From positions 35,071,176-35,135,175 of the forward strand of contig CM049311.1 in the NCBI GenBank assembly GCA_026874595.1: a stretch of DNA of 64,000 nucleotides, read 5' to 3'. The notes beneath the pieces were generated by a model. The model had not been told where the DNA came from, searched no databases, and saw only the letters and a list, made by a program, of their open reading frames with translations. This DNA is from Sipunculus nudus (Eukaryota > Annelida > Sipuncula > Golfingiida > Sipunculidae). Shown here piece by piece: positions 1 to 64,000 of this stretch. The stretch's first letter is position 1; each line of letters opens with the position of its first letter. Made by a program: the position numbers and the translations under genes.

Positions 1-104
1 AATGACTCTTGCGAAAGTATTTCAAATGAGGCCAGGTCCTCTTATGACAAACAAAAGTTTGTTTCTGCTGAAGAAAAAATTCCTCTGTTGACTCCCATGA
101 GGAG

Positions 105-673
105 TTGGATGATAAAAAGGATGTAGATTCCTTAAATGACTCTGAAAAAGAGTTTATGACTGCCACCTTCAATGTCAGTTCTTTGTTTGATGAGGTTGAG
201 GTAGTAGATTCCTCTCCTGACTCTGAAATGGAGTTATTTGAGCCATTCATACATGATGGTTTTGTATCACTTTCAAGTGATTTTTCAGATTCTACCCCTA
301 TTAGAATTTTGAGGGACACTGGTTAAGGCCAGACTCTCATGTTAGCAAACACTTTGCCTTTTTCTTATAGGCCTTTTACTGGTGCACATGCACTTATTAA
401 TGGTGTGTTTTCAGTAGGCACACTTCAGTTCCGCTTAACAGTATCCATTTAAAGTCAGATTTGATTTCTGGGAATATTACTGTGGGCATAAGAACTACTT
501 TACCCTTTAAGGGAATTCAGTTGCTACTAGGCAATGATGTTGCAGGTGATAAAGTACAGCCTGCACCAATAGTGACAGAAATGCCGTCACTTGATCAGGA
601 CACTGATGCGGAAAGTCAGGAATTTCCTAGTTTGTATCCTTCATGTGCTGTAACTAGATCTATGGCCAAGTAA
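105..673 (+). pseudogene. Retropepsin-like aspartic protease region (broken)
   Basis: This is the protease part of the retrotransposon polyprotein. The frame from 105 reaches the hydrophobic stretch PIRILRDTG, with the catalytic Asp at 315-317, and is cut directly after the Gly by TAA at 324-326, where retropepsins normally have Ala or Ser. The same frame then resumes with protease-like sequence but shifts near 425-430, and the frame from 461 carries the flap/C-terminal side (ITVGIRTTLPFKGIQLLLGN) to a TAA at 671-673. Retropepsins act as dimers to process Gag-Pol. This copy could not make one. The ATG starts visible here are internal methionines, not true starts. Confidence 0.75.
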
Positions 674-2171
674 AACACACATGAGGATAATGGTCCAGAT
701 AATAACACTCTGGGAGTCACTAGTGACTCGTCTAACGACTCGCCCGTACAGGATGCAGCATTCTCAAGGTCAGAACTTTTCGCGGAACAGTATAAGGACC
801 CTGATATTTCATGTTTGTTTACCAGGGCAGTTTCTAAAGATGAGCTGTCTCAAAAACCAGTTTGTTTCTATGTCAAAAATGGAATGCTTATGCGTAAATA
901 GCGACCACCTGATGTATGCGCTTATGATGAGTGGGCAATCAAACATCAAATATTAATGCCCAAAAGCTTTCGCAATGAAATTCTAAGCATGGCACATGAG
1001 GCTCCTTTGTCTGGCCATTTAGGTATAAATAAAACTTATCAGAAAGTTAGTACACACGTCTATTGGCCTAACCTCAGAAAAGATGTTGTACAATATTGTA
1101 AATCATGCCATACATGCCAGATGGTAGCAAGCCTTATCTGAACCCTCCTAAGGCCCCACTTAGGCCTATTCCTGCTTTCGAGGAACCATTCAGTGGGATT
1201 ATTGTTGATTGTGTTGGACCACTGCCAAAAACAGAATCTGGACATGAGTACCTGCTGACAGTTATGTGCGCATCTTCCAGGTTGCCTGGGGCAGTACCAT
1301 TGCGCAAGGTTAATGCAAAAGGTGTTGTCAGGGCTCTGACCAAGTTTTTTTTTACAACTTTTGGATTGCCAAAATCCGTCCAGTCTGACCAAGGGTCTAA
1401 TTTTATGTCTGGCTTATTCAAACAAGTTATGCTTGAGCTAGGTATAAAACAGTACAGCTCTTCGCCATACCATTCTGAAAGTCAGGGCGCCCTCGAGCAT
1501 TTTCACCAGACATTGAAGGATGTGATCAGGGCTTACTGCTGTGACACGCGGAGGGACTGGGATGAAGGAATCCACCTATTGCTGTTTGCTGTCAGAAAAT
1601 CCTTTCAGGAGTCCTTGGGTTTCGGTCCCTTTGAGCTAGTTTTTGGACACTCCGTTCGAGGTCCATTGAAACTGCTAAAAAACTCTTGTGTGAAAATCAT
1701 GATTCTCTTAGTTTACTGAAGTATGTTTCAGACTTTCGCACTCAACTACACAATGCTTGTGAGATTGCAAAGTCAAATCTAAAATCTGCACAAAGTAAAA
1801 TGAAAACAAAGTATGACAAGCACACTGTAAGGAGGACGTTTGAGCCTGGTGAATAGGTCCTTGCCTTACTTCTCATCCCTGGCAGACCTCTGCAAGCTAG
1901 GTATTTTGGTCCTTACATTGTTGACAAGAAAGTCAGTGATTTAAATTACATACTGTTGACACCAGACAGACGTAAGAAGAAACAACTGTGCCATGTTAAC
2001 ATGTTGAAACCATATTATGACAGAAATAGCACATCAGATGTTGGACAAAATGTTACTGCTGTTATTTGTGTAAAAACTGACCCTGACCCAGTTAAAGTAG
2101 ATACTAATTGTAAGTGTGATGTAAACATTCAGTGTGGTACAGTACCATTAAAAATACTCAGACGTGCTTAA
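674..2171 (+). pseudogene. Retrotransposon integrase with zinc-binding, DDE core and GPY/F-like region (broken)
   Basis: The integrase follows the protease. The N-terminal zinc-binding part (about 990-1120) shows the paired His and the YCKSCHTC cysteines. A frameshift near 1125 moves the frame to the catalytic core. D1 is at 1207-1209 (in VDCVGPLP), D2 at 1387-1389 (in SDQGSNF) and E at 1495-1497, giving exact D-x35-E spacing. A second frameshift lies near 1675-1690. The C-terminal part has ARYFGPYIV, a GPY/F-like motif, and HVNMLKPYYDR near 1997-2025. Stops: TAA 671-673, TAG 898-900, TAG 1854-1856, TAA 2169-2171. The core residues survive although the frame does not. Position upstream of reverse transcriptase is the unusual feature. 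Confidence 0.85.
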
Positions 2172-3166
2172 AAACCTGGATGCCAAATTGCACACCTAAC
2201 CGCACAAGAACAACAAGACCTCAAGATCCTGCTGCGGAATTATGAACATTTGTTTAGTGACATTCCAACGCGAACTAACATGTTGTGCCATGACGTCGAT
2301 GTTGGCGAGGCAAGCGCAGTCAAGCAACATCCATATAGACTGAATCCAGAAAAGCAAAGGTATCTACAGGATGAGATTTAATATTTGCTGGACAATGATT
2401 TTATTGAACCTAGTAAAAGTAACTGGAGTTCACCATGTATTCTTGTGCCAAAACCTGATGGAAGTTACCGTATGTGCACAGATTATCGCAAACTGAACTC
2501 TGTCACCAAGACTGACACGTTCCCAATTCCGAGAATCGGTGATTGTATTGATAGAGTCGGTAGCTCCAGGTATGTCTCCAAGTTTGACTTGCTATAAGGA
2601 CTCTGGCAAGTTCCCCTGACAGAACGAGCGAAAGAAGTGTCCGCATTTGTGACGCCGCAAGGACTGTACCAGTATAAATTTATAGTTATGCCGTTTGGCA
2701 TGAAAAACTCGCCAGCCTCATCCTTATGGTTGTCAAGGACATTCAGGGCTGTGACGCATATATTGATTACCTCATCGTGTACAGAGACACCTGGAAGAAA
2801 CATCTGCAAATTCTTCGCGACCTCTTCGAAAGACTCAGTGAAGCATGTCTGACCGTCAACTTAGTAAAATCTGAGTTTTGTCATGCACAGGTGATATTTT
2901 TGGGTCATATTGTAGGGCAGGGTCAGGTAAAACCTGTTGATGCTAAAATAAGTGCTATTTCTGCATTTCCTAGACCAGAAAACAAAAAGCAAATAATGCG
3001 TTTTCTTGGTATAGTTGGATACTACAGGAAGTTTTGTCCAAATTTTGATGCTGTGGCTGAACCTTTGACTAATTTGTTAAAGAAGAAACAAAAGTTTGTA
3101 TGGAGTGTTCAGTGTGAAAATGCATTTCAGAATTTGAAAGCAGTTCTGCAAAGTTCACCAGTTTAA
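2172..3166 (+). pseudogene. Ty3/Gypsy-type reverse transcriptase (broken, catalytic Asp lost)
   Basis: Typical Gypsy reverse-transcriptase blocks appear in order: FIEPSKSNWSSPCILVPKPDGSYRMC without its last residues (about 2400-2475), the first catalytic Asp in KFDLL (2586-2588), QGLYQYKF..MPFGMKNSPA (about 2655-2715), the metal-binding box (2759-2770), and FLGIVGYYRKF (about 3002-3035). The box reads YIDY instead of YIDD: the second Asp codon at 2768-2770 is TAC. Stops interrupt the frame at 2379-2381, 2595-2597 and 3164-3166, and a shift near 2715-2726 changes the frame. The enzyme would copy element RNA into DNA. This copy lacks both an open frame and a required metal ligand. Confidence 0.88.
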
Positions 3167-3584
3167 GCAGCTCCAGACTTTTCTGTACTTTTTAAGTTAG
3201 CTGTAGATGCTAGTGATACTGCTGCTGGTGCTGTGTTACAGGAAGGCATAGAATTTTACATGTTACAGAATGATGGCATACATCATCCAATTTGTTATTT
3301 CTCAAGAAAGTTTAATGCAAACCAGAAAAACTACTCCACTATTGAAAAAGAATGTTTTAGCTTTGATTTTGGCATTGCAACATTTTGAAGTTTATGTTAC
3401 TTCATCAGTCAGGCCTATCATTGTCTTCAGTGATCACAACCCCCTCACGTTCATGAACAAGTTGAAGTGTAAAAATCAAAGATTGTTGAGATGGAGTTTG
3501 TTCTTACAGGATTACAATCTTGATATCATACGCATTAAAGGGAAAGATAATGTACTTGCTGATTGCTTATCGAGATGTTTATGA
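3167..3584 (+). pseudogene. Retrotransposon RNase H domain (frameshifted)
   Basis: RNase H follows the reverse transcriptase and is the last coding domain. The catalytic set is visible: Asp in LAVDASDTA (3206-3208), Glu in the EKEC stretch near 3350, Asp in VFSDHNPL (3432-3434) and Asp in LADCLSR (3561-3563). The first half is in the frame of 3167. The second half (QHFEVYV onward) is in the frame of 3270 and ends at a TGA at 3582-3584. The shift falls in a T run near 3353-3357, consistent with a single inserted T. The domain degrades the RNA strand of RNA:DNA hybrids during replication of the element. Confidence 0.85.
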
Positions 3585-3665
3585 AATGTTATAAACAGGA
3601 TGTTTATTTAATGTGGTTAATAAGATGATTTTGAGATATTGTAAAAATTTAGTGATTGTGATCGC

Positions 3666-3698
3666 AAAAAGAAAGTTTTCCGTGAAAACTTTCTTTTT
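3666..3698 (+). other. Perfect 15-bp hairpin just upstream of the polypurine tract
   Basis: The arms are 3666-3680 and 3684-3698, perfectly complementary, with a 3-nt loop CGT. The core half-arm is GAAAGTTTTC, flanked by A and T runs. It lies in the 3' untranslated stretch between the RNase H stop (3584) and the polypurine tract (3705), only 7 nt from the latter. An RNA stem here could influence plus-strand priming, RNA 3' processing or packaging. That role is inference. Confidence 0.8.
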
Positions 3699-3704
3699 TC
3701 TTAC

Positions 3705-3715
3705 AGGAGGGGGAG
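3705..3715 (+). promoter_or_regulatory. Polypurine tract (plus-strand primer site)
   Basis: AGGAGGGGGAG is an uninterrupted purine run that abuts the TG start of the LTR at 3716. This is the expected place and composition of the primer for plus-strand DNA synthesis in LTR retrotransposons. Confidence 0.85.
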
Positions 3716-3976
3716 TGTTATAGGTGCTCCTTTTGTTGTGTGACGCGGGCGTGACTCGTGTTGTTGTTGCACTTTATGTTTGGTCGGTACTGGTTGAACT
3801 CTCGTTGTCAAGCTGGCTGGGGGTTTTCACGCCTGGTCGAGGTCACGTGACGACCCTGGTAGCGATACACATAGCGATGTCTTTCTAGAGAATTCCTGAA
3901 ACGCGTGTTTACTGTGTTGTGCAAGAACTTATAGACTGTTTGAGAAGTGGAAAATTCTCGGCTTGAGGTGTGAAGG

Positions 3977-3986
3977 TATATAAAGG
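3977..3986 (+). promoter_or_regulatory. TATA box in the LTR
   Basis: TATATAAAGG in a GC-richer context, about 260 bp into the LTR and about 200 bp before the polyadenylation signal, as expected for the LTR promoter that starts genomic RNA. Confidence 0.6.
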
Positions 3987-4185
3987 GGCTGTGTTTTTAG
4001 AACCAGGGAGAGAGCAGCAGAGCAGATTCCAACGGACGCAGAAGCGTGTGTCAGTTTCTAGGACCTTATCCGACGAATGCGGCAATTATAGATGTTCTAA
4101 GACCTTCTCCTGGATTTTATGCATTTGGACTTAAGTTTTCATTCTGGATTGTTACAAGAGCTTTACATGGCTGTCATTCTCCAAG

Positions 4186-4191
4186 AATAAA
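4186..4191 (+). other. LTR polyadenylation signal
   Basis: AATAAA downstream of the LTR TATA box. It would mark the end of the R region of the element transcript. Confidence 0.55.
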
Positions 4192-4506
4192 CATTTAAAG
4201 AATTTATCGTTGTAGCGGTGTTGGTATCCAGGTACTGTGCACATTATTTTTCTATGTGATTGTATTGCTTTGTTGTTATACCGCTGTTTTACTGTATAAT
4301 TATATTGATTTAGTGTGTTGTAATGTTAGGGTTGTTTTAAAAATAAATTATAGTTATTTGTTAACAAAAAAAACACTGACTTCTTTACTCATTCCCCTAG
4401 ACATTTCACGCTGCCTAGTGTTACAGAATCTGATTTTATTTTATCTCCGTTACAGAATTTGTGTTCATCACGCATACGTGATCTGTTTATATTAGGTTCC
4501 GTTACA

Positions 4507-4579
4507 ATATATATATATATATAAATATATATGTGTGTGTGTGTGTGTATATATATATGTATGTATGTATATGTATGTG
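4507..4579. repeat. AT / TG / TATG compound microsatellite
   Basis: Runs of AT, then TG, then AT and GTAT units directly after the LTR end. The element may have landed in an existing AT microsatellite, which would hide its target-site duplication. Confidence 0.9.
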
Positions 4580-4732
4580 TGCTTTTCCTTTAGAAATTGG
4601 CTAGCTGTTTAGAAGGAAATTGCTCTGACTTAAAGAACTGTAACAGATAAAGTAACAAAGACACATATTCGTATTTGCTGTATATATATATGATAGGTAC
4701 CATGTGCCTATCTGTTTTGTCCAAGCCTTCAG

Positions 4733-5604
4733 GTAACATCAAACTATTTGTACAACCCGAGCAACGAACATTAACGGCGATCGTAAAATTCCTTTGTAAC
4801 ACGGGTTATACTGTAACTGTTGTTCAGGAAATGTGATGCGGACATTCAGAGCATTATTTTAGAAGTTCCATTAAGAATTTTATATTATTCTGCTGGTATT
4901 CAACAGTTCAAACCATGGATCCCTGTCTTAGACAGAAAGCTTAGAGAGTTATTAGTAGTCTTAATGGCATGGGCTTCAGTGAACATTTATATAAACTTGA
5001 AAGAAATTACATTTCATCCTTTCGTAAAGTAGCTACTGAAGTCATTTTAATATATTCTATATGTGCACAAGTATGAGAATATGATTATGGGTATTATATT
5101 AATACATTGTAGTATATTATAAAGTATACTATTTTCTTCTATCTCTTCACCCGTGGAAATCAGGCCTTTAGCAAGTATACAACTTGACCTGTACACATTA
5201 TTTTATGTGCTTTTCTGTCTTGTATGACCTTTCAGGTAACATCAAAATATTTGCACAGCCAGAGCATTATTATAGAAGTTCCATAAAGCATTTTATATTA
5301 TTCTCATATTATTCTACAGTCCAAACCATGGGATCCCTGTCCTAGACAGGAAGCTTAGAGAGGTATTAGTGATCTTAATGGCTGGGGCTTTAGCAAACAT
5401 TTTAATTAACTTGACAGGAATTTTGTTTCATCCTTTCGTAAAGTAGCTACTGAAGTTATTGAGATATTGAGATATTATACTATAAGAAAATGATTATGGG
5501 TATTATATTAATAGATTGAAGTATATTATAACTATAGTATTTTCTACTATCTTCATATTTTCCCTCGTGGAAATCAATCGTTAAGCAAGTATACAACTTT
5601 TCGT
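4733..5604. repeat. Diverged direct duplication (two units of about 370-460 bp)
   Basis: Unit 1 (about 4733-5189) and unit 2 (about 5235-5604) share AGGTAACATCAAA at the start, CATCCTTTCGTAAAGTAGCTACTGAAG without its ends in the middle, and CAAGTATACAACTT at the end. Small indels separate them. A reading frame in unit 1 looks exon-like, but both units carry a stop and the substitutions are not biased to synonymous sites, so I treat this as non-coding or pseudogenised. Confidence 0.75.
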
Positions 5605-5782
5605 ATGTTGTTTTACTTTTAGGTCAAACGTTTCGAAAAAGGGCGAACTGGAATGTTTCATTACCCAGATCGTTTCCTATGTCATCCTTTTTACTTTTTT
5701 CATGCTTTAATACTGAGTTGGATGTATTCTCACGATGCGGCAACATTCGGTTTCTTATATATTACATTCTAATTCATTTCAG

Positions 5783-5923
5783 GATTCAAATCAAGAAACC
5801 ACTACGAAGGCTGAAGAAGTTAAAGTCAGCTTTACGAAAGCTGAAGAATTTAAAGGCAGCTATTCATCTGCTTTTACTGTAGAATATATGTTTTCTGACT
5901 TACACTTGGAATATATTGAATAA
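5783..5923 (+). CDS. Possible terminal exon of an unrecognised gene
   Basis: A pyrimidine-rich stretch ending ATTTCAG (5776-5782) looks like a splice acceptor. From 5783 the frame runs DSNQETTTKAEEVKVSFTK and on to a TAA at 5921-5923, with a short internal repeat of the motif TKAEE followed by V or F and K. An AATAAA polyadenylation signal sits 46 bp after the stop (5969-5974). This is the layout of a last coding exon, and the peptide is charged and repetitive. I recognise no family. No convincing upstream exon is visible, although another acceptor-like site precedes 5623. It may equally be chance. Confidence 0.2.
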   Translation, partial: DSNQETTTKAEEVKVSFTKAEEFKGSYSSAFTVEYMFSDLHLEYIE

Positions 5924-5974
5924 TGAACGGCAAAAGATTTCTGCTAAGAAAAAAAACTACAAGCTGTAAATAAA

Positions 5975-6984
5975 CATGGGACATGCTGATAACTAGAAAA
6001 AAACCGAAGGCGGTTCGTTCTCATATATGTGTGTGAAAGTTGAGAAGTCACTAGTTGCAAAAAAACACTTTTAAAAATATGAGGTTCATCTGACTTGTCG
6101 TTTTGTAGCGTTTACCGGAATATTTTTTTATAAAAAGGTTCTTGGGATTTTCTTTAGTTAGTAGACGTCTGATATCGGAAAAGGTCCCTTTAATACGATT
6201 GCCCTGACTGTACATATCTGTAGAAAATCGAAAACTTAGGCTCGATCCTTGGAATGTGTATAGAACGCCCTCCACAGTAAATAAATTAGCAACCAAGAGG
6301 ATGCCTTCATGACGGTACCTGTTTAAGATTAATATATAACCAAACCATGAATTTCAGTTTTTTTACTTCTGTCAACCCAATTATTGTTACGATATTAATT
6401 CTGCAACGTTAAAAATCTATACCGTACCATTGTCAACAATAATTATTATATGCTAAACAAAGGCCATCCGGAAGTCACATGCTTCGATCAAGCAACGTGA
6501 CATAGATAAAATAAAGGAAATTAAAAACAAGGGATCTATGGGTCACGGCGCTCAGCTGATCATGATTGAACTATTAATGTATCACCACTGTGATACTATA
6601 TTTAGTCGACAAACCTTATGAATATCATGGACCTATTAGGCTATTATAAAGGAATATAATGTCATATGTGAGTAAATCATGTATGACATTACCTGACTGA
6701 TGGATTAATATGGAGTAAATATAGTGGTTTATTTTTTATTTATTTGGGAGCTGTTGAAAATAGCAATATATTTGAGCAAATATGAATGCAATGACAGAAC
6801 ACTAAGTAGTGGTAGAATGATGATAAGGCTATTTGTTGAAGGATCTATAGTGTATGGAAGTCCGCAAGATTTCAATTTTAAATATTTAATGTTATTATTA
6901 ACTATGCTGAAGAGTGGATTTATGAATTGTGACTGTATGACATGATATCTCTTAGGTCTTGACAAGGTACATTATATTGATGCC
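5975..6984. other. No gene seen; contains a diverged block-E fragment
   Basis: No convincing coding or RNA gene. Positions about 6030-6205 resemble parts of 18,250-18,330 and 44,690-45,020 (shared text such as AGTAGACGTCTGATATCG versus AAAGACGTCAGATGTCG), so a decayed copy of part of block E is present. The rest is AT-rich and unplaced. Confidence 0.5.
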
Positions 6985-8001
6985 CACCACGTCTACATAT
7001 TACACAATATTGACATAATTTCTGGCACGTACATAGGTAACAAACAGTTATACAATATATAAAAATAGGAATATATCTGATTCAACTTGTTCTCGTTTAC
7101 TGAGGCTGACATTGGGATGGGGTTCGGAGAAGGAAACAGTGTGGGCAGCAAGGAGGGTTGGATGTAGAGAGAAAAGGAAATAGAGTGAGAGGGACGGAGC
7201 ATTCAACAGTACTTAAACACCTGGACGGTTAAAATCTAAAACATTATGAAATGTAAATAAAGTCTGAGAGAAAGAGGTAATCTAGGCTATGGTTGGTTGA
7301 TATGATTGAAGAAATTGTTGCAAATAATATTTTAAGATCTGACCTTGCGTTTTCATTGGATACCTTTTTGACAGGCTGTTGACAGTTCAACATTTTACAC
7401 ATTTGTCTAATGAGATCGAATTTTTTTAATTTAAACTTTAATTAAACTTTTTTTTCTATTTTATGATATGTATGCTGGAATGATGGGAGTTACAACATCT
7501 CTGTATTAACATAGTGTATATACATATAGGATTTCCACTTAATTCAACAATACTTACAGGATTAAATAGTTCATTCACAATTACATAATATTTAAAAAAG
7601 GACAGACAGACTGTTAGACAAACAAAGCTGATAATATATTTTAATATTTTAAAGTTTTTCATCTGCAATATTACACATCTGAATACATAAATTGCTTTCA
7701 AATTTCAGACTTTAATGGCTTAAATCCATACACATACAGCATATGAAAGTTATTTCAACAGTGCTTAAAGGAAAAATTTCATAATTAGTATATATATTTA
7801 ATGATAATTGAGAGATGATGGACAGACAAGAGCTGATCACTTTATGTTCCATTCTCCTGGGGCAAGAATATGTTTCAATATTAGATCTTAATGTTTTCTA
7901 ATCCAATTATCTTTCAAATTGAAAAAAGTGTACACATTTGCAATAATAACTAATGTCCCAGTGCACAGGTGACGGTGAGGTGCTTAGGATCAATGACAGC
8001 C

Positions 8002-8016
8002 GGGGGGGGGGGGGGG
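8002..8016. repeat. Poly-G run
   Basis: Fifteen consecutive G. A second G-rich run interrupted by A lies at 8284-8299. Both sit inside the 680-bp-unit element and could form G-quadruplexes. Confidence 0.9.
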
Positions 8017-9770
8017 AGAGATGGGATTAACAACACTTTTGCATAAACATTCAGGGCAAACAAAGCCTGATCTCCAATTCTGCTGAGGCTCGAAAATAAT
8101 GAAAACATGTTTGTATTAGATCCTCATTTTTTTATTTTTAAGTTTAATTTGTGTACATTTCCAATATAACATATATTTCTGAATATAAACGTTGATTCAT
8201 AATTCTAAATTGCATCATCATAAATCTCAATCTTGTCATGTAACACCACATCATGCATACAAATGTATATTTATATATTCATGGGGGGGGGGGGAGGGGG
8301 TGTGATATGAGAACAATTGTACACCTGTCACAGCAGGGGATCTCCCCCAGTGACTGAAACAAATCAGGAACCCTGGCATAGCTGACTTCCAGTGACCTGG
8401 AGTGGCCTACCTGCATCTGGAACAAAGCAAGTGACTACAATAGAGCCTCAAGATAAAATTTAATAACTAGCCTAATTATCAACCTTTTAGTTTCAAATTT
8501 CAGATTTAAACACATTAAATACTTATGTTTACATTCTGAGAAAATTAAATCAACAGTACTCACAGGAAAAAAATTTGCCATGGTCAAAGTTGGGTAAAAT
8601 TTCAGGTATTGATTTTATGTTTATGCTAATACCTTATAAAATTTACAAAATACAGATCTAATTTTGGGTATACAATTGAATCTTAATTAAACAAAGTTAT
8701 ATACTTGAAAAAATTCTCTAGCTTCAATAATTTTCATGTAACCTGAGTAAATATCTTTCCTGATTTTTTACAAAGTCAATTTTGTTTGTGCACATAACTT
8801 AAAACAATTACGCAATACTGACATCATTTCTGGCATGTGCATAGCGAATGTATAGAAAAATATGTATATTATATATGATCCAAGTCAGATCAGTGGTTTT
8901 GATACTAGGCAGTCCTGAAGTGTAACAAAGGGTTTTTAATGAAAAAATGAAGTTTTTCATTAATATCTCGAAGGAATTAAGTTCTGGTGACCAAATTCTT
9001 GGCATGGTAGGGGATTTTGGAGACATCGTACTGTATGCCTAATTTAAGGAACTTAGAGCTGAAGCTGGGGAGCTGAGCTCTAGCAAACTGCATAACACTA
9101 GGTTGATGTAAACAATATGTGACATGGTGCTTGAAAACTTGAATAAAATCTACAGTTTTTGATCAACTGGTTTCAAATTTTAAATGTTAACAGTTGAAAT
9201 GCTAACAAAAACATGCTTTGAAAATTAAATCCACAGCAGTTACAGGAAGAAAACGTGCCATGGTCAAAGTTGGGCAAAGTTTAAGGTACCAATTTTTTAT
9301 TTTTGCTAATATTTTAAAAAATTTAAAAGATTTTGAACAAATTTTGGGTATACAATTTAATTTTGATAAATAAAAGTTATATTACTGGAAAAAAAAGTGC
9401 TTAGCTTTAACAAGTTTTGTGTTAAGTGATCAAATTTTTTTCCTGATTATTTACAAAATGCATTATGTTTGGGCCCATAACTTTTTTAAATTATAAAATA
9501 CAGACCTAATTTCTGGCATGTACATAGGAACTATATAGAGGATTATTTATGGTAAATATGAGGAAAAACAGATGAGTGGTTTTGATATTAGGCAGTCCTG
9601 AAGTGTGAAAATAGGATTTTAATAAAAAAATTGAGGTTTTTCCTTAATTTCTCAAAGGAATGAAGTCGCAAAGACCCAGTTTTCGGTTTGGTAGGAGATC
9701 TTGGGGATATCTAACATTATGCAGAATTTTGGATTCCTAGGTCTTACGGTTTCAAAACGTGCCACATCTA

Positions 9771-9857
9771 CGGACGGACGGACGGACGGACAGACGGACG
9801 GACGACGGACAATGGACCACGACTATAGCTCAGATGACTTATAGTCAGCTGAGCTAA
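9771..9857 (+). repeat. (ACGG)n microsatellite and 3' terminal hairpin
   Basis: ACGG units run from about 9771 to 9811 with one CAGA interruption. A hairpin follows, with arms AGCTCAGATGACT (9827-9839) and AGTCAGCTGAGCT (9843-9855), a TAT loop and one mismatch. The sequence then ends CTAA (9854-9857) before an A run. Helitrons end in CTRR preceded by a hairpin, and this end fits that rule. Confidence 0.65.
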
Positions 9858-10779
9858 AAAAAAATACTCCATCGCTATTATGGTAAGCTGTTCACATAAA
9901 ATTTAAGTTGAGTGATTAGGACAATTCTACACAGAATGCACTAACAGGTAAGTTATAAAGAGTTTTGTGCCCAAAAGGGTGCCAGGTCTGACGTGGTAGA
10001 GAAAGTGGTATTTTGTGAGGATCATCAGGTTCGGCAGAGATTCATCTGAATTCTTTGAGGTTATCTGTCACTCCTGATTTGCCTCTATTGTAAACAGCTC
10101 ACACAAGGGGTTTTATCGTTTACTTTCATAGCTTCCACCTACGATCCAGTAAATACATTCATCCAGTTGCTTGACCTTATCATACCCAGAACAGTATAGA
10201 CATTCAATTTTGATTGTCCTTAGGGGCAGGTAAGGTCTAACAAAAACGAACTTGTTATTGCACTGTGCAATTTAATTTTTGTCATAAATGAGGAAGCTAA
10301 ACTCCTAGACTAATGAAATTGTACAGACGTATTCAAATTATAGAATCTTTTTACACACCAATTACCAAAAACGATCATGCAGTATTCATGAAATTATAAA
10401 CCTCTATGAGGTATAAAATCGAATATATATATATATAAACTTATTCATATCGAAATGTAAATCATTGTTCAAGTATAATTGCATTATTTATGGCACCAAA
10501 ACAGTGGGGCTAAAATATATTAAATGAAAAGCACATTTTTTCTCAATTATGTGTTTTCTTGCTTGAAACCGATTTTTTAACCTTTGTTTGATTTAAAAAA
10601 ATAAAGAAATTACAGTAACATTACATTTTCTGACTTAATTAAGATAAAATCATTAGTTTCATAGAGCAAGATGATGTTACAGAGACGTAGATAATGTCAT
10701 GGCGCATTTATGTTTGCCTGGTATGGCAAAGTCAGAGAACATTCTACGACGCTGTAACTAGAAAAAAAAATCCAGCAAT

Positions 10780-10824
<45 letters not shown>

Positions 10825-11204
10825 TGTACAGAAAAACATTTGTTGATCGTCAAATAATAGAATTATGTGGCTAGATGGATGCTGTGTATAATCGTATCAT
10901 ATAAAGAGCATTAGTTGTGTGCAAAATACACTGAGGTGGATCATGCTGGAGTCGTTTTATTCTTATCGGTCCATTCCTGCCGTGATATTGACTCGTTGTG
11001 AGTGGTATATTTCCTGGTATCTAGTGAAACGATTACTTCCATCAGTCATAACAAATCTACGTATCAATGACTGTCAAATTGCCATCTTGCAATGGTTGAA
11101 CTTGAGATTTTTATTACGAATGGATCTAAATTATTTATACAGCCAAAAGCCCAGCGTGCATCGTCTGTTATAAATGATCACGACTGGTCCATAAAACCGG
11201 TTGT
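9858..11204. other. No gene seen; AT microsatellites
   Basis: AT-rich sequence with (AT)n at about 10,425-10,437 and a longer run at about 10,780-10,822. Short open frames such as 10,919-11,173 show no recognisable motif. Confidence 0.5.
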
Positions 11205-12570
11205 CATGGAAGAAGTGCTGATACAAAAAAGACCTTTTGACATTTATGACCGTTGATGATAAGATAAAGAGTGCAATTTAAAGGCCACGTGTCTTGCTGC
11301 AGTTCAAAAGTATCTTCTCGCCGGTTACCTTTATTCCTTGCCTCTTGCAAATTACATTTATGGGAAACCGACAAGCTGACTGCAGAGGTACTATGTGTCT
11401 CAAAGAACTATTACAGATCAAAATAGAAAATAATCGTGGGTCATTCATAGTTGCTGTGCGTCTGTTATCAGCAAAACGTTTGCACAGACTGAGTATCAGT
11501 TGCATGAAAGGGACCATATGCCTTATTTTCTCTTAAAGAAGTTAACTAATTTGAACATGAAGTTGATTATTTCTTACAAATACTCTATTGCAGTTTGATC
11601 GATACCATTGAATAGTGGAATTACTTTAAAACCGGAGATGATTGTTCTTGCCATTTGTCCTAATGACTAATCTGGCTTTTTTGGGATAGAGCAAAGGACT
11701 CAAAGCTAGGAGGTTGTGAGTTTGAAGCTTAGCCGAGACGGTTATGTTTTTAACGTTTGGCCCCACCCAGGGTGAGCGCTTCGCAGGATTACTGGGATGG
11801 CCGTGCCAGAAAGCCGTGTTTCATCTACAAACGAGTGCGCCTTTCGAGGATTCATCGGTGATATGACCCAGCAATATAGACGATTACTCACACGGGCCTC
11901 CAGGTGAAGAGGTTACCGGGTCTATATAACAGCGGAATATAAATTGAAAAGCGTTTGTCATTTCCCATTTACGTAGTCCGAAACCATAATTGATATCTGC
12001 AGGTGTACATATACCTAGTTAATCTACCATAACAAAATGTAGGCGATGACCTTCAACAAAAATTATCGTGCTGCCATGATTTGTATTCTCTTAAAACTTA
12101 GAGAGGGGTTATGCTAAGCCAAGGAGTAATGAATTTGCGTCCCCAGGGCACCTTTTTCCAAAACACTCTAAATAAAGCTGAAACTTTCTTTATATAATTA
12201 CTTATGGGAGGGAGCAGAACCATAATTTTTCTTACCTATTAAATTTAAAAAAAAATACTCTTTGGTGGTTTTCTTGCCAGCCAAACATGTCTCGACTTGA
12301 AATACCACTTTTGTCGATAACGTCGTCAGGAACACGATTCCTGTAACATCTCAACTTTCTAACTAACTCGTTTCATGATTGTAAGGGGGGACCCCTAAGA
12401 ATCTGCGATGAAAATGCTTTTCCCAATCCCAAAATACTGCGAACGGAGACGGCCTGGTGAACGTAATATTATAGCCGCTTCACTACCTGGTTACAATGAT
12501 CAGCTTTGTTTATTCAAATACAGGGACTCGACTGTGCGGATGCTGGTGAGAAAATTTGGGCTCCCTTTTT
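11205..12570. repeat. Segmental repeat block A, unit 1
   Basis: Matches 19,021-20,765 in the same orientation and order: AAGAAGTGCTGATACAAA here versus AAGAAGTGCCGATACAAA there, then CCGACAAGCTGACTG, GCAAAACGTTTGCACAGACT without break, and later the SINE-like stretch and the GCGAACGGAGACGGCCTGG segment. It starts the first of two colinear A-E units. Short open frames exist on both strands at 11,278-11,536 but are not conserved between the copies. Confidence 0.8.
11675..12062 (+). mobile_element. tRNA-related SINE-like repeat (copy 1)
   Basis: A degenerate tRNA-like head (GAGCAAAGGACTC near 11,690 as a poor box A; GAGTTTGAAGCTT near 11,718 as a poor box B) is followed by a body of about 300 bp. 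The body, with ACAAACGAGTGCGCCTTTCG as its most conserved part, recurs at 19,915-20,320 as part of duplicated block A, and independently at 49,340-49,728 where box B is better kept (GATTTCGAATCTC). Such repeats are copied by a LINE enzyme in trans. Family not identified. Confidence 0.45.
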
Positions 12571-14099
12571 TATCTGCCCACAATGAACAATGTGTCTTTG
12601 GTCCCATCCTAAATTTATGGTTTTGTTGATATGTTCTTTGTTTAATTAATTCATAATATGATGGATGGATATACTCTGTGAGGGTCATTATAAGATGAGA
12701 TCGCAAAAAATTAACCGTAGAGAAACAGCGAAAAGTCGAAAATGGCGAAACATTTACCTTGCGAATGTTAACCCAACTAGAATAACCGTCATAATTAGAG
12801 GTTCAGCGATCACAAGCGCGTCATTGGGAAATATATATAAATGCAATTTCAATTAATGCTTTCAGTCCGTTAACAATAAAGTATAATTTTAATTTAGCTT
12901 AGCAGGAGGAAAATCAGGCCCGGATACAATTACTATAGACGGTTTCAAATATGGTTGTATGTTAACATGACAGAAAGAAAAAAAAAAAACTATTCTATTT
13001 TTTTAAAAGATGATAATAGTCTCCATTTCTCTTTAATGATTAGGAAAGTTTTTGAACACTAATTTAATCAGCTCGGTATAACAGGGACTCATTTATAATA
13101 ACAATTAACGATAAGCCGGGTGTGGAAACGCACGAGGAAATTATGCTTCTCTTTCATGAAGTCATATGCATGCGTAAAATTAATGTCCATTCGGTTTAGG
13201 CTGCAGCCTGCCACCCAAACATCGATATTATTCTCTTGAAACATTGGGGCAGCAGTACAAGCAATAGGGTTCAAATCAATTGTAAGTTAAGCAAATGTTC
13301 TCTTCATTTCTTCATCCGCAGTGCGTTATGTTTTCCTGTCTGTCAAATTGTTATTCGCACAATTTTGATAAAAAAAAGTTACCACATCCTGAGTCAGAAA
13401 CTAAAAATTATTAAATTATCTGAACTAAACTTACAAATTAGTATGCCAAAATAATTGATAACAAAGCCTTTAAAATCACAACATTGAACAAATATCACTG
13501 ATTTGAAGTTATCCTGTTAGAAACGTCATGGGAGACTGCCATAGACTAAAAGAAAGAGGGCACATTTTTCTGCGTGAATATATGTAGTGACACATGCCAC
13601 TATTTATAAACAAAATATGAATGCTTTTATTTGATATAATCCCACTGAGCCAGTGTTATGAGTCTCCCCTTGGAACAGCTGTTTATCGTGGTTATATGTA
13701 CCGGCCCGTTTATTAAAAAAAGTCATGCGAGTCATGTGTTACGGCTAATTCGAATACAGTTCAGATAAAACCCTGAGGCATATTCAAATTCGTCATGAAT
13801 ATACTTTTAAAGAGAACATGTTAGATATAAAAAATTTCATATATGATTCTAATTGGATAAACTTTTAATCAACGAAATTCATATGTAAATTAAGTTGAAG
13901 ACATGATTTTTTAAAAAACATTATAGGTATTTGAATATATTTTTGAATATTCACTTATTGTATCATATCGTAAATTAGGAAATCGAAAAAAAAAAACAAA
14001 GTACTTTTTATGTCGGGCTTTGGATTTTACGAAAAAGACAGAGTCATATAGGTCAACTATCATTTTGTTCGTATGTCAATTGGCGTAACAATCAACAAT

Positions 14100-14185
<86 letters not shown>

Positions 14186-14291
14186 TATCATGTCTTAAAA
14201 AACTTTTTATTCAAATAACTTTTTTTTCATATCTTTGACATTCTAAAAGTCACAATAAAAGACAGTGGGATATATTGCCTGCGTGATTGAG

Positions 14292-14348
<57 letters not shown>

Positions 14349-14480
14349 TATATAAAACGCACTGCTTGTATAATTCATAAATACTGATAATTTATTTTTA
14401 TTATGAGTCAAGTATCATAGAATGCGCAGAATAGCCGCCATTGTTAAAGTGACACAGGTATAAAGAGGGAAAAACAAGAA
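12571..14480. repeat. Segmental repeat block B, unit 1
   Basis: Colinear with 26,696-27,981 and 31,796-33,575. Shared landmarks are TCTGCCCACAATG, ATGCTTTCAGTYCGTTAACAATAAAG, AAATCAGGCCCGRATA, GATAAGCCGGGTGTGG-like text, CTTTCATGAAGT/AA, the CT-then-TA microsatellite and AATAGCCGCCATTGTT. A short frame on both strands is kept in the two 27-32 kb copies but is broken here, so I see no gene. Confidence 0.85.
14104..14183. repeat. Compound (CT)n-(TA)n microsatellite
   Basis: CT repeats pass directly into TA repeats. The same compound tract sits at the matching place in block B'' (33,238-33,315), so the tract predates the duplication. A separate (TA)n lies at 14,296-14,353. Confidence 0.95.
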
Positions 14481-14574
14481 GAAAAATTTCAATCAACGTT
14501 TTTGTTCTGGGGGGGGGGGCCTAAGAAGGCCACTACCCAAATGTGGATGTAGAAATATAAAGCCCGATCTTTAC

Positions 14575-15420
14575 TATATAAGCTGGGAATTACGTTGCGG
14601 TCTACTTCACATTTTGTGTGTTATTGCTAATGTTTTTCTTAAAAGGAGACTAAATCAGTAAAGATACACTGTAGCTGAAAGGCTTTTTGATATGTGGGAT
14701 ACAACAGCAACCATTTTAATTATATTTTTGCAAGTATCACAGTTTATAAAATCTATAATTTTGGGGGGGATTATTTAAAAATTTCTTCAGATAAATAAAA
14801 CGTAACATTACAACCAATTCCTTACGTGAATCGACTGTTATAGCTGGTCATGCCTAATCGGTTATAATAGAAAAAAACTGTTGAAATAAGGAAGACATTT
14901 TATTATACAAAGAAGTCACTTTGACCTTTACAAATGCTACTGATCAAATACTGAATGAACGGGAACCATTAGAAGAGTACCATGTCCCTCGGACCCTAAT
15001 GTATGGTTGGCAGATGTGTTTTTGTTCATGGTCCAGTTTGTCTGGAAAAAGGATTACCAGATTACAAAGAAAACCGTTTAAACGTATTGTTCCGTGCTCT
15101 GTAAATATACATACGAACAGAAAGATAAATAATCAAAGGTATCCTAGATTTATTATTATGTGCCTGGTACTGGTATAGGTTGTCTGTGTACAACTAATTT
15201 CGGATCTTGGGTAACAGCATAAAAGACCGAGCTTCAGTAGCTCTGACAGATACTTTAAAAGTCTAGCCTGTTTCATCCTTTGTAATAACAAACCTAAATG
15301 TGAATGCAGTGCAGTTGTTGGTATGTGGAGCTTTAGATCACTGATCTAGTTGTTTCTTTGGGCAATTTCTGGGGTTTTATCAGTCTGAAACCTCGGACCT
15401 CGCTAGGCTTTTCTTTTCAA
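14575..15420. repeat. Segmental repeat block C, unit 1
   Basis: Matches 37,980-39,080: GGAGACTAAATCAGTAAA, CCTTACGTGAATCGACTG, CATGCCTAATCGGTTAT, GAGTACCATGTCC and CATAAAAGACCGAGCTTCAG are shared in order. In unit 2 part of it is doubled in tandem. The open frame at 14,921-15,178 is not conserved there. Confidence 0.85.
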
Positions 15421-16175
15421 TTGTCTTTTATTAAATGCGAAAATGTTAACACTTTTTATATGATCTCGCATATTTGTCTCGTCCCATGACTCTTTATTCC
15501 AATTCGCTCTGCTCCTCTCCATCAACGTCACGAGTACGGCACTACAGTTTAAATAGTGTATGGTTCCAAATAGGAGCTAGGAGCCTTTGGAATCGTATGA
15601 GTAACTTTTTATCCGATGTCAACGTAAAATAGTACCTGTTTGTTGCCTTATGGTATTATATAAAACTTTTGAAAGGTTTTATAGCTCCAATGTAATGCTC
15701 AATTGCCTTACACATCCATAATTTTACAGGAGACCTAATGTTTACATAGATAAGAAGTCGCCATTATTGTATGAAGTATCACACAGTCCTGTGCTACGGG
15801 ATTAAGACTTGGACCCCACTCCTAAATTATCACTGTTTGATATGGAAAATGGGGGCGTTAATAGGGGAATGTACGGGTGACAGTCGATAAACGTCCGCTC
15901 ACAACAAGTTCCTAAAGTTTGGTCTGTTAAAATCAAGGCGGGCTTACAAGGATCTTAGGGGATAATTGTTCATTAAAATATTAAGGCAAGAAAGTGGTAA
16001 TGTTGACAGAAAGACTCATTTGCTACCAACGACACGACAAGATGTATTTCTATGTGTATATTTTGCACTTTTAGAGTTTTTTTGTGCCGTCTACGATTTC
16101 ACCATTACACGGCCACAGTATACTGGTCAGGGCCACAACTGTGATCTTATCAAAGTTATGGATTCCGCAACAACT
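15421..16175. other. No gene seen
   Basis: Mixed-composition DNA without a duplicate in unit 2 that I could find. A short open frame at 15,966-16,217 has no recognisable motif and overlaps the start of block D. Confidence 0.4.
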
Positions 16176-17337
16176 CGCATATCAAATACGACTGCAGTCA
16201 AAATTGACAGCCATTGAGGCAGGTTAACAGTTAAATAGCTTTCTTATCTTCTATAACAATCTTTATTCGTTTGTGTTAATTCATCACTCGTAACCTTATG
16301 TTAAGATAACCGACTGCATGTTAACCACAGTATTGATGCAATAGGCTGGATGGTCATTGTAGCGCATTCTCATCTATGACTTGAGTCACGATTCAGGTAC
16401 CCATTTACCATCTGAGCCTTGTATTCAACGCTATGGCTATGGTCGGTCATCTCCGCTATCTATGCATGCGGGAATTTAGTATTAAAGTGACAGCTTCAAA
16501 AACTGAGGCGAAAGGCCTCGAGTGACATCATATTGGGGAAATTAGGCACTTGCTGTTCGTCGACTGATTTCAATGTCCAGACTAGCCAGTCTTACAAATA
16601 CATAAAAATGGACACCTAGAGATGTTTTGAAGGGCACATTCCCCTCACGTTCTTGCCCATAATACCCAACAGAGGCGGTAGACTTTGCTGTTGAGATTTA
16701 GAGCTCACCTGTGAAAACACGTCGAGAAAACCTGCTGAACGATCTGAACTATCGGAAACTTATAAGAACCCACATGCGCCTCCAACAATTAGTAATGAGT
16801 TACACTCGAGAGTTGTAAACAACTGCGCAGCCGGTGGGGATGAATATAACACTTTATTATGCAACAACCCAAAAAAATGTGTAACCTGACCTGGATCAAA
16901 GCAAGTCAATATGAATTGGGATTTATAAAAGTCATTCCTAAAAAAGTGATATTAAGCCGAGTCTTGATTTGGTAATGACGTATAGATAATATGTTATATA
17001 TTATTATGGACATATCTTATCCACGAAAATTCTAAATTGTGTTGACATAACACCTTACAGATTAAAACGGGACTAGGGTGAAGGCAGATTATAGAGGATA
17101 ATAGTTACTGAAGATGCTATGAAAAGGTAACAAGTAAAACAGAAAAGAAACAACGTTATTTCATAGCTTTTATCAAAAGAGGATTACATCTTCCATTTTC
17201 CTTCATGGGTTTCAACATCTCTATAGACATCAGTTAGACGACTTAACTTATCAGAAGCTAATATCTAAAAAGCCGGATTGCTAGTGTCGTCATAATGATG
17301 AAACCTTGCTAAAATATGATCAAATTATTAAACAACA
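16176..17337. repeat. Segmental repeat block D, unit 1
   Basis: Matches 39,120-39,215 plus 41,280-42,297: ATCAAATACG, TAATTCATCACTCGTAACCT, GCTGGATGGTCATTGTAGCG, GCTATGGCTATGGTCGG, AACAACTGCG and TCAAAAGAGGATTA appear in the same order. Two exon-like frames inside it show mostly non-synonymous changes between copies and are therefore unlikely to be coding. Confidence 0.85.
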
Positions 17338-19020
17338 GGAGAATTTAGGGACAACCCCCCCCCCCCCAAAAAAAAAAACAACTGTCTCCAAGCTATAGAT
17401 TTCTCTAAGTAAGAGAAAAGTAACGATGTTTAGTAGACTTTCCGATAGGTAAGCTGTAAAAAGGAGTTAACCGTTACATAAGCATAAGCTCGTCTTTTAA
17501 TTGTGTAATTAGAGAAACTACCATGTTAATTATAAATTAATTGACGTCTTGTGTCTGTCATGTCTAGCAGAACTATATGAAACCTTATATTGATGGGGTT
17601 GATGAGAAATGTTGCAACTATAATCAAAATATAAAGCGGTCGGTATTTTCGATGAAAAAAACATAATTATACAACAATGTATGTATAACTGTTTTTATGT
17701 ATGCATGTATTTTAGTTTCAGTTCTTTCATATTTGCTTTTTTAACTGTGTACTTATCGATATCATCTTGACCAGGACCCTATTGAAAAACAGCTTTTGCT
17801 GAATAGGCTATCCTGGTTAAATATGTATTATAAATGAATAAATAAATAAATAAATAAAAACAATAGCGTCATTTTGACCCTCAGACATTAGAGAGTCTAT
17901 CAAGATATCAGAATGCCTTAATAAGGGTCAGGCGAGATCCGCATTGTAAGGCTCTATTAGGCTGCAAATATTTGCAATTAACAGCTTAAAGCACGATCAA
18001 ATTAACAGTTAACTGTCAGGTACGTTGCACGCAGATCATATCTACATAAAGCCAGGTATTCACCTATATTTTCAACAAAATTTATGTAGTTTCTTGCTTA
18101 TTCGGCGTAAATACTAAATAAACTCTAGGTAATTTCTGTGAAGATAACTTTTTATAATGCCTGTGAGACGAATGTAGTGATTTATCCACAAGCTGTTAGT
18201 AAACAACGCAATGTTAACAGACGAAAAATAAAATGCAACTTAAGGTCGTTGGTTACAACTGTGCGGAAGCTGAAGGTTAGAGGAATTGTCTTTAGTTAAA
18301 AGACACCAGATATCGTAACAGACCATTTTAAGGGTTCTTTTTTCTTCTTTTTCTTTAATACTCTTCTTCTACATTCTGAAAATGTTGCATTTGTTTTAAG
18401 ACATTGTTAGGTTTGCAATGGGGGCGCGTTTCTGAGCATATAAAACCTTCTTCATCAAATATCCTTTTTATTTCAGCTCATTTTACTTCATTACTCTCTC
18501 TATTATAGTGGGAGAATCCCAAAAGGTCAAACATAGTATTACAATGTTATTTCTAACTCGGCTTTGATATGCCTATTTTTAATCACTGCAGAGTATTCAG
18601 ATACAAGCCCCAAAACCAGCTGCTGCCAAGTAAAAGGTGAGTAAAGGTACAAGAAAATTAATGGTGTTGGGTAAACCTCCCGATGTGCTAGCTATAAAAC
18701 AAGGTAACAGTTACATAAGCAAGAGTTCCCATTTTAGATACCTGATAAGATACACTATCAGGAAAATTATAGAAACTTATTGACGTCATGTGTCTCTCAT
18801 GTCTAGCAGAAATATATGACACCTCATTTTTATGGAGTTAATGAGAAACGTTGCAACAATAATCCAAGATATATAGCCTGCCGGTATCCCATGAACAAAA
18901 GACATCATTATAACAAAAGCGACATTTCGACCCTCTGACTTTAGAGAGTCAATCAAGTTGTCAGAATGCCTTGATAAGGGTCTTGAATGGGTCATTATAT
19001 CGGTCAAGGAAGAAGTGCCG
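17338..19020. repeat. Segmental repeat block E, unit 1 (two tandem sub-units)
   Basis: Two sub-units, starting near 17,345 and 18,597, share CCGTTACATAAGC-like text, GACGTCWTGTGTCTSTCATG, GTCTAGCAGAA and a segment beginning TTAGAGAGTC. The matching region in unit 2 (43,246-45,450) has three sub-units. The sequence GGGGGCGCGTTTCTGAGCATAT also recurs. No coding sequence is recognised. Confidence 0.8.
17679..17858 (+). mobile_element. LINE 3'-end fragment with (AAAT)n tail and 6-bp target-site duplication
   Basis: A 180-bp insert interrupts block E sub-unit 1 and is absent from the matching places at about 43,580, 43,762 and 18,900. It is flanked by AACAAT at 17,673-17,678 and 17,859-17,864. 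It ends in AATG followed by repeated AAAT, and just before this it carries a stem-loop (CCTATT...CAGC-TTTT-GCTG-AATAGG, about 17,779-17,808). A hairpin followed by a short tandem tail is typical of CR1/L2-type non-LTR 3' ends. The copy is heavily 5'-truncated. Confidence 0.75.
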
Positions 19021-19407
19021 ATACAAAGAAGACCTTTTAACATTTATGACCGTTGAAGATAATATAAAAAGACGGCCATTTAAAGGTACCATGTCCTGCT
19101 GCAGGTCAACAGTTTCTCCCCGAAGGTGACCATTATTCCTTGCCTGTTGTAAATTCAAGTTTATAATCTGCCTTGAAACCGACAAGCTGACTGTAGAGGT
19201 ACTATGTGTGTCTCCAAGAACTATAACAGATCAAGACTGAAAATAATCGTTGTATATTCATTGTTGCTGTGCGTCTGTGATCAGCAAAACGTTTGCACAG
19301 ACTGAGTATCAGTTGCATGAAAGGGGACCATATGCTTAATTTGTCGTATATTTTGTAAATACCTAGAATAATTTTGTCTCTGGTGCGTGTCGAAATTGTG
19401 ATGTGGA

Positions 19408-19708
19408 GTCTCAGGGCTCCAGTACATCTATTTCTATAACATTTTCACAGGAAAATTATTCTGTTAGATTAAGGAATCCAAACCGTCTGTCATGCGAAGA
19501 TTTAAAGATAAACTATAGAAGAGATAAGGAAATGTCACATAAAACCACCTGTCAAAACTTTTCAGAGAATATTTTACCGAATTATACGACGCTCATTCTC
19601 AGGGCTCCAATACATCTATTTCTATAACATATTCACAAGATAATTTTTCTGTTAGATTAAGGAATCCAAACCGTCTGTCGCGCGAAGATTTGCAGATAAA
19701 TTATAGAA
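19408..19708 (+). repeat. Tandem pair of an exon-like 112-bp segment
   Basis: Segments 19,408-19,519 and 19,597-19,708 are near-identical, 189 bp apart, with no indels. Both are open in the same reading phase and share the peptide stretch SVRLRNPNRLS; differences elsewhere are mostly conservative (F/Y, E/D, K/Q) plus four synonymous changes. Acceptor-like TCTCAG precedes or overlaps each. They could be a duplicated exon remnant carried in block A'. No family recognised. Confidence 0.4.
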
Positions 19709-19914
19709 CAGAAAAGGAAGACACATGACACCATCTGTTGCGACTTGTTCGATTGTTGTCCTAACTGGGACAAGTTTATTTTTCTTTTAGAGTAGTTAAG
19801 TTATTGGAACAGAAAGTTGATTAATTATTACAAATACTCTATTGCAGTTTGATTGATACAATTGAATAGTGGAATTACACTGAAATCAGAGATGATTGTT
19901 CTTGCCATTTGTCC

Positions 19915-20320
19915 TTATGACTAATCTGCCTTTTAGGGATAGAACAAAGGACTCATAGCCGGGAGGTTGTGAGTTTGAAGCTTAGCCGAGGCGATGAGAT
20001 TTATCACGTTTGGCCCCACCTGGGGTGAGCGCTTCGCAGGCTTAATGTGATGGCCGTCCAAGAAAGCCGTGTTTCATCTACAAACGAGTGCGTCTTTCGG
20101 GGATTTATCGGTGATATGACCCAGCAATGTAGACGATTACATACCCAGGATCCGCAGTTCCAGTAGTCACCGGGCCTGGAGTAACACCGGTTTTTAAAAC
20201 GAAAAGCGTGTGTCACTGCTGTGTAACGTAGTCCGAAACCGTAATGGATATTTGCAGATGTATATACACCCAGTTAATTTACCATTACAAGATGTAGGCG
20301 ATAACCTCCAACAAAAATAT
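19915..20320 (+). mobile_element. tRNA-related SINE-like repeat (copy 2)
   Basis: Duplicate of the copy at 11,675-12,062, carried along with block A'. The body motif ACAAACGAGTGCGTCTTTCG and GGAGGTTGTGAGTTTGAAGC are retained, so the SINE inserted before the A-E duplication. Confidence 0.45.
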
Positions 20321-20765
20321 CGGGCTGCAATGATTTGTTTTCTCTTTAACTTAGAGAGGGGTTGTGCTAAGCCAAAGAGTAATTAAATTGCGTCACCAGG
20401 GACACCTTTTTCCAAAGCGCTCTCAATAAACTGGAACATTTTTATTTAATAACTTACGGGAAGGTGCAGAACCATATATTTTCTTTTATTCTCGATTTAG
20501 AAAAATACTCTTGGGTGGCTTTCTAAATCCTAGGCGTGCCAGCCAAACATGTCTTGACTTGAATTACCACTTTTGTTGATAACGTCGACAGGAACACGCT
20601 TCCTTTTGCATCTCAGTGTTCTGCCTAACTCGTTTTTATGATTGAAAATGCTTTTTGGTTTCATATACTGCGAACGGAGACGGCCTGGTGAACGCAATAT
20701 GATAGCCGCTTCACCACATAGTTTCAATGATTAGCTTTGTTTATTGAAATACAGGGACTCGACCA

Positions 20766-21920
20766 TGTGGGATCGGTTTGATTATTGGGGTTGCTTTTTT
20801 GTTCGCGTGGGTTTAAAATTCGTAATGTTAGCGAATGGGATAATTTCGCAAAAAATAAAACCTTCGTGAATATGAGGCAAGTAAAGTAATAATATAATAG
20901 TACATCAGCCAGAGAGTTCATCGGTACCAAACAGGTGACAATTGCTATTCATGTTTTTTTTTAAAGGTGTATGTTTGTAGGTAATTAAAATGTCTGATAC
21001 CAGTATGAAAATGGTAGTTTTCTGTAAAATGTCAGCCTGTTATGAAATGTACTTGCACTAAAATTCCAATTTTGCGGTACATATACTGTTATATATATTA
21101 TTTAGTAATAACATCTTATATAATGTCTGTTTTAAAACAAGTTGGATGTCAGTTGATACAAGACAATAATAGCTTACATCTGGTGTGTTATTCATGTATA
21201 TAGCTTTCCAAATTCCAAAGATATGAATACTTTTCCTCGCCCTGTATCATAAAAATCAGTATAAATTTCAGCAAACTTTAAAAAAAAGCACAAGGTGTAT
21301 TTTTGATTAGACCAATCGTGACCGGTTTGGTTTTTATGAAGTGATTAATGAAGTCTGTAGTCTTTTAGCTAAAAAAAACATGGCTGGCACCCAACTAAAA
21401 ATTGTTTATTTGGGCGTGGTCACAGAAAGGTGTTATTCCGTGCTTTAGTTAGCCGATACATGTCCCATAGCCACCAACTGTTTGCAGAAACAATTAGTGC
21501 CTGGTTGATGTTTTTGAGTACTTTTGTGTCGTAACACCTATCGAACCCTGATTGGTAAATCCTCCCAATTATTCCATGCGGCTGCTATCGGGGGCTGATA
21601 TATAGAATTAAACTCGGATTTCGCAAGCCAAATGTCACACATGACGAATGCAGGCGCATGAACTCGGCTGGTTGGTTAAATATACGTTTTTGCATGTCTC
21701 AGGGTGAAAAAAAAAAAGAAAAGGGCGGCAAGTCTTTTTTAGCCGTATATTTTTATTTGTAAGTTTTTGTTTTATTGGTGCATTAGTCACTTGTGATATC
21801 GTACAAACGAGACCGACATATCTGCACTTCTGGCCGAATTCCCCAAATTTATCAAATCAAGGCAAGAGCAGTAAATATACCAACACCATTTTGCTTGGGT
21901 TGCACCATAAATAAATGATA
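20766..21920. other. No gene seen
   Basis: First part of the extra DNA of unit 2 that is missing between blocks A and B in unit 1. No recognisable coding frame, repeat partner or RNA gene. Confidence 0.4.
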
Positions 21921-21923
21921 TTA

Positions 21924-22261
21924 GGCCAAAATAAAAAAAAGTATGGTTCTCAGGCACTTTTTTTCAGAAATCAATGCGGGCGGGCGTTTTTTTTTAATTT
22001 TAATTTTTTTGGTATGTTTCGATATAAATTTCAAATGATAAGGGTAAAGCATGAAAACAACAGTTTTATTTTGCTAAATAAGTAAAAGCACTACAAAACA
22101 AAGGAAATTGTATGGTTTTATCTTCTTGAAAGTAAAGTCGGAGCAGCAGCAGCTCAAAATTGAAAAGTTTTTATTGAAAATCAAAATAAAAAGTTTTGAT
22201 GCGGGGGTTTAAAATTGATGCGGGCTGTGCCTGAGAACCATACCTTTAATTTTTTTTGGCC
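21924..22261. mobile_element. 338-bp MITE, PIF/Harbinger-like (Tourist type)
   Basis: Terminal inverted repeats 21,924-21,957 and 22,227-22,261 share GGCCAAAAWAAA-type starts and the exact inner part GTATGGTTCTCAGGCAC. The element is flanked by TTA on both sides (21,921-21,923 and 22,262-22,264). A TWA 3-bp target duplication and TIRs starting GGCC are typical of PIF/Harbinger elements and their MITEs. No coding capacity. Subterminal GCGGGCG and GATGCGGGC motifs lie just inside each end. Confidence 0.8.
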
Positions 22262-22397
22262 TTAGAGTTTGCCTTTTTGTCAGGACTAACTGTGAAGCAG
22301 AGCAGTAAGATATTCATTCTGAGTTGCCTCTTTTTATACTGTTGATATTTTTAATAGGATAGATTTCTAAATAAATACCACTTTCCGTAACGGAAAC

Positions 22398-22594
22398 TAG
22401 ATGTTTGTTACCAGTTTGCTATATTGCAAGTAAGTGCATGACTTATCCTGTTCCGGTTTAATGTTAATACAAGGTCTCCGATGTTTATTTGAACCGTGGG
22501 GCAAACAGAGTTTTAACATGATTATATACCAGTCTGCTATATTGCCAGCACGTGCATGGCTCATCCTGTTCTGGTTTATGTAAATACAAAGTCT
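22398..22594. repeat. Short direct repeat at the left edge of the 5-kb duplication
   Basis: Segments of about 75 bp at 22,398-22,474 and 22,520-22,594 share ACCAGTYTGCTATATTGC, GTGCATG and TCCTGTTC-GGTTTA. A third related copy stands at 27,987-28,062, the left edge of the second duplicate. Confidence 0.75.
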
Positions 22595-24143
22595 ATTAAA
22601 TGCTAGTGATAAGCTAAATTAATAAAATCAGTAGTTGATCAAATCTGGTTTAATTCTATACCCTGCTTTGACTCAGGAGTTCAGGGATTATGTCTCAAAC
22701 AAACTCTAGCAGTCCAGTGTCAACTAACTTTACCGGATTCGAAGACATACATGGTTCGCCTTGGGCTATATACCTGGATCATAGAGTGCCATTAAGATCC
22801 TTTTGTTTTAATCTTTAAAATGCAGTTTTTCACTAAATGTTTTAAGCACTGTGTTGCCCTGTCATTCCCCAGGTATAAGGGAGATCATGTTAAGCACTGA
22901 CTGTTGTACTGGCCGAACAATTATAATATCAATAGGGTTTATGGTTTTGCCCTTAAGAGAATATCATCTCTCGCTTACTAGGATAGAATTGTAACTATTA
23001 GATCACAAAAATGGAGATACATATTGTCAATGTTTTTTTTTTTATATTTATTTTCTTTTATATAAACATTTTACTAGAAACACACATGATAATAAACATG
23101 AAAATAACTGATTTGTCATTATTCTGGTGATATCTATTTTAATTCCTTGCAATTGCTAACTTTCTCATGACTTCATTTGGCAAGGTAGCCAAGCTTGAAA
23201 TAATTATAAGATATAATAGACTTATAAAAGCACCGGTGATAATCAAAATTAAAAAAATGACGAAATGATTTTCATATTCAATCAATGTTATCTTTCCTAC
23301 CATGCAAAGTAGAACTCATAAGATCTGATGTTTTTCTGTCAGAAAGGGATTATATTTATATGATTATGAACTTATAGACTGATATTGCTTATTATCCCTT
23401 TAAACCTGACATTAAATATATTACTTAGATAGCTTTATTTTGGAATATGAAAGTTCAAAATACACAAGGGCCTAATTGTGAAATAATCAATCTATCAAGC
23501 AATTCTTAAAGGAGTCTTTATCACACAGCGAACATTCACACTGAACAGTGAAACTTAACATAAGAAAACAAATTTTATATCTTAAATGTATTATAATCTG
23601 TTACCTGTTCTGTTGATTTTAAATGTTTAATTTTACAAAGTGCCCCACTGGTCATAATACACAGCTGAATCTGTATTGGTCAGTGATCTAATTCTTATCA
23701 ACTAAGGAGAGTTTAAGAGAACCTGTATACACAACGTCTGAACATCCCAGGTCTAGCGATTACTAGTTGTGCCTTGATATATATCATACTGATATTTGCA
23801 GTCTGTCATTCACAAAAAGAAACTTAAACGTGTTACATCATCTTTTTGCATTGTTCATAATCGCGAATACTGATGGAACAGTAGAGTGTGAAGCTAAGAA
23901 ATAAAATTTCAGCTTTAGTTAATCATAATCGGTGAGCTCTATTTAGATAATTTTTCTTGCCATTCAGAAAAAAAAAACTACAAATGTACCGGTTTTGCTA
24001 GCAGAAGAAAGGTTAACCTAAATGGTGCCATCTGAAGTTTATATAATCGTAAATGTCACATGATCAATGTTTGGTAAAGCACATTACAAATTGTAGGAAA
24101 AATCAAATATAAAATACAACAATAAGCGAATTAAAGTTTAACT

Positions 24144-24443
24144 CTACGCTAAGGTAATGCTATCTCTCACATAAAAGCTATTTTTTTTATTTCCTGATTT
24201 TAGTAGGAAGAACTGAAAAAGATCATTTTGACTCAAATCAGCATAAGTGGCGATACTTGCAACTAACACTGACATAGTGGTCATGGGATCAATATGCTGG
24301 GTACTGGTTATAACATTATGAATACAAACACTTGTGATCAGAAATGGTAAAATAAGGTCAAGACGAAAGGTGTTATTTTTTTTGGCTTGCACCAGATAAG
24401 ACAACCTATGGGTTACAAACAAAACACCAGTGATTATTGCCAC
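24144..24443 (-). CDS. Hypothetical hydrophobic frame, copy 1 (possible exon)
   Basis: A minus-strand frame of 99 codons from the internal ATG; it is open about 20 codons further upstream without another ATG. Three hydrophobic stretches can be seen: about residues 1-20 (AIITGVLFVTHRLSYLV), 29-48 (LDLILPFLITSVCIHNVITS) and 55-68 (TTMSVLVASIATYA). It could be part of a multi-pass membrane protein or a chance frame. The second copy at 29,637-29,915 is the same except for one Ser-to-Ile change and a shifted C-terminus. Conservation is uninformative because the copies are young. No family recognised, and no clear splice sites. Confidence 0.2.
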   Translation of the reverse strand: MAIITGVLFVTHRLSYLVQAKKNNTFRLDLILPFLITSVCIHNVITSTQHIDPMTTMSVLVASIATYADLSQNDLFQFFLLKSGNKKNSFYVRDSITLA

Positions 24444-24562
24444 GGAACTCGGAGCTGACAGTTGCGGCAGATCCTGCTGTGTTCGGTTACCATCATAACG
24501 TTATATTTGTTGACGTATTCTATAAATGGAGTATTTTCACAAGGGTATCGCTGAAACGGGAT

Positions 24563-24584
24563 GGGGGGGGGGGGGGGGGGGGGG
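24563..24584. repeat. Poly-G run, copy 1
   Basis: Twenty-two consecutive G. The duplicate run at 30,035-30,060 has twenty-six, so its length changed after duplication. Confidence 0.95.
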
Positions 24585-26019
24585 TCGAGGTCCGGAACAC
24601 CTTTTTCAGTCGCCACAACATTTTTAAGGGTTTCAGACTAAGTTTTGTGACCTGTAACCCTTCCCACTCTTTTCCAGTTCAGGGGACCTTTTTTTATAGG
24701 TTTTGCCCTTAGTCATGGCGTTGACCCCTCCTCTCTTAAATCCTTGATCTCCCCGTGTGAGGTCATAACTGTATGTGCAAACACCTATTGATAAAAAATG
24801 ATAATTCATTGAAAAGATTGCTTGATATAAGTATGGCATATAAAGTTGTATGATGTAAATTTATATAACCACTCCTTTGTCGTTTTTCCCCAAGGGTGGG
24901 TGTTACTATAAGAACGTATTACTTAAGCGGTATATACCCAGGGGTCATAAATGGCATGTCATACTGAAACGTATGGTTCAAGCTAACATTTCAGGCCAAA
25001 TTTGACTGGACATTTTCTGCAGTAGTTTGTAGAGTAAATAGTAGAAATAGTAGGAATCAATAAATAGTATAACCACTCTGAAGTCGATGTCCTTGAAATG
25101 AAAAAAAAAATATATACGTCATCCGACATAAAACATCCATTTATTCATTGAAAGCTACCACTTTCATACTGCTATCAGGCATTTTTATTACCTAAACATG
25201 TATACCTATCAAGCACACATGGTAAACATTTGTCACCAAAATGGTACCGATGATCCAAATTTTTAGGTCTTGCTGAAGTACTATAAAAAGGAATTCGCTT
25301 CACATTTGTCCGCGATGTTCTCTGCTGACATACCTGATTTTATGTTTTATTATTCTCGCGGTGACATGGCCGGTTTGACAACCATTAATTTTTTATGAAC
25401 ACAAAGTTTTAAGTGATTTTCCCTGTTTTCCACATTGCAAGGAGAGTTCCATGTAACGAAAGCCGCCAAACTTCCTTCAGCAAAGACTGGAATGCGACCT
25501 TTACGTTATTCACATAAATGCCTCGAGCACAGGATTAAGCAGCTTAAATTAAGGTCTGTGCATGTGAATTTTACTCTCTTGCAGTGAGGGATTTAAGAAT
25601 GCTTTGCTCTGACTCATGTGCGTGGTCAGTAAGTGTGTTAACCACATGACTCTCGTTTAATGAAAAGGAGGGGTTCAACGAAGGGGGATAAATGAAAAAA
25701 AAAAAAAAAAAAATAATAGGAGGTCCACATAGATTTAAAAACGGTTGCGACTTCATTTGGGTCCGCTTCTGCTACTAACGAGGTATGCATGTTTCCGTAT
25801 CTTTCTACAGGAATAGTTTCCCTGCCTAAAAACGTACATTTAATTAGTCTTTCATGTCTTCGACACTTCAGCTTATTTCTTTGTACCTGCAACAATCGTG
25901 ACCAGTCAAAGACAATCGAAAACAATGTTCCCGCGCCCCATTCACAAATGTATCATTACTCACCTAGTCTTCAGGCTAAACATACCGGTGTAAAGACTTC
26001 AGATTACCCCCCTTTTTCA

Positions 26020-26070
26020 GGTTACCCCCAGTAATCTGAAATCGATTTCAGATTACCCCCGGGGGTAGCC
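26020..26070. repeat. Perfect 26-bp palindrome inside a longer hairpin, copy 1
   Basis: The centre 26,031-26,056 is a perfect palindrome with half-site GTAATCTGAAATC. Outer arms GGTTACCCCC (26,020-26,029) and GGGGGTAGCC (26,061-26,070) extend the stem with one mismatch, leaving an A versus CCCC internal loop. Nearby direct copies of CAGATTACCCC and CAGGTTAYCCCC surround it. The whole motif is repeated unchanged at 31,119-31,169. Confidence 0.85.
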
Positions 26071-26695
26071 TTAACCTGATTTCAGGTTATCCCCCTACAG
26101 TTAAGATTACCCCGTCGATGATCAAGCTGATAAGATATCTTTTCGTATAAGTAGGACCACTTAATAAAAGGTATTATCTCAAAAACGTTACTCGGATCCT
26201 ATTTTTTATTAATTTTGCAGGAGTATCTTATGGAATCCTCATTTGATCAGCTTTGTGTCACACTAAATTGATTTTTTTTTTTACTTTTTAAGATTTTTTT
26301 AACGCCCGTCTTATAGACGGATCGTATTATTGTTTAATGGCATAAATGTCGTTCCGTCGATTTTCTGCAGTATCCACACATGATACTCAAGTCAATGTAT
26401 AAGATAAGTATCTAAATAATCATTAGAAAACATTTTTTGTGGGGGGGGGGAGGGGTTAATCTGAAGTAATATTTAAAATATATTTGTACATATTTTATTG
26501 AGACAGTATCCACGGAAAATCTATTTTTTTTTTACTTTTAAAATAAGAACGAGCCACCTTTCCTTATCTTCATTAAATCATCTCCCCTACCCGGTAAAAA
26601 TCCCGGTATACCGGGTGTATCTGCTAGTAAATAATAATTGATTATATATGTTACCGTATATCTAAGATAGCTATTATAAATAATCAGATTATTAA

Positions 26696-27981
26696 AATAA
26701 TCTGCCCACAATGCACTATGTGTTCTACTTGTTTGATATTCACTGTGGTCCTACAAAAAATTGTACGTTTTGTGAATATATTCTTTAAATAATTTATTCA
26801 TCAAGTAATGGATAAGCTGTGTGGGTCATTGTAAGGTGATATAATTGAACCCTCACGAAACAGGGAGAAGTCGAAAATCGCGAAATATTAACCTAGTGAA
26901 TACGAAGCCAGCTAGAATATCCGTCATAATGAAAAATTCAGTGGTCACGAGCGCTTTAATGGGAAGTTTAAATAAATGCAATTCAGTTAATGCTTTCAGT
27001 TCGTTAACAATAAAGCTGACTTTTAATTTAGCTTCGCTGGAAGTAAAATCAGGCCCGAATAAAATAACCAAAGACGATTCCAACAATTGTGATATCGGTA
27101 AAAGGACAAAAAAAAAAAATAAATAAATAAAACTGTTCATTGTTTTTTTTAATGATTGTAACCTCCATTTCCTTTAATTAATTTGGAAAGTTTTTGAACA
27201 CCAATTCAAATAGCTCAATTTAACAGGGGCTCTTTAAAAAGACAAATTAACGATAAGCGGGGTGTGGCAACGCGCGAGGAAATTATGCCTCTCTTTCATG
27301 AAGAAATATGCATGCGTTAAATTATAAATGTCACATTCGATTTAAGCGGCAGCTAACCACCCGAACGTCGACATTATTTTCTTAAGACGTTGGGGCGGCA
27401 TTACTAGCTATCAATAGTAAGTCCTCTTCATTTCTGGCCGAACCTGTCTGTCAAATTGATATTCTCACAATTTTGATTAAAAATGTTACCACATCCCGAG
27501 TCATAAACTAAAGATTATTTAATTATCTCCACTAAACTTCCATATTTTCATGCCAAAATAATTGATAACAAAGCCCTTTACATCACAAAATTGAACAAAT
27601 ATCACTCCATTAAACTAATCTTTAGGAAACGTTATCGGAGATTGCAGCGTAGACTTAAAGAAAGAGGGTACATTTTTCTGCATGTTTATATGTAGTGACT
27701 CATGTCACTGTTTAAAAACAAAACATGAATGTTGTTAATTGAAATGCTTCCATCCAGCAAATATTGTGTTCCGACCCTTGGAAAAGCTAATTAAATTGTA
27801 TCATACTTGCAAGTACCGGCCCTTTTATTAAAAAAGGCCTTTGAGTCATGTGTTATGGCTAATTCGATTACATTTTTATTTATACCCTGAGACATATTCA
27901 AATTCATACTCACATATGGTTCTCATTGAATAAACTTTTTTATAAACTAATCCATATTATAAGTTAGTTGAATACACATGA
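26696..27981. repeat. Block B' (truncated at the duplication junction)
   Basis: Same content as block B up to about the GAATACACATG at 27,980, where copy 2 of the 5-kb duplication begins. The CT-TA microsatellite and everything after it are missing, which shows that the duplication breakpoint cut block B. Confidence 0.85.
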
Positions 27982-29636
27982 TTAACATGATTATATACCA
28001 GTTTGCTATATTGCCAGCAAGTGCATGGCTCATTCTGTTCTGGTTTATGTTAATACAAAGTCTATTAAATGCTAGTGATAAGCTAAATTAATAAAATCAG
28101 TAGTTGATCAAATCTGGTTTAATTCTATACCCTGCTTTGACTCAGGAGTTCAGGGATTATGTCTCAAACAAACCCTAGCAGTCCAGTGTCAACTAACTTT
28201 ACCGGATCCGAAGACATACATGGTTCGCCTTGGGCTATATACCTGGATCATAGAGTGCCATTAAGATCCCTTTGTTTTAATCTTTAAAATGCAGTTTTTC
28301 ACTAAACGCTTTAAGCACTGTGATGCCCTGTCATTCCCCAGGTTTAAGGGAGATCATGTTAAGCACTGACTGTTGTACTGGCCGAACAATTATAATATTA
28401 ATAGGGTTTATGGTTTTGCCCTTAAGAGAATATCATCCCCGCTTACTAGGATAGAATTGTAACTGTTAGATCACAAAAATGGAGATACATATTCTCAATG
28501 TTTTTTTTTGTTTAATATATATTTTCTTTTATATAAACGTTTCACTAGAAACACACATGATAATAAACATGAAAATAACTGATTTGTCATTATTCTGGTG
28601 ATATCTATTTTAATTCCTTGCAATTGCTAACAGTCTCATGACTTCATTTGGCAAGGTAGCCAGGCTTGAAATAATTATAAGATATAATAGACTTATAAAA
28701 GCACCGGTGATAATCAAAATAAAAAAAATGACGAAATGATTTTCATATTCAATCGATGTTATCTTTCCTACCATGCAAAGTAGAACTCATCAGATCTGAT
28801 GTTTTTCTGTCAGAAAGGGATTATATTTATATGATTATGAACTTATAGACTGATATCGCTTATTATCCCTTTAAACCTGACATTAAATATATTACTTAGA
28901 TAGCTTTATTTTGGAATATGAAAGTTAAAAAAAACAAGTGCCTAATTGTGAAATAATCAATGTATCATACAATTCTTAAAGGAGTCTTTATCACACAGCG
29001 AACATTCACACCGAACAGTGAAACTTTACATAAGAAAACAAATTTTATATCTTAAATACATTATAATCTGTTACCTGTTCTGTTGATTTTAAATGTTTAA
29101 TTTTACAAAGTGCCCCACTGGTCATAATACACAGCTGAATCTGTATTGGTCAGTGATCTAATTCTTATCTACTAAGGAGAGTTTAAGAGAACCTGTATAC
29201 ACAACGTCTGAACATCCCAGGTCTAGCGATTACTAGTAGTGCCATGATATATATCATACTGATATTTGCAGTCTGTCATTCACAAAAATAAACTTAAACG
29301 TGTTACATCATCTTTTTGCATTGTTCATAATCACGAATACTGATGGAACAGTAGAGTGTGAAGCTAAGAAAAAACATTTCAGCTTTAGTTAATCATAATC
29401 GGTGAGCTCTATTTAGATAATTTTTCTTGCCATTCAGAAAAAAAAAACTACAAATGTACCGGTTTTGCTAGCAGAAGAAAGGTTAACCTAAATGGTGCCA
29501 TCTGAAGTTTATATAATCGTAAATGTCACATGATCAATGTTTGGTAAAGCACATTACAAATTGTAGGAAAAATCAAATATAAAATACAACAATAAGCGAA
29601 TTAAAGTTTAACTATACGCTAAGGTAATGCTATCTC

Positions 29637-29915
29637 TCACATAAAAGCTATTTTTTTTTTATTTCCTGATTTTAGTAGGAAGAACTGAAAAAGATCATTT
29701 TGAATCAAATCAGCATAAGTGGCGATACTTGCAACTAACACTGACATAGTGGTCATGGGATCAATATGCTGGGTACTGGTTATAACATTATGAATACAAA
29801 CACTTGTGATCAGAAATGGTAAAATAAGGTCAAGACGAAAGGTGTTATTTTTTTTGGCTTGCACCAGATAAGACAACCTATGGGTTACAAACAAAACACC
29901 AGTGATTATTGCCAC
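29637..29915 (-). CDS. Hypothetical hydrophobic frame, copy 2
   Basis: Duplicate of the minus-strand frame at 24,144-24,443. A T run of ten (eight in copy 1) shifts the last residues, so the C-terminus ends KKKIAFM. Otherwise it is identical except for one Ser-to-Ile change. The same three hydrophobic stretches are kept. The status as a gene is unproven. Confidence 0.18.
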   Translation of the reverse strand: MAIITGVLFVTHRLSYLVQAKKNNTFRLDLILPFLITSVCIHNVITSTQHIDPMTTMSVLVASIATYADLIQNDLFQFFLLKSGNKKKIAFM

Positions 29916-30034
29916 GGAACTCGGAGCTGACAGTTGCGGCAGATCCTGCTGTGTTCGGTTACCATCATAACGTAATATCTGTTGACGTTTTCTATAAATG
30001 AAGTATTTTCACAAGGGTATTGCTGAAACGGGAT

Positions 30035-30060
30035 GGGGGGGGGGGGGGGGGGGGGGGGGG
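30035..30060. repeat. Poly-G run, copy 2
   Basis: Twenty-six consecutive G, the counterpart of 24,563-24,584. Confidence 0.95.
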
Positions 30061-31118
30061 AGGTCGAGGAGGTCCGGAACACCTTTTTCAGTCGCCCCAA
30101 CTTTTTTTAAGGGTTTCAGACTGAGTTTTGTGACCTGTAACCCTTCCCACTCTTTTCCAGTTCAGGGGACCTTTTTTATAGGTTTTGCCCTTAGTCATGG
30201 CGTTGACCCCTCCTCTCGTAAATCCTTGATCTCCCCGTGTGAGGTCATAACTGTAGGTGCAAACACCTATTGATCAAGCACACATGGTGAAAATTTGTCA
30301 CCAAAATGGTACCGATGATCCAAATTTTTAGGTCTTGCTGAAGTACTATAAAAAGGAATTCGCTTCACATTTGTCCGCGATGTTCTCTGCTGACATACCT
30401 GATTTTATGTGTTTTTATTCTCGCCATGACATGGCCGCTTTGACAACCATTAATTTCTTATGAACACAAAGTTTTAAGTGATTTTCCCTGTTTTCCACAT
30501 TGCAAGGAGTTCCATGTAACCAAAGAAGCCAAACTTCTTCGGCAAAGACCGGAATGCGACCTTTACGTTATTTACATAAATCCCTCGAGCACGGGATTAA
30601 GCGGCTTAAATTAAGGTCTGTGCATGTGAATAACCCTACTCTCTTGAAAATGAGGGAATTTAAATATGCTTTGCTCTGACCTATGTGCGTGGTCAGTAAG
30701 TTTGTTAATCACATGACTCTCGCTTTATGAAAAGGAGGTGTTAACGAAAGGGCATAAATGAAAAAAAAAAACCAATGAGAGATCCATTTTTTCAAAACAG
30801 GGGTGAGGTTAGGTGATGCGGGGTTTCAAGGATTTAAAAACGGTTGCGATTTCATTTGGGTCCGCTCCTGCTACTAACGAGGTACGCATGTTTCCGTATC
30901 TTTCTACAGAAATAGTTTCCCTGCCTCAAAACGTACATTTAATTAGTCTTTCATGTCTTCGACACTTCAACTTATTTCTTTGTACCTGCAACAATCGTGA
31001 CCAGTCAAAGACAATCGAAAACAATGTTCCCGCGCCCCATTCACAAATGTATCATTACTCACCTAGTCTTCAGGCTAAACATACCGGTGTAAAGACTTCA
31101 GATTACCCCCCTTTTTCA

Positions 31119-31169
31119 GGTTACCCCCAGTAATCTGAAATCGATTTCAGATTACCCCCGGGGGTAGCC
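31119..31169. repeat. Perfect 26-bp palindrome inside a longer hairpin, copy 2
   Basis: Counterpart of 26,020-26,070; the palindrome core is 31,130-31,155. Both arms are unchanged between the duplicates. Confidence 0.85.
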
Positions 31170-31795
31170 TTAACCTGATTTCAGGTTATCCCCCTACAGT
31201 TAAGATTACCCCGTCGATGATCAAGCTGATAAGATATCTTTTCGTATAAGTAGGACCACTTAATAAAAGGTATTATCTCAAAAACGTTACTCGGATCCTA
31301 TTTTTTATTAATTTTGCAGGAGTATCTTAAGGAATCCTCATTTGATCAGCTTTGTATCACACTAAATTGATTTTTTTTTTTTACTTTTTAAGATTTTTTT
31401 AACGCCCGTCTTATAGACGGATCGTATTATTGTTTAATGGCATAAATGTCGTTCCGTCGATTTTCTGCAGTATCCACACATGATACTCAAGTCAATGTAT
31501 AAGTATCTAAATAATCATAAGAAAACATTTTTTGTGGGGGGGGGGGGGGAGGGGTTAATCTGAAATAATATTTAAAATATATTTGTACATATTTTATTGA
31601 GACAGTATCCACGTAAAATCTATTTTTTTTTACTTTTAAAATAAGAAAGAGCCAACATTCCTTATCTTTATTAAATCATCTCCCCTACCCGGTAAAAATC
31701 CCGGTATACCGGGTGTATCTGATAGTAAATAATAATTGATTATATATGTTACCGTATATCTAAGATAGCTATCATAAATAATCAGATTTTTTAAA

Positions 31796-33236
31796 ATAAT
31801 CTGCCCACAATGCACTATGTGTTCTACTTGTTTGATATTCACTGTGGTCCCTATAAAAAATTGTACGTTTTGTGAATATATTCTTTAAATAATTTATTCA
31901 TCAAATAATGAATAAACTGTGTGGGTCATTGTAAGGTGATATAATTGAACCCTCGCGAAACAGGGAGAAGTCGAAAATCGCGAAATATTAAACTAGTGAA
32001 CACGAAGCCAACTAGAATATCCGTCATAATGAAAAATTCAGTGGTCACGAGCGCTTTAATGGGAAGTATAAATAAATGCAATTCAGTTAATGCTTTCAGT
32101 TCGTTAACAATAAAGCTGACTTTTAATTTAGCTTCGCTGGAAGTAAAATCAGGCCCGAATAAAATAACCATAGACGATCCCAACAATTGTGATATCGGTA
32201 AAAGGATAAAAAAAAAATAAAACTATTCATTGCTTTTTTTTAAATGATTGTAACCTCCATTTCCTTTTAGTAATTTGGAAAGTTTTTGAACACTAATTCA
32301 AATAGCTCAATTTAACATGGGCTCTATAAAAAGACAAATTAACGATAAACCGGGTGTGGCAACGCACGAGGAAATTATGCCTCTCTTTCATGAAGAAATA
32401 TGCATGCGTTAAATTATAAATGTCACATTCGATTTAAGCGACAGCTAACCACCCGAGCGTCGACATTATTTACTTAAGACGTTGGGGCGGCATCACTAGC
32501 TATCAATTGTAAGTTAAGCAAATGTCCTCTTCATTTCTGGCCGAACCTGTTTGTCAAATCGATATTCTCACAATTTTGATTAAAAAAGTTACCACATCCC
32601 AAGTCATAAACTAAAGATTATTTAATTATCTCCACTAAACTTCCATATTTTCATGCCAAAATAAATTGATAACAAAGCCCTTTACATCACAAAATTTAAC
32701 AAATATCACTCCATTAAACTAATCTTTAGGAAACGTTATCGGAGATTGCAGCGTATACTTAAAGAAAGAGGGTGCATTTTTCTGCATGTTTATATGTAGT
32801 GACTCATGCCATGTTGTTAATTGAAATGCTTCCATCCAGCAAATATTGTGTTCCGACCCTTGGAAAAGCTGATTAAATTGTATCATGACTGCAAGTATCG
32901 GCCCTTTTATTAAAAAAGGCCTTTGAGTTATGTGTTATGGCTAATTCTAATAGTACCCTGAGACATATTCAAATTCATATTCACATATGGTTCTCATTGA
33001 ATAAACTTTTTTATAAACTAATCCATATGTAAAGTTTGTTGAATACATGGTTGTTTAGAAAATTGTAGGTATCTGGATATATTTTTGAATTTTCAGGAGT
33101 TTTTATCATATCGTAAATAAGGAATTCGAAGAAACAAAAAAAAAACTTATGTTACTCTGGATTTTACGAAAGAGACAGAAAGTTATATAGTTATACTACC
33201 ATTTTGTCCATAAGTCGATAAATGTCAAGATCAACA

Positions 33237-33319
<83 letters not shown>

Positions 33320-33575
33320 GTATCATGTCGTAAAAAAAACTTATTATTAAAGGATTACTATATTTTATATTTTTGACCTTCAAAGAGTGACAATAAGGAG
33401 AGATGAATATATTGTCTGCGTGACAATAGTTTTTTTTTAATAAAAATACGCACCGCTTGTAAAATGCCTGATTATTTTTATTAGGAGTCTCTCCTTTTTA
33501 CTGCAGCGCGCCATCGAAACCATTAGAGTATCAAGTTTGCACCGAATAGCCGCCATTGTTTTAGTGACACAGGTT
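31796..33575. repeat. Segmental repeat block B''
   Basis: Full-length counterpart of block B, including the CT-TA compound microsatellite (33,238-33,315) and AATAGCCGCCATTGTT near 33,545. The match to unit 1 breaks off at about 33,575 and resumes as block C'' near 37,980, bracketing the LINE. Confidence 0.85.
33238..33315. repeat. Compound (CT)n-(TA)n microsatellite
   Basis: Counterpart of 14,104-14,183 at the same place in block B''. Confidence 0.95.
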
Positions 33576-33775
33576 ATGTTTCTTCATCTAAATGCCACGG
33601 GAAAATAAAATTACCTTGACCGCGGTTCAGATGTAGGAGACATTCTAGCCCACAGGTATGTTAATATATAACTAGTACTCATTGGTTATCCATCATGAAA
33701 TCAATGTTCGGATAATTATTTTCATACGGTGATTTAGAATATGGGAATATACCCTAAAGAGCCAATGATGGGTTC

Positions 33776-36085
33776 ATATTGGTCTCCCTGCAGAGTTCTA
33801 TAGACATTTTTGGACAGATATCAAGGAACCCCTTCTGTCAGCTATTAGATATGGACTAAATGTTGGACATTTAAGTATCACCCAGGGACAGGGAGTTATT
33901 ACTTTGTTACCAAAAAAAAAAAAAATCTCCTCTTGAAATAAAAAAATTGGAGGCCAATTACACTACTGAACACTGATTACAAACTCATTTCAAAATGCCT
34001 AGCAAGCAGAATCAAATCTGTTTTACCAAGATTAATTAATGAGGATCAGACAGGTTTCATTAAAGGTAGGTACATAGGGGAGAATATAAATAAGATCATT
34101 ACAGTTATAAATAATAATACAGTTGAACAAGATAAAGAAGGGTACCTCACAACAGTAGATTTTGAAAAAGCTTTCGATTGCTTAGAATGGCCGTTCATTT
34201 GGAAAGCGTTGGAATATTTTGGGTTTGGAAAAAATATAGTAAACTGGATAAAAGTATTTTACCATGATGGGAAAACATGTATTATAAATAATGGGTGGTG
34301 CTCAGAATTCTTCAAAATGTCAAGGGGATTGAGACAGGGGTGTCCCCTGTCTCCATACCTTTTTATAATATGTGCAGAATTGTTAGCAAAAAAAATTAGA
34401 GAAGATAATAAATTAAATGCAGTCTGCTTCAATGAATATAAATATAAAATACTGCAATATGCTGATGACACAGTTTTTTTTATTCTCAGACATTAACAGT
34501 GTTATTGATAATGTGAATATAATGAAAAGTTTTGAAAAAAATTCAGGTCTTAAAATTAATCTAGGGAAAACTGCGGTTATGCCTCTGGTACATAACCAAT
34601 AAGGTATAAGCCAATCTAAAGAACAATAGAGAGAAAAGGTATGAAATGGTCAGAGGGTCCAGTTAATATTCTGGGTATATTACTTAGACCATCCTTAAAT
34701 AAAATAATAGAAGACAATTACAATCCAAAATTGGAATCCATCAGAAAAACATTAAGTACATGGTCAAACAGATATATGACACCAGCTGGGAAAATCACTA
34801 ATAATAAAATGTTATGCTTTGTCACAATTAATTTACTTGTGGTCTGTCCTTCCTGCTCCTAAAGCCAATTATTTTAAAGAACTAGAACAATTTCTATATA
34901 AATTTGTTTGGTCATACAAACCAGACAAAGTGAAAAGATTGACATTAATAGCTCCTTATAGTAAAGGTGGATTGAATATGATCCACCCTGAAACTCAAAA
35001 TTGCGCATTAAAATAAAATGGATTGAAAGAATCTTAAAGAAAAAACCTGACAATCCTTGGAAAAATCATATATTAAGTACTTTACCTATGGGGGAGCTTA
35101 CATTTCAATGTAATCTCAACCCAGAAGATTTGGATGAGATCTATTTAAAGGACATCTTTTGGAAAGAAGTCATGCAAGCATGGTGTAAATTTAATTTCTG
35201 CATACCAACAGAAGTGAAAGATATTTTTGGCCAGGTTCTGTGGTATAATCCCCATATTCAGATTGATAATAAGGTATTATTTTTTAGAAAACTTTACAAC
35301 TCAGGCATAATATACATAAAAGATATTATAGTGAAAGATAGAGGATTCTTCAGATTTCTTACATATGAAGAAATTCAGGCACGTACCAATTTAAATATAA
35401 ACTTGTTTTGGTATAATGGTATGTTGGATGCAATACCAAATGATTGGAAAAAAAATTCTTAAAGTAAACATAGAAAAACACCAGATTCAAAACAATATAG
35501 AAACCCTTTTCAGCATGAAAAAGGTAACTAAGCAGGTTTACTGTAAAATGGTTGAAAAGAGCTATGTTGTCTCAACAAAAACCCACTAATTAAGTGGGCT
35601 ATAGACTTGAATATATCCAGCTGGGAAAGCATTTTGAGTGCTTTCCCTAAACTGAAAAAAGTTTCAAACTAAGTGCAACTTAGAATGTTCCAGTTCAGAT
35701 TACTAAAGCGTATTATGTATCTTAATAGTCATTTGTATAAATCAAATATAATTGACAACCCCAGGTGCTCATTTTGTAAGTCAGAAGATGAAACATACAT
35801 TCATCTATTTTGGTCATGCACATTTGTCAAGTTAGTATGGTCAGATATACTTTTATGGTTAAAAGAGAATAAAGTGGCTGAACAGGATTTTAAGTTTGAC
35901 TGTGCACCAATAATATTAGGTGATTATACAGACATTATAGGCAGTATTCTAAAAGCAACAAGCCTTCTTTGAAAGGAGCGATCTTGTTTATTAAACATGT
36001 GAAGGAAATAGAAAAATATATTGCTTATAAGAAAGGAAATACTATTGTACATGATAAAAAATGGTAGAAACTGAACTTTCTTACA
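33776..36085 (+). pseudogene. LINE reverse transcriptase, L1/Tx1-like, with C-terminal zinc knuckle (broken)
   Basis: A non-LTR reverse transcriptase read across several frames. Visible blocks are LPAEFYRHFW-type N-terminus (from 33,776), NWRPITLLNTDYKLISK (about 33,948), INEDQTGFIKGRYIGENI (about 34,038), TTVDFEKAFD with the first Asp (about 34,156), RGLRQGCPLSPYLFI (about 34,325), the intact YADD box (34,458-34,469), SGLKINLGKT (about 34,545), the thumb region, and CSFCKSEDETYIHLFWSC (about 35,767-35,820), a zinc-binding C-terminus. Frame breaks: a stop near 33,937, a shift in the T run near 34,480, a stop at 34,600-34,602, shifts near 34,815 and 35,000, and stops after 35,459. The endonuclease half is absent (5' truncation). 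L1/Tx1 affiliation is from recall of the motif pattern. Confidence 0.85.
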
Positions 36086-37424
36086 GAAAGCAATAACACA
36101 CCAATCTAAAATTTATAATTTAGGGTTCTAGGGTCTTTTCTTTATCATGAAATAGTTTACACGTAGACATAAAAGTGATTGATAAAAGTATGTTAATGAT
36201 ATGAGTAGATATATGTGATAACAACTGGTATAAATAATCAATATAAAGGAATGTTCATTTATATTTTCACATAAGGGTAAATTGTATTGCTAGCATACAT
36301 ATATAAATGGGCAATGAATTGTGATTAATTATAAAAACGTGGTTACTTAAGTTTTACTGAGTTAGGTCTGTATAGGGAAGTCTGTATCATATATTAACGG
36401 TAAGACAGGCATTGTAATGTACCATTACAACTTGTTTGTCTCATGAATGTAATTTTCATCAATTTAAAAGAAGGTGACAGCTATAGCATAAAGATATGTA
36501 TGTTTCACTTAATTATCACTAGGTGACAAGAGAGATTTAAAGCATGTAAAAATAATAATTAATAGGGTATAATGTAAATTGTCCCATGGGTGTGCTTGGT
36601 CTGCCATTCTGGTAATAGCTATTCATTGTAAAAATTGTTAACCTTCTCTTACAATAATAGGTAAATAAACATCCACTAGGTCAGGATTAATTGAATGATG
36701 TATTAATCATACAAAGATTGTTATATTAGAAAAACCAAAGTTAATTTTTTTTTAATAAGGTGATATGGGGATATCTGGTTTAATATGCAACAGGAAATCA
36801 ACATATTTTTTTTGTATTCACAGCTAGTAAGGTATAAATTATAATTAGGCAGTGCAGTCAGTTACTTGAGGATTAGAATGAATTAGATTTTTATAGTTTT
36901 TTATAGGGCCCTAGGGTCAGATGAAGTTAACTTATCCTTGATAATAAAAAAAATAGGTTTAGTACACAGGTAGCTAGGTACCAGGTGTGCATTAATATAA
37001 CAGGTTGCATGTGTATAATAGATCTGTTAAAATTAAAGGATTAGTAACAATTTTGTTCTATTGAAGTGTTTTGCTTGCAGAGATCATATCTCACCTGTGC
37101 CAGATTGTCTTCTGTTTTTCATCCATTTTTGAAAATGTTTCTGTGCCTGTACGTTTTTGATTCAATAAAAAAAAGAGGGTTCATATTACGTTTAGGGCCA
37201 TTTTCAAGGTATTTGTGGTCCCCTTCAAAACTCCTGAATACGGACTAAGACACTGCTTGGGTATTTTTATCCAAACTAATAATATTAATCGATTTAAGTC
37301 ACCATATGTGTATTTCGTAACCTAACGTACTGTCCAGATGGAATCACAGAAGTGTCATTGTCAAATAAAAGAAAGTTACATAATATTTTGGCAACAAGCT
37401 TTAAAAATAATATCGCAACATGTA
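36086..37424. other. AT-rich stretch after the LINE; no gene seen
   Basis: May include the LINE 3' untranslated region, but no poly-A or tandem tail or target duplication can be placed. A short frame at 37,066-37,248 has no recognisable motif. Confidence 0.4.
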
Positions 37425-37582
37425 ATAGATGTGATGACTTAACGGTTAGAATCCCAGCCTTTCGCTCCGGTGGTGCTGGTTCGTCAAGGCGGGAAGTATT
37501 ATTGATGTGAATCTATGGTTCAGCGGTTAGATTACCGTCCTTTTGCTTTGGCGGTCCAGGTTCGATTCCTGGCGAGAGAATT
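37425..37582 (+). repeat. Two tandem tRNA-like sequences (tRNA pseudogenes or SINE heads)
   Basis: At about 37,508-37,582 box A-like TGGTTCAGCGGTTAGATT, a T-arm CCAGG-TTCGATT-CCTGG with a perfect 5-bp stem, and box B GGTTCGATTCC are present, aligned with the plan of tRNA-Glu-like genes. The first part (37,425-37,500) is a more decayed copy (AACGGTTAGAAT, GGTGCTGGTTCG). The acceptor stem does not pair well and the anticodon arm is weak, so a working tRNA is unlikely. Confidence 0.5.
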
Positions 37583-37979
37583 CAGACACTTATTAATTTT
37601 ATACTACAGACCTGTGTTCCCAAATATTTTCTTAAAATTGCAGATACTGCATTTTGCGTGTCCTAGTTGAGTAAATCCAGGTTTAATATAATTAATATAT
37701 TAATATTCATTTTTACTCAATATAAGAGGGGCGCGTCAGTTAGTTTCCTGGTATCAGAAAGGATTCCTGTTATTGCCTTATCATTACATCCTGGCAATTG
37801 GTGTCTTATTGGTCGACGTCAAGTATGGCTCATCTTTTGGTTTTTGAGTTGTGGATATATATTGTCACTTCTGGGTACTCACTGAACGGGTAGATTGAAT
37901 TTAGTGGTGTCAAATTATGAATGCAGCTCTTCCTAGTGTACGTTATAATGGAATATATGAGTAATATATACAAACTCAT

Positions 37980-39080
37980 TTTTATATGTTATTTTTTTCC
38001 TAGAAGGAGACTAAATTAGTAAAAATACACTGTAGCTGAAAAGCTGTTTATTATCTTGTATAACAAAGCTACCATTTCGTTATGTTTTTGCAGATGTCAC
38101 AGTTTATCTAATCTAGAAAACTTTGGGATGACTTGAAATGTTTTCAAGATAAAAAAACAACGTAAAATTACAACCAATTCCTTACGTGAATCGACTGGTA
38201 TAGCTTTTCATGCCTAATCGGTTATCAAAGAAAAACTGCTGATTTAAAGAAGACAATTTTAAACAAAGAAGTCACTTTGACATTTACGAATGCTACTATA
38301 TAATCACTTACTAAATGAACTGCTACCATTATAAGAGTACCATGTCCTTCGGACCCTAATATATAGCTGGCAGGTCTTTCTTTGTTCGTGGTTATTAATA
38401 CGAGATTGCGGTTTATCTGGAAACGGATGGCCAGATAACGAAGAAAAGAAAAAAGATTCTGGACAAATTCCTTACGTGAATCGACTGTTATAGCTGGTCA
38501 TGCCTAATCGGTTATCTAGAAAAACTGTTGATCTAAAGAAGACAAGTTTTAAGCAAAGAAGTCACTTTGACATTTACGAATAATACTGATCACTTAAAAA
38601 ATGAAGGAAACCATTATAAGAGTACCATGTCATTCGGACCCTAATATATGGCTGGAAGATGCGTCTTTGTTAATTCGAGATTGCTTGTTGTCTGGAAACA
38701 GATAACCAGATTACGACGAAAAGAAAAAGATTCTGGACCATTTCAAAGGATTGTTCCGTGCTCAGTAAATATAACGAGGCAAAGAAAGATAAATAACCAA
38801 AGGTACCCTAGGTAAATATTGTATGCCTGGTATTGGTATAGGTTTTCTGTGTACAACTAGTTTCGGACCAGGGGTTACAGCATAAAAGACCGAGCTTCAG
38901 TAACAGTGACAGATATTATAAAAGTCTGGCCTGTTTCATCCATATTTTATACAATAATAAACCTAACTGTGAATGGAGTGCAGGTATTGGAATGAGGAGA
39001 TTTAAATCACTGGTCTAGTGGTTTGTTGGGGAAATTTCTAAGGTTTATCCGAGCTGAATCCTCGCTATGCTTTTCTTTTC
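37980..39080. repeat. Segmental repeat block C'' with an internal tandem duplication
   Basis: Counterpart of 14,575-15,420. A segment of about 290 bp is doubled (38,173-38,463 and 38,464-38,744), both starting at CCTTACGTGAATCGACTG and ending AAGATTCTGGAC. Unit 1 has only one copy. Confidence 0.85.
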
Positions 39081-39119
39081 AACAACGTTTTTTGTTTGCG
39101 AAAATGTTTTCATTTTTAA

Positions 39120-39215
39120 ATCACCATGCATATCAAATACGTCCGTAGTCAAAATGGACAGTTTTTGTGGTAGGTTAACAATTGAATGTTAAAAGTTTAC
39201 TTTCTTATCTTCTTT
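39120..39215. repeat. Start of block D''
   Basis: ATCAAATACG through CTTTCTTATCTTCT matches 16,180-16,250. The match is then interrupted for about 2 kb and resumes at about 41,280. Confidence 0.7.
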
Positions 39216-39710
39216 AAGAAAAGATTTTGATATTTCCTCAATTTTCTTACGTGGATAACAAGAAGTATTTTTTTTTAAATATGTGAAGATTTAGGGTGCG
39301 TAAATGAGCAGTGGTTATTTAAATATAAAAAAACAGAGAGAAAGTTTTTTTCAGTGAGTTTCTTTTTTGTGAAAGACATTAACATGGGCCAGACAAATCA
39401 AAAGATTTCTAGTAGAATAACTCTAATATATGGAATAAGAGCAGTACCGCTATCATATAAATCCTTACTTTTAGCACTTGTTAGCTGAGCAGACATTGTA
39501 TCGAGTGAACTAATTATTTGAAAACGTCGGTGGGAGCACGAGACCTTTCACGCCTAAACTTTCCGTAAGGGAACGCTGACGAATTGACCTATATCACCAC
39601 GGCCCAAATGCTCCGCCATTTTAACTTATTATTATAATGAGCCCCAAAAACGCTCCTACACATATGGACTTCCATGCCCATGGTAGCGAGAGCTGATTAT
39701 AACGTAATAA

Positions 39711-39758
39711 TGACGTCACAAAGGGCGAGGGCGCATGACGTCGTATTTACTGACGTCA
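39711..39758. promoter_or_regulatory. Cluster of three CRE-like TGACGTCR sites
   Basis: TGACGTCA at 39,711-39,718 and 39,751-39,758, with TGACGTCG at 39,736-39,743. Palindromic TGACGTCA is the CREB/ATF binding site. Three within 48 bp is more than expected by chance in AT-rich DNA. Whether they drive a transcript is unknown. Confidence 0.35.
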
Positions 39759-41004
39759 TCAACTGGTATCACCTGACCACTGTTTACTATATCTCAGTCA
39801 AATATGAACTTTGTTATATATTGGATTATTTGTCCCATACGAATTATGTGCCAGGTAAAACATAATTATTCACTCGGTAGTCGGAGGAATGGCTCCCGCA
39901 ACCTATAGCCTAGAAACTTTTTATACTGTCTCCTTCGTATAATAAAATATCCTGGAAAACATACCGACATGGATACTGGTAGTATTTACAGACTACACGT
40001 GTTCTGTTTGACAGAGCTCTGTCAAATTATGCAAAATGTTGTTTTTGTCAGATGATTGACGCTTTACAATGTTTAAGGTCACCTGATTTGCTGCTCCTTG
40101 GTCCGATGCTTATGTTTATTCATTGAATGAATATGCGATTAAGGTCGCATAGAGTTCATGGATAGGTCAATTCGCAATGAGAAGACGTTTTTGTAAACCG
40201 TTACTCAGCCAGGCAGAGAGAACATAATGTGATTGCCCTGACGCCATCTGGTTCCGATGGATATATATGATCATTTAGACACAGAAGGCGACTTAAGTCA
40301 TGCAAGTGACATCAGCCTAGTCGCAATTTTAAGTCACTATTGTAATCATTATAACTTCACAATTGTAACAATGGTAATTAGGCCCAATAGGCCCGAGGAC
40401 ATGAATACATCCCAGCGCGTCAATTAAAATGTTAAAATAAAATAAAAATTAAATTTAATGTTTTCAGTAACATTAAAGCTGACAGGAGGTCAGAACCCAA
40501 AACTAAAAGTAAACACTCTAAAATTAGCCGTGCCTCAACAAGATTATAGCAACAAGATGTCTTTTTCCAATCTCCAAGCATAGTTGGAGCTATTGTGGCA
40601 AAAAATCCATGGGAAAATTTGCATCCATTGGACCGACAAATACAGGCTTCTAAATTTTGAATTAACGGCAATCTAATGAATTATGGGATAGAATTGTTTT
40701 AAAATATGTAACAAAACATTCATTTAATGGCCCTGGATATAATTTATAAATGTTTTAAAGCTGGGCGATCATCTATAATAGCCATTTCTCAAGATCTGAA
40801 TAATTTTTGTTCCTTGCATATCAAGTGCCTCAAGATATTAAAACCCTGATTATTTCAAGAATTCATCTCTCTATATTGAGATCAACAGTAGGAATAAGTG
40901 ATAGTTTTTTTATGGTACCACCATTTCGGTCCCCTGGCAACAGATAGTCTCCGACTAGCGTCAGAGTGCCTTTCGATCTTGTATGGAGGACCGCACTAAA
41001 AGGC

Positions 41005-41013
41005 TATATAAGG
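41005..41013 (+). promoter_or_regulatory. Possible core promoter TATA box
   Basis: TATATAAGG lies in a GC-balanced patch. About 50 bp downstream stands CAACAG|GTACGC, which could be a splice donor. It may be the promoter and short first exon of an unseen transcript, or chance. Confidence 0.2.
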
Positions 41014-41279
41014 ATGAGAATATTTCCGTCAATGTGGACAACGCCTCATGACCAACAGGTACGCTGACACTTCAAATAAACCAGACAAATCGCTATATAT
41101 GTTTGTTTAACAACACCTTACACGTTTTATCTCTACATGTTTGTTAATTTCTGACCGCATGGACACAAACGTGTTCCGAACGGGTTACCGTACGGTTAGC
41201 CAACTTGTACTCGACACATTATTTGACCTGTTGCCACTGAGATTGGTTTACACTTTGGTTTGTGAACTGACTTGTATTC

Positions 41280-42297
41280 TTTTGTAATAATTCATCACTC
41301 GTAACCTAATGTTAAGCTTACCGACAGCATGTTAACCACGATATTGATGTAATAAGCTGGATGGTCATTGTAGCGCATTCTCGCGTATGACTTGCGTCAC
41401 GAATCAGGTACACATTTACCGGTTATCTGAGTCCTGTATTCACCGCTATGGCTATGGTCGGGCATCTCCGCTATCTATACGGGAATTCAGGATTAAAGCG
41501 ACAGCTTCAAAAACTCAGGCGACTGGTCATGAGTGACATATTGGGAAATTAGGAACTTGCTGTTCGTGGAGTGATTTCAAAGTTCAGACTAGCCAGTCTT
41601 ACAAAAACATAAAAACGAACACCTTGAGAGGTTTTAAAGGGTACATTCCCCTCACGTTCTTGCCCATCATGACCCAACAAAGGCTGTAGTCTTTGCTATT
41701 GAGATTTAGAGTTCATCCGTGAAAACATGACAATAAAACCTGTTGAACGATCTAAACAACCGGAAACGTATAAGGGCCCACACGAACCTCCATCCATAAG
41801 GAATGACTTACAAACGGAGTTGTAAACAACTGCGAAGCCGGCGGGGATGAATATTACACTTAATTATGCAACAACCCAAATAAAAGGTGTGTTACTTGAT
41901 CAAATAGATTTGATCAAACAAGTCAACTGAATTAGATCTAAGATTTCAATTTAAAAGTCATTCCTGAAAATGTGATATTAAGCCGACATTTGGACATGTT
42001 ATCCAATCTACGAAATTCTAAATTGTGCTAACATGAAACATTACAGATTAAGTCGAAGTCAGATTATAAAGGATAAAATTTAATGTAAAATGCTATTAAA
42101 AGGTTAAAAATATAACAGAAAAGAAACAACGTTAAAATTCATTGCTTTTATCAAAAGAGGATTAAATTTTCCCGTTTCCTTCATGATTTTGAACATTTCT
42201 ATAGACATTAATTAGACGACTTAACTTATCAGGAGATAAGATCTTAAAAGCCGGATTGCTAATGTCGTCATAATGATGAATCCTTACTAAAATATGT
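41280..42297. repeat. Segmental repeat block D'' (main part)
   Basis: Counterpart of 16,265-17,310, colinear to AAAATATG at about 42,290. The following 42,298-43,245 has no match in unit 1, begins with a small hairpin (GTACCGA/TCGGTAC, 42,296-42,314) and holds no recognisable gene. Confidence 0.85.
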
Positions 42298-43245
42298 ACC
42301 GACATTATCGGTACTGTCCCCACATGTACCACCGGATTAAATTCGACGGGAATATCCTTTACATCCGTCACTGTATTTTCTTATATCGCCTCAGCAGCAT
42401 ACACCCGGACAGCTACGATCGGAATCTTTAGATGGAATACTGTCTTTATAGACCACATAATTGTTTGGGAAAATCATATCTAGTAGTCCTGTGCCAAATA
42501 CAGTATTTTTAGGTGACATGTTTGGACAGATTGCCTGTCAAATCTGCATGCGAATTCTTAGACCTACACATTCACTCCGCTTCGGCCTTTTGAAATTCGT
42601 TCGGATGAGGCCTACTTAGTAAGACACCTCAACAATATAAGTTTGAGTGATTGAGTTAAGAGCATGGCTTGATTGGTGGACCAAAAACAGATTGAATCCT
42701 GCATAAGACGAATTTGTTTTTCCTAGTTCTTATAAGAATGTTCAATTCTGGTTGTAATTAAATGCCAGCAACTAGCAAAAGCTAGTATTCTGCATGTTCT
42801 GCAGAGAACCAAAAACATGATTTGGCCACATAAAAAATCAAGAAGCACGGGAGGCAATAATCACTGATAGCTTCCAGGAAATGAGAATTTTCAAGACGTT
42901 ACAGCTTTTGCAATACACAATATACTTTTTAAATTTTTATCATAAACCATTATTGGGCTTTATGATGAAATAAAACATTTAGATTGGTTAAACATGATGG
43001 GTTTTGTCAGGTGTCCTGTCTAATAATCTCATCATAGCATCGTATGCATGCAACCATCTTCCCATTTCTCCCTTGTTCTTTTTTATTCAGATAAAGTTGT
43101 AGTTCTTTCGATACCTTGTTTCTCTGGTGCGTATGTGTCTGATTGACCAGATTCACATTAACCTTTTATTATTTTTGAAAAATATAAAACCATACATGCC
43201 ATTATATTGTTAGTCATAAATAAGCTGGGACGCTTATCATCAAAT
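42298..43245. other. Unit-2-specific insert; no gene seen
   Basis: Extra DNA between blocks D'' and E''. No terminal repeats, target duplication or coding frame were recognised. Confidence 0.4.
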
Positions 43246-44808
43246 GATAAAACACCTGAGCAATTCAGAGACAACCCCCTCAAACAGCTGCCTCCAAGCT
43301 AAAGATTTCTCTAAGTAAGAGAAAAGTAACAGTAGTGAGTACTTCCGCTAAGTTAGCTGTAAAAAGGAGGTAACAGATACATAAGCATAAGCTCCTCTAT
43401 TAATTGCCTAAATTAGATAAAACTATCAGGCAAATTATATAAACTAATTTACTTCATGTGTCTGTCAGGTCTAGCAGAACTATATGACACCTTATATTTA
43501 TGGGGTTGATTAGAAAGTTTGCAACTATAATCCCAGATATAGCCTGTCTAAATTGTCCATGAATAAAAGACATCATCATACAACAATAGCGTCACTTCGA
43601 CCCTCCGACATTAGAAAGTCTATCAAATTGTCAAATGCCTTGATAAGGGTCAGACGAGATCCACACTTTAAGGCTCGATTAGGCTACAAATATTTAAGCT
43701 GCAAAAATAATCCCAGATATAGCGCCTAACCGTATATTCCATGAATAAGTGACATCATTATACAACAATAGCGCTATTTCTTTAATACTCTTCTTCTGCA
43801 TTCTTAAAGTGTTTCAAGACATTATTATGTTTGCCATATGGGCGCGTTTCTGAGTATATCACACCTTCTTCATCAAATATCCTTTTTTATTTCAGCAATT
43901 TATTTTATTACTACCTTTATTTTAATGGGATAAGCTAAAACTGTCAAACACAGTATTAAATTGTTATTACCAACTCGGCTGTGATATGCCTATTATTAAT
44001 CACTGCGGAATATTCAGGGACAAACCCCGCAAAACAGCTGCTGCCCAATTAAAGGTTTCTAAAGGTAAATTAAATGTGCTGGTGTTGAGTAAACCTCCCG
44101 ATAGGCTAGCTATAAAAACAAGGTAACCGTTACATAAGGAAGAGCTCCGATTTTAGATATCTGATTAGATAAACTATCAGGCAAATTATAGAAATTTATT
44201 GACGTCATGTGTCTCTCACGTCTTGCAGAACTATATGACACCTTATATTTACGGGGTTGATGGGAAAGGTTCCAACAATAATACCAGATATATAGCCTGC
44301 CAGTATTTTAAATGCATAAAAGATATAATAGCGTCATTTCGGCCCTCAGACATTAGAGAGTCTATCGAGATGTCAGAATGCCTTGACGTCAGAATGTCGG
44401 ATGAGATCTGCACTGTAAGGCTCGATTAGGCTGCAAATATTTGCAATTAACGGTTAAAAGTCCTGTACGTTTCACACAGATCATATCTACTTAAAGCCCG
44501 ATATTCACCTATCATTCATACAAAATTTATGTGATAACTACTTATTCGGCGTATACATACTATAAACTCTAGGTAATAACTGTAAAGAAAAGTTCTTATA
44601 AAGCCACTGTGGCGAATGTAGTGGTTTATCCACAAGCTGTTACTGAACAAAACAAAGGAAAACTAAATATGTTTCCTCATCTGGTTGGTTGCATATGTTG
44701 AAAGCTGAAAGGTAACGAGTTGCAAAAAGCCTTTGCAAAACTTTTTCACGTCAATCTTGCCACGAGATGTCCTTGTTGAATGGATTTGGGCAATTTAGAG
44801 GAACACCC

Positions 44809-44879
<71 letters not shown>

Positions 44880-45450
44880 ATTTACAAGTGGATATAAACA
44901 AAACGAACAGCCGGTATCAGGTGAGATCGGCGTTTTTTATGACAATTCTTATAAAAGGTTCAAGGGATTATCTGTAGATTAAAGACGTCAGATGTCGTAA
45001 AAGACCCCTTAAGGGTTCTCTTTCTTCTTCTTCTTTAATACTCTTCTTCTTCATTCTTAACATGTTGTGCTTGTTTTACGACATTGTAAATTTTGCCAGG
45101 GGGCGCGTTTCTGTGTATATCAAACCTTATACATCAAATATTTTTTTTTTCATTTCAACTCATTTTATTTCATTAATATCTTTATTATAGTAGTGGAAAA
45201 TCCCAAAGGTCAAACAGAGTATTAAATTGTTATTCCTAACTCGGCTGGGATATACCTTTTATTTATCACTAGAGACAATTCAGGGACAACCCCAGAAAAC
45301 AGCTGCTCCCAAGCTTAAGGTTTCTAAAGGTATAAGAAAGTAATGAAGTTGGGTTAACCTCCCTTTGGGATAGCTGTAAAAACAAGGTTACAGTTATATA
45401 AGCAAGACTTCCCGGTTTAGATACCCGATTAAATAAACTATCAGGCAAAT
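43246..45450. repeat. Segmental repeat block E'' (three tandem sub-units)
   Basis: Sub-units begin near 43,266, 44,015 and 45,277 with ATTCAGRGACAACCCC-type text. Shared text with block E includes GGCGCGTTTCTG, GTCTAGCAGAACTATATGA and TTATTGACGTCATGTGTC. It holds the empty-site version of the 17,679 insertion. A (TA)n run occupies 44,818-44,872. Confidence 0.8.
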
Positions 45451-46239
45451 TAGAGTAAAATTGTCTTAACTGTATAACAGTTATAGGGTTAACGTATCTT
45501 CCATGCCCGTCACAAATGTAAGGTAAAAACATACAAGATATAATTTACATATATTTTCAATGAACAAACGATATAATATCAAAATACTACAGTCGTTTTA
45601 TAATAAAGATGACCCTGTCGGTTGGTCATAGAGTACGCCTGTTGCTGGAGGCTATACTATTTAGAATGTATTTATCAATTGCGATTATATGTTATGTTAT
45701 TGAGTTTACGGGACTTTGCGTTGAAGTACCCTTGATTTTGTGTTAAGGTTTATCATGAAAACTGTTGATTTTTGCTCTACATTTGTGAGGTGTTTGTAAA
45801 CACATTTTATTGAGAACTTAAATATGGTTACATTTTGAACAATGACATTTATGACATAGGTTTTAAGGAGAATATAAAGAAAATACATGTATAACGTTTT
45901 CAAAACTTTGTCTTTTAAGATGAAATCATTTCAGCCGTGTTATATAATACAAGACATCTACAGACTTGTTTACAGGCCTTTTGCTATCAGGGCAATAAAA
46001 TGAAATTTAACAGTTCATATTTCATTTCTCGTGATTTTTTTCTCTACTCATGTTTTCCGAGATTTCCACAATCACACCTCACTAGGTGGCGACTGTCGGC
46101 GTTTACCTGGTAGCGTTTCAAAATCATGTTTTCAAGCATATTACGCCGGCTTTGTCGTAGGAGAAATATCTTGGGGTTTTGTCAGGCTGTTTTAATTTTT
46201 ACCATGTCGTGTACGACAGCATCAGTGTCGGACATTTTT
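45451..46239. other. No gene seen
   Basis: AT-rich DNA after the last recognisable block E copy. No counterpart in unit 1 and no coding motif. Confidence 0.4.
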
Positions 46240-46626
46240 TATATGAAAACGATTTAAGCCGGCGGCCCACTTAAGCCTGCGTCAAATATCCAATTTCTGG
46301 ATCGCCAGAATGTCGCCGAATTCCAATCCCGCCAGGAAGTCGAGCGTATTTTACGCTTTAAATCTAACCTTTCACATATCGGACGGGGATCGGGATGTGT
46401 CCACTGGTGATCAAAAATCGCCCGGTGGTCGACAATAAACAAAAGGTAGTCGGGCGAAGGCCGCCTGGCATAATGACAGGCGCCGTCCGAGTTGGGTTCG
46501 ATGGTCATTTGCATGGTCTATCGATGCTCGCAAGACACCCGTACGACGCCAAGGCGATCTCCGCCCGACGTCCTGCCTGACGTCGTCCGACGTTTGCCTA
46601 ATGTCGTCCGACGTCCGCGCCTCGAG

Positions 46627-46635
46627 TATATATAT
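46627..46635 (+). promoter_or_regulatory. TATA-like element upstream of the candidate first exon
   Basis: TATATATAT after the GC-rich CCGCGCCTCGAG, 89 bp before the ATG at 46,724. Placement fits a TATA promoter with a 5' untranslated region of about 60 nt. Confidence 0.3.
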
Positions 46636-46723
46636 GACATGTAGAAGTTTGTCACATCATATTTCTTAAGTCTGACAGAATTTAGAGCATTGCACAGCTA
46701 CTAAGAAATAGTGGCTAGCTAAG

Positions 46724-46805
46724 ATGCAAATAGAGCAAAGAAACCCGTATTCCTTAGAAGAAGGTGGCACGGGGCATGAGTCCTCTACGGAGCATGAACC
46801 TGAAG
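46724..46805 (+). CDS. Candidate first coding exon of an unrecognised gene
   Basis: ATG in a fair context (A at -3) opens a 27-codon frame, MQIEQRNPYSLEEGG and on to HEPE, acidic and hydrophilic. It is followed exactly by GAAG|GTGAGT, a full-consensus metazoan splice donor at 46,806. The exon would end after one base of codon 28 (phase 1). A TATA-like motif and a CpG-rich island surround it. Promoter, start and donor in series are the best sign of a host gene in the window, but no second exon is identified and the peptide matches nothing I know. Confidence 0.3.
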
Positions 46806-47180
46806 GTGAGTTAACAGGAGCCCGTCCGGGGGCCGACGTAGCCGCCTAACGGCGGCCCGACACCAGCACGAAGCGCGCTCGCAGCACGTTCGACTATATA
46901 CAAGTCGGGCGGGATACGGGAGGCGGTCGTTCGAGTATCGTAGGGAGCCTATGCGGCGGCCGCGCAGCTCTGTCGACCTCCGTCCGAATTTTAAAGCAGA
47001 AATTCGTCCAAAATCGTCAGATTTCTGCCTGAATATCGATCGCATGTTGGCCGCTGCCCGAGCGATCTACGGGCGACCTTTTTACGAGCTCTGTGACCTC
47101 ATAAAATCGCCATTGAAAATCGCCATTGGAAAATCGTTTAATTAAGAACAGGTTTCGGTGCCCAGCGATCGTCGGCCGAC

Positions 47181-47183
<3 letters not shown>

Positions 47184-47225
<42 letters not shown>
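47184..47225. repeat. (AT)n microsatellite
   Basis: Uninterrupted AT repeat at the right edge of the GC-rich island. Confidence 0.95.
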
Positions 47226-47230
<5 letters not shown>

Positions 47231-48259
47231 TCATCCCACTTCCACGGCATATCATAATAAAAATTACAACCTAATCACACATGCCCGAGAAGGGCGCACC
47301 GCGGGCTGGTGGCCTGAGGCCACCCGGTGTCCCAAGGCCACCATTCGCGATAGTAATCTGCCACCTGCGAAAATGTCGTCCGCGAAAAAATTTACCCATG
47401 TAAAATATCGTGAATGAATCAAATTGGGTGGGGCCAGACGGGTGTTTTACTACAAGTCTCTGATTGGCTCTGTCTTGGGCCGGGCGTCTTTCCACCATTC
47501 GCGGAAAATATACTGTGTCAACATTTATTATACAAAAATGAAACTGCCGGAGACTTGTCATGGGTCTGACTTCTAAAAATAGAAGCGGACACTCGTGTCA
47601 TGTACGACTAGGAAAAAAGGATTACTTTCGCAATGTGTTACTGAGCTACATGGGTGTTGGAATCATAATATCTCCTTACTGACCCATCTAATGCGTGGGA
47701 AAAATCCTTGTCCGTAATGAAAATCCGGCAAAGTGGTCGGAACGCGTAATAGCTCCACAGGTGAGCAAAATGATAAACAACATTTCAAACTTGTAGAAAA
47801 CTGCAAGATTAATCAAAGTAGGTAAATTTTATTTAATTGTTACACGAAAAGAAAATGCCATGTCTGGAAGGCTTTGTCGAGAAACTAGAAAAATGTACAT
47901 AATGCATGTATGGTATTTTTATTAAATGAAAATGTTGTTAAAATCTAAATGTCAAGTTCTGTATGGTGTTAATTGACAATTTGCCATAATTCGGGGTGGT
48001 GGGTGGCTATTAACTCCAGGTTTGGCTCCTTGTCATTTGCAAGGATCCGCTATATTTAAGAACCATACAGTCTGAATGCAGGAAACTGACGCATCTGCTC
48101 TCGCTTAGTCTGTGGTGATATATCTGGGTGATATATCTGACAGAAATAATAAGATTCAATTTGCTTTTTCTGTTTCTAATCTTTCTTAATTTTTCCTTTA
48201 CGCCTATGAATATCATCCAAAGATTTTTTATGCTGCCATTTTATATCATTTTTAACCAC

Positions 48260-48261
<2 letters not shown>
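47226..48261. other. No gene seen; a GC-richer repeat-like stretch at its start
   Basis: Positions about 47,270-47,560 contain CTGGTGGCCTGAGGCCACC-like text and a minus-strand open frame (47,271-47,561). This reads like the GC-rich tail of an interspersed repeat rather than a gene. The rest is unremarkable. Confidence 0.35.

Positions 48262-48343
<82 letters not shown>
48262..48343. repeat. (GA)n microsatellite
   Basis: About 40 GA units with one interruption near 48,307. Confidence 0.95.
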
Positions 48344-48345
<2 letters not shown>

Positions 48346-48805
48346 AAATAAGCTTTAAGTAGCTTGCCCTAGCTCGATCCGCATGTTAATGCGACATATA
48401 ATTTCACTTTTCGTTCATTTTCACACGATTTTGTAACATTTAATTTTTGTAATCAATTTTTAAAAGGTACGCTATTTAAGCACCAAGTAACCGTGAGCCA
48501 CTTTTAAGTGGAGTTAAATAAAACTGCATGACGATATCTCAAAACACGTTTTTTTCTCTACCGTGTGTCTTTCTTGTCAAAAAGAAAATTTTAATATTTT
48601 TAATTAAGAAAAATTTAAAGTTTCGGTTTTAGCATAGATAAATACATGATAGAAGAAAAAACAAACAAAATTAAGATAGAGGAATTACTTACTTTTAATC
48701 AAATAGATAATTAACGCAATTCTTTAAAGTCATTTAAAGCCCGTCATTTGTAAAGTCGGACAAACAAAGTTGGCCGATTACCAAACTCGGTCAAGCTTCG
48801 TCTCA
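48344..48805. other. No gene seen
   Basis: AT-rich DNA between the GA tract and the minus-strand primer-binding site. It would be the leader of the LTR element if that call is right. Confidence 0.35.
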
Positions 48806-49066
48806 GGGCGCCACCACTGTTAGCTCCGGGTGTAGGTCTTGTGGAGTGTTATCGGAGTCTAAGAGACCTACTGATAAAAATTACCCACACGTCTCACAGT
48901 CGTGTTCTTTGACTTTTTATTGATTTTCCTTGCAGCTGTTGTGCCGCAAGTCTTTTCCTGCACGGACGTTATATAACACCCATTGTCCCAGATATTCCTT
49001 AAGGATATGGAAATCAAAGCATATTTCTTGTGTCACATTCTCTGTGACAAAGATCCTTATGAAAAA
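48806..49066 (-). mobile_element. Probable LTR with primer-binding site, minus strand (solo LTR or 5' fragment)
   Basis: Read on the minus strand, a TATA-like GTTATATAACG (about 48,967-48,977) is followed by AATAAA (about 48,920), then by an LTR-like end GGAGCTAACA finishing at 48,818. Four bases later comes TGGCGCCC (48,813 down to 48,806), the start of a primer-binding site that matches the 3' end of tRNA-Lys. The 5' boundary of the LTR is uncertain; 49,066 is one candidate. No gag is seen beyond the primer site, so only a fragment remains. Confidence 0.4.
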
Positions 49067-49339
49067 CATTCTTACTTTTGTGCTCCCGATAATAAGCTCA
49101 CAGCAAGCAAACCGGGGAATTCTTTGAATGGGCGCGTGGTCTATTTTTGCCAATCGGGTTCCCGTCTTAAGTGTCTTCGGATAGCCATTTGAAGAGCCAA
49201 GAGGAGTTATAAGCCCCAAAGCAGGCACGAAGCAAGTAATTTCAGGCTATGTCACGATATTTGACTGTAATTTGCGGTTGATGGTTGATGTCTAGAGAGA
49301 GGTTGATTTGGTTATTCTTATAGTAAAGGTCAAGTGGGG

Positions 49340-49728
49340 TCAACATTATCGCTAAAAAAGGAGAAGGGACCGGATACAAAGCCGGGAAATCGTGATTTCG
49401 AATCTCAGCCGAGCCAGTGAGATTTATCACGGTCGACCCCTACCCAGGGTGGGTGCTCTGCAGGCCAAATGGGGAGACTGTATCCAACAGTCGGGTTTCA
49501 CTCACAAACGAGTGCGCCTTTCGGGGGTTCCTCGGTGTTATGACTCAGCAATGGGGATGAGACACAACCAGGACCCGCAGGAGTGAATCACCGAGCCTGG
49601 TTGACGCCAGAGCATTGTGTTCAAGCCCTTGTCACGGAGTCCGAAACCGGAATGGAAATTCTGCGGTTGTATATAGACTTAGTTAAGCAAGCATTTAAAA
49701 ATGGAGGCGGTTACCTCCACAAAAAAAA
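49340..49728 (+). mobile_element. tRNA-related SINE-like repeat (copy 3, independent insertion)
   Basis: Shares its body with 11,675-12,062 and 19,915-20,320 but lies outside the A-E units. It has the best tRNA-like head, GATTTCGAATCTCAGCCGAG near 49,391, followed by ACAAACGAGTGCGCCTTTCG and a tail region GAGTCCGAAACCGGAATGG, ending near an A-rich run at 49,720. Confidence 0.5.
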
Positions 49729-50450
49729 GATAAATGACGAAAATAGCCTCAGATGAGGAAGGTCACTCGGGGAGCAGCCATACTAGCAGGGGCTAACCTA
49801 GTTCATAAGACTCCTCAATTGCTTAAAATAATATTAAATATATAAGAATAAAATATAGTAGGGACCCATGTGTCACTGTCTGTCAGTGTTAAATAATTCT
49901 AGCATAGATAATTCTAGCACAGAGTATATAAAATACTCAAGGGACCCATGGGTAAGCTGAATTGTGTCGAATTTTAGCAAATACAAAATATACTTATTTC
50001 TGTTTTTTTTTTTTATGTACTAGCTTTTGAAAAGCTTAAGAATGTGCTCTGTTATTTAGTGATAATAAATGACTGCCAAACTAATACTATGCGTAATTGC
50101 CACTAAAATAAACTGTAAAGGGTTATGAGATAATGTGTTGCATATGAAATATTTTCAGATACACAGAAAGAACTGATCACTTTTATTTCACTTTCTACTG
50201 AAGCATGGGAATAATGAATTTAAATTTATATTAAACCCTATTTTTTCATCTGATTTCTTTTTTTTTTGCATTGGATCCTATTTTTTATATTCAATCTATA
50301 TATTCAAAACAGTTCTCACAGGAAAAAAATGTCTCCTCCCTGTCCGCATGATATCACAAAATGTTCTGAACTAATTTCAATAAAATGTTGAGGGAGAATG
50401 GTATATATATATATAAAATGAAGGAGAGGTTAAGGTTTATCGGTGTATTT
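49729..50450. other. No gene seen
   Basis: AT-rich with a short AT run near 50,402-50,416. No recognisable feature. Confidence 0.4.
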
Positions 50451-52112
50451 TTAGCTCAGATGACTATAAGTCATTTAAGCTATAGCGATCACTCTTTGAG
50501 TCTTTGTCCGTCGTCCGTCTGTCTGGCCGTCCGTCCTGGTGTCCATTAGCAGGTCACAAATCGTAACTTCCGGACCTAGAAATTTTTAACTTAACATCCA
50601 CGGAGGTTCATAAACAAGTTCATATGAAACCTGAAATTTGATCTCTGTTACCCATATCCTCAGAACTGTTAGGCTCGTTAGTACATCCCCCCCCCCAAAT
50701 AATTAAAAAAAATTATATAAAAGCTCCAGTATCTGAACAACTAATGCATTGTACGCAATGAATTCTTGCATGCAGATTGATCATGGTGTGTTCATCAGTT
50801 CCTGCAGACTAGTGGCGCCACCTGAATTTTTTTTCGAATTTTTATGCAATGTTTTCTCTATTTTTTAATGAAGCAGTACTACCATTTATAGGGATAAAAC
50901 ATTAACCATTAGATCTGGAATCTTCCTATTGTACACGCAGGGAGGTCCAAGGCAAATCCTGGAAACCCGAAAACTACGAGCCAAACAGGATTTTGAGCAC
51001 TCAGAGAGTCACATGGGGCAAAAATTGTATCAGCTTGGTCTGGAAAATTTTAACATGACATCCAGGAAGGTGCTCGGTAAATCTCCGTGGAAACCTGAAT
51101 ATAGGCGACTGGCCAACAATATGATTAAGTGCACCCAAAAACCAATTGTATCGGCTAGCACTAGAATCTTTTCATGTAACATCAAAGAAATGCTTGGGCA
51201 AATCTCCATGGAAACCTAAAATTAGGCCACAGTAACCTTTATTCTGCGAGCTTCCGGCCAAAAACATGATTTTAAGCACTCAGGTAGTCAGTCATAGGAC
51301 AATACTGCACGGTTGGACCTCGATCATGGTAATATGACACCAGGGATTTCCTAGGCAAGTCTCCTTTGAATCACTTTGACCTATATTATGTGAGCTTTAG
51401 GAGAAAACATGGTTTAAGCATTGTGAGAGTCAGATGGGCACAAATCAATACGGATTGACATACAAACCTCTAACCCATATATTGTGAGCCTCGAGCGGAA
51501 AACCTAATTTTGATCACCCAAAGTCAGAGAGGGCACAGATCTTAACTGGTGCATATAAATGTCTTTCTTTATGTAAAGGGAGGCCATTGTAAAGTCTCCT
51601 TCGGCATCTGAAAGTCACTGTGACCTATATTCTGCAAGATGTGCGAAACAAGATGATTTCAGCAAGCTATAACAGATATTTGTACGATTTGTTACAGTTG
51701 GACCTAGAAAATATTAATTAGATTAAGATCCAGGGAGGTCCCTGTTAAAATTCCTAGGAAACCTGAAATAATGTCACTTTTACCTATATTCTGGGAGCCA
51801 TGTGAAAGAACATGATTTTAGCACCCAATTAGTTAGTCGGGCACAAATTGTAACATTTGGACGGAGGAACTTCTAACTCAGGAGTTCTTGAAAAATCTTC
51901 TTTAAAACCTAATACATGTTTAAGGTAACTGTAACATATTTTCTTAGCACTATTGGCAAAAAGCATGATTCTGAGTACTCAGAAAGTCATTCTGCCAATT
52001 GTTCAAGGTTCCTTTACAAATAATTTTCACTCGATCATAAGATCAATAATTAATACATGCGTCACCTCTATGTCAAAGTCAGCTGAGCGTCATGGCCAAT
52101 AGGCCACTTGTT
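50451..52112 (-). mobile_element. Pearl/Helitron-like tandem-repeat element, minus strand
   Basis: Minus-oriented. Its 3' end is at 50,451, where TTAGCTCAGATGACT and AGTCATTTAAGCT form a hairpin next to CTAA (on the minus strand), followed by CCGT units (minus-strand ACGG) at about 50,508-50,540. It then has one unit of the type found repeatedly at 56.8-59.4 kb, and about eight degenerate units of 100-165 bp marked by GATTTTRAGCACTCA-type text (near 50,988, 51,118, 51,258, 51,408, 51,507, 51,648, 51,811 and 51,964). Beyond these is TCAGCTGAGCGTCATGGCC (52,080-52,098), a motif that recurs inverted at 56,540-56,560. Confidence 0.6.
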
Positions 52113-53419
52113 TAAGATGTTGTAAGGGGGAAAAGGGGGAGAATTGGTCTAAAATTTATCACCATAAATGCTAAAAAAATGGCCATCCTTAAAAGTATCT
52201 CGGCAGTAACTAAAGAATTGTAAAGATTTATTGAAACAATGCACCTGCTGCTGGAACAGAGTATAGTCACCATAAACGATTTTTTTTTTGTAAAATAAAC
52301 GAAATGTAGTAACTGGTCGTAAACAATATATCAGTAAAATTTATATCAACTAACTTTAACACTTTTTAAATTTCAAAATCAAAATTTTCTCTTGTATTCG
52401 ACAGAGAAATTTGCAATCAACAATTCAAGAAAAAGTTCTGAATAACAATTTTAGGACACAACACATGGATATGCTTCAAATACCTGTTTACAGAAACTAT
52501 TTGAAAGAATACTATGCAGCAATTTATTAAGAGCATTAAACATTTAGTATTCGTGATTCATTTAATGAAACAACGCGCATAAAACAGTGAAAATCCCGTG
52601 CATAAAACTATAAAACAGAAAAAAAACCAGTAAAAATATTAAGCCCAGCTGGGACTTAATGTCGACCAGTTTAATCATTGCTCCAAAACTCGTGTAAATT
52701 TTATTTTTATGATATTTTTTTAATATTCTGTAGACACCTTTATATCTTTTTTTATCAAGGTAGGATCCCTATAGGTTTTGGGTCCTGGGTTCGTGCCTAT
52801 TTTGCAAATGACCGTGCCTCTGACAAGTTTCCGCCATTTATTCATGTATTTACATTAAGGCTAAAACATAGGGGCGCTAATATGCATGTATGGGTACTAT
52901 GAAAACAGTTATATATACGTGTATATGAAGTATAAATAGATATATATATATATATATATATATATTACTATTATTAATAATTTTATTATAACTATACGTT
53001 ATACATTTTAGTGTACGAAAATATGATTTTTTTTATTTTCAATTATGAAACATGGTTTCATTAAGGTTAATTACAGGTACATGCATGGGTAGGGAAAAGG
53101 AGGAGGGCATCCCCTCCCATATTAAAAAAAATTGAATTTGCAATGTAAAGAGGACAGTTTGAGGCAATTTCACAAAAAAAGGGGATTTCCTGTTTCTGAA
53201 AAACTGTTCCCTTATGTCTTTGCGTTATGTAGTCAAACTGTAGAGAGGTTCAATATTTATATTTCTTCAAAATTAGGATATAAAATTTCAATCGTTTTCA
53301 AACAAGTCAATGGCCCAAAGGCGCATTAACGGTTGTAACTAGCAAAATATTATCTTTTAAATGTGATGCTCGGAGTGAAATAACTGATATGTTGAAGTCT
53401 AGTGTTAAACATAGCATTT
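52113..53419. other. No gene seen; TA microsatellite
   Basis: AT-rich DNA with (TA)n at 52,939-52,966. Open frames at 52,678-52,902 and 53,132-53,329 have no recognised motif. Confidence 0.4.
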
Positions 53420-53560
53420 TACCGGGTTTCGTGGTCTTGACAGCACACAGGACTCATAAGAGCACAGATCGCTAGTTGGAGTACCGGTTTTACCTGAGCC
53501 GTGAGCTTGTTCATGGTCGACCTCAACCAGGACCCGGTGCCCTGCAGTTGTCCTGCAGCT
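53420..53560 (+). repeat. Diverged SINE-like fragment
   Basis: GGACTCATAAGAGCACAG followed by GGTCGACCTCAACCAGG and GGTGCCCTGCAG resembles the head and first body part of the SINE-like repeat at 49,340-49,728. Short and decayed. Confidence 0.3.
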
Positions 53561-53689
53561 GTTCATAAATATTTTCTTATACTCAACTAATAAATTTGAA
53601 ATAAATGAACTGCGGATAACTTTAATAAAATCTAATTTATAAATAACTATAGATGTGTCGAAACAACACAAATGCCCCCGCCTAGAGCA

Positions 53690-56445
53690 AAGAGGAAATA
53701 TTTGTTAAATTTTGTAAGTTCAGGAGGTGTCATATGGTCAAAAGTAGGTCAACAAGGGCAAATTGCAAACTCGATCTGTAACGGGTCATTATCAAGCAAC
53801 ACACCAAAATCAGGCCAGTATCTGCAGGCATTGTGAGAAAAAAGTCCATACATGTGCATTTTTCATTCAAATTTCTGTCTTTCATGAAATTTTCTATGTT
53901 CAGGATCTGTCATATGGTCAAAAATAGGTAAACTGGGACGAAACGCGAACTCGATCTGTAAGTGGTCATTATGCGCCCACAGACCAGACATTAGGCCAGT
54001 ATCTGTAAGCATTGCATTGCGAAACTAGAATTTTTGTAAAAGCTGATCATCAGTTATAAATTTAAAATGGAGAGGTATGTACCATGTTTCATAACAATCC
54101 ACCAAATGCTTCCTCAGAAATAACCTCCTAAGTTTTTTTCTATACTAAGCTTTGTGACCGTGAAAATTAGGTCAAGATCTTTGAACTTGACCAAGATTTT
54201 GTAAATATCATGCATTAGCACTGAAGAAATAAAGATCCTGTGTTGAATACCTTTGGAGATATCCTGCACAAAAGGCCAAAATTGAAAAATCTGATAAAAA
54301 TTCATTAAAAAATCAGAAATTGTAGGTGGTGCCACCAAAATTGTGCAGCACATACAGATTATCATTCCAAATGACCATAGTAAGTTTTGCGAAAATCCAC
54401 ACAATGGTTCCTGAGATATAAGCTTCTGAGTGTTTTTGTATAATCAGCTCTAAAACAAAGAGAAATAGGTCAAGGTCACCAATCTTCGCACTTTACCAAG
54501 ATTTTGTTGATATACATCTTCACTGATGAAATAAAATTTCAACGGTGAATCCTTTCAGAGATTTCCCGCTCACAAGGCCAAAATTGATAAATCCGATAAA
54601 AATTGATTAAAAAAAAAACAGAAATTGCAGATGGCGCCACCAAAATTGTGCAGCACATACTGACCATCAGTCCAAATGATCATAGTAAGATTTGTGAAAA
54701 TCCACACAATGGTTCCTAAGATATAAGCTTCTGAGTGTTTTTCTATAATCAGCTCTAAAATGTAGAAAAATGGGTCAAGGTCACCCATCTTCGAACTTGA
54801 CCGAGATTTTATCGATATACATCTTCACTGATGAAATAAAGTTCCAACGGTGAATCCTTTTAGTGATATCCCGCTTACAAGGTAAAGGTTAACGGACGCT
54901 TGACGGACGGACGCCGGACGGACAGACGGACAGCTGGACAGCTTGGGTGATGACAATAGCCCATCAGCCTATGAGCTGAAGGCTAAAAAAGGCTGTACAT
55001 GTACATTTGTCATGAAAATTTCTATTTTTCATGAAATTTTCTATGTTTAGGAGCCGTAAAACGGTCAAAAGTAGGTCAATTGCGACGAAACGCGAACTCG
55101 ATCTGTAACTGGTCATTATCTGCCTATGCACACCAACAATCAGGCCAATATCTGCAGGCATTGCGAACAAAAGTCCGTACATGTGTATTGGTCATGAAAA
55201 TTTCTATTTTTCATGAAATTTTCTGCGTTAAGGCACCGTCAAACGGTCAAAAGAAGGTCAACGGAGACAAAACGCGAAATCGACCTGTAACTGGTCATAA
55301 TATGCCCACACACCAAAAATCAGGCCTGTATCTGCAGGCATTGTGAAAAAAAGTCCGTACACGTGCAGTTGTCATGAAAATTTATATTTTTCATAAAATG
55401 TTCTATGTTTAGGAGCCGAAAAGGGTCAAAAGAAGGTCAACTGGGACGAAACGCAAACTCGATCTGTAAATTGTCATTATATCTGCCCACACATGAAAAA
55501 TCAGGCCAATATCTGCAGGCATTGCGAAAAAAGTCCGTACATGTGTATTTGTCTTGAAAATTTCTATTTTTCATTAAATTTTCTAAGTTTAGGAGCCGTG
55601 AACGGTCAAAAATAATTCAACCGCGACGAAACGCGAACTCGATCTGTAACTGGTCATTATTTGCCATCACACCAATAATCAGGCCAATAACTGCAGGCAT
55701 TGAGAAAAAAAGTCCGTACACGTGCATTTGTCATCATAAATTTCTATTCTTTTAATGAAATTTTCTATGTTTAGGAGCCGTAAAACGGTCAAAAGTTGGT
55801 CAACCGCGACGAAACGCGAGCTCGATCTGTAAATAGTCATTATCTGCCCACACACCATAAATCAGGCCAATATCTGCAGGCATTGCGAAAAAAGTCCGTA
55901 CACATGCATTTGTCATGGAAATTTTGATTTTTCTTGAAATTTTCTATGTTTAGGAGCCGTTAAACGGTCAAAAGTAGGTCAACTGGGACGAAACGCAAAC
56001 TCGACCTGTAACTGATCATTATCTGCCCACACACTAAAAATCAGGCCCGTATCTGCAGGCTTTGCGAAAAAGTCCGTACATGTGCAGTTGTCATAAAAAT
56101 TTATATTTTTCATAAAATGTTCTATGTTTAGGAGCCGAAAAGGGTCAAAAGAAGGTCAACTGGGACGAAACGCAAACTCGATCTGTAAATAGTCATTATC
56201 TGCCCACACATAAAAAAACCAGGCCAATATCTGCAAGCATTGCGAAAAAAATTTCCGTACTTGTGTATTTGTCATGGAAATTTCTATTTTTAATGAAGTT
56301 TACTATGTTTAGGAGCCGTAAAACGGTCAAAAGTAGGTCAACTGGGACGAAACGCAAACTCAATCTGTAACTGGTCATTATGCGCCCTCAGACCAAAAAT
56401 CAGGCCCGTATCTGCAGGCATTGCGAAAAAAGTTCGTACAACTGA
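53690..56445 (+). repeat. Satellite array of about 181-bp units, ten units in two parts
   Basis: Units carry RCGGTCAAAAGWAGGTCAAC, ACGAAACGCRAACTCGATCT and ATCTGCAGGCATTGCGAAAA. Unit markers fall near 53,727 and 53,909, then 55,055, 55,237, 55,419, 55,602, 55,780, 55,960, 56,142 and 56,320, so spacing is 178-183 bp. Another element (54,011-54,986) splits the array. The array ends in ACGG-like units (about 56,448-56,475), then GGCCCATGGGCCATGACGC. It reads as the tandem core of a pearl-like element. Confidence 0.85.
54011..54986 (+). mobile_element. Nested element with about 305-bp tandem units, (ACGG)n and a 3' hairpin
   Basis: Three units (about 54,112, 54,416 and 54,721, the last partial) share CCACACAATGGTTCCTRAGATATAA and GCGCCACCAAAATTGTGCAGC, each given in part. 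They are followed by ACGG units (54,896-54,930) and a hairpin (TAGCC 54,957-54,961 with GGCTA 54,981-54,985; CAGC with GCTG inside) ending CTAA at 54,983-54,986. It lies between units 2 and 3 of the 181-bp array, as if inserted there. Confidence 0.65.
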
Positions 56446-56527
56446 TTACGGAATGACGGAAGGACGGGATGACGGACTTGGGTAAAACTATATGACCCGG
56501 CCACTTTGTGCCGGGGGGCATAATAAA

Positions 56528-59425
56528 AACTAGTGGCCCATGGGCCATGACGCTCAGCTGAATTCAAGGAATGTTGAACAATGAGCAAAATGACAGAGTG
56601 CAAACATTTGCCAGAGTGCAAACAAATCATGGATTTTGTGAAGAGTCCTTAGAAATTGGTTTCAGTGGGCTTTTGGACGGATGACAACTTCATTGGAAGG
56701 TCTCATAAATAGAAAAAAATGCGTAAAAATTTGAAAAAAAAACACTGGTAGTGCAACCAGTCTGCAGGAACTGATGTAAAACTCCATGATCAATATATAT
56801 CAAAAGAATCATGGCTATCAAGGCATTTGTTATTCAGATACTGGAGCTTTTGTTTGTATAAATGTTTAATTATTCTTGGGGGTATTTACGAGCCCTATAG
56901 CTCGGAGAATATGGGTAACAGAGACCTAATTTCAGGTTCCCAAGGAGCTTTCAGTAGTCTCCCTTGATGTCAAGTATGACGATTCTAGGTTCAGCAGTTA
57001 CGGTTTGTGCCATGTTAACAGATGAAGGTCTCATAAATAGAGAAAAAATGCCTAAAAAATTGAAAAAAAATACAGGTGGCACCACCAGTGTACAGGAACT
57101 GATGAAACACTCCATGATCAATATGCATGCTAAGTATCATAGTCATTAGTGCATTAGTTATTCAGATACTGGAGTTTTTGTATCACATTTTTAACTAGAA
57201 AACATTTGCCAGGCGACTATGTGTATCCGCCGAAGTCAGAATGGTACAGGTGGAGTGAGGGATGGATTAAGTGGTATGTTACACCACTCCTGAATATAGT
57301 CCACTAAAACTCTGAGAAAAGGGCATTAATTTAATCAACAAAAACACCTGGCACTACCTGTTTGGTTTATGAAAAAACTCTCAAAGACGGATTGACATGC
57401 CAAATTTAAGACCAATACCTTGAGCCATTCCTAAGATATAAGCAATTTTCACCCAAAGCAAATGTACAGATGGACACCACAGGAAAACAAATGCAGATGG
57501 CGCCTACAGTCATAAGTACAACATGGAGGAGTCCAAGTTATATGGATATGCACAATTTCAGGCCAATATGGCACACCAATCCTAAGAAAAGATCAGTAAT
57601 TTATTCTACGGAAATGGGAACGTAAATCATTGCAGATGGCACCACCAGCCATGAGTACAAGATGGAGGAGTCCATGATCTATAAATATGGACAAATTCAG
57701 GCCAAAATGGCAAAGCACTCCTTAGAAAAGGGCATTAATTTATTCTACAAAACCGGGAAGGTAGGTGGCGCCACCTGTCTGGTTTAACAGAAAACTTTCC
57801 AAGATGGGTGGACACGCCAAATTTCAGACCAATACCTTGAACCACTCCTGAGGTATGAGCAATTATTACCAAAAGCAAATATACGGATTGACGCCATGTG
57901 AAAATTTTTGCAGATGGCGCCACCCGTCTTTTTTATGAGATGGAGGTGTCGAGGATCTATGAACATGCACAATTTCAACCCAATACATTGAAGAACCACT
58001 AAGAAGAACAGATGGCAAATGCACAGTTGGATGCTACGCAAAAAGTATTGTAGGTGGCCCCACCAGTCGTGATTACAAGATGGAGAGATCCAAGATCTAT
58101 AACCATGCAAACTTTCAGCTCAATACATTAAGCCACTCCTGAGGTACCGGCTGTTATCTAAAAGACACCCAGATTCAGACTGCACAGGAAGAATTGCAGG
58201 TGGTGCCACCAGTCTTTGTTATGTACAACTACATAGATGAGGGAACAACTATGCCCGGGTTACGGAAAGATTCGTCCAAGGGTCTCAGAGGAGTTCTCCA
58301 GAAACGAACACAGTTTTTGTATCACATTTTTATTTATTTCGGGGGTACTTACGAGCCCCATAGCTCATAGAATATGGGTAACAGAGATCTAATTTCAGAT
58401 TTTCATGAAGACTTTTCATGGACCTCTCTAGATGTCAAGTATGAAGATTCTAGGTCAAGTGGTTACGATTTGCGCCCTGTTACAAGATGAGGCTTTATTT
58501 GAAAGTCTCAAAAAGAGAAAAAAAATGCGTACATATTAAAAAAAAATATAGGTGGCGCCATCAGTCTGCAGGAACTGATGAAACACTATATGATCAATAA
58601 GCATGCAAAAATCATGGCCCTTAGTACATTCAGATACTGAAGCTTTTGTATCACATTTTTATTTATTCTTAGGGGTACTTTCGAGCCCCATAGCTCTGAG
58701 GTTATGGATAACAGAGACCTAATTTTACGTTTCCACACAGACTTTTCATGGACCTCCCTGGATATTAAGTTTAAAGATTCCAGGTCCAGTGGTTACGATT
58801 TGTGCCCTGTTAACAGATGACAGTTTCATTGCAGGTCTGTAAAAAAGAGAAAAAAAATCGTAAAAATTGGAAAAAATACAGATGGCGCCACCAGTCTGCA
58901 GGAAGTGATGGAACATCCCTTGATCAATATTCTTGCAAAGAATCATGGTGATCAATGCAGTTGTTATTCAGATACTTGAGCTTTTGTATTAAATTTTGCA
59001 TTATTTCAAGGGGGGTACTTCGGAGCCCCATAGTTCAAAGGATATGGGTAACAGAGACCTAATTTCAGTTTTCCAAGGAGATTTTTCATGGACCTCCCTG
59101 GATATTAAGTTTGAAGATTCCAGGTCCAGAGGTTACGATTTGTGCCCTGTTAACAGATGACAGTTTCATTGTAAGTCTGAAAAAAAGGAGAAAAAAATCG
59201 TAAAAATTGGAAAAAAAATTGAGCTTTTGTATCAAATTTTGCATTATGGGGGGGGGGGGGGGGTACTTCGGAGCCCCATAGCTCGAAGGATTTGGGAAAC
59301 AGAGACTTAATTTCAGGTTTCCAAAGAGATTTTTTATGGACCTCCATGGATGTTGAGAGAGAAGATTCCAGGTCCAGCGGTTACGATTTGTGCCCTATTA
59401 ACGGACTTTCAGTCAGCTGAGCTAA
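56528..59425 (+). mobile_element. Pearl/Helitron-like element with two kinds of tandem unit
   Basis: Units of about 340 bp, marked by GAGCCCCATAGCTC, ATATGGGTAACAGAGACCTAA and TCCAGGTCCAGYGGTTACG, recur near 56,890, 58,370, 58,690, 59,025 and 59,270. Between 57,190 and 58,310 lie shorter units of about 140-150 bp built around GATGGCGCCACCAGTC. The end AGTCAGCTGAGCTAA (59,411-59,425) matches the right arm and CTAA end seen at 9,857, but the left hairpin arm is missing. Leading TGGCCCATGGGCCATGACGC (56,532-56,551) may belong to the preceding array. Confidence 0.6.
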
Positions 59426-59577
59426 TGATATGAAAAACGAAAATTAATCACGAAAATTGGGAAATTAGATAAAATGAGAGTTATTTCAGCTCAACGGGGG
59501 GCCGCGCGCCGAAGGCCCCAGCTCTGGATCTGCCACTGATAGCAAAGGAAATTTATTACTTGTGTGTTTATGTATGA

Positions 59578-59579
<2 letters not shown>

Positions 59580-59627
<48 letters not shown>

Positions 59628-59630
59628 TTG
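59580..59630. repeat. (TA)n microsatellite
   Basis: AT repeats with one interruption near 59,616. G- and C-runs at 59,687-59,722 follow. Confidence 0.9.
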
Positions 59631-60179
59631 TATTAGTATAAGATTAAATGAAATTCCGAAAGGACGGCGAGTACTGGATGCGACCGGGGGGGGGGGGGCA
59701 TGGCCCCCTGCGGCCCCCCCACCCCGGCTACGCCCCTGAAAAAGTTGGCTTCACATGTATCCTGAAGCTTGTTAAGGATGTAACTTCTATGCCCTTGACT
59801 TTGTGACCCCAAAACTAAATGGTGCTCTTCCCATATTACTATGAAACTATACGTGAAAGATGGAAGGTTTGCGATACTTTATTCAATATATATAGAAAGG
59901 TTATGAGGTTCATAATTATCCTTAATTACTGCAACCAGTTTCAAATAAGAGAACTCACTATGGTTGAACTTTCTAATTTTCATAACATAACAAGTCACTC
60001 CCATACTTGAAAAATGTTTTACCATTTTCTTCACTAAATATGGAATTATTCAAGATAAACGTCTTTCTTATATTGAAGGTCATGACCCCAATTTGAATAT
60101 ATTTCATACTATCATTCATATCAATGCATATGCACAAAATAAACGAATCTGATGATTATTTTTGTTGGTTATTAAATCT
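59631..60179. other. No gene seen; GC-rich repeat tail at its left
   Basis: About 59,665-59,735 is a G/C-run-rich segment of the kind seen at ends of interspersed repeats. The rest is AT-rich and unremarkable. Confidence 0.35.
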
Positions 60180-60575
60180 CATTCTATTCTCACACTGCAT
60201 GTGTTGGGGTATTAAACGGCACAGACCTAAAAACTCGTAGGTGGCGCCACTAGTCTTTCGTTCAAGAAAAAGCTATCAAAGACCTGCTGGCCACTTAATT
60301 TCAAGAACAGTTGGTCAATCCTAACTTTCGATGTCTGGCCATTTGAATGTATTTTATATTATTTCTGGGGTGCTCAAACACGCCCTGTACCTCGCAGAAT
60401 ATAAGTCACAGTGACCTTATTTCAGGTTTCCAAAGATATCTTTTTATAGAATCTCAGATAATACACAGTTTTATTATCATAGCCGCTACGTTTACAGTTT
60501 GTATGTGCCTTGCTAACAGACGGCCGGACGGACGATTGACGAAGCGGCATCACCAAACCTCAGTTGACTTAAACT
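60180..60575 (+). repeat. Fragment of the 340-bp-unit family with ACGG end
   Basis: Contains GTAGGTGGCGCCACTAGTC, then text related to the 340-bp unit (CAGGTTTCCAAAGATATC), then GACGGCCGGACGGACG (60,519-60,534) and a small hairpin CTCAGTT/AACTGAG (60,559-60,578). A shortened copy of the same family. Confidence 0.5.
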
Positions 60576-61149
60576 GAGTTGCGTTAAAAATGAAGTTTCT
60601 TTTAGTTGATTAACGTTTAGATTTATAATGAAAGCAATTATGTATATTAAATGCTTGCATTTTGCAAATGTGGTACAGGATTTCATTTGTATGGGCAGAT
60701 CTAAGCATGAGGAGTTGAGAAGCGGCTGAACCTGGTTATATAAACCACCACCAATAAACTTTGTCTTCAACAGCTTTTTCTACACTCTAGAAAGACAAAC
60801 CTGAACTATAAAAAGTAAGAAATGTACATTCAAGCAAACAGAGGCGCATGAGCTGGTACCTGGAATACCTTTTTCAGATATACTAGGCAAGCGTTCAGGT
60901 AACCGGGAACACTTTCTAGTTGGAGAACAGAAATGAATACGATGTTAAATATTTGCAAAATGAAACTAGTTATAATTGTATATCAATTGAAATAGGTTTA
61001 TAATGCCACAGTAAAACAAGAAATCTGCATTCTGAGTAATGCAAGCCTTCGCCTTTGTGGGGGGTCCGTATTGTAGGATGCTCCAAAAAAAACGAATTTG
61101 TATTTTCTTATTCGGCCCATATGCCCACATTCATTCGTGCGTAAGTGAC
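60576..61149. other. No gene seen
   Basis: AT-rich DNA without recognisable features. Confidence 0.4.
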
Positions 61150-61352
61150 CGTACGTTTGTGAATATTCTTAATGACGTCTCTGAATCCGGATCATGTTCC
61201 GGATCCACACCAAATACTAATCGATTTTTCATTGGTCAAATCCGGAATTGCCCTGAAAATTTCATGAGATTCCGTCATGATTGCAGGAGTTAGGTTGTGT
61301 ACAAACACACACGAACGGGGTGGAAGGCATACCCTCCTGGCGGAGGCAAAGA
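61150..61352 (+). mobile_element. Decayed non-LTR (RTE-type) 3'-end fragment
   Basis: GAATCCGGATCATG, CACACCAAATACTAATCG, AAATTTCATGAGATTCCGTC and a final CCCTCCTGGCGGAGGC hairpin form the familiar order of widespread invertebrate RTE-like 3' ends, which finish with a CCTCCTTGGCGGAGG stem. Assignment is from recall of that pattern. It stops 50 bp short of the long-TIR element. Confidence 0.45.
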
Positions 61353-61393
61353 GAGGTCAGCTTTGACATTCAGGAGGAGTGTACTACTGCGCA

Positions 61394-61402
61394 TTTGTAT
61401 AA
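61394..61402. repeat. Left 9-bp target-site duplication
   Basis: TTTGTATAA, identical to 63,936-63,944, directly outside the first base of the left terminal inverted repeat. Confidence 0.9.
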
Positions 61403-61680
61403 GGCTGTGTGTAAAACTCGGAAGTCGGAAGCCAATGATTTTTCATAAATAAAGTGCTAAAACATGCACAAATTACCTCAAGATCAACACGATTTTAATT
61501 TCTTTTGATAGAATAAAGTCTGTTCTATCATTCCATGAAGAATCATAGTTATCCATTTTAAAATCTGAAAGTTATAGACGATTTTGTGCTCGGAAGCCAT
61601 CTCGGAAGCCACTCGGAAGTGCCGGGATGCGGTCCAAATGTGTAAAACTCGGAAGTCACGGAGACGCACTGGTCAACATG
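61403..61680 (+). repeat. Left terminal inverted repeat
   Basis: Contains several copies of CTCGGAAG: near the outer end, at about 61,591-61,618 in three closely spaced copies, and at about 61,648. GTGTAAAACTCGGAAGTC occurs both at the outer end and at the inner end (61,640-61,657), making the repeat itself a repeat within a repeat. Such subterminal motifs often bind transposase. Confidence 0.85.
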
Positions 61681-63647
61681 TGGTCAGTTTAGAGCCACAT
61701 GGCAAATGCAGTTTCATTGCATGCATATATTTAAAATGCTTATGATTGCGCTTGTAATGAGTATATAATACAATACATCATTGTACATACTACAATATGA
61801 TAAAAGAATCCGAGTACGACTTTAAAAACACATTTATAAATTACGATATCATTAAAATATTAAAACAGTTTTAATATATTTTCCTTACGTTGAGCAAATA
61901 TCCAATATATTTAATATTATCATAATATATTGGAAATTCAATATATTTGTTATGTGCGTAATAAGGGCATCTAAAAACAGAATGTGTTCCTAGCTTCAAT
62001 TAATGAACTGCACGCGGCGGAGTGACGATTACAACGATCTCGATAAAGAAATTCCTATTTTGTGTGAGGAGGAGATCGTTGAATGTCAAATCTTAGATAA
62101 ATAATCTCATAAATAGGATCTTATTGACACATAAGACATGGGGGGCTTCAAGTAAAAGTCTGTATGTCTGGAGGTTAAATGGTGTCTTAAAGAAGCTACG
62201 GATATAGGCATTTTTATCCAACCGGTTGCTTAGCTAAGATTCATACCTTGAAATTCCATGCAAAAAATATTGTGAACGTTATGCAATAATGAAACGACTC
62301 CTTTCCGATGATTTTTCGACAAATACCCATCAAATCAATCACTCTGGAAAATCTGGTTGGATATTTACCGCCAAGATAAAAATTTCAATGATAAATATCA
62401 TTTATTCCCATTCTTCTTTGATAAAATAGCAAGTAAACCTCTTTATAAAAAAATCCTTTTCATGCACATGAATCTTATCTATATACTCACAATCTTTATT
62501 TGATACTTATTTATTTACCCTATTCGTAATTAAATTTATATAAAAAAAAACAAGTTAACAGGAAGCTTATTCTTAGGCCTGCATGGTAATCATGCACTGA
62601 ATTATAGTCGGAATTCTATAAAGTAGTGCTGTGTTTTCGGACCTAACTCCCTTCGGACCTCATAGTTCCTTGTATCAGGTTCTTATTAGGTAATTATTTA
62701 ATATCTATAAGAGACTGCTTAACAAAGAAAGCCGTTTTACTCTGTTACAGTTTATTTTCAAACATTTACTGAATAATTTTTGCCAAGCTAAATGTTTTGT
62801 TGATGTTTTATTGATTTGTTGTTGAATTTTTTTTCTGTTGGCGCGATTTACAATATGTATATAAAAAGTATTAATGTTTGTGCCGTCTGGTTTTTTTTTT
62901 TATAAATTTCAGAACATTAATTTTTCGAACATTGTACATAACAGCATAAAAATACCGAGGAAATATCAAATCGTTCTGCAAAAACAGAAACAATTTTATT
63001 TTATATGAACGTTAAATGTTACAATCGGCTTCATATCTATTTACACATGTATTATGTATTTATTTCTGTGAAGGTTTTGTTTATGTTTGTTTTTCTTTTT
63101 AAAGTTGTCCAATACATTTGATGAATCATTATCAAACAAATTCAATGTGAAATATTATGCATATTATGCTGTCTATTTTGGCAACATTTTAAAACTTGAA
63201 TTTAAAAGGGTTTCATTTTACAGCATGAACATATCGGGGAAAAAAATCACATTTTAAATTTGTAAAATGTGCACTCTGATCATGAAATATAAAATATATT
63301 TTGGAATCAATTAAATATTACATAATAGATTTTTTAATCTAAGAGATACATAATCCTGATGAAATTTTTTATCTATGGAACATAAAAAGGTTGGTCAATT
63401 TATACATGAAACATAAAACATTTTATCTAAACAACCTTTAGAAACATTTCCAGGACGTTGTGTTTCTGTCAAATTTTAATTCTATTTATCATTTTAATTA
63501 ATCAATTATTACTATGTTGTTTTACAAAATGAAAAAAAAAATATGACCACAAAATATTATTTTAAGAAAAAAGCATCATGAATGTTACACAGCAGACTTA
63601 ATTATAAAAAATATGTCATCTGGAAGATATTGAAAATGCTAGACACG

Positions 63648-63935
63648 CATGCTGACGATTTGATGACCAGTGCATGGCCGTGGCCACGAGTTTTACACAT
63701 TTGGATTACTACCCGGCACTTCCGAGTGACTTCCGAGATGGCTTCCGAGCACAGAATCTTCTATAACTTTCAGATTATTGAATTAATAACTATGATTCTT
63801 CACAGAATGATAGAACAGACCCTAGTGTATTGTTAAAAATCGAAATAGTATTGATGTAATGGAATTTTGTATATGCTTTATGGTTTTGTTTCTAAAAAAT
63901 CCTTGGCTTCCGACTTCCGAGTTTTACACACAGCC
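63648..63935 (-). repeat. Right terminal inverted repeat
   Basis: Reverse complement of the left repeat. CTTCCGAG copies, GAGTTTTACACATTTGGAT and ATGATTCTTCACAGAATGATAGA match the left side. The middle (about 63,840-63,890) has diverged more. Confidence 0.85.
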
Positions 63936-63944
63936 TTTGTATAA
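63936..63944. repeat. Right 9-bp target-site duplication
   Basis: TTTGTATAA directly after the last base of the right inverted repeat. Confidence 0.9.
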
Positions 63945-64000
63945 GGCGGTTTTGCAGTCGCCAAAATTAAAACACGAGGACGCTGATATAACCAAAATCA

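Follow-up and report, generated by a model that had tools for sequence, protein, structure and literature searches.

A non-autonomous DNA transposon copy with long terminal inverted repeats and a perfect 9-bp target-site duplication, likely of the Mutator-like type

Mutator-like elements (MULEs) are flanked by target-site duplications (TSDs) of 8 to 11 bp and commonly have terminal inverted repeats (TIRs) of hundreds of base pairs (PMC6446971). All 14 MULE families described from Aedes aegypti have TSDs of 8 to 9 bp, and 12 of them have TIRs longer than 100 bp; 10 of these 12 long-TIR families carry subterminal tandem repeats with units of 9 to 15 bp, and every family except Muta6 has non-autonomous derivatives, whose interiors are heterogeneous (PMC5225508). 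Most arthropod MULEs have G or C at the first three TIR bases, and in most arthropod species the MULE TIRs measure 20 to 95 bp (PMC13359780). Merlin elements are described with TSDs of 8 to 9 bp, TIRs of 24 to 462 bp and a conserved terminal 5'-GG (PMC8101967).

The window, which is the whole 64-kb stretch of DNA analyzed here, holds a unit whose reading as a complete DNA transposon with long TIRs, a 9-bp TSD and no transposase we find supported. The unit spans 61403-63935 (2,533 bp, 70% A+T), and perfect 9-bp direct repeats, TTTGTATAA, lie on both flanks, as a sequence-only reading of this DNA had claimed; their length falls within the 8 to 11 bp of MULEs. The two copies are identical and directly adjoin GGCTGTGTGTAAAACTCGGAAGTCGGAAGCC, read inward from each end. 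GGC also follows the right duplication, making the direct repeat 12 bp long (TTTGTATAAGGC) and the border between TSD and TIR ambiguous by up to 3 bp. The 9-bp reading is favored because of its symmetry, since only 9 bp lets both TIRs start at the same base. Identical 9-mers at the same distance are found at 4 of the 61,449 position pairs in the window, which is the number that the 12-bp repeat alone yields. With up to 3 mismatches allowed, the outer 24 bases occur twice in the 64 kb, both times at the ends of the unit and nowhere else in the window, and 0 times in 100 shuffles.

The arms are 20% diverged, as might be expected of a pair of short repeats that are unrelated and oppositely oriented, or of an inverted duplication, with a flanking repeat that arose by chance. 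Such an origin is extremely unlikely, as the ends are symmetrical to the base and a perfect 9-bp repeat lies on the flanks. Among the 15 further inverted pairs listed (within 20 kb), direct matches close to the ends do not exceed 7 bp in 13 cases; the remaining two are overlapping rows in a duplicated region at 26/31 kb and have one 10-bp match in common.

The features of the transposon are collected in Table 1. Self-BLAST aligns the arms (61401-61687 and 63937-63652) with 80.5% identity over 287 positions (E 3e-70), where 229 of the 287 columns are identical and the others comprise 30 transitions, 27 transversions and 1 gap (K2P 0.23). Inverted repeats of about 280 bp had been proposed from the sequence, and with about 287 bp and 80% identity they agree with the long TIRs of MULEs. 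Each arm is laid out as a tip, an A+T-rich spacer, three CTCGGAAG motifs 11 to 12 bp apart and a second tip. Counted from the outer end, CTCGGAAG is at 15 and GTCGGAAG at 22 in the tip, the A+T-rich stretch shows a between-arm identity of 63% at 34-115 and 87% at 116-185, and the three further CTCGGAAG motifs follow at 187, 199, and 210, inside a 38-bp block with one mismatch; the arm tail after the inner tip fades near 287. The three motif copies between the tips, which had also been noticed earlier, are present in both arms and correspond to the subterminal short tandem repeats that MULEs may, but need not, have. At the inner edge, the left arm repeats GTGTAAAACTCGGAAGTC 231 bp farther in, whereas the right arm keeps only TGTGTAAAACTCG there and has lost CTCGGAAG; the recurrence measures 19 bp on the left and 13 bp on the right.

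Table 1. Positions of the transposon features in the window
Feature	Position	Strand	Basis
Left TSD, TTTGTATAA	61394..61402	.	sequence
Left TIR, about 285 bp	61403..61687	+	self-BLAST, alignment
Left outer tip, 33 bp identical in both arms, with CTCGGAAG and overlapping GTCGGAAG	61403..61435	+	
Left arm, three CTCGGAAG copies, starts 12 and 11 bp apart	61589..61619	+	
Left inner tip copy TGTGTAAAACTCGGAAGTC, direct repeat of 61408-61426	61639..61657	+	
A+T-rich interior, about 28% G+C, without recognized coding domain	61688..63651	.	
Right TIR	63652..63935	-	self-BLAST, alignment
Right inner tip, decayed, TGTGTAAAACTCG remaining and CTCGGAAG lost	63687..63699	-	
Right arm, three CTCGGAAG copies	63719..63749	-	
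Right outer tip	63903..63935	-	alignment
Right TSD, TTTGTATAA	63936..63944	.	sequence

Exact CTCGGAAG is found five times in the left arm, four times in the right arm and nowhere else in the window, and when the left arm was shuffled 20,000 times, no shuffle held more than one exact copy. When one mismatch is allowed, the whole window yields 27 matches against 20.0 expected, a count of at least 27 being reached in 13 of 100 shuffles; there is no enrichment across the window at this level, and so the exact sites in the arms are what is remarkable. The sequence-only reading had described each arm as an array of binding sites, and the likeness to the subterminal repeats of animal MULEs described in PMC5225508 makes an array of putative binding sites a reasonable interpretation.

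The mismatches between the arms are clustered, both by the longest identical run (33 bp, p 0.019) and by the sum of squared runs (p 0.001), each from 20,000 shuffles of the mismatch positions. The picture of near-perfect tips and diverged middle parts applies to the 33 identical bp of the tips, but identity is high again at 161-220 (57 of 60 columns). The CTCGGAAG sites are not significantly spared (3/40 mismatches, with 33 of 287 circular shifts as good), and with a single copy, comparing its arms does not tell selection from patchy gene conversion. The suggested selection on the tips is plausible, though weakly supported by this single copy. If all of the arm divergence had arisen after insertion, the nine base pairs of the TSD would have remained unchanged with a chance of about 0.8^9 = 0.13, a weak hint that part of the divergence may predate the insertion.

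All 37 stop-to-stop frames of at least 30 amino acids that overlap 61690-63650 were scanned against Pfam, and none reached the cut-off for a transposase or any other domain, including the MULE DDE and DDE_Tnp_IS1595 families; in line with the earlier reading, no transposase was recognized in the unit. The strongest interior match aligns 14 residues to the C2H2 zinc finger PF23165 (E 0.0026; 17.6 bits, cut-off 24) and lies within a 40-residue frame at 62107-62229. Being under the cut-off, it was taken as chance among 37 scans and rejected as a transposase remnant. A protein common to both arms, read from outward open reading frames of 61 and 84 amino acids, was rejected because it has no Pfam match and also because the mismatches are spread evenly over the three phases (20/19/19). 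An RNA gene was likewise rejected, as Rfam gave 0 matches at gathering scores in the window.

We consider the unit to be probably a MULE-type cut-and-paste DNA transposon, present as a non-autonomous copy that was moved in trans. MULE membership is likely, and it rests on an anatomy that Merlin shares. The first three TIR bases are GGC, in line with the G/C start of most arthropod MULEs (PMC13359780). Several points count against the assignment: the TIRs are longer than the 20 to 95 bp of most arthropod species in that study (PMC13359780), no MULE transposase was found with these tips, a single copy is seen in the window, and the array has 3 units here versus 9 in Muta1 and Muta5 (PMC5225508).

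A non-autonomous Merlin element would have moved by the same cut-and-paste mechanism with an IS1016/IS1595-type transposase. The 9-bp TSD, the TIRs of about 287 bp and the GGC at the tip all fall within the Merlin ranges given in PMC8101967, yet the new families with stated TIR lengths in that source have TIRs of 23 to 39 bp and mostly 8-bp TSDs (PMC8101967), and long TIRs with short subterminal tandem repeats have been reported from MULEs (PMC5225508). The curated consensus elements of bivalves comprise 39 MULE versus 3 Merlin entries (PMC10294476), which counts only if the host is a bivalve. On balance, a Merlin origin is unlikely, though it stays a rival reading.

For the preferred MULE-type element, a transposase from another copy would bind the CTCGGAAG-containing tip and the array in both arms, then pair the ends and cut at GGC/GCC. 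Insertion into a target with a 9-bp stagger, followed by fill-in, would produce TTTGTATAA twice. The inner tip copy may be what is left of a TIR that was partly duplicated, or it may serve as an auxiliary binding site. In plant tandem TIRs, the start of the internal TIR is slightly less conserved, which the authors suggest may keep cleavage at the outer end (PMC3310237), and the decay of the right inner tip could have the same explanation.

The search for relatives extended beyond the window. The 22-base outer tip gave 0 matches in viral contigs, and a 16-base tip matched 32 stretches in prokaryote genome contigs, fewer than the roughly 120 that chance would give a 16-mer if all four bases were equally frequent. 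When the arms and the interior were compared with the 32 loci, 107 short matches came up, none longer than 36 bases (81% identity); the lowest E value (3.6e-4, 25 bases at 92%) lies around the 16-mer used as query, and the interior contributes 3 matches of 24 to 31 bases (E 0.38). The prokaryote loci were rejected as relatives and attributed to chance. TGTGTAAAACTC appears in print in papers that, by their titles and abstracts, deal with DNA repair, cartilage and tumor genetics, and these were also set aside. The bivalve, MULE, Merlin and foldback literature offered architectural parallels in the portions consulted, and no matching sequence was seen there.

Another or undescribed superfamily that makes 9-bp duplications would agree with an interior in which no transposase was recognized and with the lack of a relative in the window and in the viral and prokaryote collections. 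It is nevertheless very unlikely, given that the main structural features have published MULE counterparts. We regard the unit as an ordinary element type whose sequence family is possibly unlisted. It is doubtful that the tips and the CTCGGAAG array define a long-TIR family absent from existing libraries, with a fixed two-tip layout of outer tip, array and inner tip kept by selection while the spacers drift, and with a transposase bridging tip sites 231 bp apart in each arm.

The window as a whole appears to be a eukaryotic, repeat-rich region, probably from an animal. A large segmental duplication at 22513-33047 pairs 22513-24795 with 27982-30277 at 97% and 25208-27976 with 30273-33047 at 92%; it contains the inverted pair 26016-26089/31115-31188, with the 10-bp direct match TTTCAGGTTA near its ends. 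Satellite-like arrays lie at 54-59 kb: one at 54985-56440 has 8 copies with a period of about 182 bp, can also be read as a 359-bp dimer and has related units at 53.7-54.0 kb, and another at 58315-59216 has a period of about 330 bp and an inverted relative about 8 kb away (50541-50949). Pieces of an LTR retrotransposon lie on the same strand at 1102-3584, consisting of an integrase core (1102-1719), a reverse transcriptase (2678-3166) and an RNase H (3252-3584); the integrase core precedes the other two domains, an order that may reflect a rearrangement or pieces from separate copies. A further reverse transcriptase at 33942-34496 is read as LINE-type. These calls are based on Pfam rve, RVT_1, and RT_RNaseH, with RVT_1 at 2678 just under the cut-off, and the element types are our interpretation.

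For the annotation of this genome, the unit supplies a non-autonomous DNA transposon copy with well-defined ends, and its tips have enough length to retrieve relatives. Its importance would grow only if a coding relative has an unexpected transposase, or if many copies show the two-tip layout kept by selection.

The overall plan is not new, having published counterparts in animal MULEs (PMC5225508) and plant tandem-TIR MULEs (PMC3310237). Merlin has the TSD length, TIR range and terminal GG in common with the unit and differs in that the source describes no subterminal array (PMC8101967). Table 1 of PMC6446971 lists TIRs of 48 and 296 bp for MULE-Cg (group 15, Mollusca); the longer value resembles the unit, a likeness in listed TIR length, and the TSD is not given there. 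The tandem-TIR MULEs of tomato and Arabidopsis have an external and an internal TIR at both ends, the outer one being flanked by the TSD, and duplicate the whole long TIR, whereas here only an 18- to 19-bp tip recurs 231 bp inward, and at neither end does a full second TIR adjoin the first on its inner side (PMC3310237). In Muta1 a 12-bp repeat occurs 9 times, and the description of that family mentions no inner tip copy, unlike the present arms, in which the tip is followed after about 150 bp by 3 copies and then by a second tip (PMC5225508). As in the Aedes aegypti long-TIR MULEs, whose families include copies with unrelated interiors, the unit combines a TSD within 8 to 9 bp with a TIR longer than 100 bp composed of a terminal motif and short subterminal repeats, the likeness being one of architecture (PMC5225508).
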